Source: a bacterium (GTDB taxonomy: Bacteria; JAMOTN01). From it: DNA of 52,992 nucleotides. Below, piece after piece: positions 1 to 52,992 of the stretch. The position numbers were made by a program, and so were the translations under genes. A model generated the notes under the pieces. The model worked only from the letters and a program-made list of their open reading frames with translations. It was not told the DNA's origin and made no database searches. Where the stretch lies: NCBI GenBank assembly GCA_027062325.1, contig JAMOTN010000081.1, positions 1-52,992 of the forward strand, written 5' to 3'. Each line of letters starts with the position of its first letter. The stretch's first letter is position 1.

Positions 1-1
1 T

Positions 2-862
2 CTTAAGCCAACTTATGGAACGGTTTCTAGATTTGGTTTAGTGGCATTTGCTTCTTCACTTGATCAGATTGCTCCTTTTGGAGATAGTGTTGATGTTACG
101 TATGAGGTGTTTGAGGCTATGAAAGGGGAAGATGAATTTGATGCTACTGCTGGTGCTTATGTTGGCGAAGTAAAAGAATTTGATGCGTCTTCTGCACGCG
201 TTGCAGTGCTTGGTGATTTTCTTGAGGAGGGAGTAGAGGATGCTATAAGAGAGAAGTTAGAAGAGGTTGCAGAGTTTTTTAAAGCAGATGTTATCAAATT
301 GGAAGAGTTGAAGTATACACCGGCTGCCTACTATATAATATCTCCGGCAGAAGCTTCTTCTAACTTGGCGCGCTACGATGGAATAAGATACGGAGAGAGA
401 AAAGAGGGAGAAACTGTTCACGAAATTATAAGAAACACCAGAGTAGAGGGATTTGGGGAAGAGGTAAAAAGGAGAATATTGATAGGAACGTTTGTTTTGA
501 GCTATGGTTATGAAGATAAGTTTTACAAAAAAGCGGTGGCATTCAGAAGACACCTTGTGAAAAGATTTGCGGAGATTTTTGAAAAGTACGATGTTATATT
601 AGCTCCAAGTGCGGTAGAGTTTCCCTTTGAGCCGGGACGTTACGAAGAAGATCCAGTGAAGGTTTACAAAGCTGATATTGCTACAATATTTGTGAATTTG
701 GCAGGGTTGCATGCATGGAGTGTTCCTGTAAAGACAGATAAATCTCGTTTTCCTGTTGGGATTCAATTAATCGGAAGATGGAATGAGGAGAGGTTTACTC
801 GGGATGTGGCGAATGTGGTTGAAGAGAATTTCGGTTATCGCGTTGGCGTTTTTAACGATTAG
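2..862 (+). CDS. gatA: Asp-tRNA(Asn)/Glu-tRNA(Gln) amidotransferase subunit A, C-terminal part
   Basis: This is the amidase subunit of GatCAB, which releases ammonia from glutamine to convert misacylated Glu-tRNA(Gln) or Asp-tRNA(Asn). The track starts at a GTG at 41, but the frame is open to the window edge and reads LKPTYGTVSRFGLVAFASSL, a classic internal GatA block, so the gene is cut by the window and the GTG is internal. The C-terminal signature ending in FPVGIQLIGRWNEE is present. The catalytic Ser-cisSer-Lys residues lie upstream and cannot be checked. The 3' end overlaps the start of the next gene. Identity is secure from these family blocks. Confidence 0.95.
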   Translation, partial: LKPTYGTVSRFGLVAFASSLDQIAPFGDSVDVTYEVFEAMKGEDEFDATAGAYVGEVKEFDASSARVAVLGDFLEEGVEDAIREKLEEVAEFFKADVIKLEELKYTPAAYYIISPAEASSNLARYDGIRYGERKEGETVHEIIRNTRVEGFGEEVKRRILIGTFVLSYGYEDKFYKKAVAFRRHLVKRFAEIFEKYDVILAPSAVEFPFEPGRYEEDPVKVYKADIATIFVNLAGLHAWSVPVKTDKSRFPVGIQLIGRWNEERFTRDVANVVEENFGYRVGVFND

Positions 863-1397
863 TGCTCTTGATTGGTTTGTAATGAGAGGGTTGATATGGC
901 CCTTTAAAGTATTTTCTATTTGGGAGATATTTCCTGCCAAAACCATACTTTTTGAAGAGCCTGTTAAAGGAGAGTTATTTTGGTTTCCGGGTTATCTCAA
1001 ATTGACAACTCCCATTTTGAGATTTAAGGGAAGTTGGAGTGAGAGAAAAAAGCACTTTATTGTGGAATATTACGGCATTTTTAATGGAACTGGAGAGGTT
1101 AGGTTTAACACTGATAGAATTGTAATATTGGATGGAAATGGTCAGGTAAAAGTGAATGTTAAAAAGTTGAATAAGATGCTTATAGGGCAGGGAGCAGCCC
1201 TAAAAGGAAATGTTGATGTAAAAGAAGCTCTGCAAAGTATGATGAAAAAGATTGAAGGGATAACGGTTGGAATGGATTGGTACTTTATGCGTCTTAAGGA
1301 GGGACGTTATGTTCTTGATGTATCCATAGGTAACAATGCTTATTCTGTGAGGATGTCGATTTATGGCTCAAATGAGATTGTGTTTAAAGGGTATTGA
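804..1397 (+). CDS. membrane-anchored beta-rich protein, possibly GspN-like
   Basis: The protein has about 197 residues. It has one N-terminal membrane segment (roughly residues 8-25) followed by a beta-rich, aromatic extracytoplasmic domain. I do not recognise it firmly. The layout (one anchor, then a short all-beta domain with a G-E-L-x-W stretch) and its place before a pseudopilin-like gene recall GspN of type II secretion, but this is inference. The tracked start at 783 is less likely than ATG 804, which has an AGAGG about 9 bases upstream. It overlaps gatA by about 59 bases and the next gene by 35 bases, so it is probably translationally coupled to both. Confidence 0.6.
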   Translation: MWRMWLKRISVIALAFLTISALDWFVMRGLIWPFKVFSIWEIFPAKTILFEEPVKGELFWFPGYLKLTTPILRFKGSWSERKKHFIVEYYGIFNGTGEVRFNTDRIVILDGNGQVKVNVKKLNKMLIGQGAALKGNVDVKEALQSMMKKIEGITVGMDWYFMRLKEGRYVLDVSIGNNAYSVRMSIYGSNEIVFKGY

Positions 1398-1836
1398 TGC
1401 CTTGGTTTTGGTTGTACTGCTGTTTACATTTTTAATTTTGTTAGGATGCGGCTTTGAAAAGAAGAAAGTTTCTGGTGATTTATCTTCTGAGAACAAGGTT
1501 GAGTCTTGTGAACAAAGATCTACAAGTTTAGAATTTAGTTCTCCTATATCTGATTATTACATATTTAGAAGATGGCTTTCTGCGAATTCTGGATTTAGTA
1601 GTGATGATCTGGCAGTTTTGGAAAGGAGTTTCAAAGAAGTATTATTGGGTAGAAAAATGTATAAGGATTGGAAAAGAGAGTATTTGTGGTTAGTTAAACA
1701 GAATGAGAATGTGTTTATGGAGAGTGTACTTAAGAGTGAGTGGTTGAGGGAGAAGTTAAAAGAGTGGGTTAAAATTAAGAGTAAAGGTAGCATATTGAGG
1801 TTGAATCATGCAACTTATGAAGGTGATATAGAGTGA
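1363..1836 (+). CDS. predicted lipoprotein of unknown function
   Basis: The protein has 157 residues. A hydrophobic N-terminal segment ends in a lipobox (LILLGC), so it should be lipidated and anchored to a membrane. The mature part starts with a Ser/Glu-rich stretch and continues as a charged, helix-prone domain rich in Trp, Lys and Leu. No family is recognised. The start may be ATG 1363 or ATG 1372. The stop TGA overlaps the GTG start of the next gene by four bases (GTGA), a typical sign of translational coupling, so its role is probably linked to the pilin-like protein that follows. Confidence 0.6.
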   Translation: MAQMRLCLKGIDALVLVVLLFTFLILLGCGFEKKKVSGDLSSENKVESCEQRSTSLEFSSPISDYYIFRRWLSANSGFSSDDLAVLERSFKEVLLGRKMYKDWKREYLWLVKQNENVFMESVLKSEWLREKLKEWVKIKSKGSILRLNHATYEGDIE

Positions 1837-4433
1837 GAAACTTTATAAGGCTTAAAAGATCTGGTTTTATTCTGGGAGTTGTTCTTTCTGTAATTGCTAT
1901 TTTGATGACGTTGGGATTGTTGGTGACTTCTGTTGTTAGAAATGAAGTGTTTATGGTTTCGAAGGAGCAAGCGGACGAAGTTTTAATTAGTGCTTGTGAG
2001 GGAATACTAGCTGAGGTTATGTCTCAGGTTAGATTAGAAGCGAATTCGGCCTCAGGTGGTTCGATTTTTAATGCACTTAGAATGGGAGCAGGAGCTGGGG
2101 ATGTTGAAATACCTATTAAATTAAAGTACAGCAAAGATTTTGAAAGTTATTATCCCGGATTAAAGATAGAAAAAGTGAATGTGATTTTTGGAGGTAAGAA
2201 AAAGTTTGAAAAGCTTTTGACTGGTAAGAAGCGAAAGCCGGATCTTGTTGGATACGATAGAGCATGTTATGGGTGGATAAGAGTTGAAATTGTAGTGAGT
2301 TATAGGGGAAGAACAAAGAAATTGATAGCTATGTATGATGTGAAGGTTACACCATCTATACCTCCTGTTGCTAACTCTGTATTTTGTTTGTTGGATGCGG
2401 TGCATAGTAAATTCAACGTTTGGAAGGTTGAGGGGGGCTTCATAGAGAATCAATTCAAAGTTATGGAACGATTTAAGCCTGACATGAAGATGAAAAACTT
2501 CCGGCCACTTGTTTGGTTGGATTATGATTGGAGAGATGCTTTAGCAATAGACATAGATAAATTTTCAAAGGATCCGCTTTACTGGTATAAGTATGGTAGA
2601 AAACCAATTGTCATAAACGTTGCAGAGGATGAGTTTCCGTTCTTCTTTCTTGAAAAAGCTTCTATCTTCTATAAAAAAGTTTCGAGAAAGTTTCATTACC
2701 CCTCAATAACCAAGGTTGCTCTTTATGGAAATTTGAATAACTACTACAAACAGCTTCAGGCTCTGTTTGAGAAAAATAGTCCCTCCAAATCAAAGATGTT
2801 AAGTTGGGCCAGTGATGAGGTGCCATACGTCTTTAGTAAAATTGTATTTTCAGATGCTCAGCTTTTCAAACGCCCTGTTAAGATAGATGACGATTACGTA
2901 TTGCCGGGTTATGTTGATTATTTTGCTTCCTTAAAGAGATATGTTGCCTCTAAACTAAGAGGGAGGCATACTTGGAAAGAAGATCCGCTGTACTTTGACA
3001 GAGCTGGTTTTGTGGCATGGGGTTATGATGAGAGGTTTAATTATGGTGGAGCGGAAAACTATTTTGGAATGAGTGGTTGGGAAGGTAAAGGGGAGAAGTA
3101 TTTTCAAAAGTGTGTGGTTTTGGATAAGGGAAGGTTGAGAATGCAATTTGACTATAATTCCCTGAGCAGTTCTGCGTCTGTTCCCACAGTCTATACAACA
3201 GGATTTTTGGTAAATGTTGGTGGAGTAATTTCGGATGATTATACCGGCCCTGTGGTTTTTCCATTTACACCTAAAAGATGCATATTTCCCAATCAGTTTT
3301 ATCGTGAAGAGAAGGCTAAAAAAAATTTGGTTTCTAAGTTTTTAGGATTTTTTAAAGGTATTTTTAACAAGAAAGAAGTAAGTAAGTTTACACCTATATA
3401 TGGAAGTAGAAAACCAGTTAATTTGTCGAGTTTTAAGGTTGGGTACGATTTGCCACGCGGAGCAAGTGGGATGTGCCCGAATGTTAAAGGAACAAAAGAT
3501 GAGGTGGTGCCAGCTCCAAAGTGCTTTGTTTCTCATAGTGGGGATTACAAAAGTTACTTTCAAAGTAAGCCGATATTGATGCCACTTTCACTCATAGGAC
3601 TTTTAGAAGGGGCTGATAAAAATTCAGGTTTTGTGACTCCTCTTTTAGAGGATATGTTAACAGAGGAGATGGCTTCGCACGTTTTTGCGGGGCCACGTCA
3701 ATTCTTGGAGTATTTAAAAATGAAGGGATACCTTATAAATGCTGGAAATTATCATGTACTTAATCTTGCAGGAATATGGTACATAATGGGATGTCCTGAT
3801 GATATGGCTTCTCCTAGTGAAGCTAACACTATAAAGTTACCTTCTGATCTGGTATATCGTGGTAGGGGAATGATTATAAGTACAGCAGGGAGTCCAATAA
3901 AGATTGATGGTCTTTACAAAGGAGCGCCGTATGCAGGAGCAGCTCCTGTAAGATCTGTTATAACGGTGGGGATTCCGAATACTAAAATTGCAGAGCTTTT
4001 AGCAGGGCCGATGGTACCTGAAGAGTTTAGACCTTCTCCTTCCATAACTGTTACCCAGAAGCCAGTATTTGCTTCTCTTGTTGCCACACTTCCTGAGTGG
4101 GCAGGAGAGGGAAGGCGCGGTGGAAATTTGAAATTTGATCCAGCTGGTCAAATAGATGATTTTAAAAGTTACTTTTCAAGCATCAATGGGTTGGACGATG
4201 AGGTTGTATCATTGTTTAAGGATATGCGAGATTTATCAAGAGGAGTTAATATATGGGGAAATGCTGTTTTGGGATGTATAAATTTGGAAGCGTTGAGTCG
4301 AGGTGGTTATTTGAATTACGATCCCAACCTTATTCCCTCAAGTGGAGGCGCAAGTTCTGTTTATTCTTATTACGTATCCGTATCTTATAAACCGTTTTAC
4401 TGGAAGATATACGCTGAGATTAGGAATAATTAG
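1833..4433 (+). CDS. large PilX-like pseudopilin-type protein
   Basis: The protein has 866 residues. The N-terminus is a short basic stretch, then KRSGFILGVVLSV and a hydrophobic helix to about residue 35, the layout of PilX/PulK-type minor pilins with a class III signal. The usual Glu at +5 is not seen. Near residue 680 there is a GRGMIIS block in a beta-rich segment that resembles the repeats of bacterial PilX-like domains. The rest is unassigned and contains scattered cysteines. A normal minor pilin is far shorter, so this is an oversized pilus-tip or adhesin-like protein if it is assembled at all. It starts with GTG overlapping the upstream lipoprotein stop. The assignment rests on the N-terminus only. 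Confidence 0.6.
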   Translation: MRNFIRLKRSGFILGVVLSVIAILMTLGLLVTSVVRNEVFMVSKEQADEVLISACEGILAEVMSQVRLEANSASGGSIFNALRMGAGAGDVEIPIKLKYSKDFESYYPGLKIEKVNVIFGGKKKFEKLLTGKKRKPDLVGYDRACYGWIRVEIVVSYRGRTKKLIAMYDVKVTPSIPPVANSVFCLLDAVHSKFNVWKVEGGFIENQFKVMERFKPDMKMKNFRPLVWLDYDWRDALAIDIDKFSKDPLYWYKYGRKPIVINVAEDEFPFFFLEKASIFYKKVSRKFHYPSITKVALYGNLNNYYKQLQALFEKNSPSKSKMLSWASDEVPYVFSKIVFSDAQLFKRPVKIDDDYVLPGYVDYFASLKRYVASKLRGRHTWKEDPLYFDRAGFVAWGYDERFNYGGAENYFGMSGWEGKGEKYFQKCVVLDKGRLRMQFDYNSLSSSASVPTVYTTGFLVNVGGVISDDYTGPVVFPFTPKRCIFPNQFYREEKAKKNLVSKFLGFFKGIFNKKEVSKFTPIYGSRKPVNLSSFKVGYDLPRGASGMCPNVKGTKDEVVPAPKCFVSHSGDYKSYFQSKPILMPLSLIGLLEGADKNSGFVTPLLEDMLTEEMASHVFAGPRQFLEYLKMKGYLINAGNYHVLNLAGIWYIMGCPDDMASPSEANTIKLPSDLVYRGRGMIISTAGSPIKIDGLYKGAPYAGAAPVRSVITVGIPNTKIAELLAGPMVPEEFRPSPSITVTQKPVFASLVATLPEWAGEGRRGGNLKFDPAGQIDDFKSYFSSINGLDDEVVSLFKDMRDLSRGVNIWGNAVLGCINLEALSRGGYLNYDPNLIPSSGGASSVYSYYVSVSYKPFYWKIYAEIRNN

Positions 4434-4545
4434 TTTAATTGCTGATGACAATGTAGAGCATTTATTTTGAAGATAGTGTGGGTTGAACTGAGAGGGTGTA
4501 CGTTGTTTTATTTGGAATTTTTGGGAGGCATTTGAAGGTGATAAT

Positions 4546-4836
4546 ATGGCGGCCTTTGTTAATGCTGTGGTTGTGTTTCTAAGAAGAGACTTTACAAATC
4601 TTAAAGAAAAAAGAATGATAACACGACGGGTTGAGGATAGGTTTAAAAGGGATAATTGGCGTTCGGTTCTTCAAGTGAATAGGAATGATCCTAAAGTTAT
4701 CGAGTTTGCTGTGGCAGTTGTGGGGTTTTCCCCGTTAGATGCCAAGCAGCGTTTTGAAAAAACTCTTACTGTACTAGAAGAGATTATCGATGCTGATGTT
4801 TATGCGTTGGATGTTGAGGAAGTGGCTCTTTCTTAG
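4546..4836 (+). CDS. ylxP: YlxP/DUF503 family protein
   Basis: The protein has 96 residues and matches the DUF503 family (YlxP), small proteins usually encoded between infB and rbfA and thought to act in ribosome or RNA metabolism. Typical features seen are the LKEKRM..R.V.DR.K block and the closing alternation of strand and helix. A Shine-Dalgarno AAGGTGAT sits just before the ATG. Here it precedes rbfA and nrnA as in many Firmicutes and Thermotogae, but nusA and infB are not next to it. Its biochemical role is not established. Confidence 0.85.
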   Translation: MAAFVNAVVVFLRRDFTNLKEKRMITRRVEDRFKRDNWRSVLQVNRNDPKVIEFAVAVVGFSPLDAKQRFEKTLTVLEEIIDADVYALDVEEVALS

Positions 4837-4924
4837 GTGGAATATGGTAAAATAAAAGGCTGGCTTAAAAGCAAATTTGGGTTTAGCAGTAAATTCTTAC
4901 TACAAATAATGAGTGGTGATGACT

Positions 4925-5374
4925 ATGGAAAGTAGAAGGTTGCATAAACTTGAAAAGGAGCTGCAGCGAACAGTTGCTAAGATAATAGCTTCTCTGAAAG
5001 ATCCGCGAGTCCAGTTTGTTAGTGTTGTTGATGTGAAGCTTTCAAAGGATATGCGATACTTAGATGTATATGTTTCTGTTCTGGATTCTTCTAAAAAGGA
5101 AGAATTGAAAGCTGTTCTAAAGAAGGCACAGGGATTTATAAGGCGTCAAATTCCAAATTACATGCGTTTGAGGATAGTACCTCAAGTTAGAGTAAAGTTG
5201 GATGAATCGATAGAGCGTGGAAGTAGAGTTCTTCAGATAATTAAGAAGTTGAGACGTGAGAGGGGAGAAGATGATGATTTGAGCCATGACGTTGGTGATG
5301 GAGCCGAAATTCCAGAATTGGTTGGTGAATTGGTGAAAGAAGACTCCAAAAGTGATTCAGAGCAAGTGGATTAA
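4925..5374 (+). CDS. rbfA: 30S ribosome-binding factor RbfA
   Basis: RbfA helps late maturation of the 30S subunit and binds near the 5' end of 16S rRNA. The KH-like fold is recognisable: an N-terminal helix (RRLHKLEKELQ), the DPRV..VSVVDVKLSKD block and the AQGFIRRQI..YMRLR..P block. An acidic C-terminal tail of about 40 residues follows, which is disordered-looking and longer than in E. coli. Several in-frame starts exist at 4913, 4916, 4919 and 4925. ATG 4925 is preferred because GGTGAT sits 5-6 bases upstream. It is followed closely by nrnA. Confidence 0.9.
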   Translation: MESRRLHKLEKELQRTVAKIIASLKDPRVQFVSVVDVKLSKDMRYLDVYVSVLDSSKKEELKAVLKKAQGFIRRQIPNYMRLRIVPQVRVKLDESIERGSRVLQIIKKLRRERGEDDDLSHDVGDGAEIPELVGELVKEDSKSDSEQVD

Positions 5375-5400
5375 AGGAAATTATGTTGGCTGGAGGCTTG

Positions 5401-6480
5401 ATGGATATGGTTGAGTTTGGGGTTGAAAAATTACTCAAGGATGAGAGCTTTGTTAAATTAGAAAGGATAAGAGAAAAGGGCAAAGAGATAAGAAAGGCCT
5501 TGAGTGGGAAAAGAGTTTTTATAGCCTCTCATACTAATCCGGATGGAGATGCCATAGGTTCTGCTGCTGGTTTCTATTCGTTGTTAAGTGCAGCCAAAGA
5601 GCAGGGAAAGTTGGATTTAGAGATTGAATTTTGGGTACCTGGGTTTAATGGCGGGGTTTTATTCGGGAAAATGGAAGAGTTGGGACTTGAAATGACTAAA
5701 AATCCTTTTGAAGCTTTAAGGTGGGCTGAAGTTGTAGTTGTTTTAGATACCCCTGTTCCTAAGCTTGCTTTCTATCAATCTAGGGAATTTGAGGGTTTGG
5801 ATATTGAAAAAGTTTTGAGTGATAAATTCCTCATAGTTATAGACCACCATATTGATGGAAATTTAGAGGGAAATATAACTCTGCGTGAGCTATTTTCTTC
5901 AACTTGTGAAATAGTAACATGGCTTCATCTGTTAGCTTTTGATGATGTAGCTTTGACAGAGAGAGAAAGCTTTTTCTTGCAAGTAGGGAGTTTTACTGAT
6001 ACAGGGAGTTTTCAGTTTGATTACGTAGAAGAGACGGCTTTTGTTGCCATGGCTTTTCTCACAAAAATTTTGAAGCCCAGCAGTGTTGCTAGGTGCGTTT
6101 TTTGGTCGGATAGAGATGAGAAGTTTGAGTTAAAGAAGTCTTACTATGGGAAGGTAGATTTTACTGCGGATGGCAAGTTAGCTATATTGATAGCCGATGA
6201 GACTATGGTTGAACTTATGAACAATTTGGAGAAGGTAGAGGTTGAAGATATTGTAAATGAAGCTTTGAGATTAAAGGATGTAGAGGCAGTTTTATTTGCT
6301 TATCCTGTTGAGAATGGGAAGTTTAAAGTGAGTTTAAGAGCAAAGACCGCGCGTGTTAACGAAGTTGCTCGTGAGTTTGGTGGCGGTGGGCATGTAAGAG
6401 CTGCAGGTTGCGTACTAGATGAGGAGTTGCTGCCACAGCTTATAGAAAAAATGCAAGCTCTTGTTGAGAAAGAGGTCTGA
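5401..6480 (+). CDS. nrnA: DHH/DHHA1 phosphoesterase, NrnA-type oligoribonuclease
   Basis: This is a bifunctional nanoRNase/pAp phosphatase-type enzyme that degrades short RNA and possibly cyclic dinucleotides or pAp. The DHH domain motifs are present: SHTNPDGDAIGS, VVVLDTP and VIDHH. The C-terminal DHHA1 domain has GGGGHVRAAG. Its length of about 359 residues is close to the family norm. Start 5401 has GGAGG four bases upstream; ATG 5383 with AAAGGA is an alternative. It follows rbfA in the usual order. The 3' end overlaps the end of the convergent ribF by 41 bases. Confidence 0.92.
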   Translation: MDMVEFGVEKLLKDESFVKLERIREKGKEIRKALSGKRVFIASHTNPDGDAIGSAAGFYSLLSAAKEQGKLDLEIEFWVPGFNGGVLFGKMEELGLEMTKNPFEALRWAEVVVVLDTPVPKLAFYQSREFEGLDIEKVLSDKFLIVIDHHIDGNLEGNITLRELFSSTCEIVTWLHLLAFDDVALTERESFFLQVGSFTDTGSFQFDYVEETAFVAMAFLTKILKPSSVARCVFWSDRDEKFELKKSYYGKVDFTADGKLAILIADETMVELMNNLEKVEVEDIVNEALRLKDVEAVLFAYPVENGKFKVSLRAKTARVNEVAREFGGGGHVRAAGCVLDEELLPQLIEKMQALVEKEV

Positions 6481-7420
6481 CGTCTTTTAATAGTTTTTGA
6501 GCAACTGTTTTGTCGCTTTCTAAGAATCTTTTTAGTTCTTTTAAGGAAGTAAATTGCTTTGAGGGACGTATGAATTTATGGAAAAGAACAGTGATATTTT
6601 TGCCATATATGTCGCGATTAAAGTTTAGTATGTGCGTTTCAAGTGTTGAATTTTCGGTATATGGGTAGGAATCTCCTATAAATGTTAGTGAGTTAAAAGG
6701 TTCTCCCTCAATTAATGTGGATGTTAGGTACACACCTTCTTTTGGCAAGAAACGGAAAGCTTCCAAAGTTCCATTTGCGGTTGCAAAGCCCATTTTTCTA
6801 CCTATACCTTTTCCTTTTATCACTTTATAGCTGATGGAATAGGGGCGACCAAGTAATTCTCTAACTTCATCTAATTTGTTTGAAGAAATAAGTTTTTTTA
6901 TGAAAGAAGTAGATATCAACGATGAGGAGTCTCCTTTTAAATTGGGGAAGTCAGATAGTGCTAGTGGTGGGACTTGGATTATGGAGATGTTCTTAATGTT
7001 TGCCCAGACTTGTATGGGAAAGGAGATATGTTTATGCTTGAAAGTGCGGGGGGTTTTTCTTTTTCCAAAGTTAGAGTCGTAGCCGACGACTATTATTGAA
7101 AAGTTGCATATTCTGTGCAATTTTTCTAAGAATAGATCTACTGTTAAATTTTTAATCTTTGGAAATTCGAATACTAGGAGTTTGGGTTTGTTAATGTTAA
7201 GGCGTTTTGAAAGTAGTTTTGTGAAATTCTCCAAGAATTTAATTCTTTCGTTTAGAGTGAATATAAAGTGTTCACCGCTGAGGTATGATTTTGGTGGAAT
7301 GTCAAATGTTATTACACATGAATTTTGAAATCTTGAAAGCATCTTTATTAATTCTTGATGAGCAATATGAAGAGAATCAAATGATCCCACAGTTATTGCG
7401 CAGTTTTTATTGTTTAACAT
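6440..7420 (-). CDS. ribF: bifunctional riboflavin kinase/FAD synthetase
   Basis: RibF makes FMN from riboflavin and then FAD. The N-terminal nucleotidyltransferase domain starts with VGSFDSLHIAHQEL, and the C-terminal flavokinase domain has KGKGIGRKMGFATANG. Length (326 residues) is normal. Two hallmark motifs deviate: the nucleotidylyltransferase HxGH is HIAH, and the flavokinase PTAN is ATAN. Other conserved positions, such as the IPPKSYL block, STSFIKKLI and EGVYL, are kept. It lies 13 bases downstream of truB on the minus strand, probably in one transcript. The last 41 bases are antisense to the end of nrnA. Confidence 0.9.
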   Translation of the reverse strand: MLNNKNCAITVGSFDSLHIAHQELIKMLSRFQNSCVITFDIPPKSYLSGEHFIFTLNERIKFLENFTKLLSKRLNINKPKLLVFEFPKIKNLTVDLFLEKLHRICNFSIIVVGYDSNFGKRKTPRTFKHKHISFPIQVWANIKNISIIQVPPLALSDFPNLKGDSSSLISTSFIKKLISSNKLDEVRELLGRPYSISYKVIKGKGIGRKMGFATANGTLEAFRFLPKEGVYLTSTLIEGEPFNSLTFIGDSYPYTENSTLETHILNFNRDIYGKNITVLFHKFIRPSKQFTSLKELKRFLESDKTVAQKLLKDVRPLSQQELAFFL

Positions 7421-7433
7421 CGAAAACCTCCCT

Positions 7434-8333
7434 CTATCTTTTTAAAAACACCTTTTCAGGTTTGATTACGCCTTTGAAGGCATCCACAATAGCCACAAAT
7501 TCTCCGTCAGGGGAAATTAGCTTAACTTTTCCATTTAATTCAAGTTTTGTTTGGACGACTTGTCCATTAGCAATTTTGGATACAACTTCCCATGAAGCTT
7601 TGAAAGTTGGAAGGAAGTAGAGTGCTTTGTTCATATTGAGTAAAAAGCTTTCTTCTTTGAAAACAGCCTTTTTGATGTCTTCGAGAGTTAATGCTTTGTT
7701 CAAGGAAAAATCACCAACCGCTACTCTTACCAGCTTTTTCACGGTAGAAGGAATTCCAAGAGTTTCTCCTATATCAACTGCAATTTGGCGAGCGTAGACT
7801 CCTTTCCCCGTTATTAGCTCAATTACTGCAATATTATCTTCTAGGCTTCTTAGAGTTATAGATTTGACGAAAACTTTTCTTGGGGATCTTACAACTTCTA
7901 CACCTTTTCTAGCTAATTTGTATAACCTTTTTCCTTTATGTTTTACAGCCGAAAACATAGGTGGAATTTGCTCTATCCATCCTTGAAATTTTGAAAGAAC
8001 GGAGTTAATTTTATCCTCTGACAACTCGAACTCTTTTTTCTCTTCAATTACTTCTCCTTCTAAATCTCCCGTGTTTGTTTTGATTCCAAATAAAACATGC
8101 ATTATGTAGAATTTTTCAAGATTTTGAAAGTACTCTGCTAGTCTGGTGGCTTTACCAACTAAAGTGACTAGAATGCCTTCTGCAGCTGGATCAAGTGTTC
8201 CTGCGTGTCCTACTTTTTTAAAACCGGTAATGTTTTTAAATTCATTTAGAAATTTTGCAGAAGATATGCCTGGAGGTTTGATTAGTGCCACAACCCCTGA
8301 AGGGTGTTCAAGGCTATCCATAGTGGGGTTCAC
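7434..8333 (-). CDS. truB: tRNA pseudouridine(55) synthase TruB
   Basis: TruB isomerises U55 in the T loop of tRNAs. The catalytic motif GHAGTLDPAAEGIL carries the essential Asp. The later IPPMFSAVKHKGKRLYKLAR and GVYARQIAVDIG blocks are typical. A C-terminal PUA-like segment follows; length is 299 residues. The tracked start is a GTG only one base after the Shine-Dalgarno AAGGAG. ATG 8321 lies 13 bases after it, so either could serve. It heads a truB-ribF pair convergent with ylxP-rbfA-nrnA, whereas these genes are usually all on one strand. Confidence 0.93.
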   Translation of the reverse strand: MNPTMDSLEHPSGVVALIKPPGISSAKFLNEFKNITGFKKVGHAGTLDPAAEGILVTLVGKATRLAEYFQNLEKFYIMHVLFGIKTNTGDLEGEVIEEKKEFELSEDKINSVLSKFQGWIEQIPPMFSAVKHKGKRLYKLARKGVEVVRSPRKVFVKSITLRSLEDNIAVIELITGKGVYARQIAVDIGETLGIPSTVKKLVRVAVGDFSLNKALTLEDIKKAVFKEESFLLNMNKALYFLPTFKASWEVVSKIANGQVVQTKLELNGKVKLISPDGEFVAIVDAFKGVIKPEKVFLKR

Positions 8334-8383
8334 ACTCCTTCCTAATTTAGGCTTTGAGGAATAAACAGATAAAATAATGCTTT

Positions 8384-8392
8384 TGATATAAT
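8384..8392 (+). promoter_or_regulatory. extended -10 promoter for the transglutaminase gene pair
   Basis: The sequence TGATATAAT is a perfect extended -10 (TGn plus TATAAT) about 80 bases before the next gene. A weak -35 candidate (TAAACA at 8362) lies 19 bases from the hexamer. It fits the gap between the divergent truB and the DUF3857 gene. Confidence 0.5.
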
Positions 8393-8472
8393 CTTACAAC
8401 AAAGGAATAAGGAAGGTAAATTGGCAAATATGAGAAGTGAAAATATGTATTTTGGTAGGAGGTGCTAACTAC

Positions 8473-10446
8473 ATGGGGAGTAGAATTCTGCTTATGATTG
8501 TTATCTTCATGGTTACTTTTTCGTTTGCTGTAGGTGATTTAAATGTCTTTAGTGTAGTTGAGTATGGTATAAAAGATCCTGAATTTATGAAGGCATTGGA
8601 TAATTTGAAAAAAGTGCCTAAAAAATTTTTGGACAAAAGGTATCCGTATATAGAATTGTATTCGCGTGTTACTTATAAGGTGTTAAAAGATGCCTCAGGA
8701 ATTTTAGTAAAGTACAGAAGTATAAGTTATGTGAATAACACTTCAGGTGTTACAGAAGCAGGAGTTTTCACACTTTACTACGGGCCGGGAGCAAAGGAGA
8801 GCTATAGAGTATTGAGAGTTTATGATCCTAAAACGGGCAAGTTTTACTTTCCTTCAAAAGATGATTTTTCAATGAGTGTTCCTACAACTATGGATTTCTT
8901 TCAAAAGGAAGTAAATGTTGTGGTAAAGCTTCCAAAAGTTGGAGTTGGAAAAATTGTGGATATAGAGGGAGCTTATGTTTACCACAATATCAAGAAGAAA
9001 ATATTCGGACGTTCTATGAAGGATTATACAAGAAATCCAATATGTGAGGCGGTATGGGAGTACTATGTTGAAAAGCCTCTAAAACTGCACTGGAAAGTTT
9101 ATAACGAGGATGCTTTCAAAGATCCTTCTAAAGGAAAACCTGTTGAGGTATCTTCAATTGGAAAGTGGAACTACTATAAGTGGATCTTCAGAAAATTTGA
9201 TATGGACAAGAGAGAACCATCGACTCCAGCACCTATTTATTTTAGACCATACGTTATGGTTACAACAGCAGATAGTTGGAAATTTTACGGTGATTACTTT
9301 AAAGAATTGGGATTGTTTGAGTTGCTTACAAGGCCTACTCCGTTTTACAGAAAATTAGCAGAAACTATAATAGGAGATGCTAAGACGGTTCCTGAAAAGG
9401 TAAATGCAGTTATAAAGTGGATTAACAAAAATATTCACTACCTCGGTTTGGAAATTGGAACTATGGGTTGGATCCCAGTGCATCCTATGGATACTCTCAA
9501 AAATAAGTTTGCCGATTGTAAAGGTTATGCGACGCTTCTTACTGCTTTGTTAAGATCTTTGGGGATCAAGGCTTATCAAGCGGTTGTTTTTTCAGGACAA
9601 GAGTATAAGAATGATATAAACTTTCCCTACATTGTTACCAATCATATGATTGCGGCAGTAGAGTATAAGGGAAAGATAGTCATAGTTGATCCTACAGATA
9701 CCACAACTAAGTTTGGAACGTTGCCGGTTGGAGATAGAGATAGTGTTGTTATGGTTATAAAATATGATGATCCGGAATATTACAAGGTAGTAAAAACTCC
9801 GTGGTTTATTAATCAGTATCGTTCACTGTTAGAATTGGACCTGTCAAATGGGGTGGATAGCATAGGTTATTACTACAAACAGTGGGGAAATGAACATACA
9901 GATTCGGTACGCAGGCATCTTTACAAAGATTACAATTTGAAAAGGGCAGAATATGATATGGACAATGTGTTTGGTGGAAAAGCTGTAATATCAGTTGATT
10001 CTTATAAAGTTCACAATATAGACAATTGGGAAAAGAATGTTTGGTTGGAGATAAAGGGAGAAGTGGCAGGTTTGATTAAGAAAACAGATGGTGTAATATT
10101 TGTTCCATCAATTTACAAAACTAACTTGATATCTAGTGTTGCAGCGGATGAAAAGAGAAGTTATCCGATATATGTCGGTGCTCCAAATGATTATGGATGG
10201 GAGATACAAATTAAACTACCTCAGGGGTACAAGCCTTTGAGACTTGTTAGCAAAAAGATAGATGAGGGGGTTGCTTCTTACGAATATGAGGAAAGTTTTG
10301 ATGAGAATAGGGGAGTGTTTACCGTTAAATCAGTTTATATAAGGAAAAAGGCAGTTATGACCCCTGCAGAGTACTTGAAGTTGAGAAAAATATATTATTG
10401 GAGAGATAAGTTGACTTCGAGGGATTACGTGTTTATTAGCAAATAG
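8473..10446 (+). CDS. exported DUF3857/transglutaminase-like protein
   Basis: This secreted or membrane-associated protein of 657 residues belongs to the transglutaminase-like cysteine superfamily. A signal peptide covers about residues 1-20, a DUF3857-like beta domain follows (roughly 40-270), then a transglutaminase core (about 310-420) and a C-terminal beta region. The triad is intact: Cys349 in FADCKGYAT, His391 in NHMIAAV and Asp406 in VDPTD. Such proteins may act as peptidases or cross-linkers; the substrate is unknown. The tracked start at GTG 8437 is rejected because AGGAGG sits nine bases before ATG 8473. It is followed by a paralogue that has lost the triad. Confidence 0.85.
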   Translation: MGSRILLMIVIFMVTFSFAVGDLNVFSVVEYGIKDPEFMKALDNLKKVPKKFLDKRYPYIELYSRVTYKVLKDASGILVKYRSISYVNNTSGVTEAGVFTLYYGPGAKESYRVLRVYDPKTGKFYFPSKDDFSMSVPTTMDFFQKEVNVVVKLPKVGVGKIVDIEGAYVYHNIKKKIFGRSMKDYTRNPICEAVWEYYVEKPLKLHWKVYNEDAFKDPSKGKPVEVSSIGKWNYYKWIFRKFDMDKREPSTPAPIYFRPYVMVTTADSWKFYGDYFKELGLFELLTRPTPFYRKLAETIIGDAKTVPEKVNAVIKWINKNIHYLGLEIGTMGWIPVHPMDTLKNKFADCKGYATLLTALLRSLGIKAYQAVVFSGQEYKNDINFPYIVTNHMIAAVEYKGKIVIVDPTDTTTKFGTLPVGDRDSVVMVIKYDDPEYYKVVKTPWFINQYRSLLELDLSNGVDSIGYYYKQWGNEHTDSVRRHLYKDYNLKRAEYDMDNVFGGKAVISVDSYKVHNIDNWEKNVWLEIKGEVAGLIKKTDGVIFVPSIYKTNLISSVAADEKRSYPIYVGAPNDYGWEIQIKLPQGYKPLRLVSKKIDEGVASYEYEESFDENRGVFTVKSVYIRKKAVMTPAEYLKLRKIYYWRDKLTSRDYVFISK

Positions 10447-10482
10447 ATGTTAGGATGACAATAAAAGAGAGAGGTGAGAGTT

Positions 10483-12582
10483 ATGATGGGGTGTAAAAAT
10501 AGAATGATTGCTTTTCTTGTAAGTGTTTTGGTGTTTTCATATTTGAGTGCAGCAATTTCTATGTGGGAAGTTGTTTTTAAAAGTGGTCTTGTGGTAAGTG
10601 TGGACAGTTGGCAAAAACGGGGAGATAGTGTTGTTCTCGTTTTAAATGGTCATAAGATGAAATTTAGTACTAAGGATATTCTTCTTATAAGAAAGAGGAC
10701 TGAGTGGAGCGTTTCAAAGGAGGTTACTGGATCTGCTAGAAGAGAAAAGAGTAGGTTGCCTGAGAGAAAAGAGCCGTGGATTGAGGAGTTTGTCTCTGTT
10801 AAAGTTAACACTCATTTTGTAGATTTTGACAATTACAAGATTGTTACAGATGTACTGGCTGTTCCTTTTACTAAGAGTAGGTTTAAGGAGAAGTACAAAA
10901 AATTTATATATACTTGGACGCCTGCTTATGTTGACTTGAACTTTAAAGTTTGGGGAGATAAAAATGGTAAAATACTGAAGCCGGATCTTGAGACTTACGA
11001 AGATAACACCAAAATTGTTAGTAAGTACTTTCCTCCTTTAAGGGTTGTTCAATTCTCTCTTAAGGGTGCAACAGAGAAAAGCATAATATACCAGCACAAG
11101 GAGATGAAGCCTTCGAAGAAGAGACAGTTATTTAGGAGATTTGTGAGTTTTTACCCATCTGTGGGTTTGGGATTACTTCAGAATAAGAAGTTTGAATATA
11201 TTTTAAGAGTGCCAGACGGCAATGCAAAGCTTTACAAGAGAAATGATGGGTTTATAGCTGTTTCAGAGGAAAAAGATGGAGATGAGGTTGTTTATGAATT
11301 CAAAGGGGAGGCTTTGAATGGTATAGAGGAGTCGATTCCGCCGGCTTATATGTGGCAGACGGGAGTATTGGTTAAAAAAGGAAACTTTGAGAAGGAGCTT
11401 TCTGAGTATCTGGAGAAATTGGAGAAGGGTTGGTTAAATGCAGGGGTAGATTCCAGAGAAAGGGCAATTATTAGAGCTTTCTTAAAAACCACTGAAGGTA
11501 AGTTTAAACCCAGCAAAGTGTGGGCTGCTAAATTTCTTTACTGGTTGCAGAGGAATCTTCCTTTGAGAACCGTGTTTGTGAATAATGTTTATGATCCATA
11601 TCCAGAGAAGTTTTCTGATTTGATGAATGTCGTGTTTGGAAGTGGCGCTGTGTCTTCTGTTGGATTTGTTGTTGAGATGTATCGTTTATTTAAGTTGCTT
11701 GGTTATGATGTGCAGCTTGTTGTGGGAATTGAGCCTTATGTGCCAAGATTAGAGTGTGAGTTTCTTGAATTATTCAAAACTTTTGAAAATTTAGGAATGG
11801 CTTTAAGAATGAAAGATTTCTGGGTTATTCCAAATGGTTCGGTGTTTTCCAGCTATGTGTTTGATAAAACACCATTTCAATATATATTTAATAAGAGAAA
11901 GCAGAAGTTGATTTCTGTTAAGGATTATTACGAACCTTCTTTCGGCGGTAGCAAAAAGGTTTATTACGAGTTGAGTATAGGCAAGGACAAGGGGATTGGG
12001 AGAATCAAGATTTACTACGAAGCAGAAGATGCTGTTAGAGAGGCGTTGAGTTACCGTGGCAAGCTGCCGACGGAGATCAAAAGAAAGTTCCAGAGGTTAG
12101 TAAGTTACTTGGTTTCAGGTGCTAAAGTTATAGCTTATAAGTATGACGATATATACATGCCGGATGGAAAGTTTTGGGAGGAGGTCGAGTTTGAATTTGA
12201 TCCGAAAGATGTGGTTAAGGATTACGGAGAGTTTAAAGTTGTAAATGTTCCAGAATATCTTTTAAATGGTTATTTGGGTATGCCCAAGGAGTTGAAGAGA
12301 AAATATCCTTATTGGTTGGGAAATTGGGGTGTTGAGGATATAGAGATTGTGTTGAAGCTCAAAAATGGGAAGTTCATGAGTTTTCCAAAGAGCTTAAAGT
12401 ATGAAAAGCATGGACTGAGGGTGGTTGCAGATACTAAATTAAATGCTAACAAGCTTGTTCTAAAAAGGTTTATAAAATCTGTTCCTTACAAAGCCATAGT
12501 ATTTCCAAATGAGTGGTCCGGCTATGTGAAAAGTTACGTTGCAATGTTGAAAAAGTTATCTTCGCCGATAATTGTAAAATAG
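10483..12582 (+). CDS. exported DUF3857/transglutaminase-like protein, triad lost
   Basis: The protein has about 699 residues. It has a signal peptide, then a short beta domain (about 25-65) of the kind that begins 'charged-surface KSGLVVSVDS', a DUF3857-like domain and a degenerate transglutaminase fold. Where the upstream paralogue has FADCKGYATLLTALL, this one reads SGAVSSVGFVVEMYRLF, so the catalytic Cys is Ser or Val. No His or Asp equivalents stand out. It is probably a non-enzymatic partner. ATG 10483 is preferred over GTG 10474 because GAGGTG lies six bases upstream. It lies 36 bases after its paralogue, in one operon, and is closed by a strong terminator. Confidence 0.75.
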   Translation: MMGCKNRMIAFLVSVLVFSYLSAAISMWEVVFKSGLVVSVDSWQKRGDSVVLVLNGHKMKFSTKDILLIRKRTEWSVSKEVTGSARREKSRLPERKEPWIEEFVSVKVNTHFVDFDNYKIVTDVLAVPFTKSRFKEKYKKFIYTWTPAYVDLNFKVWGDKNGKILKPDLETYEDNTKIVSKYFPPLRVVQFSLKGATEKSIIYQHKEMKPSKKRQLFRRFVSFYPSVGLGLLQNKKFEYILRVPDGNAKLYKRNDGFIAVSEEKDGDEVVYEFKGEALNGIEESIPPAYMWQTGVLVKKGNFEKELSEYLEKLEKGWLNAGVDSRERAIIRAFLKTTEGKFKPSKVWAAKFLYWLQRNLPLRTVFVNNVYDPYPEKFSDLMNVVFGSGAVSSVGFVVEMYRLFKLLGYDVQLVVGIEPYVPRLECEFLELFKTFENLGMALRMKDFWVIPNGSVFSSYVFDKTPFQYIFNKRKQKLISVKDYYEPSFGGSKKVYYELSIGKDKGIGRIKIYYEAEDAVREALSYRGKLPTEIKRKFQRLVSYLVSGAKVIAYKYDDIYMPDGKFWEEVEFEFDPKDVVKDYGEFKVVNVPEYLLNGYLGMPKELKRKYPYWLGNWGVEDIEIVLKLKNGKFMSFPKSLKYEKHGLRVVADTKLNANKLVLKRFIKSVPYKAIVFPNEWSGYVKSYVAMLKKLSSPIIVK

Positions 12583-12600
12583 TCTCGGAATTACTATTTT

Positions 12601-12636
12601 GCCCCCTCCTGCATTAGGGAGGGGGCTTTTATTTTT
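12601..12636 (+). terminator. rho-independent terminator
   Basis: A perfect 9-bp stem, GCCCCCTCC with GGAGGGGGC, encloses an 8-base loop and is followed by TTTTATTTTTT. It ends the transglutaminase-type operon. The facing dapB ends 43 bases further on. The A-rich flank on the other strand is weak, so it is mainly a plus-strand terminator. Confidence 0.93.
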
Positions 12637-12678
12637 TGTGAAATTAACTGTTCTATGTTTTTAAAAGTGGAGAATTGC

Positions 12679-13353
12679 TTAAAATAGCAGCTCTTTAATG
12701 AGCGAATCTAATCCAACTTTTATTCCAGAATTTTTGGCGCACCATTCTATAGCAAGTTTTACTCCATAACCGAAACTGCTCCTGCTCATAGAGTGATGAG
12801 TTATATTTAGAACTTCTCCATTTGATGAAAAGATGACGGATTGGTGGGCCACTAATCCGGGAAGCCTTATAGAGGAAATTTGTTCTGACTTGATTTCACC
12901 CGCTATCATTTCACTTGTGAATTTTGCAGTGCCACTTGGTTTATCTTTTTTATTGATGTGGTGTGCCTCTACTATGTGCCAGTGTTCGAAAAAGTTAGAA
13001 GCCATTTTAGAGAATATCATCATCAGATTTGCACCAATTGAAAAGTTTGGTGCTACAAATATTGCTTGAGATTCCTTCAAATTTAATAAGTCTAAAATTT
13101 TCAAATCCCATCCAGTTGTGCCAATAACCATGTCTTTACCATTTTCAATGCAAATGTTTATATTTTCCAAAACTGCTTCAGGAGTTGTAAAATCTACTAC
13201 ACAATTTACTTTACTTATAACCTCTTTTAGGTTTACATTTAACTTTGGATCAACCTCCACAACTTCCAATCCTTGTTCTACTAAAAATTTTGTGACAGCA
13301 CTTCCAGTTTTTCCTTTAGCTCCACATACAGCGATAACTTCATGTTTTTTCAC
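12679..13353 (-). CDS. dapB: 4-hydroxy-tetrahydrodipicolinate reductase
   Basis: DapB reduces the dihydrodipicolinate precursor with NAD(P)H in the lysine/diaminopimelate pathway. The Rossmann motif (VCGAKGKTGSAV), GTTGWD, APNFSIGANL and the active-site block EAHHINKKDKPSGTA are all visible. At 224 residues it is short, similar to Thermotoga-type DapB rather than the longer enterobacterial form. The start is GTG with a strong upstream GGAGGTGAT. It stands alone, without other dap genes in the window, and diverges from the DUF4097 gene. Confidence 0.93.
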   Translation of the reverse strand: MKKHEVIAVCGAKGKTGSAVTKFLVEQGLEVVEVDPKLNVNLKEVISKVNCVVDFTTPEAVLENINICIENGKDMVIGTTGWDLKILDLLNLKESQAIFVAPNFSIGANLMMIFSKMASNFFEHWHIVEAHHINKKDKPSGTAKFTSEMIAGEIKSEQISSIRLPGLVAHQSVIFSSNGEVLNITHHSMSRSSFGYGVKLAIEWCAKNSGIKVGLDSLIKELLF

Positions 13354-13406
13354 TATAAATCACCTCCGGAGATTTGTTTTTTACTAGTGATTTCTATCTT
13401 TTAAAG

Positions 13407-13437
13407 TTTACAATAATCTTGCTTGTTTTGATAAAAT
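13407..13437 (+). promoter_or_regulatory. promoter placing the start codon near +1
   Basis: A TTTACA at 13407 and an extended -10 (TTGATAAAAT, hexamer 13432-13437) stand just before the ATG at 13444. Only six bases separate the -10 from the start codon, and no Shine-Dalgarno is present. If this -10 is used, the message would be leaderless. The 19-base spacing is longer than ideal. Confidence 0.4.
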
Positions 13438-13443
13438 AAAAAT

Positions 13444-14298
13444 ATGCTAGCAATACTTGGTTTGATAATAGTTTTAATGGTGCTAATTATTTTCTTCTTT
13501 ACTAAGAATCCGTATATGTTACGTGTTGAGGAGAAAATTGATAAAGTTATTGATTTAAAGGATGGCTCTAGTCTTGAAATAAAAGTAGAAAGGGGTACTG
13601 TGAAGTTAGTTCCAACTGCTGATGGGGTAGGCAGGTTGTTGGTTGATGTTTATGAAAATGCGGAATTTAATTGGTTGAGAAGCAATGGGACTTTAAAACT
13701 TGAGTCTCAATTGAAGAATACTGAGAATGTTGTGAGGTTTGCAGGAGGAGTTTCTTTAACTGTTATGGTACCCGCAATTAATTTAAAATCAATAAGTGTT
13801 TCTGTGAGTGATGGGATGATTGAAATTGAAGGAGTTAAGGCTGATGATATTAACATAGATGGAATTAAAGTTCCTATAAAGGTTAATAAAGTTGCTGCTA
13901 GTCATTTAAAGATTACAACTTCAATGGGGAATGTTAAAGTGAGAGCTTCTACATTTGGGGAATTTGCTGTTTATAGTAACAGTGGGAATATTTTAGTATC
14001 TGAAGTTGAAGGTGAGGTTTTGAGAATAAATGCAGCTCATGGAGTGGCTAAAATTGAGTTGAGTTCGGTATCTGATAATGCAGTAATAGATATATTAGAG
14101 GGAAAAATTACTTTGGTTGCAATGTCTGGTTCGGGTGAATTGAAAGTTAGAATGAACAATGGAATTGTTGAAGTTATGAATTGTAAGATAAGTAGCTGTG
14201 AAGTATCTGCGCCTTCTAAGAGTTTAGATTTTAGCGAAGATCCAGATGGAATAAAACTGGATGTTAACGTTACTGAAGGTAGAGTAAGGATTGGCTGA
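13444..14298 (+). CDS. DUF4097-type beta-helix protein with N-terminal membrane anchor
   Basis: The protein has 284 residues. The first 20 form a hydrophobic anchor, and the rest is a repetitive beta structure with the hallmark 'DGMIEIEGVKADDINI' and 'NSGNILVSEVEG' rungs of DUF4097/LiaG-like proteins. Members of this family are often linked to cell-envelope stress sensing, but no partner kinase or regulator is nearby, so the role here is unknown. There is no Shine-Dalgarno before the ATG, and a promoter-like -10 lies directly upstream. Downstream comes the infC promoter. Confidence 0.75.
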   Translation: MLAILGLIIVLMVLIIFFFTKNPYMLRVEEKIDKVIDLKDGSSLEIKVERGTVKLVPTADGVGRLLVDVYENAEFNWLRSNGTLKLESQLKNTENVVRFAGGVSLTVMVPAINLKSISVSVSDGMIEIEGVKADDINIDGIKVPIKVNKVAASHLKITTSMGNVKVRASTFGEFAVYSNSGNILVSEVEGEVLRINAAHGVAKIELSSVSDNAVIDILEGKITLVAMSGSGELKVRMNNGIVEVMNCKISSCEVSAPSKSLDFSEDPDGIKLDVNVTEGRVRIG

Positions 14299-14307
14299 TA
14301 AGTGCAG

Positions 14308-14336
14308 TTGCGATCAAAGGGGAGCAGAGTTATAAT
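14308..14336 (+). promoter_or_regulatory. promoter of the infC-rpmI-rplT operon
   Basis: TTGCGA and a perfect TATAAT are separated by exactly 17 bases. Transcription would start near 14343 and give a leader of about 200 bases before infC, matching the autoregulated layout of this operon in other bacteria. Confidence 0.75.
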
Positions 14337-14377
14337 TTAATAAAACTGGATGTAGTGATTATTAAGGAAGGGAAAAA

Positions 14378-14436
14378 CAGGCAAAGGCCTGTGCCTAGGT
14401 GGGGGACTGGTGCTGCCAGACCTTGCCGGGCTTTTT
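14378..14436 (+). promoter_or_regulatory. structured infC leader, possible L20-type attenuator
   Basis: The leader contains a perfect hairpin CAGGC-AAAG-GCCTG (14378-14391). A second structure follows: GCCTAGGT pairs with ACCT and GGGC around an inner CTGG/CCAG hairpin, and runs straight into TTTTT (14432-14436), like an intrinsic terminator with bulges. In Bacillus the infC leader is attenuated by ribosomal protein L20. A similar mechanism is inferred here from position and structure, not shown. Confidence 0.5.
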
Positions 14437-14546
14437 AAAAAAAGTTTGAGGAAAGTAGCAGTTTTGAAAATAGTTTCACAAATATTGTAGTAGGAGAAAA
14501 ACTGGGTAATACGTGCTTATATTCTATATGGAGGTGAGATTTTTTA

Positions 14547-15074
14547 ATGAAAAAGACTTCAAGAAAGAATGAACCACGAATGAATGAAAGGATCCGAGTT
14601 CCAGAGGTTAGGGTTATAGGACCGGATGGTAAGCAACTTGGGATAATGGATACCAAAGAGGCTTTAGCAATGGCAAAGGAGATGGGGCTTGATTTGGTGG
14701 AAGTTGCCCCAAATGCCCAACCTCCGGTTTGTAGAATAATGGACTGGGGAAAGTATAAGTATGAGCAGGCTAAAAAGGAAAAACAAGCTAAGAAAAAAGC
14801 TCGTCATAATCAGATAAAGGAGATGCAGTTTCGCCCTAAAATAAGTGAGCATGATTTCATGATAAAGATAAAGAAGGTAAAGGAATTTATAGAGGATGGT
14901 TATAAGGTGAAAGTTGTTGTTAGATTGAGAGGACGCGAGTTGGAGACGCCGGAAATTGCTAAGGAGATGATTTATAAGATAAGGGATGAGATAGCTGATG
15001 TGGCAAAAATGGAGAATCGCGATTTAAAGTTAGAAGGAAGGCAAATGGTTGTCATGTTCTTTCCAAAAAAATAA
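14547..15074 (+). CDS. infC: translation initiation factor IF-3
   Basis: IF-3 binds the 30S subunit and checks start-codon selection. Both halves are clear: the N-terminal RMNERIRVPEVRVIGPDG region and the C-terminal RGRELETPEIAKEM domain. It is 175 residues with a standard ATG, whereas many infC genes use AUU. GGAGGTGAG lies nine bases upstream. It heads the conserved infC-rpmI-rplT cluster. Confidence 0.97.
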   Translation: MKKTSRKNEPRMNERIRVPEVRVIGPDGKQLGIMDTKEALAMAKEMGLDLVEVAPNAQPPVCRIMDWGKYKYEQAKKEKQAKKKARHNQIKEMQFRPKISEHDFMIKIKKVKEFIEDGYKVKVVVRLRGRELETPEIAKEMIYKIRDEIADVAKMENRDLKLEGRQMVVMFFPKK

Positions 15075-15129
15075 GATTTTTAGCGATTGTTAGTTTTTGA
15101 GATGTAAGTAACGGAAGGAGGGGATATCT

Positions 15130-15333
15130 ATGGGAAAGGTGAAGGCTAAGGTGAGAAGGAGTATTGCAAAGAGAGTTAAGGTTAGAAGTTCTGGGAAAAT
15201 CAAAAGATTTAGTGCAAATCGCAGTCACTTGCTTGCTAAGAAGAGCAAAACTAGAAAAAATAGATTGAAAAAGGTCAAGGATATGAAAAAAGGTGATGCA
15301 CGTAGAATGTTGAAGGGACTTATGATGGCTTAA
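15130..15333 (+). CDS. rpmI: 50S ribosomal protein L35
   Basis: This is a 67-residue, very basic protein with the L35 pattern (KVKVRSSGKIKRFSANRSH, then a run of Lys/Arg). It binds 23S rRNA in the large subunit. A strong GGAGGGGATATCT precedes the ATG. It sits in the universal infC-rpmI-rplT order. Confidence 0.96.
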   Translation: MGKVKAKVRRSIAKRVKVRSSGKIKRFSANRSHLLAKKSKTRKNRLKKVKDMKKGDARRMLKGLMMA

Positions 15334-15379
15334 ATTTAGGTGTTAATTGAGTTAAAAAGAATAAACGGGGGTGTTAGTC

Positions 15380-15739
15380 ATGGTCAGAGTAAAGGGAGCG
15401 GTTATTACTCGTAAGAAACATAAAAAGATAATGAAGCTTGCTAAAGGATATTTTCAAGGAAATAGAAAGAGATTTAGAGCTGCAAAGGAAGCTGTAGTAA
15501 AGGCTTTAAGTAAGAGAAGAGCTCACTTAAGAGAAAAAAAGAGAAATATGAGAAGGCTTTGGATAGTTAGAATAAATGCGGCTGTGAGAGAATTTGGATT
15601 GAGTTACAGCAAGTTTATTAGCGGGCTTAAAAAAGCAAATGTTGCTGTTAATAGAAAAATGCTTGCAGAGATGGCTATTTCTGATCCTAAAGGATTTGAG
15701 TATTTAGTAGAAACTGCTAAGAAAGCCCTTGAGGCTTAA
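15380..15739 (+). CDS. rplT: 50S ribosomal protein L20
   Basis: L20 is needed for early 50S assembly and in many bacteria also represses its own operon through the infC leader. The sequence has the classic KLAKGYFQGNRKRFRAAKE and RLWIVRINAAVREFGLSYS blocks. The tracked GTG at 15371 is probably too early. ATG 15380 has GGGGGTG upstream and begins MVRVKGAV, as expected. Confidence 0.97.
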   Translation: MVRVKGAVITRKKHKKIMKLAKGYFQGNRKRFRAAKEAVVKALSKRRAHLREKKRNMRRLWIVRINAAVREFGLSYSKFISGLKKANVAVNRKMLAEMAISDPKGFEYLVETAKKALEA

Positions 15740-15778
15740 ATAAAGTTCGAAAGATTTTGGCTTTTGGGAGGGCAAGGT

Positions 15779-16417
15779 ATGGTTAGGTTAGTACTTGCCT
15801 CTTCATCTCCAAGAAGAAGACAAATACTTGAGATGCTGGGGTTGAATTTCGAAGTTGTAAAACCTTTAGCAGAGGAGAAGATTGATCCCAAGCTCACTGT
15901 CTCTCAGTTGGTAAAAAGCCTTGCCCTCCAAAAGGCCGATTCGGTGTTGGGGCAAAAGGTACTTTTTAACGCACTAATGGGAGATGTAGGTGAGGATAAG
16001 ACCGATGGAAAAATATTAGTTTTAGCGGCTGATACTGTGGTTTACCTTGATTATAAAATATTGGGAAAGCCTTCATCTCGGAAAGAAGCAGAAAATATGT
16101 TAAAGATGTTAAGTGGAAGGTGGCATGAGGTTTATGGGGGTGTTGCGTTAGTTTTATTAAACTCTAGTTTAGAAGTATTAGCCAAAGTGGATGGGTTCAA
16201 AGTAAGTAGGGTGAAGTTTAGAGATTTGGGGGCTGAGATGTTAAAATGGTATTTAGATGAGGGAGAGTGGACGGATAAGGCGGGTGCCTATGCGGCTCAA
16301 GGTAAGGGGAGCCTTTTGATAGAGAAAATAGATGGCTGTTTTTTCAATGTTATGGGCTTATCGCCTGTATTAATTGATGAATTGAGTAAGGAAGTGGGAG
16401 TGAGTTTGTTTGCTTGA
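15779..16417 (+). CDS. maf: Maf-family nucleotide pyrophosphatase
   Basis: Maf proteins hydrolyse non-canonical or methylated nucleoside triphosphates and can inhibit septation. The motifs ASSSPRRRQIL, AADTVV, GKPSSRKEAENML and DKAGAYAAQGKG are intact. A somewhat longer insert (about residues 55-70) separates the first two. The start is moved from TTG 15764 to ATG 15779, just behind GGGAGGGCAAGG. It ends overlapping the next gene by eight bases and probably follows the rplT operon. Confidence 0.92.
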   Translation: MVRLVLASSSPRRRQILEMLGLNFEVVKPLAEEKIDPKLTVSQLVKSLALQKADSVLGQKVLFNALMGDVGEDKTDGKILVLAADTVVYLDYKILGKPSSRKEAENMLKMLSGRWHEVYGGVALVLLNSSLEVLAKVDGFKVSRVKFRDLGAEMLKWYLDEGEWTDKAGAYAAQGKGSLLIEKIDGCFFNVMGLSPVLIDELSKEVGVSLFA

Positions 16418-16868
16418 TTATGCGGATGCAGGTTCGGGTGTGAATTATTTAGGAGTTTTAACCGATATTCTTTTGGTTGCGGTTCTCATAGTTTGGTTTG
16501 GTGTAGTAGCATATATTCTTTACGTTTTTCTGTTAAAAGAAGCACTTGGTGGAATTTCAGGACGTGGAGGAATAAAAGGAAAGGTGAGATCAACTTTTGG
16601 GCCTGTAGAAGGTGCAGTCATCACAGTTGGAGTTTTAAAGCAGCTTGGAGCTTCTGAGGTGATGGTTGAACCTGTTAAGTTGGATAATGATAATGAGGCT
16701 AAAGCAGTTACCGATAGTGATGGAAACTTTTTAGTGGAGGGATTGCCCTCTGGGGCACTATGGTTATTAGTGGAAAAAGAAGGATATGCTCCATATAGAA
16801 AATTAGTTGAGGTTAAAACTGGGAAAATTATGGTAATACCGCCTATAACTTTGAAAGAGGAGCAATAA
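16410..16868 (+). CDS. membrane protein with carboxypeptidase-regulatory-like domain
   Basis: The protein has 152 residues. A single hydrophobic segment (about residues 15-42) is followed by a beta-sandwich: GKV.....PVEGAVITVG, DSDGNFLVEGLPSG and YAPYRKLVEV. This is the CarboxypepD_reg/transthyretin-like pattern often used as a surface or assembly module. The TTG start overlaps the maf stop by eight bases; GTG 16440 is an alternative. Function is unknown. It converges on the M30-like protease with only 11 bases between the stops. Confidence 0.65.
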   Translation: MLDYADAGSGVNYLGVLTDILLVAVLIVWFGVVAYILYVFLLKEALGGISGRGGIKGKVRSTFGPVEGAVITVGVLKQLGASEVMVEPVKLDNDNEAKAVTDSDGNFLVEGLPSGALWLLVEKEGYAPYRKLVEVKTGKIMVIPPITLKEEQ

Positions 16869-16879
16869 TATAAAAAATT

Positions 16880-18628
16880 TTAAATATCTGGCACTATGTA
16901 GTTTGTCCTGTAGAATTTGTAGGTTACAATACCCGGTCCTGATAAATTGCTTCCATCCGCTTGAAGCTCCCACCAACCAACTTTTTCTAATTTTTCTGTT
17001 CCCATATAGAGGTTTAGACTATTTATTAGACCTGTGGTTGTTTGACCAATTTTGCAGGTGTAGTGCTGCTGTGGCGAGATTACTAAACCATCTCCTGAAT
17101 ATGTGGCAGTCAAAGCAGGTGGAGTTGCAGAGGCAGTTGAAAAGATCCAGTAATCTGTCAGTACTGGGTGTGGCATAACACTTACTATTGGTCCGGTATT
17201 TCCAATTGAATACGAAAATCTAGATGATTCGTATGGCCCTGCATAGTATACTATCATAACGGCATATAACCAGTTGGAGCCCAATTGAGATGCAGATAGG
17301 TATATTGTTCCAGAGTCTGTATGCTTTCTTACTACTTGAATTTCTCCTTGAGGAGTTAGTCCAGCGAGTTCAACGTACCATAAACCTCCCTCTTTGGCTT
17401 CGAACATTATGTTTTTATTACCAGATTCTGCAGGTTCAAGTAGAATGAATATTGCTCCATCCTTCTCAGTTGCATAAGTATAAGGGTTTGTTGGATAATG
17501 AGAGTGTATGTAGCTGACCTTGGGTTGCTTATGGAGGGTGAAGGATTTGAAGCGGTATGGATCGTATTTCATTATAGAATCAAAATACAAAGCGACATAC
17601 ATATCCCCAAGTAGATCTTGCCATTCGGGTCTAAAACCAGTTTTTAACTCAATAGAGTGCAGAAGGCTTTCAATTCCGTTTTTTTGATCTGCAACTAGTA
17701 GCCTCACAAAGTTCTGCTTTTCAAGATCGGTGTCCCCACCGTATCTATCTATAGCATAGGAAAGTAAACAGAATGCAGCTCCGTAGTCTGCAAGTCTTTC
17801 TTTCCAGATAGTGACTGATGTATTGGGGTTGTCGAGGTAACTATCAACATGAGAAAAGTGGTATCCAAATCCATTTACTACTTCTGCCCAGTCAGAAAGA
17901 GACTCATTTAACCAATCCTCCTCATCAGGATCGTGATTCCAATGGATCATGTGTTGGAATTCGTGTGCAAGTGTCGCGAGCTGTTCTTCTCCTCCAACAA
18001 CTGTGGGATAAACATCCATGTAAAACATCTCTTTTTCGTTACTATGCCCATTGTAAGGAGGAGCTGAGGCTACGGCTTCTGGAAGTTCATTGTAAAATGA
18101 GAAATATCCTATGTAGTATTCTCCTGTTTGTTCGTACCAGTCTTTAATGTCAAGTAACAGAATAAAAATTCTAGGATCTCCATCTATTCCCGGATTTGGT
18201 TCGTTTCCAAACCAAGCTGTATCTGTAGGATATATGTCGTTGTCAAACTTTGAACCTAATAGCTCTGCCTCAGTAGTAGTTACAAGATAAGCATCTCTCT
18301 CTGCTATAAAAACATAACAGTGAGTTCCAACGTATGCACAGCGTGCGGGGAGCAACTCATAAGATAAAGTTTGGAAGTTGTAGCTCCAAAAGTTTTCAAC
18401 ATCTCCCACGTTATAACTTCTTGACGCCGGATAAGTTGCTCTAGTTGGGAGACGAGTTTGGAGGGAGTTTTGCTCTTTTAGAGCTTGCCAAACTTTGACA
18501 AAGTCTTCTTTGGATACCATATCTTTAAAAAAGAATGTGGCACTTTTTCCGGCAGAGTAGGTGTATGAGAATATACTGAACACTACTGTGATTATCACTG
18601 AAAAAATACGACTCCTTGAAAAATTCAA
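16880..18628 (-). CDS. secreted zinc metalloprotease, M30 (hyicolysin-like) family
   Basis: This exported peptidase has about 582 residues. It has an N-terminal signal peptide, then a catalytic domain with HEFQH at residues 222-226 and a following DEEDWLNESLSDWAE segment that supplies the Glu, as in M30-type gluzincins. The C-terminal third is beta-rich and has no recognised name. The tracked GTG at 18637 sits directly on the GAGGAG, while TTG 18628 is eight bases behind it and is preferred. It follows flgG by about 40 bases on the same strand, so it may share that transcript. Confidence 0.82.
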   Translation of the reverse strand: MNFSRSRIFSVIITVVFSIFSYTYSAGKSATFFFKDMVSKEDFVKVWQALKEQNSLQTRLPTRATYPASRSYNVGDVENFWSYNFQTLSYELLPARCAYVGTHCYVFIAERDAYLVTTTEAELLGSKFDNDIYPTDTAWFGNEPNPGIDGDPRIFILLLDIKDWYEQTGEYYIGYFSFYNELPEAVASAPPYNGHSNEKEMFYMDVYPTVVGGEEQLATLAHEFQHMIHWNHDPDEEDWLNESLSDWAEVVNGFGYHFSHVDSYLDNPNTSVTIWKERLADYGAAFCLLSYAIDRYGGDTDLEKQNFVRLLVADQKNGIESLLHSIELKTGFRPEWQDLLGDMYVALYFDSIMKYDPYRFKSFTLHKQPKVSYIHSHYPTNPYTYATEKDGAIFILLEPAESGNKNIMFEAKEGGLWYVELAGLTPQGEIQVVRKHTDSGTIYLSASQLGSNWLYAVMIVYYAGPYESSRFSYSIGNTGPIVSVMPHPVLTDYWIFSTASATPPALTATYSGDGLVISPQQHYTCKIGQTTTGLINSLNLYMGTEKLEKVGWWELQADGSNLSGPGIVTYKFYRTNYIVPDI

Positions 18629-18670
18629 ACTCCCCACTCCTCGTTATTTAGGTTTTTTATATTTTTAGCT

Positions 18671-19456
18671 TTATCGTCTTAGCGCGGCTACTGTTCCCAT
18701 CATTTGATCAGCAGCTTGTATGACTTTTGAGTTCATTTCATAGGCACGTTGGGCCATAATCATCTGTACCATCTCTTCGACGGCGTTTACATTACTCATT
18801 TCAAGGTATCCTTGTTCAAGTGAACCAGTTCCATTTGTTCCCGGAACGAAAGGACCTAGAGCTGGCCCACTAGCTGCTGTTTCCAAAAATAAGTTTTTTC
18901 CTATTGCTTTTAGACCAGCAGGATTCACAAAGCGTGTTATAGTTATTTGGCCGATTTCTTGTGGTTCATTGTTTGTTAGTACAGTGACGGTACCATCAAA
19001 ACCAATGGATATGCTCTCAGCTTCTGCTGGAATTGTTATAGGAGGTTGTACATAAAAACCATCTGCTGTTACAAGATTTCCATCGGCATCAATTTTAAAT
19101 GAACCGTCCCTTGTGTAAGCAATGGTTCCATCAGGAAGCATAACTTGAAAGAAACCGTCTCCTTCTATCGCTACATCAAGGGGATTTCCGGTTTGTCTCA
19201 AACTACCTGCTTTAAAATTTTTAACTATTGCTGATGGTTTAACTCCTAAACCCACTTGAATGCCTACCGGAAGACGCTGCCCGGCAGCTGCTGGGATACC
19301 TGCTTCTTCCATATTCTGATACATTAAGTCTTGGAACTCAACATTAGCCCTTTTAAATGCTGTAGTATTAACGTTTGCCAGGTTATGAGAAATGTTGTCT
19401 AGGTTTAACTCTTGGGCTTTCATTCCTGTTGCAGCTGTCCAAAGAGATCTAATCAT
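18671..19456 (-). CDS. flgG: flagellar distal rod protein FlgG
   Basis: FlgG forms the distal rod of the flagellar basal body. The whole 261-residue length and the family hallmarks are present: the N-terminal rod motif NLDNISHNLANVNTTAFKR, the central GDGFFQV block and the C-terminal SNVNAVEEMVQMIMAQRAYE. GGGGGTG precedes the ATG. No other flagellar gene is in the window, so this copy is detached from flgF, flgA or flgH. The next gene on the strand is a secreted protease. Confidence 0.96.
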   Translation of the reverse strand: MIRSLWTAATGMKAQELNLDNISHNLANVNTTAFKRANVEFQDLMYQNMEEAGIPAAAGQRLPVGIQVGLGVKPSAIVKNFKAGSLRQTGNPLDVAIEGDGFFQVMLPDGTIAYTRDGSFKIDADGNLVTADGFYVQPPITIPAEAESISIGFDGTVTVLTNNEPQEIGQITITRFVNPAGLKAIGKNLFLETAASGPALGPFVPGTNGTGSLEQGYLEMSNVNAVEEMVQMIMAQRAYEMNSKVIQAADQMMGTVAALRR

Positions 19457-19468
19457 AATAACACCCCC

Positions 19469-19494
19469 TTATCCCCTAAAAATCTTCGGCTTTA
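19469..19494 (-). promoter_or_regulatory. possible sigma-28-like promoter of flgG
   Basis: Upstream of flgG, TAAA and GGGGATAA are separated by 14 bases, close to the flagellar sigma-28 pattern TAAA-N15-GCCGATAA. The -10-like element ends only a dozen bases before the ATG, so the leader would be very short. One base of spacing and two of the -10 bases deviate. Confidence 0.3.
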
Positions 19495-19588
19495 AAAGAG
19501 TGAATTTTAAAGATTGTGAGATATTACTCCGATTAAATGAGAGAGGTGCGTGTATGCGATTTTAAGAAGTGATTTCAGGGGTGTTGGA

Positions 19589-20128
19589 ATGAAGGAATTT
19601 TTATATAAAGTTAAGATTATGCATGAGAACATGGAATTTATAGGAAAAATTGTGGTGTTTATAGCTTTACTTCTTGTGGCGGTTCCATTGATGGGATGTT
19701 TTGAGACAAGTTTTTCAGAGCCGGTAAGTACACTTTATGAAAGTGCAAATTTGGAAAGTTACGTTACTCCTGTTTTGAAGGTTACAGAGTACGATTTTTC
19801 ATGTACCCGATATGCTGTTGATGAACTTTTAGGAAAGGATATAGAGCACTGCCGCCTACACTTTAAGATAAAAGATTTATCCAATGCTGATGCTTACATG
19901 GTAAAGGTAACATTGGCTTTTTATAATGGTAATCAGTGTTTTGAAAAGAAATATTTCTTGGTGGATGAAATACTCAAGAGCCATGGATTGGAGGAAAAAC
20001 TGTTTGAGGAAGAGTTTGAAGTGGCTGGTTTTGACAGTGTTGATGTTGAGTTGAGCTGGTTGGATGAGAGCGGTGAGATTCATAAAAAGAATTTGAGTGA
20101 GATAGGTACGGAGGGATTAATATGGTAA
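19589..20128 (+). CDS. predicted lipoprotein of unknown function
   Basis: A basic stretch leads into a hydrophobic segment ending in the lipobox VPLMGC, so this is a lipoprotein. The mature domain of about 140 residues is beta-rich with a Cys (LKVTEYDFSCTRYA) and looks like a FxLyD/immunoglobulin-type fold, but no family is claimed. The tracked GTG 19550 is replaced by ATG 19589, behind AGGGGTGTTGGA. Starts further in are possible because the signal peptide needs only the last 25 residues before the Cys. It overlaps the next gene by seven bases. Confidence 0.6.
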   Translation: MKEFLYKVKIMHENMEFIGKIVVFIALLLVAVPLMGCFETSFSEPVSTLYESANLESYVTPVLKVTEYDFSCTRYAVDELLGKDIEHCRLHFKIKDLSNADAYMVKVTLAFYNGNQCFEKKYFLVDEILKSHGLEEKLFEEEFEVAGFDSVDVELSWLDESGEIHKKNLSEIGTEGLIW

Positions 20129-21216
20129 GGAGTAGTTTTGTATTTAGAGGCATATTTACTGTAGTTGTTTTATTTGTGAATTTTTATACCCTTTCGAATG
20201 CTTTATTGACCAAATTTTCTTCCATGCCTTCTGATATGAAAGTTAAGACGTTATTGATGCTGGTAAATGATTTAGACAAAGCTAATAAAAAAGAGTATGA
20301 GTTGAATATGAGAAAGTGGTTGCTTGTGTTGAATAGTATGAAATTGGATGGAAGGGAGGCAGAAGCTGCTGCAATTGCAAAGGCTCAACTTTATGAAAGG
20401 TTAGGACAGTTAGATCAGGCTATGGAAGCTTTGGAGGAGGCTCCATTGTGGATAGATGATGACTTATCTTACAGGATATTACTTCAAAAGTGCTACCTCG
20501 CTTCTAAAAGTGGTAAATCTGAAGCAGAGGTTAAAAAGTACATATATGATCTTCTAAATACTTATGCTCCACTTGAATATAAAAAAGAGGCAGTGCTGCT
20601 GCTTTCCCAGTTTGAACCTGAAAAGGCCTTGGAATTGGCACAGCGTTATGGTTTTTCACCTGAAGTTGAGGAAGATTTGAAACGAAAAATAAGCAAGATA
20701 ATGGAAGAGAGAGGGTATTTAGACAAGGCTGCTGAGCTTGTGGAGGACTTTGAACCGGATAGAGCTTATAGACTGTATATGACAGCAGGAGCTTTCGAAA
20801 AAGCTGAGAAACTTCTTGCACGCATTGATAGAGGAGCAAAGAGTTATGCTTATAAGTACGCAATGTACCGCTTGAAGCTTCAAAAAGGATTTCTTCGTAA
20901 AAGAAAGCTTTATAGAAAAACAGAAGTAAATCCATTTATTGCTAAATACAGTGGTAAATATGCTTTTGTTTACGATTACACAAAATACAATCAAGTGTTG
21001 AATGAAGTTGAGAGCTTGGGAATGCAGGCTTATGAAAAAGGATTGAATTACTGGGCAGATAAATTCTTCTTACTAAAGGCTCAGACCTTAGTAGAAATTT
21101 ACCCTTCAAGGTTGCAGGCTATATATTTTATTGAGAAAACATTTTCCAGTCTTGGGTCAAATGCTAAAAGAAGGTTGCCTTTGTTAAATTCTTATTACAA
21201 AGAGCTAACTCATTAG
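20122..21216 (+). CDS. exported TPR-like helical repeat protein
   Basis: The protein has 364 residues with an N-terminal signal peptide (about 1-28). The rest is alpha-helical repeats, with A-x-A-x-L-Y-E-R-L-G-Q-L-D-Q-A-like TPR units around residues 85-110 and 200-240. It probably acts as a periplasmic scaffold. ATG is preceded by GGAGGG inside the end of the upstream lipoprotein gene, so the two are a coupled pair. No catalytic motif is seen. It converges on a small membrane protein gene with 15 bases between stops. Confidence 0.65.
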   Translation: MVRSSFVFRGIFTVVVLFVNFYTLSNALLTKFSSMPSDMKVKTLLMLVNDLDKANKKEYELNMRKWLLVLNSMKLDGREAEAAAIAKAQLYERLGQLDQAMEALEEAPLWIDDDLSYRILLQKCYLASKSGKSEAEVKKYIYDLLNTYAPLEYKKEAVLLLSQFEPEKALELAQRYGFSPEVEEDLKRKISKIMEERGYLDKAAELVEDFEPDRAYRLYMTAGAFEKAEKLLARIDRGAKSYAYKYAMYRLKLQKGFLRKRKLYRKTEVNPFIAKYSGKYAFVYDYTKYNQVLNEVESLGMQAYEKGLNYWADKFFLLKAQTLVEIYPSRLQAIYFIEKTFSSLGSNAKRRLPLLNSYYKELTH

Positions 21217-21231
21217 CTCTGTTATCATTTT

Positions 21232-21399
21232 CTAGCCCAATAACTTGTTTGCAGTGTAAACTGCTGCTGCCAAACTTGTAATCATGGAGAATGTATACAT
21301 GAACATATGATTCCAGAATGTAATGTTAACAGCCCCCAATAATTTTCCAACAATAACGGAATAGACAAACGATAAAGTTCCGATAATCATTGTTCTCAT
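21232..21399 (-). CDS. 55-residue two-helix membrane protein (below ORF-track cutoff)
   Basis: This gene was not in the track. It reads MRTMIIGTLSFVYSVIV at the start and has two predicted membrane helices separated by a short N-F-W-N-H turn. The ATG has TAGGAGGGTTGATT directly upstream, and the TAG of yggU forms the first bases of that Shine-Dalgarno, so the gene is tightly coupled to yggU. No family is recognised. The good ribosome site, an uninterrupted frame and hydrophobic periodicity make it likely to be real. Confidence 0.65.
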   Translation of the reverse strand: MRTMIIGTLSFVYSVIVGKLLGAVNITFWNHMFMYTFSMITSLAAAVYTANKLLG

Positions 21400-21411
21400 G
21401 AATCAACCCTC

Positions 21412-21630
21412 CTATTCTTTTATTATAATAAGCTTCTTTCTAGAAGTGGCGCCACTTTTTATCTCAATATCACGCTTTTTAACATCAAAATACTTAGCCA
21501 GCACTTCAATTAATTCTTTGTTAGCTTTGCCATCAACAGGTGGGGATTTTAACCATACAATGAATTCATTTCCCTTTTTTTCAACTTTTTGAGTTTTTGA
21601 ATTTGGTTTTACATTAACGATTATTTTCAA
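21412..21630 (-). CDS. yggU: YggU/DUF167 family protein
   Basis: The gene encodes 72 residues of the DUF167 (YggU) fold: [13 protein letters not shown], then [22 protein letters not shown] and [10 protein letters not shown]. The biological role of the family is not settled. The 175-residue track ORF is wrong: its first 100 residues are the antisense of the two tRNA genes (the classic [13 protein letters not shown] artefact). The real start is TTG 21630, ten bases behind GAGGAGG. It forms a pair with the 55-residue membrane protein. Confidence 0.88.
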
Positions 21631-21676
21631 CTCTAATTCGCCTCCTCTAAGTAAAATTTTACCATTTGAATTAGTC

Positions 21677-21705
21677 TTGACAAAGTTGAGTTTTGATTTT
21701 AAAAT
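21677..21705 (+). promoter_or_regulatory. promoter of the tRNA pair
   Basis: A perfect TTGACA and a TAAAAT are exactly 17 bases apart, about 25 bases before tRNA-Ile. This is one of the best sigma-70-type promoters in the window and is in the right place for a highly expressed stable RNA. Confidence 0.85.
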
Positions 21706-21729
21706 ACCAATTGCTAAGGGGGAATGGTT

Positions 21730-21806
21730 GGGCCTGTAGCTCAGTCGGTTAGAGCGTTCGCCTGATAAGCGAAAGGTCCCTGGTTCGACTCCAGGCAGGC
21801 CCACCA
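21730..21806 (+). tRNA. tRNA-Ile (anticodon GAT)
   Basis: A complete cloverleaf is visible: acceptor GGGCCTG/CAGGCCC, D-arm, anticodon stem TTCGC/GCGAA with loop CTGATAA (GAT), and TTCGACT T-loop. The discriminator is A, and the 3' CCA is encoded. Confidence 0.97.
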
Positions 21807-21846
21807 TAGGTTTCAGTATTAACTTGTGTATGGAGTTTTTTAGAGT

Positions 21847-21919
21847 GGGGCCGTAGCTCAGCTGGGAGAGCATCTGCCTTGCAAGCAGGAGGTCGTGGGT
21901 TCGAGTCCCACCGGCTCCA
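21847..21919 (+). tRNA. tRNA-Ala (anticodon TGC)
   Basis: A complete cloverleaf is visible: acceptor GGGGCCG/CGGCTCC with the G3:U70 pair that identifies alanine tRNA, loop CTTGCAA (TGC), and T-loop TTCGAGT. CCA is not encoded: the discriminator A is followed by CTTTTTC. It lies 40 bases after tRNA-Ile. Confidence 0.97.
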
Positions 21920-21952
21920 CTTTTTCTTTTTTGTTCCAAGAGAGGGAAATTT

Positions 21953-23425
21953 ATGAGGTTGGTGGTGCTTCTTTTTCTACTTCCTATTTTTTATCTCCTC
22001 TTTTTTATACTTTCTCCTCATAAGCTTAATTATATGGAAAGAAAGGATGGGGTTGTTTGGATTGATGATTCCCTAAGTGTGAGGAGTGTTTTTTCTCCTG
22101 AGGCTTTAAAAAAAGATTTAGAGGTAAAAGGTTATACAGTGAAGTTTTTTGAATTCCCGTGGCAAATTGATTATTCAAAAGCCTTGGCGGTTTTATCTGA
22201 TTTTATAGGAAGTGAGTGGAAAAATTACGAGCTGTACTCAGATAAGTTTTACCTATTGGATTTAAATGAAGACAAAAAGTATTTAAAGAAAATGGTCGGG
22301 AAAGTGTTGGATAACTCTTTTTCTAGTGGCGATGGTGGTTTTTTCTCAGTGGAATTTCCAAGAAGAGTTAGAGCGTTTCAAACTTTTGAAGTTGAGTTAA
22401 AGTTGAAAAATGCAAAAACTACTCCTGAACTTACTTTAAATTTTTACAAGAATGATTCGCCTGCTTTAAGAGTAGAATATTCATTGCTAAAAGAAAAATT
22501 GGCGATTGATAAGTATATTCTTCACTTGAATTTTAAAAAGGAAGGTTTGTGGAAGATAGAGGTTGGTTTGTGGCCCAAAGTCAAAGATCTTTTTACCTAT
22601 AATAATGCATTAGAATTGATTATTAGTTGTCATAAGAGGAACGATACTCTCTTGGTTGTGGAGCCTTCACCCCAAATAGCAAGGTTAGTTAGATTAGTAA
22701 GAAAATTTAGAAATTTTGATGTTGTATCTCCGTTTGAATTATCGGAGAATAGCCTGACTGGAAGAAAAGTTATTATTTGGTTGGGAAGTCTTGAGTTGCC
22801 AAGGTATAAGCAGATTTACGACGAAAAGGTTAAAAATTCTAGTGCCCTAGGAGTTTCTAACTTCCAAGTTTTAAATCTTACCAACCTTCGTGAAGATGAA
22901 GCTGTGTTTAGATTGATCAGAAATATAGACAAATTAAAAGGGGAAGCTTTGCGAACTGAATTTAAGGATGGAATTTTGTCATTAAGTTGTGGAACTGGAG
23001 AGATAACAATTGAAGAGATGCCGAATGATTACTTTGCTGGAAAAGATGTTGGTTATCCTATGGATGTGATAAAAAAGGTAAAGCTTGAGTCGAATTTTAA
23101 TTTTCGTGAGAAGAAACCTATCCTGCTAAGAGGGCCACTTTTGGATTATCATATTTTGCTTAAAAAATTGAGATTAAGTTTGCCGTTGTTGGTAATTTTT
23201 AAATCTGGTAGCTTGCTCCAAAAAAAAGTAGTACTTGGTTTTGAGCCACTCGATGAATTTGGAAAGCGTTACCTTGAGAAGCTTAAAATTTTTCGAATAG
23301 ATGAGTTTTCACCGGGAACAAAAATCGAGTGGTGGGGAGGTAGTTGGCGTTGGTATTACGCATTACCATTGGTATTTTATTTGTTGTTTTACTGGTATTA
23401 CAGGCTCAAACTTATTCAAAAATGA
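21953..23425 (+). CDS. membrane protein with VWA-like domain, BatA-type module
   Basis: The protein has 490 residues. It has an N-terminal membrane helix (1-22), a large extracytoplasmic part and a C-terminal helix (about 465-485). [10 protein letters not shown] is a D-x-S-x-S stretch like the MIDAS of von Willebrand A domains, and [13 protein letters not shown] resembles the later strand of BatA-like proteins. The rest of the MIDAS is not evident, so metal binding is uncertain. The following DUF4159 and DUF4175-like genes are the usual companions of BatA proteins. It begins 33 bases after tRNA-Ala and overlaps the next gene by 76 bases. Confidence 0.6.
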
Positions 23426-24021
23426 TAAAAGATAGCCAAGCCTTTGTGGCTAGATTGAAGTACTCAGGTGGTGGAGACTGGTACAACGATGACGATGCGT
23501 GGACAAATTTAATTGAATATGTGAATGAGAAGCTTGGTGTGGAACTTTATCCAGTTGAGTCTGTAGTGGAGCCTCTTGATATGGATAAGCAGAATTACAG
23601 TATTATCTTTATTACAGGACACGGAGGATTTTTCTTATCAACTCAAGAGGCGTTGGCTCTGAGAAAATATGTAGAGAATGGGGGTAGTATATACATCGAT
23701 GATGATTATGGCTTGGATAGTTTTGCTAGGAAGGCTATAAAAAAAATGTTTCCAGATAAGAAACTTGAAAGGATTCCAGTAGATTCGAGAATATTTCATG
23801 GTTATTACAAATTTGACTATCTTCCGAAGATTCACAATCACTATCCTACTATGGAGGCTGAGATTTATGGCGTAAGGGTTGATGGAAGATGGGGAGTTAT
23901 TTATACCTTTAATACGAATATTTCTGATGGCTGGAGTAGAAATCACAATGATCCTCCTGAAGTGCGGGAAAAAGCTTTAAAGTTTGGAACTAATTTGCTT
24001 TTGTATCTTCTTACAGATTGA
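23350..24021 (+). CDS. DUF4159 domain protein, exported
   Basis: The protein has about 223 residues with an N-terminal signal segment, then the DUF4159 signature: F.ARLKYSGGGDWYNDD near the start, ITGHGGFFLS, and ENGGSIYIDDDYG. The domain is a GATase-like fold of unknown activity, common beside BatA/MoxR-type clusters. The tracked TTG is at 23344; TTG 23350 has better spacing from GGGGAGG. The signal peptide is encoded inside the upstream gene in another frame. Confidence 0.82.
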   Translation: MVLRITIGILFVVLLVLQAQTYSKMIKDSQAFVARLKYSGGGDWYNDDDAWTNLIEYVNEKLGVELYPVESVVEPLDMDKQNYSIIFITGHGGFFLSTQEALALRKYVENGGSIYIDDDYGLDSFARKAIKKMFPDKKLERIPVDSRIFHGYYKFDYLPKIHNHYPTMEAEIYGVRVDGRWGVIYTFNTNISDGWSRNHNDPPEVREKALKFGTNLLLYLLTD

Positions 24022-24038
24022 TGAGGTGAAATTATTTG

Positions 24039-26918
24039 ATGGAAAAAAACATGGATAAAGATGGGGAAGTGTTAAAAGCTGAGGTTAAAAGGATTATAAA
24101 AGAATATAACTTCTTAAAATCAGAGCGAATTTTAGACAAGTTTTTGAAAGCAATCTTGTTGTTTTATCCTCTGTTTGTGGTTTTAGGTGGGATTTTGAGT
24201 TTGTATTTTGAAATAGAATGGTTGATTTATTTTTTCATGATAGCTGGAGTGTTTATATGGGGGTATGCTGCTAAAACGGCTAAATTGGAAAGTGACCTTG
24301 CCTCTTATCTGGAGCTTTTAGAAAGGATAGAGGAATTTGATAAGTCTTGGAGAGAGAAGATAGTTATCTATTCTAAAAAGAGACAATCAGAATTTAGAGG
24401 TTTTTTAAAAAGTAGGTGGAAATGCTATGCGATTTGCTTTATTATTGCTGCTTCGCTTCTTTTATTTCCCTACGAGAGGTTAATCTCTGATCATAAGTTT
24501 ATAGTTAGAAAGTTGCCTAAAGGTTTTGAAGTTATTTGGAAAGATGGAGTTGTAAAGGTTAACTCTGTTTTGCAGAAGGAAAAAGGCAAGGTGTTGAATG
24601 AGGGGAGAGAGTTTTTTAGCTGGGGTAGAGAAAATGAAGTGGCCATGATTGAGTATAGGCATCAAGCTTTGTTTGGTGATGTATGTTACAAGAGGTTAAT
24701 AAAGCGTTTTGAACCGCCTAGAGTTTTGAACTTTATGGTTATGGTTAAGGGACCGAGTTATCTTAAGATGGAAAAGTCTAGGGAAAGGATATTTAAAAAT
24801 TATTCAGTATCTGCTTTGAAAGGGGCAACTGTTGAGATAAAAGTTGTGTATTCAAGTGTTCCCAAAAGAGTAATTTTACTTTCTGGAGATGGTAAAGGTG
24901 CAGGAAGTGCTAATTTTTATGTTAGTTTAACTCCTACTTCGCGTGAAGTGAAAATAAGTTTTGGGACGCGAAAGTTTGCTATTGGAGAGCATGCTTTTTA
25001 TTTAAAAGCGTTGTTTGATTGGGGAGGTACTTTTGAGGTTAAAAAGGTAGTTAGATTGAAGGTGCTTGAGGATAAGGCGCCTCAAATATTGGTACGTAGA
25101 GCAGTTTGGGATAGTGGAAATTTGTTCATTGAGGGAGAGGCGTTGGACGATTATGGAGTTGATAGGGTGCTGTTGAAGTTGGGAAGAGGTAAAGTAATTG
25201 AATTGTTTGAAGGGGAAAGAGCTTCCAGAGTGGTTGAGGTGAAGGGGACTTGGGAATGCTCGCTTTTTACCATTCCAGTGTTGGAGGTAGCTGATTTGGC
25301 TTCTAACGTTTCCTCGTTGGAAATTAGAATTGTTTATAAGTTATCTAACATCTCCGATGTGAAAAGTGCCTTGGAGAAGTTCAGAAGGGAACTAGAAAGG
25401 GAAGAAATGAGGACACTTCAGGAAAGTTACAACTTGAGTAGTTCTAAAAAAATGGATATAAGGGAAATGCTTAAGAGATTGGAGAAGTTGAAAAGACAAA
25501 GAGAGTTGCTTTTAAAAAAGATGAAGTATGCTCAAAAGGAACTTGAAAAGTACAAGAATTTCATGGAATATGCCAGAGTTCTGAAAAAAATAAAAGAGAG
25601 CTACAAACAACTCTTTTCCAGTGAAGAGATAAACATGCTTGAGAAGATGTTGAGACAGGCTATGAATTCAAAAGTTAATGCGGGTTACTTGAAATGGCAC
25701 GTTCATCAGAAGTTTAAAGAGTATGTTCAGGCTTTAAAAAATTACCAAAAGTTGCTTGAAAAGTTAGCTAAAATGGAGAGACTTACTAAAATGAGTGAAT
25801 TTCTTAAAAAAGCTGTGGAGAAACATGCTCCACTTAGAGATAAAAAGGCTGAAGAAAGTGCAGAAGAGTTAGCCAAAAAAATGCGGGAAATTTTTAGAAA
25901 CTTAGGTGATTCCGAATTGGAGAAGAGATTGAAATCTGCATTAAATAATCTCAGGTTAGAATCGGAGAACTATTCTTCAAATAGACATAGGAATTCTTTG
26001 AGGGCTTTAAATAATCTTAGGTCGGCCCTTGAAAATAAACTTAAAGATATGAAGGGGATGAAAAATGTATATCAGGCTTGTCATGCTGGATTGGTAGTTA
26101 TGTTTCTTACAGAAGGTATGGCAGGTTCACTTGGTTATGCTGAGAATATTTTTAGAAAAAGTCATTTGTTCAGAAAAAATTACAACTCTGCTATTAAGCA
26201 GAAGATTCCATATTTTGATTTTGTTGTCAGAAATTACTATGATTTGTTTGTATTTGCTCGAATTTTCCTTGAAAAGTTAAAAGTTGTGATGGATTCTAAT
26301 CCAATGATGGCGTTAAGACTTGGGAAATTGCCGTTGGAATTTGAGGTTTGTACTGGGCAACTTTATTCTAGTTGTCAAAATGGGAATTTGGAGTTTTCGC
26401 GTTACCTATCATGGAGATTACATGAATATGCTAAAAATATAATTTACATTTTAATTTCTTTGATGAATAGTAGTCCTTCAAAAATGATGATGCAAATGTT
26501 GATGCAACTTTTGAAGCAGCAGCAACAGATAAGTAAAGCTTTAAGCATGCCGCTTCCAGTCCCTGTTAGAATGCAGTTGAGTGAGAAGCAGCAGATGATT
26601 GCTCAACAATTGCAAAAGTTATCCTCTTTGCTTGAATGGTACAAGCAACTTCAAAAACAGCTTCAGGAGATAGAGTCTCAGATGCAGATGTTATCCCAAA
26701 TGTTAAGGCAAGGAAATCCGAATCGTAAGTTGGCAAAAGCAATTGTGCAGCGCCTTATGAAATCTATCAAGGCTTTGGAGGAAAAAAAGAGTGCTAAGAG
26801 AAAAGCTGTTGTTTACAAAGGTAAGGAGCCGTTGAGAAAAGAAAGAGGTTTTGGAGAGGAGGCTGTAAATTTGAAAAAAGCTCCAGCTGAGATAATGGAA
26901 TTGTGGAATAGTTTTTGA
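24039..26918 (+). CDS. DUF4175-like membrane protein with long coiled-coil tail
   Basis: The protein has about 959 residues. Two or three membrane helices lie near residues 30-75 and 130-150, followed by a beta-rich region (about 170-420) and a very long helical, coiled-coil part (about 430-940). That tail carries a Met/Gln-rich stretch (MMMQMLMQLLKQQQQ) and many Lys/Glu heptads. This layout matches DUF4175-type proteins of MoxR/BatA clusters. ATG 24039 is preferred over TTG 24036; GAGGTG lies upstream. The gene ends one base from the convergent 26920 gene. Confidence 0.65.
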   Translation: MEKNMDKDGEVLKAEVKRIIKEYNFLKSERILDKFLKAILLFYPLFVVLGGILSLYFEIEWLIYFFMIAGVFIWGYAAKTAKLESDLASYLELLERIEEFDKSWREKIVIYSKKRQSEFRGFLKSRWKCYAICFIIAASLLLFPYERLISDHKFIVRKLPKGFEVIWKDGVVKVNSVLQKEKGKVLNEGREFFSWGRENEVAMIEYRHQALFGDVCYKRLIKRFEPPRVLNFMVMVKGPSYLKMEKSRERIFKNYSVSALKGATVEIKVVYSSVPKRVILLSGDGKGAGSANFYVSLTPTSREVKISFGTRKFAIGEHAFYLKALFDWGGTFEVKKVVRLKVLEDKAPQILVRRAVWDSGNLFIEGEALDDYGVDRVLLKLGRGKVIELFEGERASRVVEVKGTWECSLFTIPVLEVADLASNVSSLEIRIVYKLSNISDVKSALEKFRRELEREEMRTLQESYNLSSSKKMDIREMLKRLEKLKRQRELLLKKMKYAQKELEKYKNFMEYARVLKKIKESYKQLFSSEEINMLEKMLRQAMNSKVNAGYLKWHVHQKFKEYVQALKNYQKLLEKLAKMERLTKMSEFLKKAVEKHAPLRDKKAEESAEELAKKMREIFRNLGDSELEKRLKSALNNLRLESENYSSNRHRNSLRALNNLRSALENKLKDMKGMKNVYQACHAGLVVMFLTEGMAGSLGYAENIFRKSHLFRKNYNSAIKQKIPYFDFVVRNYYDLFVFARIFLEKLKVVMDSNPMMALRLGKLPLEFEVCTGQLYSSCQNGNLEFSRYLSWRLHEYAKNIIYILISLMNSSPSKMMMQMLMQLLKQQQQISKALSMPLPVPVRMQLSEKQQMIAQQLQKLSSLLEWYKQLQKQLQEIESQMQMLSQMLRQGNPNRKLAKAIVQRLMKSIKALEEKKSAKRKAVVYKGKEPLRKERGFGEEAVNLKKAPAEIMELWNSF

Positions 26919-26919
26919 T

Positions 26920-27687
26920 TTATAGTTTTTTCTTCAATAAGAATTCCACATCCTCTTCTGTAAGTGAGAAACCGAACGTGTATTCACCTATATTAAAAAG
27001 AGTTTTGATACTTTTATCGAGCGATGTTATCTCAAGGAGGGAGTTTTTTATTGGAATTTTCACGGAAAATAATGGATACCATGTATCATCTTCGTCACGT
27101 CCTACCCCTGTAGTGAAGTTAATGGTTCTATAAACTCCATTCAATCCAACTCTGAATGCAAATGGTAACTTATAGCTTGAAGATGCTGTTGCAACGTTCA
27201 TGAGTTTGAATAGAAGTTTGGAGTACTCTTTAAAGTTTAATTCTAGATCTATGTCTACTCCTCCTATTACAGTATTGTCGTTTTTTTCAGCGAATAGTGA
27301 TGGAATTACCGTTAGATTTCGCCAATTTATTATTTGATGATATGCGGTGTATATTGATACTATGCTTTTTTCTTCAGCAATGTTATCTTCCATAACTATT
27401 GCGTCTATGGGTGTGAGAGTGAATTCTATAAATGATGAATTTGATGCCTCTTGTGTCTTTATTAAATTGAAATTTACTGGTGTTGAGAAGAATAAGTTTT
27501 GAATATCAGTAGTGACTGCAACTCCCATACTTTTATCCCGTTCTACAGAAAAGGTAGGTGAATTTACCAAGAGTTTAGTGAAGCTTGAGGTTGAGGTGGC
27601 CACAAATGTGAATAACAAAAGAGGGATGATGATTAAGCGAGGGTTTGTAAGTATGCGATGTTTAATTGTAATTTTATTACCTTGCAT
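26920..27687 (-). CDS. exported beta-rich protein of unknown function
   Basis: The protein has 255 residues. Residues about 15-30 are hydrophobic, after a basic start, so it is exported. The mature part alternates strands with Phe/Ile/Val and short polar turns, which would fit a small outer-membrane barrel, but the C-terminus is LLKKKL rather than an aromatic. It is not assigned to a family. AGGGAGG lies before the ATG. It follows the M6 protease by 58 bases and is probably in its operon. Confidence 0.5.
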   Translation of the reverse strand: MQGNKITIKHRILTNPRLIIIPLLLFTFVATSTSSFTKLLVNSPTFSVERDKSMGVAVTTDIQNLFFSTPVNFNLIKTQEASNSSFIEFTLTPIDAIVMEDNIAEEKSIVSIYTAYHQIINWRNLTVIPSLFAEKNDNTVIGGVDIDLELNFKEYSKLLFKLMNVATASSSYKLPFAFRVGLNGVYRTINFTTGVGRDEDDTWYPLFSVKIPIKNSLLEITSLDKSIKTLFNIGEYTFGFSLTEEDVEFLLKKKL

Positions 27688-27745
27688 ATCTTTGCCTCCC
27701 TGTTAAGTTGTGGGTTGAAAAGTTGAGGATTTTAACTATTTTGAA

Positions 27746-29365
27746 CTACTTTACTATTAACCATCTTTTGAGTTTGCCGTTATTTGTTTCAACAATTATT
27801 CTGTATCTGCCGGGACGAATTGTGGGCATAGGTAGGGCGCATACGCCGGCTGCCCCTAAATTTTTAGCTACAGTTTCTCCTCTAAGGTTGAGAATCTTTA
27901 TCGTAGCGGTGGTTTGAGTACCGTAATCAATAAATAGAGTTTTACCAAACAGTCTTGCACTGATTTTAGAAGGGGCTTGAGTATTGTTTTGTACTACTTT
28001 CTTGAAAGATATACTGATATTTGGATAATTAACGTATACCCATGAATTTGCTTCGTTGTAGTAGGAGAATGTGGAAGGCGAAGTTTTGGGAGTTATGGAA
28101 AAATTATCAGTAAATAAATCTTTAGCGTCTCCACGGTTGACGTATATTGCAAATGGAAGATCTAGATCATCTATCCCTCCGGTTGTGTCAGCGCACACCA
28201 CATCTACCAGTTTGTGTTTCCAGCTTGCATTTACTATATTCATGTAAAAACTTTCATCTTCTCCATTTAAGGTGCCATCGTGGTTAGAGTCGAAGAACTC
28301 CTCATCAATATGCCATACTAGGAATCCTTTTAAATTAAAGCCATTTGTATTGATGGAGGTTGCTATGGTGTTTGAGCTCCAATTTGAATCTTTTTCTATA
28401 AATACTGTTATCTCTCCTGTGTATGAGTTGGGTTGCCAGTATGAGATCATAAAATACTCTGCTAATTTGTTGCTGTCTATCTTTTCAATATCACTTTCTT
28501 TGGCTGGAAATTCGAGAATGTCTTCTCGCCCAAAGGAGATAGTTGTTTCAGATATAAGTTTAACAGGAGTTATAAAACCTAAATATTTTTTGCTCCATGG
28601 TGATGGTTCTGCTGGAGCTTGGCCATTTTGAAGCCAGTTACCTGTTCCCATTAATCCCCAATTTCCAATGCCACTTGTCTTTGCGGCTGATGTATCGTAG
28701 AGATCGACTAAACCAAAACTGTGTCCTATTTCATGAACTGCAACACCAAACGGGGAAGCTCCTTCTTCTTGAGCAGGTACTACAGCCACCCCACCGTAGG
28801 GGAAGCTGTTGTTTGGAGTGGTATTGATAAACTGACTCCATGGTCCACTTCCCCCACTCTCCGCTCCGCTCAATGCATGCCAAAGAACGAGTATATCAGC
28901 TGTTTTGTAAAGAGGTGAGTTTATGACCAGGCTTTTAGCTACTGCTTTTGGATTTGAAACTAGAAGATCTTTATCTACTAAATGTGGGGTTGATATGTAA
29001 GCTGTTATTTGCATCTTCCCATTGCTCATTCTACTCCAAAAGAGCGCTACTTTTGCAGCAAAATTTAGAGTTTCTGATTCAGATAGGGGCCAATCTGGTT
29101 GGTCTTGAGTTACAGCTCTTAGAAATAGGATTTTGATTTCTCCAATTGGAGATACTGGGTGGTCTATTCTTGAGGTAAAAGCGCCGACGCTCTTTAAGGC
29201 ATTTGACAGATCGGAAATGGATTTTGTTCCAAGTAACCGTTCTAGAGTAAGCTTAAGTTTTTCTTCAGTCAAATTTGGGGATGGTGAAGTAGCTACGGAT
29301 GTGAAATAAATAGTTAAAAGTAATGCGATTAAAATTTTTATCTTGAAAAACCTAATTCTTTTCAC
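27746..29365 (-). CDS. secreted M6-family metalloprotease
   Basis: This exported protease has about 540 residues. It has a signal peptide, then a catalytic domain with HEIGHSFGLVD (HEIGH at residues 211-215; the third ligand is the Asp of the HExxHxxGxxD motif), as in immune inhibitor A-type M6 peptidases. The last 70-80 residues form a small beta-sandwich (ATIKILNLRGETVA, ending GRYRIIVETNNGKLKRWLIVK), the shape of a type IX-like C-terminal sorting domain. GTG 29365 is chosen over the tracked TTG because AAGGAGG lies just upstream of it. It heads the operon with the 26920 gene. Confidence 0.85.
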   Translation of the reverse strand: MKRIRFFKIKILIALLLTIYFTSVATSPSPNLTEEKLKLTLERLLGTKSISDLSNALKSVGAFTSRIDHPVSPIGEIKILFLRAVTQDQPDWPLSESETLNFAAKVALFWSRMSNGKMQITAYISTPHLVDKDLLVSNPKAVAKSLVINSPLYKTADILVLWHALSGAESGGSGPWSQFINTTPNNSFPYGGVAVVPAQEEGASPFGVAVHEIGHSFGLVDLYDTSAAKTSGIGNWGLMGTGNWLQNGQAPAEPSPWSKKYLGFITPVKLISETTISFGREDILEFPAKESDIEKIDSNKLAEYFMISYWQPNSYTGEITVFIEKDSNWSSNTIATSINTNGFNLKGFLVWHIDEEFFDSNHDGTLNGEDESFYMNIVNASWKHKLVDVVCADTTGGIDDLDLPFAIYVNRGDAKDLFTDNFSITPKTSPSTFSYYNEANSWVYVNYPNISISFKKVVQNNTQAPSKISARLFGKTLFIDYGTQTTATIKILNLRGETVAKNLGAAGVCALPMPTIRPGRYRIIVETNNGKLKRWLIVK

Positions 29366-29379
29366 TCTCCTCTCCTCCT

Positions 29380-29408
29380 TTGACAAATTTTTTTCGGTAT
29401 AGTTTTAT
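29380..29408 (+). promoter_or_regulatory. possible promoter of the AEC transporter
   Basis: TTGACA at 29380 is followed after 17 bases by TTTTAT (4 of 6 matches). It lies about 30 bases before the AEC start, just past the opposing protease start. TATAGT at 29398 is too close to serve as its -10. Confidence 0.4.
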
Positions 29409-29436
29409 TAAATTTGTATAGTTGGAGGTATTGCTG

Positions 29437-30465
29437 ATGCTGAGTGAAGTGGGAATTTTCAACTTGTATTTAAAGTTTTTACCGTTATATGTTCTTCTCT
29501 CAATTGGAGTGATATATTCTGCTATTAAAGTGAATGCAAACAAATTGAGATCTAGCTTTTCTAAAAGCCAAAGAGAAGTTTCTATTTTGTCCGAAGCTAT
29601 TATGAAAGTGACTGTAGAGCTATTTCTACCCTTTTTGATATTTGAAAAAACTTACCGAATGTTTTCACTATCTGAACTAAAGTGGCTTATGATTTGCTGC
29701 TTTGCCTATGTTTTAACAATGTTTATTGCAGCTTTTGTAAACTTTTTCTTAAGTAGGATTGGCTACGGTGGTAGATATTTGTGGTTCCTCATGGTTTTTA
29801 ATAACGTGACGTATGCGGGTATACCTGTTTTGGATTCTTTGATGGGAGAGAGAGCAGTTTTTTTGGCTATTTTGTTGGGAGTTGTACATCGCTTTTTCCA
29901 GTTAAGCGTTGGAATAGCTGTTCTTAAATTGAGAGAGAAATCTTCAAAAGATAAACTTTTAAAGATTTTAAAAGCAGCATTTTTAAATCCCTTATTCTTA
30001 TCTTTTGTACTAGCAGTTATTTTAAATGTTACTTCTTTAAAACTCCCCCAAAAATTTATGGGTACCATATCTCGAATTGGAGATGTGGCACCAACTTTGA
30101 TGATAGTGTTTCTAGGAATGAGAATAGGAGAAATTTTGTTTGCAGGTTGGTTTAAAAATTTTAAGAAAGTATTTTTAGATTTGGTTGTAAGGTTGGTTAG
30201 TGGTTTTTTGATTCCTACAATTGTAGTGATAGTATTGTTTAAGATCTTTGCTATTTCTATGTTGGAGTTTAAGACTTTATTTCTCCTCATGTCTATGCCT
30301 CCTGCTGTATTTTCTTATGTGTTGATAGAAAAGTACTTAAAACTCGAAGCTAATAAAGCTTTAATGCTTGTATTTGGCGTGACTTTATTGGATTTTCTAG
30401 TGTTTATACCAATAAGGATTGCTTTTCTGAGTTTTTTGGCTAATTGGTTGAACACTGCTGTCTAA
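29437..30465 (+). CDS. AEC-family transporter
   Basis: The protein has 342 residues and about 10 membrane helices, matching the auxin efflux carrier family (PF03547-type), which exports small organic molecules or malonate-like acids; the substrate is unknown. The LPFLIFEKTYRM, FNNVTYAGIPVLDS and LMSMPPAVFSYVL blocks fit this family. The tracked TTG 29422 is part of the ribosome site. ATG 29437 has TGGAGGT about nine bases upstream. Its end overlaps the convergent ComEA-like ORF by 69 bases. Confidence 0.8.
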   Translation: MLSEVGIFNLYLKFLPLYVLLSIGVIYSAIKVNANKLRSSFSKSQREVSILSEAIMKVTVELFLPFLIFEKTYRMFSLSELKWLMICCFAYVLTMFIAAFVNFFLSRIGYGGRYLWFLMVFNNVTYAGIPVLDSLMGERAVFLAILLGVVHRFFQLSVGIAVLKLREKSSKDKLLKILKAAFLNPLFLSFVLAVILNVTSLKLPQKFMGTISRIGDVAPTLMIVFLGMRIGEILFAGWFKNFKKVFLDLVVRLVSGFLIPTIVVIVLFKIFAISMLEFKTLFLLMSMPPAVFSYVLIEKYLKLEANKALMLVFGVTLLDFLVFIPIRIAFLSFLANWLNTAV

Positions 30466-30705
30466 GAAGAAAAAGTTTTTCAGTTTGTGGAGTTTATAAT
30501 GGGTTAGTCCTCTTATACACCCAACCTCTTCCCAAGAGCTAAATTTTCCTATTCTTTTTCTTACAGATACAATCTTTTTTGCAAATTTAGTTCCAATGAC
30601 CCATTTGAGTTCTTGGAAAGAGGCCTTATTTAAGTTTAATTTTTCAGGAATTAAGTTTAGCAATCTAAAAATTTTTCTAACTTTAGAAAATGAAATTTTT
30701 CCCAA
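30397..30705 (-). CDS. ComEA-like helix-hairpin-helix part (second half of split gene)
   Basis: The 102-residue ORF carries a ComEA-type helix-hairpin-helix: LNLNKASFQELKWV, then KKIVSVRKRIGKFSSWEEVG and a second hairpin. These bind DNA in natural transformation. It has no Shine-Dalgarno of its own: the TTG start at 30705 lies in GGG-AAAAA sequence in the +1 frame of the preceding ORF. It is best read as the distal part of one comEA gene whose frame is broken at the A-run. The last 69 bases are antisense to the AEC gene. Confidence 0.7.
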   Translation of the reverse strand: MGKISFSKVRKIFRLLNLIPEKLNLNKASFQELKWVIGTKFAKKIVSVRKRIGKFSSWEEVGCIRGLTHYKLHKLKNFFFLDSSVQPISQKTQKSNPYWYKH

Positions 30706-30925
30706 TTTTGCATAAGCTGGTAAAAATCTTATACCTTTCTTGTAAAGAGAGCATATTACTCTTGCTTGCTGTAAGGAAAGATCTTACTGATACAACACAA
30801 GAATCCTTGATATAAGGATTTTTTCTGTGTGTATTAGCTTCATTTTTAAAAAAGTGTGTTAGGAGTAAAATAGTCACAAATGTTATTAGAATAGAGTTGA
30901 AGTGGGGCGGATATCTATTCAGCAT
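30683..30925 (-). CDS. ComEA-like membrane anchor (first half of split gene)
   Basis: The 80-residue ORF has one membrane helix (residues about 10-25: NSILITFVTILLLTHFF) and a hydrophilic linker, the N-terminal layout of ComEA. AAGGAGGTACAGA precedes the ATG, a strong start. It ends CKIGKNFIF, where the other frame continues as GKISFSKVRK. Shifting +1 at the AAAAA run would join both into one protein of about 177 residues with anchor and HhH. The cause may be a sequencing error, a real pseudogene, or a slippage site. Confidence 0.55.
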   Translation of the reverse strand: MLNRYPPHFNSILITFVTILLLTHFFKNEANTHRKNPYIKDSCVVSVRSFLTASKSNMLSLQERYKIFTSLCKIGKNFIF

Positions 30926-30996
30926 ATTCTGTACCTCCTTGCTCTAGTTTTAAAACTTTTGTTTTTTAACTATTTGTTAAGCAAAAAGTATACCAC

Positions 30997-31025
30997 TTGA
31001 AAATCTGCTTAACTCGTGCTAAATT
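30997..31025 (+). promoter_or_regulatory. promoter of rpmE
   Basis: TTGAAA and TAAATT are spaced by exactly 17 bases, with the -10 about 34 bases before the rpmE start. It is the only good candidate in the gap and reads toward rpmE. Confidence 0.6.
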
Positions 31026-31058
31026 CTAATTGCAAGCGTTTCAAAGGGGGGATATGGA

Positions 31059-31277
31059 ATGAAAAAGGGAATTCATCCAGAATATGTGGAGTGCACAGTA
31101 ATATGCGCTTGTGGTAACACTTTTAAAACTCGTGCAACGAAACCGGAGATAAAGGTTGAGATTTGTTCAGCTTGCCATCCTTTCTTCACAGGAAAACAGA
31201 AATTTGTTGATACCACTGGAAGAATAGAAAAGTTCAAACAGAAGTATGGAGACAGTTATCTAAAATCGAAGAATTAA
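31059..31277 (+). CDS. rpmE: 50S ribosomal protein L31
   Basis: This is a 72-residue L31 of the zinc-binding type: [18 protein letters not shown] and the [20 protein letters not shown] block hold the Cys ligands. It can release from the ribosome when zinc is low in other bacteria. GGGGGGATATGGA precedes the ATG. The following gene, yicC, starts 17 bases later. Confidence 0.96.
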
Positions 31278-31293
31278 GTGTTATTAGAGGTTG

Positions 31294-32148
31294 ATGGGAT
31301 TGCTTAGTCAAACAGGAGCTGCAAGCCTTGAAGTAGAGGGAAAGGAGTTTAGGCTTGAAATTGAAGTAAAAAGTGTGAACGGGAAGGGGCTTCAACTAAG
31401 TTGCTCCTTCCCTTATTTTTTGGAAAAATTAGAGCCTCAGGTTCATAGGATTGCTTCTGATATTTTAAAGCGTGGAAGCGTGAGGTTGAGAGTCAGAGTT
31501 GAATTTTTTGATGATGTAACTCCTTTGGATGAATTACCAGATCAAGCAATTGCTAAGTTGAAAAAGTTTTTAGAGCAATCTAAGGAGTTGGGATTCAAAG
31601 AAGTAGGAATTATAGAGGCTATAAAGTTTTTAAAGCTAAATAGAGTTGAGAGGGAGAATCCAGAGTTAGAAAAAGCGTTTCTTGAGGCTGTAAAAAAAGC
31701 TTTTGAATTGCTCCAAGAGGAGAGAGCAGCAGAGGGTGAGAGACTTAAAAAGTGGTTTTTAAAAACATTAGTGGATATAAATCAGAAGATTAACTGGTTA
31801 TCTTCTGTTAAAGATGCAATTTTTGAGAGAAATGTTAAGTTGTTAAAAGAAGCTTTGGGAAAAGCAATTGATTCATCTGTGGATGACAAACACGTTTTAG
31901 CTTTACTCCATAAAGCGGTTTACACCGAAGAGATAGAGCGGTTGCAAGTTCACCTTTCGCGAATAGAGCAGATTATAAATTCAGATGAGGATAAAAAAGG
32001 TTATAAACTTGACTTTTTACTCCAAGAGTGTTTGAGGGAACTAAATACGCTGGCATCAAAGGCTCAAGATGCAGATGTGTCAGATGTGGTTAGTGATGTT
32101 AAGGTTAAGATTGTTGAGATGAGAGAGCAGGTTGCAAACGTATTGTGA
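31294..32148 (+). CDS. yicC: YicC-family endoribonuclease
   Basis: The protein has about 284 residues of the YicC family, recently described as endoribonucleases in E. coli. Family features are the N-terminal EIEVKSVNGKGLQL and the C-terminal TEEIERLQVHLSRIEQI, LDFLLQECLRELNTLASKAQDADVS and MREQVANVL. ATG 31294 is preferred over TTG 31291. It is followed 24 bases later by the YqgF gene; gmk and rpoZ are not adjacent, unlike in many genomes. Confidence 0.9.
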   Translation: MGLLSQTGAASLEVEGKEFRLEIEVKSVNGKGLQLSCSFPYFLEKLEPQVHRIASDILKRGSVRLRVRVEFFDDVTPLDELPDQAIAKLKKFLEQSKELGFKEVGIIEAIKFLKLNRVERENPELEKAFLEAVKKAFELLQEERAAEGERLKKWFLKTLVDINQKINWLSSVKDAIFERNVKLLKEALGKAIDSSVDDKHVLALLHKAVYTEEIERLQVHLSRIEQIINSDEDKKGYKLDFLLQECLRELNTLASKAQDADVSDVVSDVKVKIVEMREQVANVL

Positions 32149-32172
32149 AGCTGAATTGTAGGGTTTTGGGCT

Positions 32173-32649
32173 ATGCTAATTTTGGGATTTGATGTATCTA
32201 AGAAAAAATTGGGAGTTGCTAAGTGGAGTTCGGAGATAAACGTTCTGCTTCCAATTAAGGTTATACAGTGTGGCTCTTTTGAAAGAGTAGTTGTAGAGAT
32301 GAAAAAGGTAATACAATCCTATTCTCCAGATATTGTTGTGATTGGGTTACCAAGGCATGCAGATGGCAAGTTGACAGATAATGGAAGGTTTGTGAAGAAA
32401 GTAGTAGAAGAGTTGAGAAAGGAGATTGGGGAGGTAAATTTTGAGTTTGTTAATGAAAGATACACTTCTAAGCTTGCTCAAGGTTTAATTGAGATCTTCG
32501 ATTCAAAGTACAGACGAGTGGGGGATAGATCTACTAAGAAGGGGAAAAAAGAGCTCAAAAGGCGGAAGGGAAAGGGAAATATAGAAGAAGATAGTGTGGC
32601 TGCTTGTTTGATTTTAGAGCGTTATCTGCGAGAAAATGGCTATTTGTAA
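32173..32649 (+). CDS. YqgF/RuvX-type Holliday junction resolvase-like protein
   Basis: The protein has 158 residues with an RNase H-like fold. The GFDVSKKKLGVA (catalytic Asp), VVIGLPRHADGKLTDNG, NERYTSKLA and EEDSVAACLILERYL blocks are those of YqgF. The family processes pre-16S rRNA and is also called a putative resolvase. Before the last block there is a Lys/Arg-rich insert of about 25 residues, which may help RNA binding. It follows yicC directly. Confidence 0.85.
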   Translation: MLILGFDVSKKKLGVAKWSSEINVLLPIKVIQCGSFERVVVEMKKVIQSYSPDIVVIGLPRHADGKLTDNGRFVKKVVEELRKEIGEVNFEFVNERYTSKLAQGLIEIFDSKYRRVGDRSTKKGKKELKRRKGKGNIEEDSVAACLILERYLRENGYL

Positions 32650-32728
32650 TAGTGTGAAATAATACAAAAAGGTATTTAAAAAGATACATTTAAGTTTTCT
32701 GTTATTAAAATGTAAATTGGTGATGAGT

Positions 32729-34027
32729 ATGAAGAGGGTAGTAGGTAGTTTGATTGTGTTATTGGCTTTATTAGTTGTTAACTCAGTATATGCTAGGATT
32801 ATATTTCTGTTCTACGTTGCAGGTGATAATGATTTAGCTGGAGCTGCTCAAGGGGATTGGGAAGAGTTGAAAAGTGGTTATGAGAGTTTTGTGTCTTCTA
32901 CAAGTGTTGTGGTAAAGGCGCTTGTAGATGAGGGATATCATCCTTTTAGGGGTATACTTGATGGGACAAAAGAAGTTGTGGAGGGGATTGATCAGATCAA
33001 TACTGGTGATCCAGACGAATTTTTAAAATTTCTAGAGTGGGGACTTAAGGATGTAAGAGATAGTGATAGGGTTGTTTTAGTTATATGGAATCACGGAACT
33101 GGATGGATTACGGAACCCGGAAATAGAGTTGCTGGAAAAGTGGTTAATTTTAGTGTTTCTTCTATAATAGGGAATAATGGATCAGATGGTGTTGATTCAT
33201 TCAATGCGATACGAGCCATAGCTTATGATTTTTCAAGCCGTGATAGTTTGTCTTTAGAGGAAATCAAGGATGTTTTTAGGAAGATTAGGAAAAAGTATGG
33301 TATTAAAATTGATGTGTTTGGAATGGATGCATGTTACATGGGGATGATAGAGGTATTTTACCAGTTTAGAAATTATACAAAATGGCAAGTTGCTTCTGAA
33401 TTGCCTGAACTTTCGGTTGGATGGGATTATTATGAGATAATGGAGAAACTTGGAGAGCTTGTAAGCTTGAAAGGGGATAGGGTTAGACCAAGTGATATTG
33501 CTAAAACTTTTGTAGATGTGCATCTTTCTGATAACAATTTTGAAAATAATTATTACTATAACGATGTGAGCTTGGTAGCTGTAAATTCATCAAAATTGGT
33601 GACTTTTAGAAATAAGTTGGAAGATTTTGCAAAGTTATTATTAGAGAATGTTGATGTAGTGAAGAAAATTGTGGAGGAGTTCAAACACAATAGAGACAAT
33701 CCACTTTACCTTCCAGATAGTGAATTAGCTGTGGATTTGAAAAGATTGTTGGATATCGCAGGTCAAAAGTTTGTGGGCAGGAAAGAGATAGATTCAGTAA
33801 AGGAAGCAATGAAAAAATTGTTTTACGGAGGTTGGAAAGGAACTATATTTAATGGATTCGGCGGTTTGTCAATTACATTGCCTTCTGGAGATTTTGATGA
33901 GGGAGAAGTGCCTTATAAGGAATTGGATTTTGCTAATGTGCAGGGTAAGCTTTCAAGTTGGGCGAAACTTGTGTATTTCTTGAAGGGAGATAAAGGTTTT
34001 ACATTTAGGAACATGTTGGAGGAGTAG
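32729..34027 (+). CDS. secreted clostripain-like (C11) cysteine protease
   Basis: The protein has 432 residues. A signal peptide (1-22) is followed by an IIFLFYVAGDNDL domain start, His122 in NHGTGW and Cys202 in DACYMGMIE, the dyad of peptidase family C11 (clostripain), which usually cuts after Arg. The length fits. ATG 32729 is preferred to the track start at 32717; GGTGATG lies just upstream. It is the third exported protease family in the window. It converges on the sigma-54 activator with 29 bases between stops. Confidence 0.88.
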   Translation: MKRVVGSLIVLLALLVVNSVYARIIFLFYVAGDNDLAGAAQGDWEELKSGYESFVSSTSVVVKALVDEGYHPFRGILDGTKEVVEGIDQINTGDPDEFLKFLEWGLKDVRDSDRVVLVIWNHGTGWITEPGNRVAGKVVNFSVSSIIGNNGSDGVDSFNAIRAIAYDFSSRDSLSLEEIKDVFRKIRKKYGIKIDVFGMDACYMGMIEVFYQFRNYTKWQVASELPELSVGWDYYEIMEKLGELVSLKGDRVRPSDIAKTFVDVHLSDNNFENNYYYNDVSLVAVNSSKLVTFRNKLEDFAKLLLENVDVVKKIVEEFKHNRDNPLYLPDSELAVDLKRLLDIAGQKFVGRKEIDSVKEAMKKLFYGGWKGTIFNGFGGLSITLPSGDFDEGEVPYKELDFANVQGKLSSWAKLVYFLKGDKGFTFRNMLEE

Positions 34028-34056
34028 TTTTTTGAATTTAATGCTCAAGTTAGTAG

Positions 34057-35040
34057 TTATTTATTGGGCGGGTAAGGTTTAAGTTTACCGGTTGATGACT
34101 GTCTAAACTTTATTCCATAAAACTTAAATTTTCTGTGAAGCGTTGCGCGGGAAATACCTGATATTTTTTCTGCTTCTGTGAAGCTACTTGAGCAGGCAGC
34201 CAATTCTTGTAAATATTTTTTCTCTATTTCTGCAAATGGTGGTAGCTTTCTAGAAGTTTTTTTAATGCTTCCCCTTACAGCTTCATCAATATAGTGAGGA
34301 ATATGATCTATTACAGGTGTGGTTGCGAATATGACTTCTCTTTCTATTACGTTTTGAAGTTCTCTTACGTTACCGGGCCAAGTGTATGATAAAAAGATTT
34401 CTTCAACACGTTTAGAAAGTTTCTCAACTTGTTTATTGTACTCTTGGGCGTATTTTTTTATGAAATAGTAGGCTAGGGGAAGTATGTCATCTGGGCGTTC
34501 TCTAAGAGGTGGAATGGTTATCTTTATAACATTTAGTCTCCAATAAAGATCTTCACGAAAAGTGCCCTCGTTTACCAACTCTTCTAGAGGTTTATTAGTT
34601 GCAACTATTATTCTCACATCAATGTTTAGAAGTTCTCCTCCTAACACTTGAATTTCTTGCTTGTCAATTAACCTCAAAAGTTTAGACTGTGCACTTATAG
34701 GAAGTGAATTTATCTCATCTAGAAATAGAGTTCCTCTATTAGCTAAACGCACCTTCCCCTTATAAGAATTAACAGCTCCAGTAAATGCTCCCTTTTCGAA
34801 GCCAAAGAGTTCAGCTTCTATAAGATCTCTTGGTATTGCTCCACAATTTATACTGATAAATTCTCCTGAACGTTTGGACAGTGAGTGAATTAAGCGAGCT
34901 ACTACTTCTTTTCCCGTTCCGCTCTCTCCCGTTATGAGAATGGTAGCTTTTGTTGGTGCAACTTGCTTTATTATTCGCTTTAAGTTTTCTATTGCGGAAG
35001 ATTTTCCTACTATATCTTCTAGGGTTAGATTTGCAAACAT
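34057..35040 (-). CDS. sigma-54-dependent transcriptional activator without sensor domain
   Basis: The 327-residue protein is an AAA+ enhancer-binding protein: Walker A GESGTGKE (38-45), the sigma-54 contact loop GAFTGA (84-89), Walker B GTLFLDEI and an arginine finger in FREDLYWRLN. A Fis-type helix-turn-helix closes it (FTEAEKISGISRATLHRKF). There is no N-terminal receiver, PAS or GAF domain; the AAA+ domain begins near residue 10, as in PspF. So activity must be set by another protein or by its own level. It overlaps the methyltransferase gene by 16 bases, with GAGGTGG before its ATG. Confidence 0.92.
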   Translation of the reverse strand: MFANLTLEDIVGKSSAIENLKRIIKQVAPTKATILITGESGTGKEVVARLIHSLSKRSGEFISINCGAIPRDLIEAELFGFEKGAFTGAVNSYKGKVRLANRGTLFLDEINSLPISAQSKLLRLIDKQEIQVLGGELLNIDVRIIVATNKPLEELVNEGTFREDLYWRLNVIKITIPPLRERPDDILPLAYYFIKKYAQEYNKQVEKLSKRVEEIFLSYTWPGNVRELQNVIEREVIFATTPVIDHIPHYIDEAVRGSIKKTSRKLPPFAEIEKKYLQELAACSSSFTEAEKISGISRATLHRKFKFYGIKFRQSSTGKLKPYPPNK

Positions 35041-36383
35041 GTTACCACCTCGAAATGATGAGTTTGAGGAAACATGTCCAACACTTCCATATAAGTTACA
35101 TTGTAGCCGTATGATGTTATAATTTCTAAATCTCTTCTAAGAGTTGAAGGTTTGCAAGATGAGTAAAGAATTTTTTTGGGTTTTATCTTTTCAAGAATTA
35201 ACTCGAGAGTTTCTCTCTTCACTCCTGCACGTGGTGGATCAAGAATCACTGCATTGGGTTTTCCAAACTTTTCAAGAAATTTTGGAGCAGCTTTTGCAAC
35301 GTCAGCGGTATAAAAAATAGCTTTTTTACCCATAGATTTTGCCATGTACTTTGCAGCTCTTATGCTATCGTTTACTTCATCTATTCCTAAAATTTTTGCT
35401 TCAAGGGGAAGACTTAAAAAACCTATGCCGCAATATAAATCCCATACGTAATCTGCTTCTTTTAAAAATTCCTTTGTTATTTCTAGCATTCTAGCAGCTA
35501 CAGGATAATTGACTTGAAAGAAGGCTAAAGGGGGAACTGCATAGGATATCCCTAATTTTGGATAGTTAACAGTCATATTCTCGAGACCAACGACGTGGGA
35601 TGTTTTGTTTCCAAATATTACATTAGTTTTCTTTGGATTTGTATTTTCAAATACACCTACTTTTACTCCAAGTTTGCGAGATAATATTTTGGCGACTTGT
35701 TTTTTACCGAAAGTGTGACCTTCTCGAACTACGAATATGACTAATAGTTCGTTTTGCTTTGGATTTGTTCGAAGGGATAGTGTTCTCAGGGTTCCTGTGT
35801 GTTTGATCTCATTGTAGGGATGGACTTTCCATCTGTTTAAAACGTTTTGAAGGATTTTACTTGCTTCATTTAGAATTGGCATGTGAATCTTGCAATTTTT
35901 AACTTCGACTAAGTGATGAGAGGCTTTCTTAAAAAAGCCCAACTTCATTTCTCCAACTCTTCCGCGAACTTGCAAATTCAGCCTGTTCCTGTAAAAGAAT
36001 TGATTGGGAGAAGCAAAGATTTTTTCGGGATAGAACCATTTTTTAAAGAATTCCTGAGCATTTTCGAGTTTTATCTTTAGTTGGTGTTCATAAGAGATAT
36101 GTTGTAGATTGCACCCTCCACACTGAGCGTATACAGGGCATTCTGGAATTACTCTGTTAACAGATGGTTTTACTACGTTTAAAACTTTTCCTCTAGCCCA
36201 ATCTGAATGCTCTTCAATTAATTCAATTTCTACCATTTCTCCGTCGACAACATGGTCTACAAACACAACCTTTCCGCTTTTTAAGCGGGCTAATCCAACC
36301 CCTTCATATACAATCTTTTCTATAACCACTATTTCTCGCTGACGGTATTGGGACTTTGATTTTCCTTTTAGAATACGCCTCAA
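35025..36383 (-). CDS. 23S rRNA (uracil-5-)-methyltransferase, RlmD/TrmA family
   Basis: The 452-residue enzyme belongs to the TrmA/RlmC/RlmD family that makes m5U with SAM. It has a TRAM domain (about 15-75), the iron-sulfur cysteines CPVYAQCGGC plus a later Cys, the SAM motif DLYCGIGFLSLPL, DPPRAGV and the catalytic YSSCKPSTLRRDL. The iron-sulfur cysteines favour RlmD or RlmCD over TrmA, but the exact target is not certain. TTG start with GGAGGG upstream. It lies between the zinc ribbon gene and the sigma-54 activator in one operon. Confidence 0.88.
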   Translation of the reverse strand: MRRILKGKSKSQYRQREIVVIEKIVYEGVGLARLKSGKVVFVDHVVDGEMVEIELIEEHSDWARGKVLNVVKPSVNRVIPECPVYAQCGGCNLQHISYEHQLKIKLENAQEFFKKWFYPEKIFASPNQFFYRNRLNLQVRGRVGEMKLGFFKKASHHLVEVKNCKIHMPILNEASKILQNVLNRWKVHPYNEIKHTGTLRTLSLRTNPKQNELLVIFVVREGHTFGKKQVAKILSRKLGVKVGVFENTNPKKTNVIFGNKTSHVVGLENMTVNYPKLGISYAVPPLAFFQVNYPVAARMLEITKEFLKEADYVWDLYCGIGFLSLPLEAKILGIDEVNDSIRAAKYMAKSMGKKAIFYTADVAKAAPKFLEKFGKPNAVILDPPRAGVKRETLELILEKIKPKKILYSSCKPSTLRRDLEIITSYGYNVTYMEVLDMFPQTHHFEVVTCLQI

Positions 36384-36424
36384 CTATCATCCCTCCGCTG
36401 ATTTCTGAAGTAGTCAAGATAATT

Positions 36425-36643
36425 TTACCCCAATTTTTTAGCAAGTTCAGAGGTGGTGGATATTGTATAAAGCGGTTTTCCTTTTTCTATCAGGGTTTTT
36501 ATAATTCGGCTCTTTAAGAGTTGAAGCCAAAAAGAAGTTTCATATTTTCTACTTTTTCTTGCAGAAAGATAAGTTCCGCACTTTGGACAAAACTTTTCTT
36601 CGCAGATTATTTTGCACTTTTGGCAATAGAAGAACTTAGTCAT
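36425..36643 (-). CDS. small zinc-ribbon protein
   Basis: A 72-residue protein with a C-x2-C ... C-x2-C zinc ribbon (YCQKCKI and FCPKCGTYL) followed by a basic helix-prone half. The track ORF starts 23 codons earlier, but ATG 36643 has AAAGGAGTGAGGCG upstream. The family is unknown; a nucleic-acid or ribosome link is possible given the next gene, an rRNA methyltransferase. It is the first gene of a three-gene operon. Confidence 0.6.
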   Translation of the reverse strand: MTKFFYCQKCKIICEEKFCPKCGTYLSARKSRKYETSFWLQLLKSRIIKTLIEKGKPLYTISTTSELAKKLG

Positions 36644-36882
36644 ACGCCTCACTCCTTTATGTATTGTTACTGGTTTCAATGTTTTTAGGTTTTGTTTTTT
36701 AGTTTTAAGCAAATTTTATTCCAGAAGAAACGGTGAATCTTTAAAGGAAAATACGGAGGTTTTATGTTCCACGTTTCAGTGGTTATTTCAATTTGAAATA
36801 TTCCGACTGTATTTTATCGAGTGTTGAGATATAGTGCCGATTTATAATTTTGAAAGTGTAAAAGTTAGTGGAGGTATTATAA

Positions 36883-39800
36883 GTGAGAGAGGAATTTTTG
36901 AAAATATCAACCTCTAACAGGATTATTTTAAGACATAGTAGAGGAGTTTTTGTGCGTGGTTTGGTTTTAGCTGCTACTTTGATTGTCTTGGTTTTTAATA
37001 CTTTTGCATATAGGGTTATTATAAATGAATTTTCTGATCCAAGACTTTCATCTGGTTGGATAGAGTTAAAGTGCTTAGATGATGACGGTGGCGCGGGAGT
37101 TGATGTTTCTTCGTGGACGGTAACGGATCTTGATGGAGCGGAGGCTCCGTTGAGTTCAGCTGGAAGCGTTACTATGTATGCTACAGATCTTCCAGCAACT
37201 CCATGGGATGATAGGTTTGTTGTAGTTCACTGGGGAGTTAGTGGTGATGATGAAGTTGATGGTTCAGGGGATTTAAATGAAAATGGAGTGAGGGATATAT
37301 ACCTTGGGGGACCTGGATTTGGTAGTGCAGATCAGATGGTAATAGATACAGATACTAATTATTCCAATGGAGGCTTTGTGGATGCAGTTGTGTTTACAAA
37401 TGGAAGCGCTTATGATCTCTCAGATGTTGATAATTATTTGGTGCCAGCTGGTCAATGGGTAGTTGAGAATGGATTATGCTCACTTTCTGATACTGTTGAT
37501 CTTTCACCTTATAAACTTGGAGTTTACGTTGCACGCGATACTATATCCACAGATACTAATACTAAATTTGACTGGCATGCAGTTAATTTTTCAACTCCCG
37601 GGAGCGATAATGAGGGAGTTGGAAGTGCTGCTGACGGTACAGGCGTGTTGGAAAGTTATCTTCCTACTTCAATTGATCCTTCTGTTGATACTAATTTTTC
37701 ACTTGTGATGCGAGGGCAAATTGCTGCTACAGTAGAGGAGGTTGCGTTGGAAATACCTGACTATTGGATTTGGAGTTGGAATGAAGATGATGTTGTTGTT
37801 TCGGGAAGTGCTATTAAGGCTTCTACACGTGTAACCATTGATCAGACTTCCAGAAGAATTATTTTGAATGGAGTGGTTTTGATTCCTACTACCGAGGTCC
37901 AGGTAAATCTCTACGGTTTAAAGTCGCCGTCGATTATTCTCACGGCTTCTAGTGAGTTTGCGCAATTTAAGGTTTTAACGGCAGGATATTTAGGAAAACT
38001 TACGAAGGCGTTTGTATGTCCTGTTCGTGTTGGAAAGCGTTCGTGGAAGTCAATAAAGATTGTGATAAATGAGTTTAAAAAAGGTGACTTTTTAGAGTTG
38101 TACATTAAAGATGATGGGAATAATGGAAAAGGTGTAGATATATCTGGTTTACAAGTATGTGTGAATTCAACACTAGTAAAACTTGTAGAGAATCTTGTGG
38201 TTTTTAGTGGTTCATATGTAGTGTTGAAAAATAATGTTGAGGATTCAAATTTGGCTAATCCCGTGGCTTACTTGAATTTTAACAGATCTTATGAGTGGAG
38301 AGATGATACGAGTATATGTATTCAAGATGATTCAGGGAAGATTTTAGATGCACTTTTAATGTCAGATTATGATGGAAATACTGAAAATTCTGAATTTCAG
38401 AGAATTTGGGAGGCTGGAGAGTGGAAGTGTTTTGCAGATTCCTGCGCTGTTTCTGTGAAGGAAATTGATTGGAGTTCCCAGTCGGTTGCACGACTTTGGG
38501 GGGCGGTAGATACCAATCGTGCTTCTGATTTTAGAGTTACTTATTTGGTAAGTGAGGGATTGGAGAACAAGGATGTTGGATTCCCTAAAAGGATACTTAT
38601 AAATGAAGTTAAGTTCAAAGGTGAGGATCAGTTTATAGAATTAAAAGCTTTGGAGGATGGTAATTTTAAAGAGTACAGAGTTTGTATGGGAAATACTGTT
38701 TTAAAAGTTTTGCCGGATGTAGAGATACCGCGCAATACGTATATTGTGCTGTGGTTAAAAAATGGATTAGATGAGCTGGATGCTTCAGATGGTGTTGTTA
38801 ACTTATATACAAATTTTACAGCTCTCAATCCTGAAGATGGACAGATAGTTTTGTATGACAATCAAGGTGGAATAATGGATGCGGTGTGCTACAGTAATGG
38901 AGATTTGACTGAAACTGATACTGCTTTTGTGGATTGGTTGGTTCAAAAAAATGCTTGGTTTGCTAATTTTGGATACGAAGCAGAGTATTGCGTTGATTCT
39001 AATATTTCCGAAGAGTGTGCTATAACGAGAAATGAGCTTGCCAATGATACAAATACAAAGAATGACTGGTATTGCCGCTATCCAACAGCGGGGAAAGCTG
39101 CAAATGTTTTACAAACTGCGGTTGAAATAAAAGCCACTTCAAATTTGGAAGTTAATACCAATCAATTATATTGGCTTGAATTTTGGGTAGCAGATGCTTA
39201 TGGTAAACCTGTAAACTATCCAGCTCCCCTTGAAGTTTTGACCTCAAATAGCTCTATAAAAGTTTCCAATGATGCGCTTACTTGGAGTAATAAAGTTGAG
39301 GTTATGCCAAGTGGAAAAACTGGAGTTTGGCTCAAAGTAGAGGATTTAACAGATCCTGTGTTTGTGCTTATCAGAGATACAATTTCTCAGCTTGGAAGTG
39401 TTAAGGTGTCTATAACCAAATACAATGAAGCGGATATATTGGTAACTGAACTTATGGCGGAGCCGCCTAATGGATGGAGTAAGTCCAACCTAACGTGGAT
39501 AGAAATTTATAATTACACAACTAAAGAGGTTGATTTAGCTTCTTATAAATTAAGAGTTAAGAGTATAACAGGAGATGTGGTTAGGGAATACTCGTTGCCT
39601 GCATTAACTTTGAGACCGGGGGAGGTTGCATGCTTGGTTTCTCAGCTTGAAGACGATGATGATGCGGATGGTGTTTCTTTTTCAACATTTTACGGTAATA
39701 GAGATGGCGTGTGGGATGAAAAAGATGGATTTAGAGCATGGCAGATTGATGGATTGGAACTGGAGGAGAATAGTATCCTTGAATTTATAGATGAGGTTCA

Positions 39801-41346
39801 TGGTAAGCGAATAGCACTTTACATACCGCGCGGAAAAGGAGCGGTTGCTTACAAAGTGTCAGAACCTGCTGATTTTACAGCTTCATTTAATGATGCTTTG
39901 CTCAGTAAATTCACCGAGTATGGTAATCCCGGTATAGTAGATAATTTATCCATAGGATTGAATGTTTGTGCTCCAAAGGTTGTAGATTATCGCAATAAGC
40001 TTATTATTTCTGCAGTTTCAGATGTGGAGCCAAATCTTTATTGGAGGATAGGGAAATACAATCCAACTTTGCAGAAAATGGTGAAAGTAGGTGATACTTG
40101 GCAGGCTGTCTTTGATGTATCCAGCTGGAAAGATTCGACTTTTGAATTTTACGTGGAGGCAGGAAGAGAGAGGTATCCACAAGAAGGGTATGCAAAAGTT
40201 TTGATAAAAGATGATACTACTCAGTTGGTATTGCTTATGTCTTCATCTCAAATCGCTAAGGATTCATGGGCTACTTTGAGTGTATATCTTCAAGGAGATT
40301 ATGAAGGTAGTGAGTTGAATTTTTACATAAATGTCCCTGATGGAATATGGATAGATGATGCGAATGCTCAAAGGCCAGGAGTTCAGGCCTATGTGTATCA
40401 GGGATTTGATTTTCAGAATGAGTATAGTGGTGGGGAGTTTGCTTTTACCTTGCAGAATAGGTACGGATTTAAAGAGGGAAAACTTATTGATATAGTTTTC
40501 AAGGTGAGTAAGAACAGTGAGATAAATGATGTCTTGGAGTTTAATCTTGTTTCAGATGTAAATGCAAGTAAAGTTGTTGTAAAAGTTTTGGAAGAGGGGA
40601 GTGCTTACATAACTTATGAAGGAGGAGTTGTTTTTGGTCCTTATTCATCTTCTCTTACAATTCCTCCAGCAGCTTTGGACAGCGGGGCTGAAATTTCCAT
40701 TAAAAGATTGAGTTTGAATGAGGTGCCATCGGTTAATAATTTAGAAGATTATCATGTGAAGGTAGCTAATATTGTTTACGGCCTCTATCCCGATGATATT
40801 GAATTTTTAAAACCTTGTGTATTTTCAATATACATTACCTCAGATGAATTGGCAGAAGCAGGAATTGGAGATTCTGAAACATTGATACTTTATCGCTGGT
40901 TTGAAAATGAAGGAAAGTGGATTGCCGTGGATACACTTAGAGTTACGCGTAGTGGATATTACACAGCTGATATATCTAAAGGAGGCCTGTACGTTGTTGG
41001 TTCTGGAGTTGTTTCGTATACTGAGTTTGCGTTTTCTGGTTTAGAGGTTTATCCCCGAGTGTTCAATCCCGATGAGATAGATTTGAGTGGTGAGCTAAAG
41101 TTCCAGTATTTTGTCAGTTTTCCAGCACGCGTTGAGTTTAAGATTTACAATTCGCGTGGTATAAAGGTTAAGGAATTTACAGTAAATGCAGTAGCAGGAG
41201 TCAATACTGCTTGGTGGGATGGAAGAGATAATGGTGGTAAAGTGGTAAAAAGCGGAATATACATTGTTGTTGCGAAAGCTTATGATGAGAGTAGTGGAAA
41301 GTACATAAGGCAAAAAAAGGCATTTGTAATAAAAAGAAATAGGTGA
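36883..41346 (+). CDS. giant surface protein with lamin-tail and FlgD-like domains
   Basis: The 1487-residue protein has a signal peptide followed by four lamin-tail-like (LTD) units that begin VIINEFSDPRLS (~45), IVINEFKKGDFL (~391), ILINEVKFKGEDQ (~571) and ILVTELMAEPPNG (~851). The C-terminus (about 1386-1487) is a FlgD-like immunoglobulin sandwich with WDGRDNGGKVVKSGIYIV, as in surface proteins sorted by type IX-like systems. Start 36883 (GTG, GGAGG) is used. GTG 36952 has an equally good GAGGAG and gives a cleaner signal peptide. It is followed at once by a PorV-like barrel. Confidence 0.8.
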   Translation: MREEFLKISTSNRIILRHSRGVFVRGLVLAATLIVLVFNTFAYRVIINEFSDPRLSSGWIELKCLDDDGGAGVDVSSWTVTDLDGAEAPLSSAGSVTMYATDLPATPWDDRFVVVHWGVSGDDEVDGSGDLNENGVRDIYLGGPGFGSADQMVIDTDTNYSNGGFVDAVVFTNGSAYDLSDVDNYLVPAGQWVVENGLCSLSDTVDLSPYKLGVYVARDTISTDTNTKFDWHAVNFSTPGSDNEGVGSAADGTGVLESYLPTSIDPSVDTNFSLVMRGQIAATVEEVALEIPDYWIWSWNEDDVVVSGSAIKASTRVTIDQTSRRIILNGVVLIPTTEVQVNLYGLKSPSIILTASSEFAQFKVLTAGYLGKLTKAFVCPVRVGKRSWKSIKIVINEFKKGDFLELYIKDDGNNGKGVDISGLQVCVNSTLVKLVENLVVFSGSYVVLKNNVEDSNLANPVAYLNFNRSYEWRDDTSICIQDDSGKILDALLMSDYDGNTENSEFQRIWEAGEWKCFADSCAVSVKEIDWSSQSVARLWGAVDTNRASDFRVTYLVSEGLENKDVGFPKRILINEVKFKGEDQFIELKALEDGNFKEYRVCMGNTVLKVLPDVEIPRNTYIVLWLKNGLDELDASDGVVNLYTNFTALNPEDGQIVLYDNQGGIMDAVCYSNGDLTETDTAFVDWLVQKNAWFANFGYEAEYCVDSNISEECAITRNELANDTNTKNDWYCRYPTAGKAANVLQTAVEIKATSNLEVNTNQLYWLEFWVADAYGKPVNYPAPLEVLTSNSSIKVSNDALTWSNKVEVMPSGKTGVWLKVEDLTDPVFVLIRDTISQLGSVKVSITKYNEADILVTELMAEPPNGWSKSNLTWIEIYNYTTKEVDLASYKLRVKSITGDVVREYSLPALTLRPGEVACLVSQLEDDDDADGVSFSTFYGNRDGVWDEKDGFRAWQIDGLELEENSILEFIDEVHGKRIALYIPRGKGAVAYKVSEPADFTASFNDALLSKFTEYGNPGIVDNLSIGLNVCAPKVVDYRNKLIISAVSDVEPNLYWRIGKYNPTLQKMVKVGDTWQAVFDVSSWKDSTFEFYVEAGRERYPQEGYAKVLIKDDTTQLVLLMSSSQIAKDSWATLSVYLQGDYEGSELNFYINVPDGIWIDDANAQRPGVQAYVYQGFDFQNEYSGGEFAFTLQNRYGFKEGKLIDIVFKVSKNSEINDVLEFNLVSDVNASKVVVKVLEEGSAYITYEGGVVFGPYSSSLTIPPAALDSGAEISIKRLSLNEVPSVNNLEDYHVKVANIVYGLYPDDIEFLKPCVFSIYITSDELAEAGIGDSETLILYRWFENEGKWIAVDTLRVTRSGYYTADISKGGLYVVGSGVVSYTEFAFSGLEVYPRVFNPDEIDLSGELKFQYFVSFPARVEFKIYNSRGIKVKEFTVNAVAGVNTAWWDGRDNGGKVVKSGIYIVVAKAYDESSGKYIRQKKAFVIKRNR

Positions 41347-41403
41347 TTGAAATGTGTCTTTTATTCTCTATTTGATGGGGCACTTTGCCGATTATTTATT
41401 GTG

Positions 41404-42192
41404 ATGAAGTACAGAGCGTTGATATTTGTGTTGATATGGCTTTACTTTTCAAATTTGTACGCTGCTTTTGAAAATTTGGAGACTGCATTAGTTTTGGGAA
41501 ATGCAAATGCTACTGTTGCTTCATGTAAAGGGGTTGAGGCTTTTTTTTCTAATTTAGCAGGCTTGTCTAAAACCCGAGGTTACAACATTTATTATGAGGA
41601 AAATGACAGATACGGCTTTGATGAAATGTCTCAGACTAACTTTGCAGCAGCTTTTGATATGGCAGAGTTTGGAAAGTGGGGATTTTTCTACAGCAGGTTT
41701 GGGTTCGATCTTTACAAAGAGGAGAAGAGTGGGATTGGTGTTGGGACTGAATTTGGAAAATTTAGGATGGGATTTGCTGGTTATAAGCTGCGCTTAAAGG
41801 TGGAAGAAAAATACGTTGATGCTTTTTCATTTGATGCCGGATTCATGTATTCGCCGTATGAGAAGTTGAGTTTTGGTTTGTCGTTTAAAAATTTTAATTC
41901 CCCCAAGTTGTTGGATAAGGTTGATAGAGTTACAACTTTGGGAGTATCCTATACCTTTCAGAATTTCACATTGGAGTTAGATTGGGAAAATTCAGATTAC
42001 AACCGATTCAGAGTGGGATACTCGTGGAAAATAAACGATTGGTTTACTATAAAAAGCGGATATTTGAGTAAACCTTCGTCTTTTACGGGTGGTTTTAAAT
42101 TGGTTAGATCAAGATTTATTGTTGATTTTGCCTTTACTACTCATACGGAGCTTGGCACCACATCTTACCTTGGGTTTGGGGTGCAGATGTGA
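41404..42192 (+). CDS. PorV/UPF0164-like outer-membrane beta-barrel protein
   Basis: The protein has about 262 residues from ATG 41404, giving a signal peptide that ends FSNLYA. The mature start (LETALVLGNANATVAS.KGVEAFFSNLAGLS) resembles the PorV/FadL-like pattern of UPF0164 proteins, and the rest is alternating aromatic strands (YSPYEKLSFGLSFKNF, GYSWKINDWFTIKSGY). It ends GFGVQM. The track start at TTG 41347, right after the LTD stop, is an alternative. It lies between the giant surface protein and the HhH barrel, overlapping the latter by four bases. Confidence 0.7.
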   Translation: MKYRALIFVLIWLYFSNLYAAFENLETALVLGNANATVASCKGVEAFFSNLAGLSKTRGYNIYYEENDRYGFDEMSQTNFAAAFDMAEFGKWGFFYSRFGFDLYKEEKSGIGVGTEFGKFRMGFAGYKLRLKVEEKYVDAFSFDAGFMYSPYEKLSFGLSFKNFNSPKLLDKVDRVTTLGVSYTFQNFTLELDWENSDYNRFRVGYSWKINDWFTIKSGYLSKPSSFTGGFKLVRSRFIVDFAFTTHTELGTTSYLGFGVQM

Positions 42193-43937
42193 TGAGGGTG
42201 ATGAAATTTTACTTTGTAATATTTGCATGTTTTGTTGTAAGTAGTGCTTATTCCGCCATAGATTCAGATCTTGCAGATTATCTATTTTCAACAGAGGAAG
42301 ATTACTTTGAGGAAGAGATTTTTAACTACAAGGTTGATGTAAATACAGCTCAGCTTGACGATTTGTTAGAGATTCCCACGATGACATTTTGGGCAGCTAA
42401 GAAGATTTTAAAGGAGAGAAAGAAAAGAGGTTGGTTTACTGATATGTATGAGCTGGAAAAAATTTTGCCTGAGGCTTATTTTGAGATGATTAAAGATTGG
42501 CTTGAGGTCAAGACTTACCCATGGCGAAAAGATTTTAAAGCTGGTGTTAAGAGTGAGTATGAAAAGCAGGCGTTTTCAGATGATGGAGTAACAAGCTCTC
42601 AACTTTGGTGGCGAAGTGATAGAGTTGAGGGGTCGATAACCACTAACTACACTGATGGAGATCTGGCTTTTTCATCAGGATGGATATCGTCGTGGATAGA
42701 AAAGAAGGTTGCTACCGGAGAGTTGAAGAAAGAGGGAAATTTTGATTATTACAAAAGACGTGGTGGACAGAGGCGTTTCAATGTAGATGCAATAGTTTCG
42801 GAGGTTGCAAATAGCATAGATTATACTCCTCAGGTGGCAGAGGCTGATTGGAAAGGATATATGTTTGATTTTCACGATGTTACAGAAGATTTAAAAAAGG
42901 CAAATGTTGCTTTGAAGTTGATGGAGGCGGATAATACCAAAAGTGAAAAGCTTAAGAAAGAAGCTAAGCAAGCACTTGAGAGTTTGAAAGATAAAACTAA
43001 GAAAGTTGCAACAGCAATATATCAGCCGATTGAGAAGAAAGAAAAAATTGAATACTTTAAACCACCTGCAACTTACAAGAGAATTGCAAAGATCACAGTT
43101 GGTAGTGTCATTCCAGCTCAAGGAGCGAAGCCTATCTATCGTCGAAGAAAAAGTGATTGGTTGGGTGTAAAACTTGATTATTATCAATCAGTTTTGCACA
43201 CTTCACTCACAGTAGGAAAAGAGAAGGATGGTGATGATAAGTTATTCGGTTTGAACATGGAATTTGAAGTAGGAGGTGCTCTTATAGGGAGCAAAATTGA
43301 GCGTTTAGAGAAAGAGAGTGCCTCTTCTGAGACTCAGCTTGGTTTATTTTTAAACTATGGTATGGGTCGTGTCAATGTTTACAGTGAGTGGCAGCAACTT
43401 GTTGGTGGAGGGAATCGATTTTTTTCTCTTGCATCTGTAAGTTTTCACGGGTTGAGTTTAAATTTGGGTTATGACTCCTTGATTCCTGAGTATCCTCAGG
43501 AGTTCAAGGTTTACGATGGTGGAAGTTTCTTTATTGAGAGCTTCATACCGTTGGAAAAAAGGGTTACCTTGTACAGCCGTTGGACAAAAGTTGATGCTGA
43601 AGATTACTCAGCAGATTATGTTAAGGGGGAGTTTAGGTTTGGTTTTAAAAAAGGAGTGAGGTTGAAAGTTGGCGTTGGTTATACGAATACTAACGATAAT
43701 GAGAAATATAAATCTTGGTTTAAATGGGAGCTTCGAGAAAAAAAGTACAGTCTTTCTGCTGCTTTTGGTTATGATGATGGATATGTTAATGTAGATAATG
43801 ATGAAAAGAGAGAGCTGGGTTTTGAAGCAGCTTTGAAGGGGAAAATTAGCGTAAAGGTGAGGTATAAAAGCGTATATGATTACTCCAAACAGGATGCGGA
43901 CAACTATGTTTACCTATTTTTCTCACAAAGCTTTTAA
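42189..43937 (+). CDS. outer-membrane beta-barrel with N-terminal helix-hairpin-helix
   Basis: The 582-residue protein starts with a signal peptide, then a ComEA-like helix-hairpin-helix (about 49-112: VDVNTAQLDDLLEIP, AAKKILKERKKRGWFTDMYELE). A charged helical insert (about 225-275) follows, and the C-terminal half reads as beta strands ending in FSQSF, the C-terminal Phe typical of barrel-assembly substrates. An HhH on the periplasmic side of an outer-membrane barrel suggests DNA or protein contact. The GTG start overlaps the PorV-like stop; several ATGs follow. Mfd starts inside its end. Confidence 0.7.
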   Translation: MMRVMKFYFVIFACFVVSSAYSAIDSDLADYLFSTEEDYFEEEIFNYKVDVNTAQLDDLLEIPTMTFWAAKKILKERKKRGWFTDMYELEKILPEAYFEMIKDWLEVKTYPWRKDFKAGVKSEYEKQAFSDDGVTSSQLWWRSDRVEGSITTNYTDGDLAFSSGWISSWIEKKVATGELKKEGNFDYYKRRGGQRRFNVDAIVSEVANSIDYTPQVAEADWKGYMFDFHDVTEDLKKANVALKLMEADNTKSEKLKKEAKQALESLKDKTKKVATAIYQPIEKKEKIEYFKPPATYKRIAKITVGSVIPAQGAKPIYRRRKSDWLGVKLDYYQSVLHTSLTVGKEKDGDDKLFGLNMEFEVGGALIGSKIERLEKESASSETQLGLFLNYGMGRVNVYSEWQQLVGGGNRFFSLASVSFHGLSLNLGYDSLIPEYPQEFKVYDGGSFFIESFIPLEKRVTLYSRWTKVDAEDYSADYVKGEFRFGFKKGVRLKVGVGYTNTNDNEKYKSWFKWELREKKYSLSAAFGYDDGYVNVDNDEKRELGFEAALKGKISVKVRYKSVYDYSKQDADNYVYLFFSQSF

Positions 43938-46800
43938 AAAGTTGAAGGGGCAAACAATTGGGAAGGTTGCATGGCAAATTTTGCCGTTCTTTTCTTATCC
44001 TGAAATTTGCATTATAGTTCCAGAAAGTTTGTTTTGGAGAGTGTTCAATGCTGTTGGAGAAAGTGCTAAAGTGAGACTTGGAGAAAACGAACTTGATCTG
44101 ATTCTACTTCCCCCTTCTGATACTATTCCTGAAGAGGAATTGCTGCCCAGTCAAAGTTGGCAAGATATTGCGTCGAAAGTCTTAGAAAATCCAGTTATAG
44201 CTACGGTGTCTTCTCTTTTAAATTTTAAAGTTGGTCAGAGAAAGACTTTTAAAGTAGGAGATGAAATAGGAGTTCAGGATTTTGTAAAGTCTCTAGAAGA
44301 GCTTGGGTATGAGCCTGGATTTATTCCAAATGAAAAAACTTTTGTAGCTTCCGGTGCAAAGGTTGAATTTGGTGTTGGAGATGATGTGATTAGAGTCGCC
44401 TTTTTTGGTGATGAAATAGATGACATAGCTGTGTTTTCTGAGGGAGAGATAAAAGGTATCGATAAGATTGCTGTGTCGAGCACGGGTATAGACTTTGATT
44501 GGGGAAAGTGGAAAGCTGCCGAAAGTGTGTGGATGAAGAAAGACATGGTTGTGTTTGAGCCCCAGCAGGTTTCGAGGGATTTGATGAGAGCGAATGTGGC
44601 TTTTGGTAATGATGTGTTTTTGGAAAGTGTGGAAGAAAAGCTGTTGACCACGGATTCGAGAGTTTTGGATGCGGTGTTTTTTACCCAGGAGAGTGCAGAT
44701 TTGGACTTAGAGATAAAATTTGTGGATAAGGCATTTGATGAAGCTAAGTTAGATGAAATCAATCAAGTTGCCAGAGCCTCGTTTTCAGGAAGATGGATTG
44801 CTGGAGATAAGGTATTGGTAGAGCCTATAAAAGTCAGAAAAAAAGGTTTTTTAAAAGATGTGTTTGACTTGAAGCCGGGAGAACTAGTTGTCCACGAGGA
44901 TGTTGGAATAGGTGTATTCGAAAAGATAGAAAATGATGGGTTTAAAGATTATATAGTATTTAAATATAAAACGGGCCCCGGCCCGGATCAATGGGGACGC
45001 TTTTACCTTCCAATAGAGAGAACTACTAAGCTTCACAGATACAACGTGTTGGCAGATGAAGCACAAGTTGATTTTACGACTGTTAGAACGTGGAAAAAGA
45101 GGTTGAAACGTGTTAAAGAGGACATATTCAAATATGCAAAAAAATTAATAGATATGTATGCTAGGCGGCATGTTGCGAAAGGTGTAAGTTTTTCTGCCGC
45201 TGAACTTGAAGATGAGTTTGTTCGCGATTTTAAGTTTGTGGATACCCCAGATCAGAGTGCAGCCTGGGAGTTTATAAAAGATAAACTTGAAAATCCTGAG
45301 CCTGCAGAGATTTTGTTATGCGGTGAGGTAGGATTTGGTAAGACTGAGATAATAATGAGGGCAGCCTTCAAAGTGGTTTTGGCAGGTTATCAAGTTGCGG
45401 TCCTAGTTCCTACCCAAACCCTTGCCTGGCAGCACGAGAAAACTTTTAAAGAGAGAATGGAAAAGTGGGGAGTTATAGTTGAGAGGTTAACAGGGGGTGG
45501 AGCCAAGAAATTAAAGAGAGCGATAGAAGAAGGAAAGGTTGATGTGGTTATTGGTACAACTTCACTCCTTAATATTAAGTTTAAAAAGCTCGGACTTTGG
45601 ATAGTAGATGAGGAACATAAGTTTGGAGTTTTTCAAAAAGAAAAAATAAAAGAAAATTTTCCAAATGTGGATATAATTTATGTTTCAGCAACTCCTATTC
45701 CAAGAACTCTTCAAATGGCACTTTCGGGTATAAGAGACATTGTTCTATTAGAAAGCCCACCACCGGGTAGAAAGCCTGTTAGAACTTTTGTCATGAAGTA
45801 CTCCTGGCATCGTGTAATGGAAGCAGTGCGTGCAGAATTGAGGCGAGGCGGCAGAATATTTTGTGTTTTGCCCACTATAAAGGAAGCTAAATTTTACAAG
45901 CGCTTGTTTGAAAAAGAGCACTTGAGAGTGGCGATTGCTACAGGAGAGGATAAGAGGCGGACACAGGAGGCAATAGACAAACTGATAAAAGGGGAAATTG
46001 ATGTTTTAGTTGCAACCACTGTAATAGAAAGTGGAATGGACATTCCAGTTGTCAATACAATGATAGTGATAGGTGCAGAAAGGTTTGGTTTGGCTCAGCT
46101 TTATCAGTTGAGAGGTAGAGTTGGAAGGGCGGATGTTCAAGCCTATGCGTATTTCTTTTACAAGAGCTTAGTTGGTAAGGCTCAGGAAAGGTTGCTTGCT
46201 TTAAAAGAGTTAAAATTGGGACAGAATTTAGAGCTCGCTCTTAAAGATTTACGCATACGAGGAGCGGGAAATGTTTTGGGGAAAAAACAACATGGGCATA
46301 TAAGTGCTATAGGATTTTCACTCTATCAAAAGCTTTTGTCTGAGGCTATTGAGCGCTTGAAAGGGCAAGAGTGGAGTATTCCAGAGGTTGAGTTGCACAT
46401 GGCTATAGATACAGACTACTTTTCAAGTTTAGCTTTAAAGATGCACTATTTGAAGAAATTAAGTGATGTGAAAAGTATTGATGAATTAAGAGAAGTTGTT
46501 AATGAAATGATGATACTGGGTAAGCCCCGAGGGAGCGTTTTAAGGTTGATAATGCTTCATGCTTTAAAAGTTTTGATAGCGCGTTACGGAGTTGAATTAA
46601 TAAAAGGATTTGAAAATGGAGTTGAAGTATATCCAGCAAATGATACTAAGGTGGCAGATCTTATAACAACGGGTGAAATAAAGGGTTTATTCAGAGTGGA
46701 AAAAGATAAGGTATGGTTTAGTTGGGAGACTGTTGCACGTTATACATCTTCTTTATTGAAGACAATTTTGGATGAGGAGGTTATAATGAATCTCCTATGA
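43876..46800 (+). CDS. mfd: transcription-repair coupling factor Mfd
   Basis: Mfd removes stalled RNA polymerase and recruits UvrA. The RNA polymerase-interacting domain (LVVHEDVGIGVFEKIE, ~340) and translocase motifs are clear: GEVGFGKTE, DEEHKFGV, SATPIPRTLQMAL, TTVIESGMDIP and GAERFGLAQLYQLRGRVGR. The C-terminal domain is also present. At 974 residues it is shorter than E. coli Mfd, mainly in the UvrB-like N-terminal part. The tracked ATG overlaps the HhH barrel by 62 bases. ATG 43906 is an alternative; neither has a strong ribosome site. It ends the run that starts with the LTD surface protein. Confidence 0.94.
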   Translation: MITPNRMRTTMFTYFSHKAFKKLKGQTIGKVAWQILPFFSYPEICIIVPESLFWRVFNAVGESAKVRLGENELDLILLPPSDTIPEEELLPSQSWQDIASKVLENPVIATVSSLLNFKVGQRKTFKVGDEIGVQDFVKSLEELGYEPGFIPNEKTFVASGAKVEFGVGDDVIRVAFFGDEIDDIAVFSEGEIKGIDKIAVSSTGIDFDWGKWKAAESVWMKKDMVVFEPQQVSRDLMRANVAFGNDVFLESVEEKLLTTDSRVLDAVFFTQESADLDLEIKFVDKAFDEAKLDEINQVARASFSGRWIAGDKVLVEPIKVRKKGFLKDVFDLKPGELVVHEDVGIGVFEKIENDGFKDYIVFKYKTGPGPDQWGRFYLPIERTTKLHRYNVLADEAQVDFTTVRTWKKRLKRVKEDIFKYAKKLIDMYARRHVAKGVSFSAAELEDEFVRDFKFVDTPDQSAAWEFIKDKLENPEPAEILLCGEVGFGKTEIIMRAAFKVVLAGYQVAVLVPTQTLAWQHEKTFKERMEKWGVIVERLTGGGAKKLKRAIEEGKVDVVIGTTSLLNIKFKKLGLWIVDEEHKFGVFQKEKIKENFPNVDIIYVSATPIPRTLQMALSGIRDIVLLESPPPGRKPVRTFVMKYSWHRVMEAVRAELRRGGRIFCVLPTIKEAKFYKRLFEKEHLRVAIATGEDKRRTQEAIDKLIKGEIDVLVATTVIESGMDIPVVNTMIVIGAERFGLAQLYQLRGRVGRADVQAYAYFFYKSLVGKAQERLLALKELKLGQNLELALKDLRIRGAGNVLGKKQHGHISAIGFSLYQKLLSEAIERLKGQEWSIPEVELHMAIDTDYFSSLALKMHYLKKLSDVKSIDELREVVNEMMILGKPRGSVLRLIMLHALKVLIARYGVELIKGFENGVEVYPANDTKVADLITTGEIKGLFRVEKDKVWFSWETVARYTSSLLKTILDEEVIMNLL

Positions 46801-46844
46801 GATTTTGGAATTTTTAATTATGAATTTTGAAAGGGGGGGACTTT

Positions 46845-48002
46845 ATGAAGGCTATTGCAGCCAAACTTTTGTTTGATGGTGAAAGATTACATCGTGACAA
46901 GGTATTAGTATTTGAAGGTGAAAAAATTGTGGGAGTTGAGGATAGATTTGATGGTGATGTAGAGGAGGTAGCTGTAATAACTCCAGGTTTTATAGATGCA
47001 CATGCTCACTTTGGAATAGATGAGTCGGGAAAAGGAATAAAAGGAGATGATACCAATGAATGGTCTAAGGAGCAGACGGCTTCTTGTCGAGTTATAGATG
47101 GAATAAATCCGGATGAACAGGGATTAAAAGAGGCTTTGATATATGGCATACATGCTACTGCAGTTTTTCCTGGCAGTGCCAATTCGATAGGTGGCGTTGG
47201 TGGTATGTTTTTCACGGGGGGAGCGCGTGTAGTAGAGGATATGATAGTAAAGTTTCCAATGGGAGTGAAATTTGCATTTGGAGAGAATCCTAAGAGCACG
47301 GGACTTGAGACTAAGAGGACTCCTTTCACCCGTATGGGAGTTGCAGACATAATAAGGAGGAAGTTTGCAGAGTTGGAAAATTGGCTTACAGATGAGAAAA
47401 GAAAACGCGATCTTGATATGGAAGTTCTAAAAATGCTGAGGGAAAGAAGGGTAAAAGCGCGTATGCATGCTCACAGAGCAGATGATATAGCAACGGCTGT
47501 TAGGTTGGCGTATGAGTGTGGCTTTGATTTAGTAATAGAGCACGGTGTTGAGTCTTGGAAAATAGCAGATTTTCTTGCAGAAAGTGGAGTTCCTGTTGTA
47601 TTTGGTCCGTACAGCAGTAGAGTGAAGGTTGAACTTGAGGCTAAAAGACCTGATACCCCAGTGTTTTTGAAAAGAGCTGGAGTAAGATTTGCTCTGATGA
47701 GTGATTATCCGGTAGAGCCTGCTGATGGACTACTCATAATCATGGATGTGGTTGAAAGGGAAGGTTTGGGACGTTGGGATGTGGTGAAAGCTGTAACAAG
47801 TGATGCAGCATGGATATGTGATGTTGCCGATCAGCTTGGAAGGTTAGACAAAGGATACTGGGCTTGCTTTAACGTATTTGAGAAGGAGGACTTCAGTTTT
47901 ATAAAAGGACCTAGTCGTATTTTCTTCAAAGGGAAGGAAATAGATATTACTAAAGCCAAAAGTTACATTTGGGATCGCCCATTTTCAGTAGCAGAATTGT
48001 AG
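46845..48002 (+). CDS. amidohydrolase-family protein
   Basis: The 385-residue enzyme has the amidohydrolase layout: an N-terminal beta cap (LLFDGERLHRDKVLVFEGEKIVGV), the metal motif DAHAH (His52, His54), then RMHAHRADD, VIEHGVES and a late Asp in LMSDYP. The substrate is unknown; it most resembles imidazolonepropionase/dihydroorotase-type cyclic amidases. The tracked TTG 46827 is in the ribosome site (AAAGGGGGG). ATG 46845 is used. It stands 44 bases after mfd and may be read through from it. Confidence 0.8.
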   Translation: MKAIAAKLLFDGERLHRDKVLVFEGEKIVGVEDRFDGDVEEVAVITPGFIDAHAHFGIDESGKGIKGDDTNEWSKEQTASCRVIDGINPDEQGLKEALIYGIHATAVFPGSANSIGGVGGMFFTGGARVVEDMIVKFPMGVKFAFGENPKSTGLETKRTPFTRMGVADIIRRKFAELENWLTDEKRKRDLDMEVLKMLRERRVKARMHAHRADDIATAVRLAYECGFDLVIEHGVESWKIADFLAESGVPVVFGPYSSRVKVELEAKRPDTPVFLKRAGVRFALMSDYPVEPADGLLIIMDVVEREGLGRWDVVKAVTSDAAWICDVADQLGRLDKGYWACFNVFEKEDFSFIKGPSRIFFKGKEIDITKAKSYIWDRPFSVAEL

Positions 48003-48077
48003 AAAAGATAAATTGTTGGGTGACAATGTTAGGAAAAAATTGAATTGATTAGGCGGCACGAATTAAAATGCAAATCT

Positions 48078-48193
48078 TATAATTAGAAGCGGAGGGGTAA
48101 AGTGCCTCTCCATGTCAATAATTAATATGGGAGGTGGTAATGTAAATGCCGGCTAATGGCAAGTGGGAGGTGATGAGGTATGAAAAGAGTTAG
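48078..48193 (+). promoter_or_regulatory. leader of the 808-residue gene: -10, hairpin and short ORFs
   Basis: A perfect TATAAT (48078-48083) is followed by a hairpin (GGAGGGGT/GCCTCTCC, 48091-48111). Then come two short ORFs: 14 codons from ATG 48112, and 15 codons from ATG 48146 (MPANGKWEVMRYEKS) behind a strong GGGAGGTGG. The second overlaps the start of the main gene by 14 bases in another frame. GGGAGGTGAT then serves the main ATG at 48180. It looks like a translational leader, but this is inference. Confidence 0.4.
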
Positions 48194-50606
48194 ACGTATA
48201 ATAAGTACGACTATTTTGGTGCTGTTTTTACTAAGTTTTGTTGTAGATTTGAACGTTTACGCGGTTGTAATAGATGATTTTGGCGCTCCTAAGACAGGGC
48301 AGTGGGTTACAAGTTCTGGTAAAGTTGTGGAGGGAGTTGGAAGGTTTGAAATTTGGAAAGATGGTCAGCTCAGATGGGTTGTGAGGTCGGATAGTGGTCG
48401 TATTTTAACATGGGGTAAAGCTTTTATTGAAAAGTGGGCTGATGGTAGATCAAGAGTAGTTGTCAGAGACTCTGCTGGGAGATTCAAAACGTGGAAGTTT
48501 TTGGATAACCTTGGATTGGGAAGCGGTGGCTCGACGACTTCATCAGCTTCGACTCAAGCACCAAGTGCAACTCATACTGGTGCTGCGTCCCAAGGAGAAA
48601 TAAGCGTATCAGGTCACAATAATGCTCCAATTGTTAATATTGAGCATGCAAATACGGTCAATGTATACGTTGGCTCAAATGGTGATGTTCAGGGAGTTCA
48701 GGTTATAGAAGCTCAACCGATGACTCCAACTCCTGATAATACTGTGCAAACTTCTGTAAATCCTCCGGCAGGAGCTGCAGATGTATCTCAGCCTGTTGCT
48801 TCTGATCAGACTCCGGCAATTCAAGCTGGAGAGAGCAGTACTGTTAGTGGAACTCAACCTCAGCCGGTTAATAATGCTCAGGCTGCTAATACTCAGGCTT
48901 CTCAGCAAGTGAGCGCTCCTTCACAGGATGTGGCAACTACTCAGCAATCTCAGCCAACTACGCAGTCTAGCCAGTCGGTAGACACTGCAGCTCCAGCAGC
49001 TCCAAGTGATCAGGCAGCTCAAACGACTCAACCGGCAACTCAGCCAGCTACGGGCAATGCTCAGGCATCATCTCCATCAACTCCGGCTACTGAAACGGCT
49101 CCCTCAACTGGTGTAGCTGGAGGTTCGTCAGCAGATTCTCAAGGGACTCAGATGGTTGAGTCATCTTCATCTTCTCCTGCCTCATCTAATGCTTCTTCAA
49201 GTTCAGCTGGGGAAGCAGCTGGGACTATTGCTAGTGGAACAGGTGCAGCAGGAAATGAGGTAGTAGGTACAGGATCAGATACAGCAGGAGCATCCGGAGA
49301 TAATGTTGATATTGAGGTGGATGATGGTGTTGATGTGTCTTCTCCGGTTGATGAAGTTGCAGATAGCAGCACAGATGTATCGACGGATAATGATGCAGCT
49401 GACAATATCTCTGATGAGGCTGAGGCAGTTTCTGATCAGAGTAATCAGACCGATCAAAATGCGGCTGGAGCAGATGAGGCTGTTGCAGCTGGAGATGAGG
49501 CATCTACTCCTGATGAGGGAATATCAGATGATGCTTCTTCGGTGAATGCAGATGATAATGCCCAAGCTTCAGCGGGAGCCGAAAGCGATACTGCTAACTC
49601 TTCCGAATCTCAAGAAAAGACACCTTATCAAAAGGGATACGAATGGGGTTACAAGGTGACAGATGCTGCAATAAAAGCAGGAACTCAGAGTTTAAAAACA
49701 AGCTTTTCTCCAAAGACAATGCTTCTTTCTGCTGGTGTAACAGTGGGAATTAGAGTTCTTAAGGGAGAGAGTCCAATAAAGGCTGTAAAGTATCTTGCAA
49801 CCGGAGAATACCTTGGAGGATATGTTGGTGGTGCGTTGGGAACTGCTACAGGGGCAGCTTTGGGAGCAGCTTTAACGGTTGGCGTTCCGGTAGTTGGTCC
49901 AATAGTTGGAGCGTTTATGCCTGCAATTGGTGGAGCAATAGGTTCTGCGTTTGGTTCTGGAATAGGAGATGCAATGCAACATGGTAGAAAGGTTAGTTTA
50001 AAACAGATATGGAATAACATGGATAAGACGATGTTGGTTGCGTCGGCTATAGGTTCTACGCTTGGAGGAATGGCTGGGTCTGTGCTTGGACCTGTTGGAA
50101 CTATTGTTGGAAGTATGGTCGGAAGCTGGGTTGCAGGAAAGGTTGTGGGACTTATAAGAGGAAAGAAGGCGCCTGTTACTGGTGCGTATCCTGTGTTGAT
50201 AAAAGGACAGAAGGGAATAGTTGTTGGCGTCAAATTTGAGGGAGATGCTTTTGCGGATCATCCGGCAACTTATGAGAGTGAGGTGGGACATGTTGACTAC
50301 ACGTTCGAGCCGGTTCATTATGGAACTACGAGCTCTGAGGTTGTTATAAAGGGGAATAGCATAAAAGAGTATGCTCAGGAAGGAAAAGTTATTAAGTTCA
50401 GTGTTGAGAGAGATTGTGCTAATATGGATGAGGTTAACGAGAAGTTTGTAGCAACTTACAAGTTGTACTTGAAGTACTTAAAAGAAGGGAAACTTGGGAC
50501 TCCGGAAGGGCGTCAGGTGTTGAGAGCTTTTAGACAGATGGAAGCCCTCTACAAATTCTGCACCAGGAATGTGTCGTTGAAAAAGGGTAAAGGAAAGGGT
50601 AAATAG
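48180..50606 (+). CDS. secreted protein with W-repeats, low-complexity linker and glycine zippers
   Basis: The 808-residue protein has a signal peptide (1-28) and a tandem repeat (56-78 and 83-105) of W-x-D-G-x2-R-x-V-V-R-x3-G-R-x2-T-W. A Ser/Thr/Ala/Gln-rich linker of about 360 residues follows, turning acidic near its end (EVDDGVDVSSPVDEVA). Then come two glycine-zipper stretches (about 543-662; GGYVGGALGTATGAALGAAL), a beta/helix C-terminal domain and a KKGKGKGK tail. No family is known to me. Glycine zippers often insert in membranes or form pores, which is suggestive but unproven. It is a single-gene unit with its own leader and terminator. Confidence 0.75.
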   Translation: MKRVRRIISTTILVLFLLSFVVDLNVYAVVIDDFGAPKTGQWVTSSGKVVEGVGRFEIWKDGQLRWVVRSDSGRILTWGKAFIEKWADGRSRVVVRDSAGRFKTWKFLDNLGLGSGGSTTSSASTQAPSATHTGAASQGEISVSGHNNAPIVNIEHANTVNVYVGSNGDVQGVQVIEAQPMTPTPDNTVQTSVNPPAGAADVSQPVASDQTPAIQAGESSTVSGTQPQPVNNAQAANTQASQQVSAPSQDVATTQQSQPTTQSSQSVDTAAPAAPSDQAAQTTQPATQPATGNAQASSPSTPATETAPSTGVAGGSSADSQGTQMVESSSSSPASSNASSSSAGEAAGTIASGTGAAGNEVVGTGSDTAGASGDNVDIEVDDGVDVSSPVDEVADSSTDVSTDNDAADNISDEAEAVSDQSNQTDQNAAGADEAVAAGDEASTPDEGISDDASSVNADDNAQASAGAESDTANSSESQEKTPYQKGYEWGYKVTDAAIKAGTQSLKTSFSPKTMLLSAGVTVGIRVLKGESPIKAVKYLATGEYLGGYVGGALGTATGAALGAALTVGVPVVGPIVGAFMPAIGGAIGSAFGSGIGDAMQHGRKVSLKQIWNNMDKTMLVASAIGSTLGGMAGSVLGPVGTIVGSMVGSWVAGKVVGLIRGKKAPVTGAYPVLIKGQKGIVVGVKFEGDAFADHPATYESEVGHVDYTFEPVHYGTTSSEVVIKGNSIKEYAQEGKVIKFSVERDCANMDEVNEKFVATYKLYLKYLKEGKLGTPEGRQVLRAFRQMEALYKFCTRNVSLKKGKGKGK

Positions 50607-50646
50607 CTAAAGTATAGCGTGAACCATAGAGCTTAGTGCTTAAGTA

Positions 50647-50677
50647 GGGGTGGCTGATTGTCAGCTGCCCCTTTTTT
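50647..50677 (+). terminator. rho-independent terminator
   Basis: GGGGTGGCTGA pairs with TCAGCTGCCCC (two G-U pairs) around a TTG loop and runs into TTTTTT. It closes the 808-residue gene, 40 bases after its stop. Confidence 0.9.
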
Positions 50678-50773
50678 ATTTTTAAAGTAATTTATCTCAA
50701 GGGAATTTCATCTTTTAGTTTATAATTTTAAAAAAATGGAGTGCTTGGCTTTTGATAGTGGGGGGTGGAAGTT

Positions 50774-51892
50774 GTGCAGTTGAGTTGGAGTTTTGTATAT
50801 CCGGGGCGGTATCTATTTGGAGAAAACTGTATTAGTGATGTGAAGTTTGGTAGTATTGGAAATAGGGCTTTGTTAGTGTTTGGGCGATCAAGTGCTAAGA
50901 AAAACGGAAGTTATGAAGATTTAATTGCAAAGTTGACAAATGACAATGTGGAGTGGATAGAATATTGGGGAGTTGAAGAGGATCCAAGTTGGAGTACAGT
51001 GGAAAGTATTGCAGCTAAGATTAGGGAATTTGGTGCGGAATTTGTGGTAGCAGTAGGTGGTGGTAGTCCAATTGATGCGGCTAAAGCGGCTTGTGTTGTT
51101 GCAAAGACGGGAGCGAGTTGGGATGAATTGTTTTCAAATCCTAAACTTGAAGCACTTCCATTGGTGGCTATTTCAACTACTTCGGGAACAGGATCGGAAG
51201 TTACACCTTTTTCGGTTATTAAGAAAGATGATGGTTTAAAAGAGGGGTTTTTCAATGTAAATATATATCCTAAAGTTGCTGTTGTTGACTATCGCTATAC
51301 TCTAACTTGTCCAAAATCGGTGACTATTACAACGGCTCTGGATGCTTTCATGCATTGTTTTGAAGGTTACTGCAGTTTGAGAACTAATGAGATGGCGCGA
51401 ATGATGGCATTGCATGGAATGAAGTTGATAATAGAGAATCTTGATAATGTATTGGAAAATCCTGTTTATGAAGAAGGAAGAAGGAAGCTTGCGTTTGCGG
51501 CAAGTTTAGGAGGATTTGTTATATCTATGACAGGAACTCTTTTTTCACATGCAGCGAGTTATCCCTTGACTGTGTATTATGGAATAAGGCATGGAGAGGC
51601 AGTTGCTTTGGTGGCTTCTAAAATGATAGTTTACATGGAAGAGTGGATACTTAGGATGTTAGAAAAAGAGTTGGGAATAGAGAATTTTTCAAAGTGGTTT
51701 GTCAATTGGTTGGAGGAGCTGGGGGTATTTGATCATTTGAAGGATTATTCAAAGAGTACAGAAGATGAGTATTTGGAATGGGCTGAGTGGTTGCTAAGTG
51801 GAACGAGAAAACGCTACTTCGATGTTACTCCAGCTAAAATAGGCAGAGAAGAAATATTGAAGATTTACGAAGAATTAAAAGTTGTGGAATAG
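50774..51892 (+). CDS. iron-containing alcohol dehydrogenase
   Basis: This is a group III, Fe-dependent alcohol dehydrogenase of about 372 residues that reduces aldehydes or oxidises alcohols with NAD(P). The NAD motif GGGSPIDAAKAA, the TSGTGSEVTPF block, the metal site DAFMHCFEG and SHAASYPLTVYYGIRHGEA are all present, with the Asp and His ligands in place. GTG 50774 is preferred over the tracked 50765, with GGGGGTGG upstream. A TATAAT at 50721 could be its promoter. The physiological substrate cannot be told. Confidence 0.92.
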   Translation: MQLSWSFVYPGRYLFGENCISDVKFGSIGNRALLVFGRSSAKKNGSYEDLIAKLTNDNVEWIEYWGVEEDPSWSTVESIAAKIREFGAEFVVAVGGGSPIDAAKAACVVAKTGASWDELFSNPKLEALPLVAISTTSGTGSEVTPFSVIKKDDGLKEGFFNVNIYPKVAVVDYRYTLTCPKSVTITTALDAFMHCFEGYCSLRTNEMARMMALHGMKLIIENLDNVLENPVYEEGRRKLAFAASLGGFVISMTGTLFSHAASYPLTVYYGIRHGEAVALVASKMIVYMEEWILRMLEKELGIENFSKWFVNWLEELGVFDHLKDYSKSTEDEYLEWAEWLLSGTRKRYFDVTPAKIGREEILKIYEELKVVE

Positions 51893-51930
51893 TAATTAAG
51901 CTTAAACAAGTAAAAAGATCTAAAAAAATA

Positions 51931-51955
51931 GGGGGCTGATTTTCAGCCCCCTTTC
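51931..51955 (+). terminator. rho-independent terminator, probably bidirectional
   Basis: A perfect 9-bp stem, GGGGGCTGA with TCAGCCCCC, has a TTT loop and is followed by TTTCT. The upstream AAAAAAATA gives a T-run on the other strand, so it can also end the convergent 51990 gene. Confidence 0.92.
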
Positions 51956-51989
51956 TAAATAAGTAATTACTTACTCTTATTTTTCATTC

Positions 51990-52442
51990 TTACTTGTTAA
52001 GTATATAACGAACAGTACCTTTTGCTTCTTTTACTTTGCGAAAGACTCTCTTATAATAATTAACCTTCTCAGAGTTATAGTTCTTTGCTTGAATAGTCCA
52101 AAACTTTACAGTTTGCAATATGTCGTCGAGTAAATTCTCAACTTCGAACACCAATGCCTTATTGCCTGAGTTTTTTCTCGCTATCTTCTCAAGTAACTCT
52201 ATAACCTTTTCGTTCCCGTTATCAATTGCTACGGCCACACGACTGCTAACTTCTCCGAAAACTTTGAAATAATTTGCTAAAAGCTTTGGATTGTTAATAG
52301 ATTCCTTTCTAAGTTTTGCCAACTGAATTAACTTAGACTTGAGCCAATTGAAAGGAATAAAGTTAGAGTTTGCAAACACTCCCAAACCTACTGTCAGTAT
52401 TAAAACTAAAACTACTTTTTTGAACAAGCCTAGATTCTTCAT
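51990..52442 (-). CDS. small secreted helical protein of unknown function
   Basis: The protein has about 150 residues: a signal peptide ending near GVFAN, then a helical, Lys/Glu-rich body with no Cys. No family is recognised. The track start is GTG 52451. ATG 52442 has CAGGAGGTGG directly upstream and is preferred. A TTGACA promoter candidate lies about 50-80 bases upstream. It is a single gene, convergent with the alcohol dehydrogenase across a shared terminator. Confidence 0.6.
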   Translation of the reverse strand: MKNLGLFKKVVLVLILTVGLGVFANSNFIPFNWLKSKLIQLAKLRKESINNPKLLANYFKVFGEVSSRVAVAIDNGNEKVIELLEKIARKNSGNKALVFEVENLLDDILQTVKFWTIQAKNYNSEKVNYYKRVFRKVKEAKGTVRYILNK

Positions 52443-52490
52443 CTTGACCACCTCCTGATCTCCTTACTCTCCATTTTGGTCCTTCATTCT

Positions 52491-52519
52491 ATAATGCAAC
52501 TATAAGAAATTATTGTCAA
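52491..52519 (-). promoter_or_regulatory. possible promoter of the small secreted protein
   Basis: On the minus strand, a perfect TTGACA is followed after 17 bases by CATTAT (4 of 6 matches). It lies about 50 bases before the start codon at 52442. A TATAGA three bases further on is an alternative with long spacing. Confidence 0.45.
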
Positions 52520-52590
52520 GTGGTGGACACTTGCCATAAAAGAAGCTAGTAAAATTACAATTACAAAATGAATAATCGGCTGCCTAAGGG

Positions 52591-52992
52591 TTATTTTTCG
52601 TTATCTTCTAATTTAACCTTTAGAGAGTTTCTGAACCATACATCGTTTTGAGTAAAAGGAATTTCAATACCAGCTTCCTTAAGTGCAAACCATCCCTTTA
52701 TATAGATGGAAGATCTTATCACATTTATACGGTACCATTGACTTATATTTACCCAAAACACTCCCATAAATACGAGGGAACTAGAATCCATATTATAAAA
52801 CCACACTTCTGGTTGAGGACGTTGAAGTATTGCGGGGTGGTTACGAAGAACGTTTAATATTACCTCTCTCACCTTTTCTATATCTGAAGAGTATGCTACA
52901 TAAAATGGGACCCTGACTCTTACATAAGGATTTGAGAGGGAATAATTTATTATTTTTCCTGAGATAAATTCTGAGTTTGGGATTGCTATTTC
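52591..52992 (-). CDS. MscS-family mechanosensitive channel, C-terminal part
   Basis: The track shows a 93-residue ORF starting at GTG 52872, but the frame is open to the window edge. It reads IAIPNSEFISGKIINYSL, the classic MscS beta-domain block, so the gene is cut by the window. The remaining part (ILNVLRNHPAIL, PQPEVWFYNMDSSSL, KEAGIEIPFTQNDVWF) is the cytoplasmic MscS beta/alpha-beta domain. MscS channels open when membrane tension rises. The pore helix lies outside the window. Confidence 0.93.
   Translation of the reverse strand, partial: EIAIPNSEFISGKIINYSLSNPYVRVRVPFYVAYSSDIEKVREVILNVLRNHPAILQRPQPEVWFYNMDSSSLVFMGVFWVNISQWYRINVIRSSIYIKGWFALKEAGIEIPFTQNDVWFRNSLKVKLEDNEK

What the first reader, a model, noticed from the sequence alone, without database searches (positions are those of the whole stretch)
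48078..50606. 808-residue secreted protein with W-repeats, low-complexity linker and glycine zippers
No known family fits. A 27-residue repeat with a W-DG-R-VVR-GR-TW pattern, a 360-residue disordered linker that turns acidic, two glycine-zipper stretches and a separate C-terminal domain form an uncommon design. It could be a pore-forming surface effector, adhesin or tethered toxin. It has its own leader and terminator, so it is tightly controlled.
Basis: partly seen in the sequence, partly recalled or inferred. Interest (0 to 1): 0.7.

Follow-up and report, generated by a model that had tools for sequence, protein, structure and literature searches.

The report
Undescribed modular cell-envelope protein family
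This gene encodes an exported cell-envelope protein built from four separate modules; it is not a one-off, because whole-protein relatives exist in a distant bacterial lineage, and its last module is a small helical hairpin that both lineages also attach to cell-wall enzymes and other exported proteins.

Summary
The 808-codon ORF (48180-50606) has a signal peptide, two 27-residue W repeats, a 358-residue linker with no K or R that turns acidic, two uncharged glycine-zipper stretches, a C-terminal domain and a strong terminator. No Pfam, NCBIfam, PADLOC or PDB family fits.

It is not an orphan. A profile of residues 478-808 finds a large undescribed family in 37 of 114 genomes around one distant lineage, including all 24 genomes of one taxonomic family (2-12 copies each). 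Three orthologues in that lineage share the whole design, W repeats included (53-58% identity there).

The C-terminal domain is a helical hairpin (Y-x2-Y ... Y) that also occurs on other exported proteins: lytic transglycosylase, C39 peptidase, L,D-transpeptidase, PLD-like and zincin enzymes. Four hairpin proteins lie in this genome; of 289 other genomes only that lineage's representative has several, and two have one marginal hit.

Best reading: a diderm cell-envelope or surface scaffold. The zipper associates with membrane and oligomerises, the hairpin targets the envelope, the linker displays the W-repeat module. A toxin is unlikely: no immunity gene, and the C-terminus is conserved while the N-terminus varies. 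Function itself is inferred.

The parts
48078..48179 (+). Untranslated leader with a duplicated Shine-Dalgarno-like element (TGGGAGGTGGTAATGTA / TGGGAGGTGATGAGGTA) and a possible 15-codon upstream ORF (48146-48193) overlapping the main start
   Evidence: read; repeat D5; no significant RNA fold; conservation not tested
48180..50606 (+). The 808-codon gene
   Evidence: GC3 0.30 as in neighbouring genes, so composition is native
48180..48263 (+). Sec-type signal peptide, residues 1-28 (MKRVRR..LVLFLLSFVVDLNVYA), no lipobox
   Evidence: sequence; hydropathy up to 2.2; dedicated predictor not available
48348..48509 (+). Two W repeats of 27 residues (57-83, 84-110)
   Evidence: shuffle test; six-strand beta meander, core pLDDT 75-88; same module in L075 and in standalone multi-repeat secreted proteins
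48531..49604 (+). Low-complexity linker, residues 118-475, no K/R, acidic second half
49611..49808 (+). Entry to the conserved core, residues 478-543: GYEWGYKV...SLKTSFSPKTMLLSAGVTVGIRVLKGESPIKAVKYLATGE
   Evidence: conserved across family alignment A2
49809..49967 (+). Glycine-zipper stretch 1, residues 544-596, 53 uncharged residues, predicted helical pair
50028..50138 (+). Glycine-zipper stretch 2, residues 617-653, 37 uncharged residues, predicted helical pair
50160..50423 (+). Variable spacer between zipper and hairpin, residues 661-748
   Evidence: poorly conserved in A2; low pLDDT
50424..50588 (+). C-terminal helical hairpin, residues 749-803, motif TYKLYLKYLKEGK...Y: the module shared with other exported proteins
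   Evidence: pLDDT about 80; profiles A3 and A4
50646..50682 (+). Intrinsic terminator

Best explanation
The gene encodes a Sec-exported cell-envelope scaffold or anchor of a diderm bacterium. The signal peptide is removed. The glycine-zipper domain, two pairs of helices, inserts into or lies against a membrane and packs into oligomers. The C-terminal helical hairpin is a docking module, shared with many exported wall- and lipid-acting enzymes, that brings the protein to the envelope (peptidoglycan or an envelope receptor). The long linker, free of positive charge and then acidic, holds the N-terminal W-repeat beta module away from the anchor, probably at the surface, where it binds a ligand or partner. 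Shown by sequence: the modules, the family, the sharing of the hairpin, the diderm host. Inferred: export, membrane insertion, oligomerisation, the hairpin's docking role, the W module's binding role.
For: Family with conserved zipper plus C-terminal hairpin and exchangeable N-terminal parts: low-complexity linkers, HETGH zincin-like domain, helical domains, or almost nothing. Full-architecture orthologues in G315, G319 and G323. A second hairpin protein with an Ala/Gly-rich membrane-like stretch in the same genome, with same-architecture relatives in G315 and G319. A hairpin profile (A3) built from zipper-family proteins and that second protein finds 20 hits outside the A1 zipper set in the fetched loci, 19 with signal-peptide-like N-termini (39% in non-hit ORFs) and 19 with the hairpin near one end; reversed sequences give no hit. 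Enzyme partners: SH3_3 + C39, SLT, YkuD + SH3_3, PLDc_2; HELGH zincin-like. G000 has Omp85 and three secretins, so it has an outer membrane. By a rough biological-scale sum the zipper segments are much less hydrophobic than the signal peptide, +2.6 to +4.9 against -0.4 (scale values from memory), compatible with passing the inner membrane.
Against: No experiment. The zipper structure model has low confidence (mean pLDDT 45.5). No direct evidence for which membrane, for oligomers, or for what the hairpin or W repeats bind. The hairpin is short and helical, so part of its spread could be convergence, although control genomes are nearly empty. Signal peptides were scored with a crude rule only.
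Confidence: 0.5

Rival explanations
1. It is a substrate or accessory of a type II secretion / type IV pilus machine: the W-repeat and linker part is secreted to the outside as an adhesin or matrix protein, with the hairpin acting as a recognition or retention signal.
For: In one taxonomic family the linker-type paralogue lies beside a pilin/pseudopilin-like cluster in several genomes. In two W-repeat orthologue loci a GspF/PilC-like gene lies in the conserved neighbourhood, and G319 has a secretin on the same contig as its orthologue. G000 has three secretins.
Against: Orientation of the neighbours changes between genomes, the pilin and GspF calls rest on reading the sequence rather than on a profile search, and the window gene itself has no pilus or secretion neighbours.
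Confidence: 0.2
2. The zipper domain forms an alpha-helical pore or channel in the cell's own outer membrane, gated or positioned by the hairpin and the W-repeat domain.
For: Dense GxxxGxxxG motifs far above chance; weak similarity of members to Gly-zipper_Omp, best E 4.9e-6, and of one member to TraT.
Against: Glycine zippers also mediate simple helix packing; other paralogues carry an enzyme-like domain on the same zipper domain; no channel model could be computed.
Confidence: 0.14
3. It is a pore-forming, contact-dependent or tethered antibacterial toxin.
For: A glycine zipper is essential for toxicity of TelE (PMC10434224), and CdzC/D are surface-associated glycine-zipper toxins (PMC5380434).
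Against: No immunity gene or operon; C-terminus conserved and N-terminus variable; universal and multi-copy in one taxonomic family; no PADLOC match; same zipper domain joined to a zincin-like domain in paralogues.
Confidence: 0.08
4. The zipper part is phage-derived (tape measure or tail lysin).
For: PHROG matches of members to tail tape-measure and tail-lysin families at E 1e-7 to 1e-9.
Against: Matches cover only short hydrophobic stretches of much longer phage profiles; no tblastn match in 50,697 phage records; no phage genes beside it; signal peptide present.
Confidence: 0.02

Closest known systems
Gly-zipper_Omp (PF13488) and related envelope glycine-zipper domains (Gly-zipper_YMGG, TraT)
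   Same: Repeated GxxxG helices in exported envelope proteins; 13 of 18 family members match PF13488 at E<=0.01
   Different: The window protein scores below the curated cut-off (15.8 against 25 bits); the domain here is larger, with two zipper pairs, conserved connecting motifs and a C-terminal hairpin
Lineage-wide C-terminal sorting tags such as MYXO-CTERM (PMC11980579, abstract)
   Same: A terminal module spread over many unrelated exported proteins of one lineage
   Different: The hairpin has no conserved cysteine or terminal transmembrane helix, and it also sits directly after the signal peptide or, once, between domains
Glycine-zipper toxins TelE (PMC10434224) and CdzC/D (PMC5380434)
   Same: Dense glycine zipper in a secreted or surface protein
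   Different: No immunity partner, conserved C-terminus with variable N-terminus; toxicity untested
YegP / UPF0339 fold (2k8e, 2k49)
   Same: Top structural match of the W-repeat model, a repeated beta meander
   Different: Foldseek E 0.057, TM-score 0.27: not significant

Membership tests
Undescribed zipper-hairpin family defined here | Conserved zipper core with its connecting motifs | tested here: met
   single-sequence hits to G118 at E 4e-26 to 4e-11; alignments A1 and A2; 37 of 114 genomes around G118
Undescribed zipper-hairpin family defined here | Extreme C-terminal helical hairpin with Y-x2-Y ... Y | tested here: met
   A3 alignment; all 55 zipper proteins with a hairpin hit have it at the C-terminus
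Undescribed zipper-hairpin family defined here | N-terminal signal peptide | tested here: met
   51 of 55 pass a crude test, the window protein by inspection; no SignalP run
Gly-zipper_Omp (PF13488) | Score above the curated Pfam cut-off of 25 bits | tested here: not met
   15.8 bits, E 0.014
Polymorphic or contact-dependent toxin | Adjacent immunity gene | tested here: not met
   neighbours are amidohydrolase and Fe-ADH, terminator between gene and Fe-ADH
Polymorphic or contact-dependent toxin | Conserved N-terminal trafficking part, variable C-terminal toxin | tested here: not met
   opposite pattern
Pore-forming glycine-zipper toxin | Membrane permeabilisation on expression | not testable with these tools
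   needs an experiment
Phage tape measure protein | Related phage proteins along the length, phage gene context | tested here: not met
   no tblastn match in phages; neighbours are metabolic genes
MYXO-CTERM-type sorting tag | Invariant cysteine followed by a terminal hydrophobic helix | tested here: not met
   no conserved cysteine and no terminal hydrophobic helix in A3 or A4

The most novel reading that the evidence does not exclude
The Y-x2-Y hairpin is a previously undescribed general envelope-targeting or sorting module, used at either end of exported proteins in at least two deep lineages of diderm bacteria; the window protein is a membrane-scaffold carrier of it, and wall enzymes, lipases and proteases dock to the same receptor.
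Probability: 0.35. Interest if true: 0.75.

Novelty: new variant of a known kind. Interest (0 to 1): 0.5.

Why it matters
It turns an apparent orphan into a member of a widespread, uncurated envelope protein family, and exposes a shared terminal module that may be the address label for part of the exported proteome of two poorly known lineages. If the hairpin's receptor is found, localisation of dozens of proteins in uncultured bacteria becomes predictable from sequence. It also shows two lineages sharing envelope modules that nearly every other sampled genome lacks, through deep ancestry or ancient transfer.

Tried and rejected
Whole-protein search of 41 sampled genomes and of genome contigs found nothing; the segment search of 290 genomes succeeded. 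Viral contigs with A1: none. Phages by tblastn: none. Plasmids with the W repeats: none. NCBIfam, Pfam and PDB by sequence: no family for the window protein. The amidohydrolase scan, meant to name the host lineage, returned only distant Bacteroidota. Mfd is about equally distant (around 40% identity) from all sampled lineages, so it gives no placement. The G158 hit was a short zipper inside an unrelated long protein and was discarded. Foldseek on the low-confidence zipper model gave nothing. Recent transfer by composition: not supported, GC3 is native. An internal duplication of the zipper was suspected from the motif order but the pairwise test was spoiled by overlapping segments, so it is not claimed.

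Full report
Observation. The gene is 48180-50606 (+), 808 codons. Residues 1-28 read as a Sec signal peptide without lipobox. Residues 57-83 and 84-110 are two W repeats of 27 residues (alignment score 64, maximum of 500 shuffles 49). Residues 118-475 form a linker with no K or R, 47 D/E and one aromatic, acidic from about 358 on. Residues 541-660 hold 9 GxxxGxxxG motifs against a shuffle mean of 1.3; the two uncharged stretches are 544-596 and 617-653. A strong intrinsic terminator follows. The leader shows no significant fold. The gene's third-position GC (0.30) matches its neighbours, so its high GC comes from amino-acid content.

Known families. Pfam, NCBIfam and PADLOC give no family for the protein. 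The zipper part reaches Gly-zipper_Omp only below the cut-off (15.8 against 25 bits). PDB sequence searches find nothing significant for the window protein; the family profile meets only de novo helical bundles, at the hairpin, at E about 0.001.

Relatives. Residues 478-808 find four homologues in genome G118 (best E 4e-26). A profile of these with the window protein (A1) matches 37 of 114 genomes around G118: all 24 of taxonomic family f119 with 2-12 copies each, all sampled members of f225, f226 and f228, and the single members of f227 and f229, but not f224 or f205. A wider profile (A2) over 386 genomes finds long matches only in the window's genome, G118 and G314; six other genomes give only short zipper matches of some 70-90 residues.

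Architecture. L075 (G319, f226) and its counterparts in G315 and G323 carry the same order of parts as the window protein, with 53-58% identity in the W repeats. In other paralogues the zipper and hairpin are kept while the N-terminal part changes: linkers behind a GQWV...YNVRYVNG motif, a HETGH zincin-like domain, a helical domain, or almost nothing. The W repeat also occurs without the zipper in small secreted proteins with three repeats. The W part of the window protein is predicted as a six-strand beta meander (pLDDT 75-88 over most of the core); its nearest fold, YegP, is not a significant match.

The hairpin. The last 60 residues of the family align as a helical hairpin with two invariant tyrosines, Y-x2-Y, and a third near the end (A3); in the window protein it is the only confidently predicted part of the C-terminal model. 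A3 finds four places in the window's genome, 13-21 in five genomes of the G118 lineage, and none in five control genomes. A broader profile (A4) over 290 genomes finds 4 in the window's genome, 12 in G118, and one hit each in two others. Hairpin proteins outside the zipper family include a lytic transglycosylase (SLT) and an SH3_3 + C39 peptidase protein in the window's own genome, and an L,D-transpeptidase, PLD-like enzymes and HELGH zincin-like proteins elsewhere. Among 20 such proteins in the fetched loci, 19 have signal-peptide-like N-termini (39% of non-hit ORFs) and 19 have the hairpin near one end; reversed sequences give no hit. Caution: these loci were chosen by the hairpin, so the number of proteins is not a census, and three of the 20 rest on minimal zipper-like proteins; the signal-peptide excess was not selected for.

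Mechanism. The window's genome has Omp85 and three secretins, hence an outer membrane. The simplest account is an exported envelope scaffold: zipper in or on a membrane, hairpin docking to the envelope component that the wall enzymes also use, linker as spacer, W repeats as the outward binding part. The sharing of the hairpin with wall-active enzymes is shown; docking is inferred. A loose neighbourhood link with pilin-like, GspF-like and secretin genes in relatives leaves a secretion-machine role open. The toxin reading is disfavoured by context, conservation pattern and universality.

Novelty. The curated libraries hold no family for this zipper-hairpin architecture or for the hairpin; literature searches in the open-access library found no description, though that library is partial. 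I call it a new variant of a known kind: envelope proteins with glycine zippers, and terminal targeting modules, are known in principle; this family and this module are not.

Noticed in passing
window 48146-48193: Possible 15-codon upstream ORF (MPANGKWEVMRYEKS) with its own Shine-Dalgarno-like sequence, overlapping the start of the 808-codon gene; an ATG-TAA start-stop lies just before it (48140-48145).
   Followed up: no
G000 C54, locus L117 1501-2532 (-), next to polA: Second hairpin exported protein of the same genome: Ala/Gly-rich membrane-like stretch, basic linker, hairpin; same architecture in G315 and G319 (L145, L156).
   Followed up: partly
L046, L050, L057, L061, L070: The linker-type paralogue lies beside a pilin/pseudopilin-like gene cluster in several genomes, with changing orientation.
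   Followed up: partly
L048, L052, L062 (about 800 aa): Conserved paralogue group joining a HETGH zincin-like peptidase, without a Pfam assignment, to the zipper and hairpin.
   Followed up: partly
L090-L104: Small secreted proteins with about three W repeats, often followed by a helical domain, one or two per genome.
   Followed up: partly
window 1833-4433, 10474-12582, 16880-18637, 21953-23425, 24036-26918, 26920-27687: Several large ORFs without any Pfam match at E 0.01 in the same window.
   Followed up: no
window 36883-41346: 1487-aa protein with lamin-tail domain and C-terminal FlgD_ig domain, followed by porin-like and HHH_3 genes.
   Followed up: no
window 51990-52451 (-): 153-aa protein with a signal-peptide-like start and no Pfam family.
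   Followed up: no
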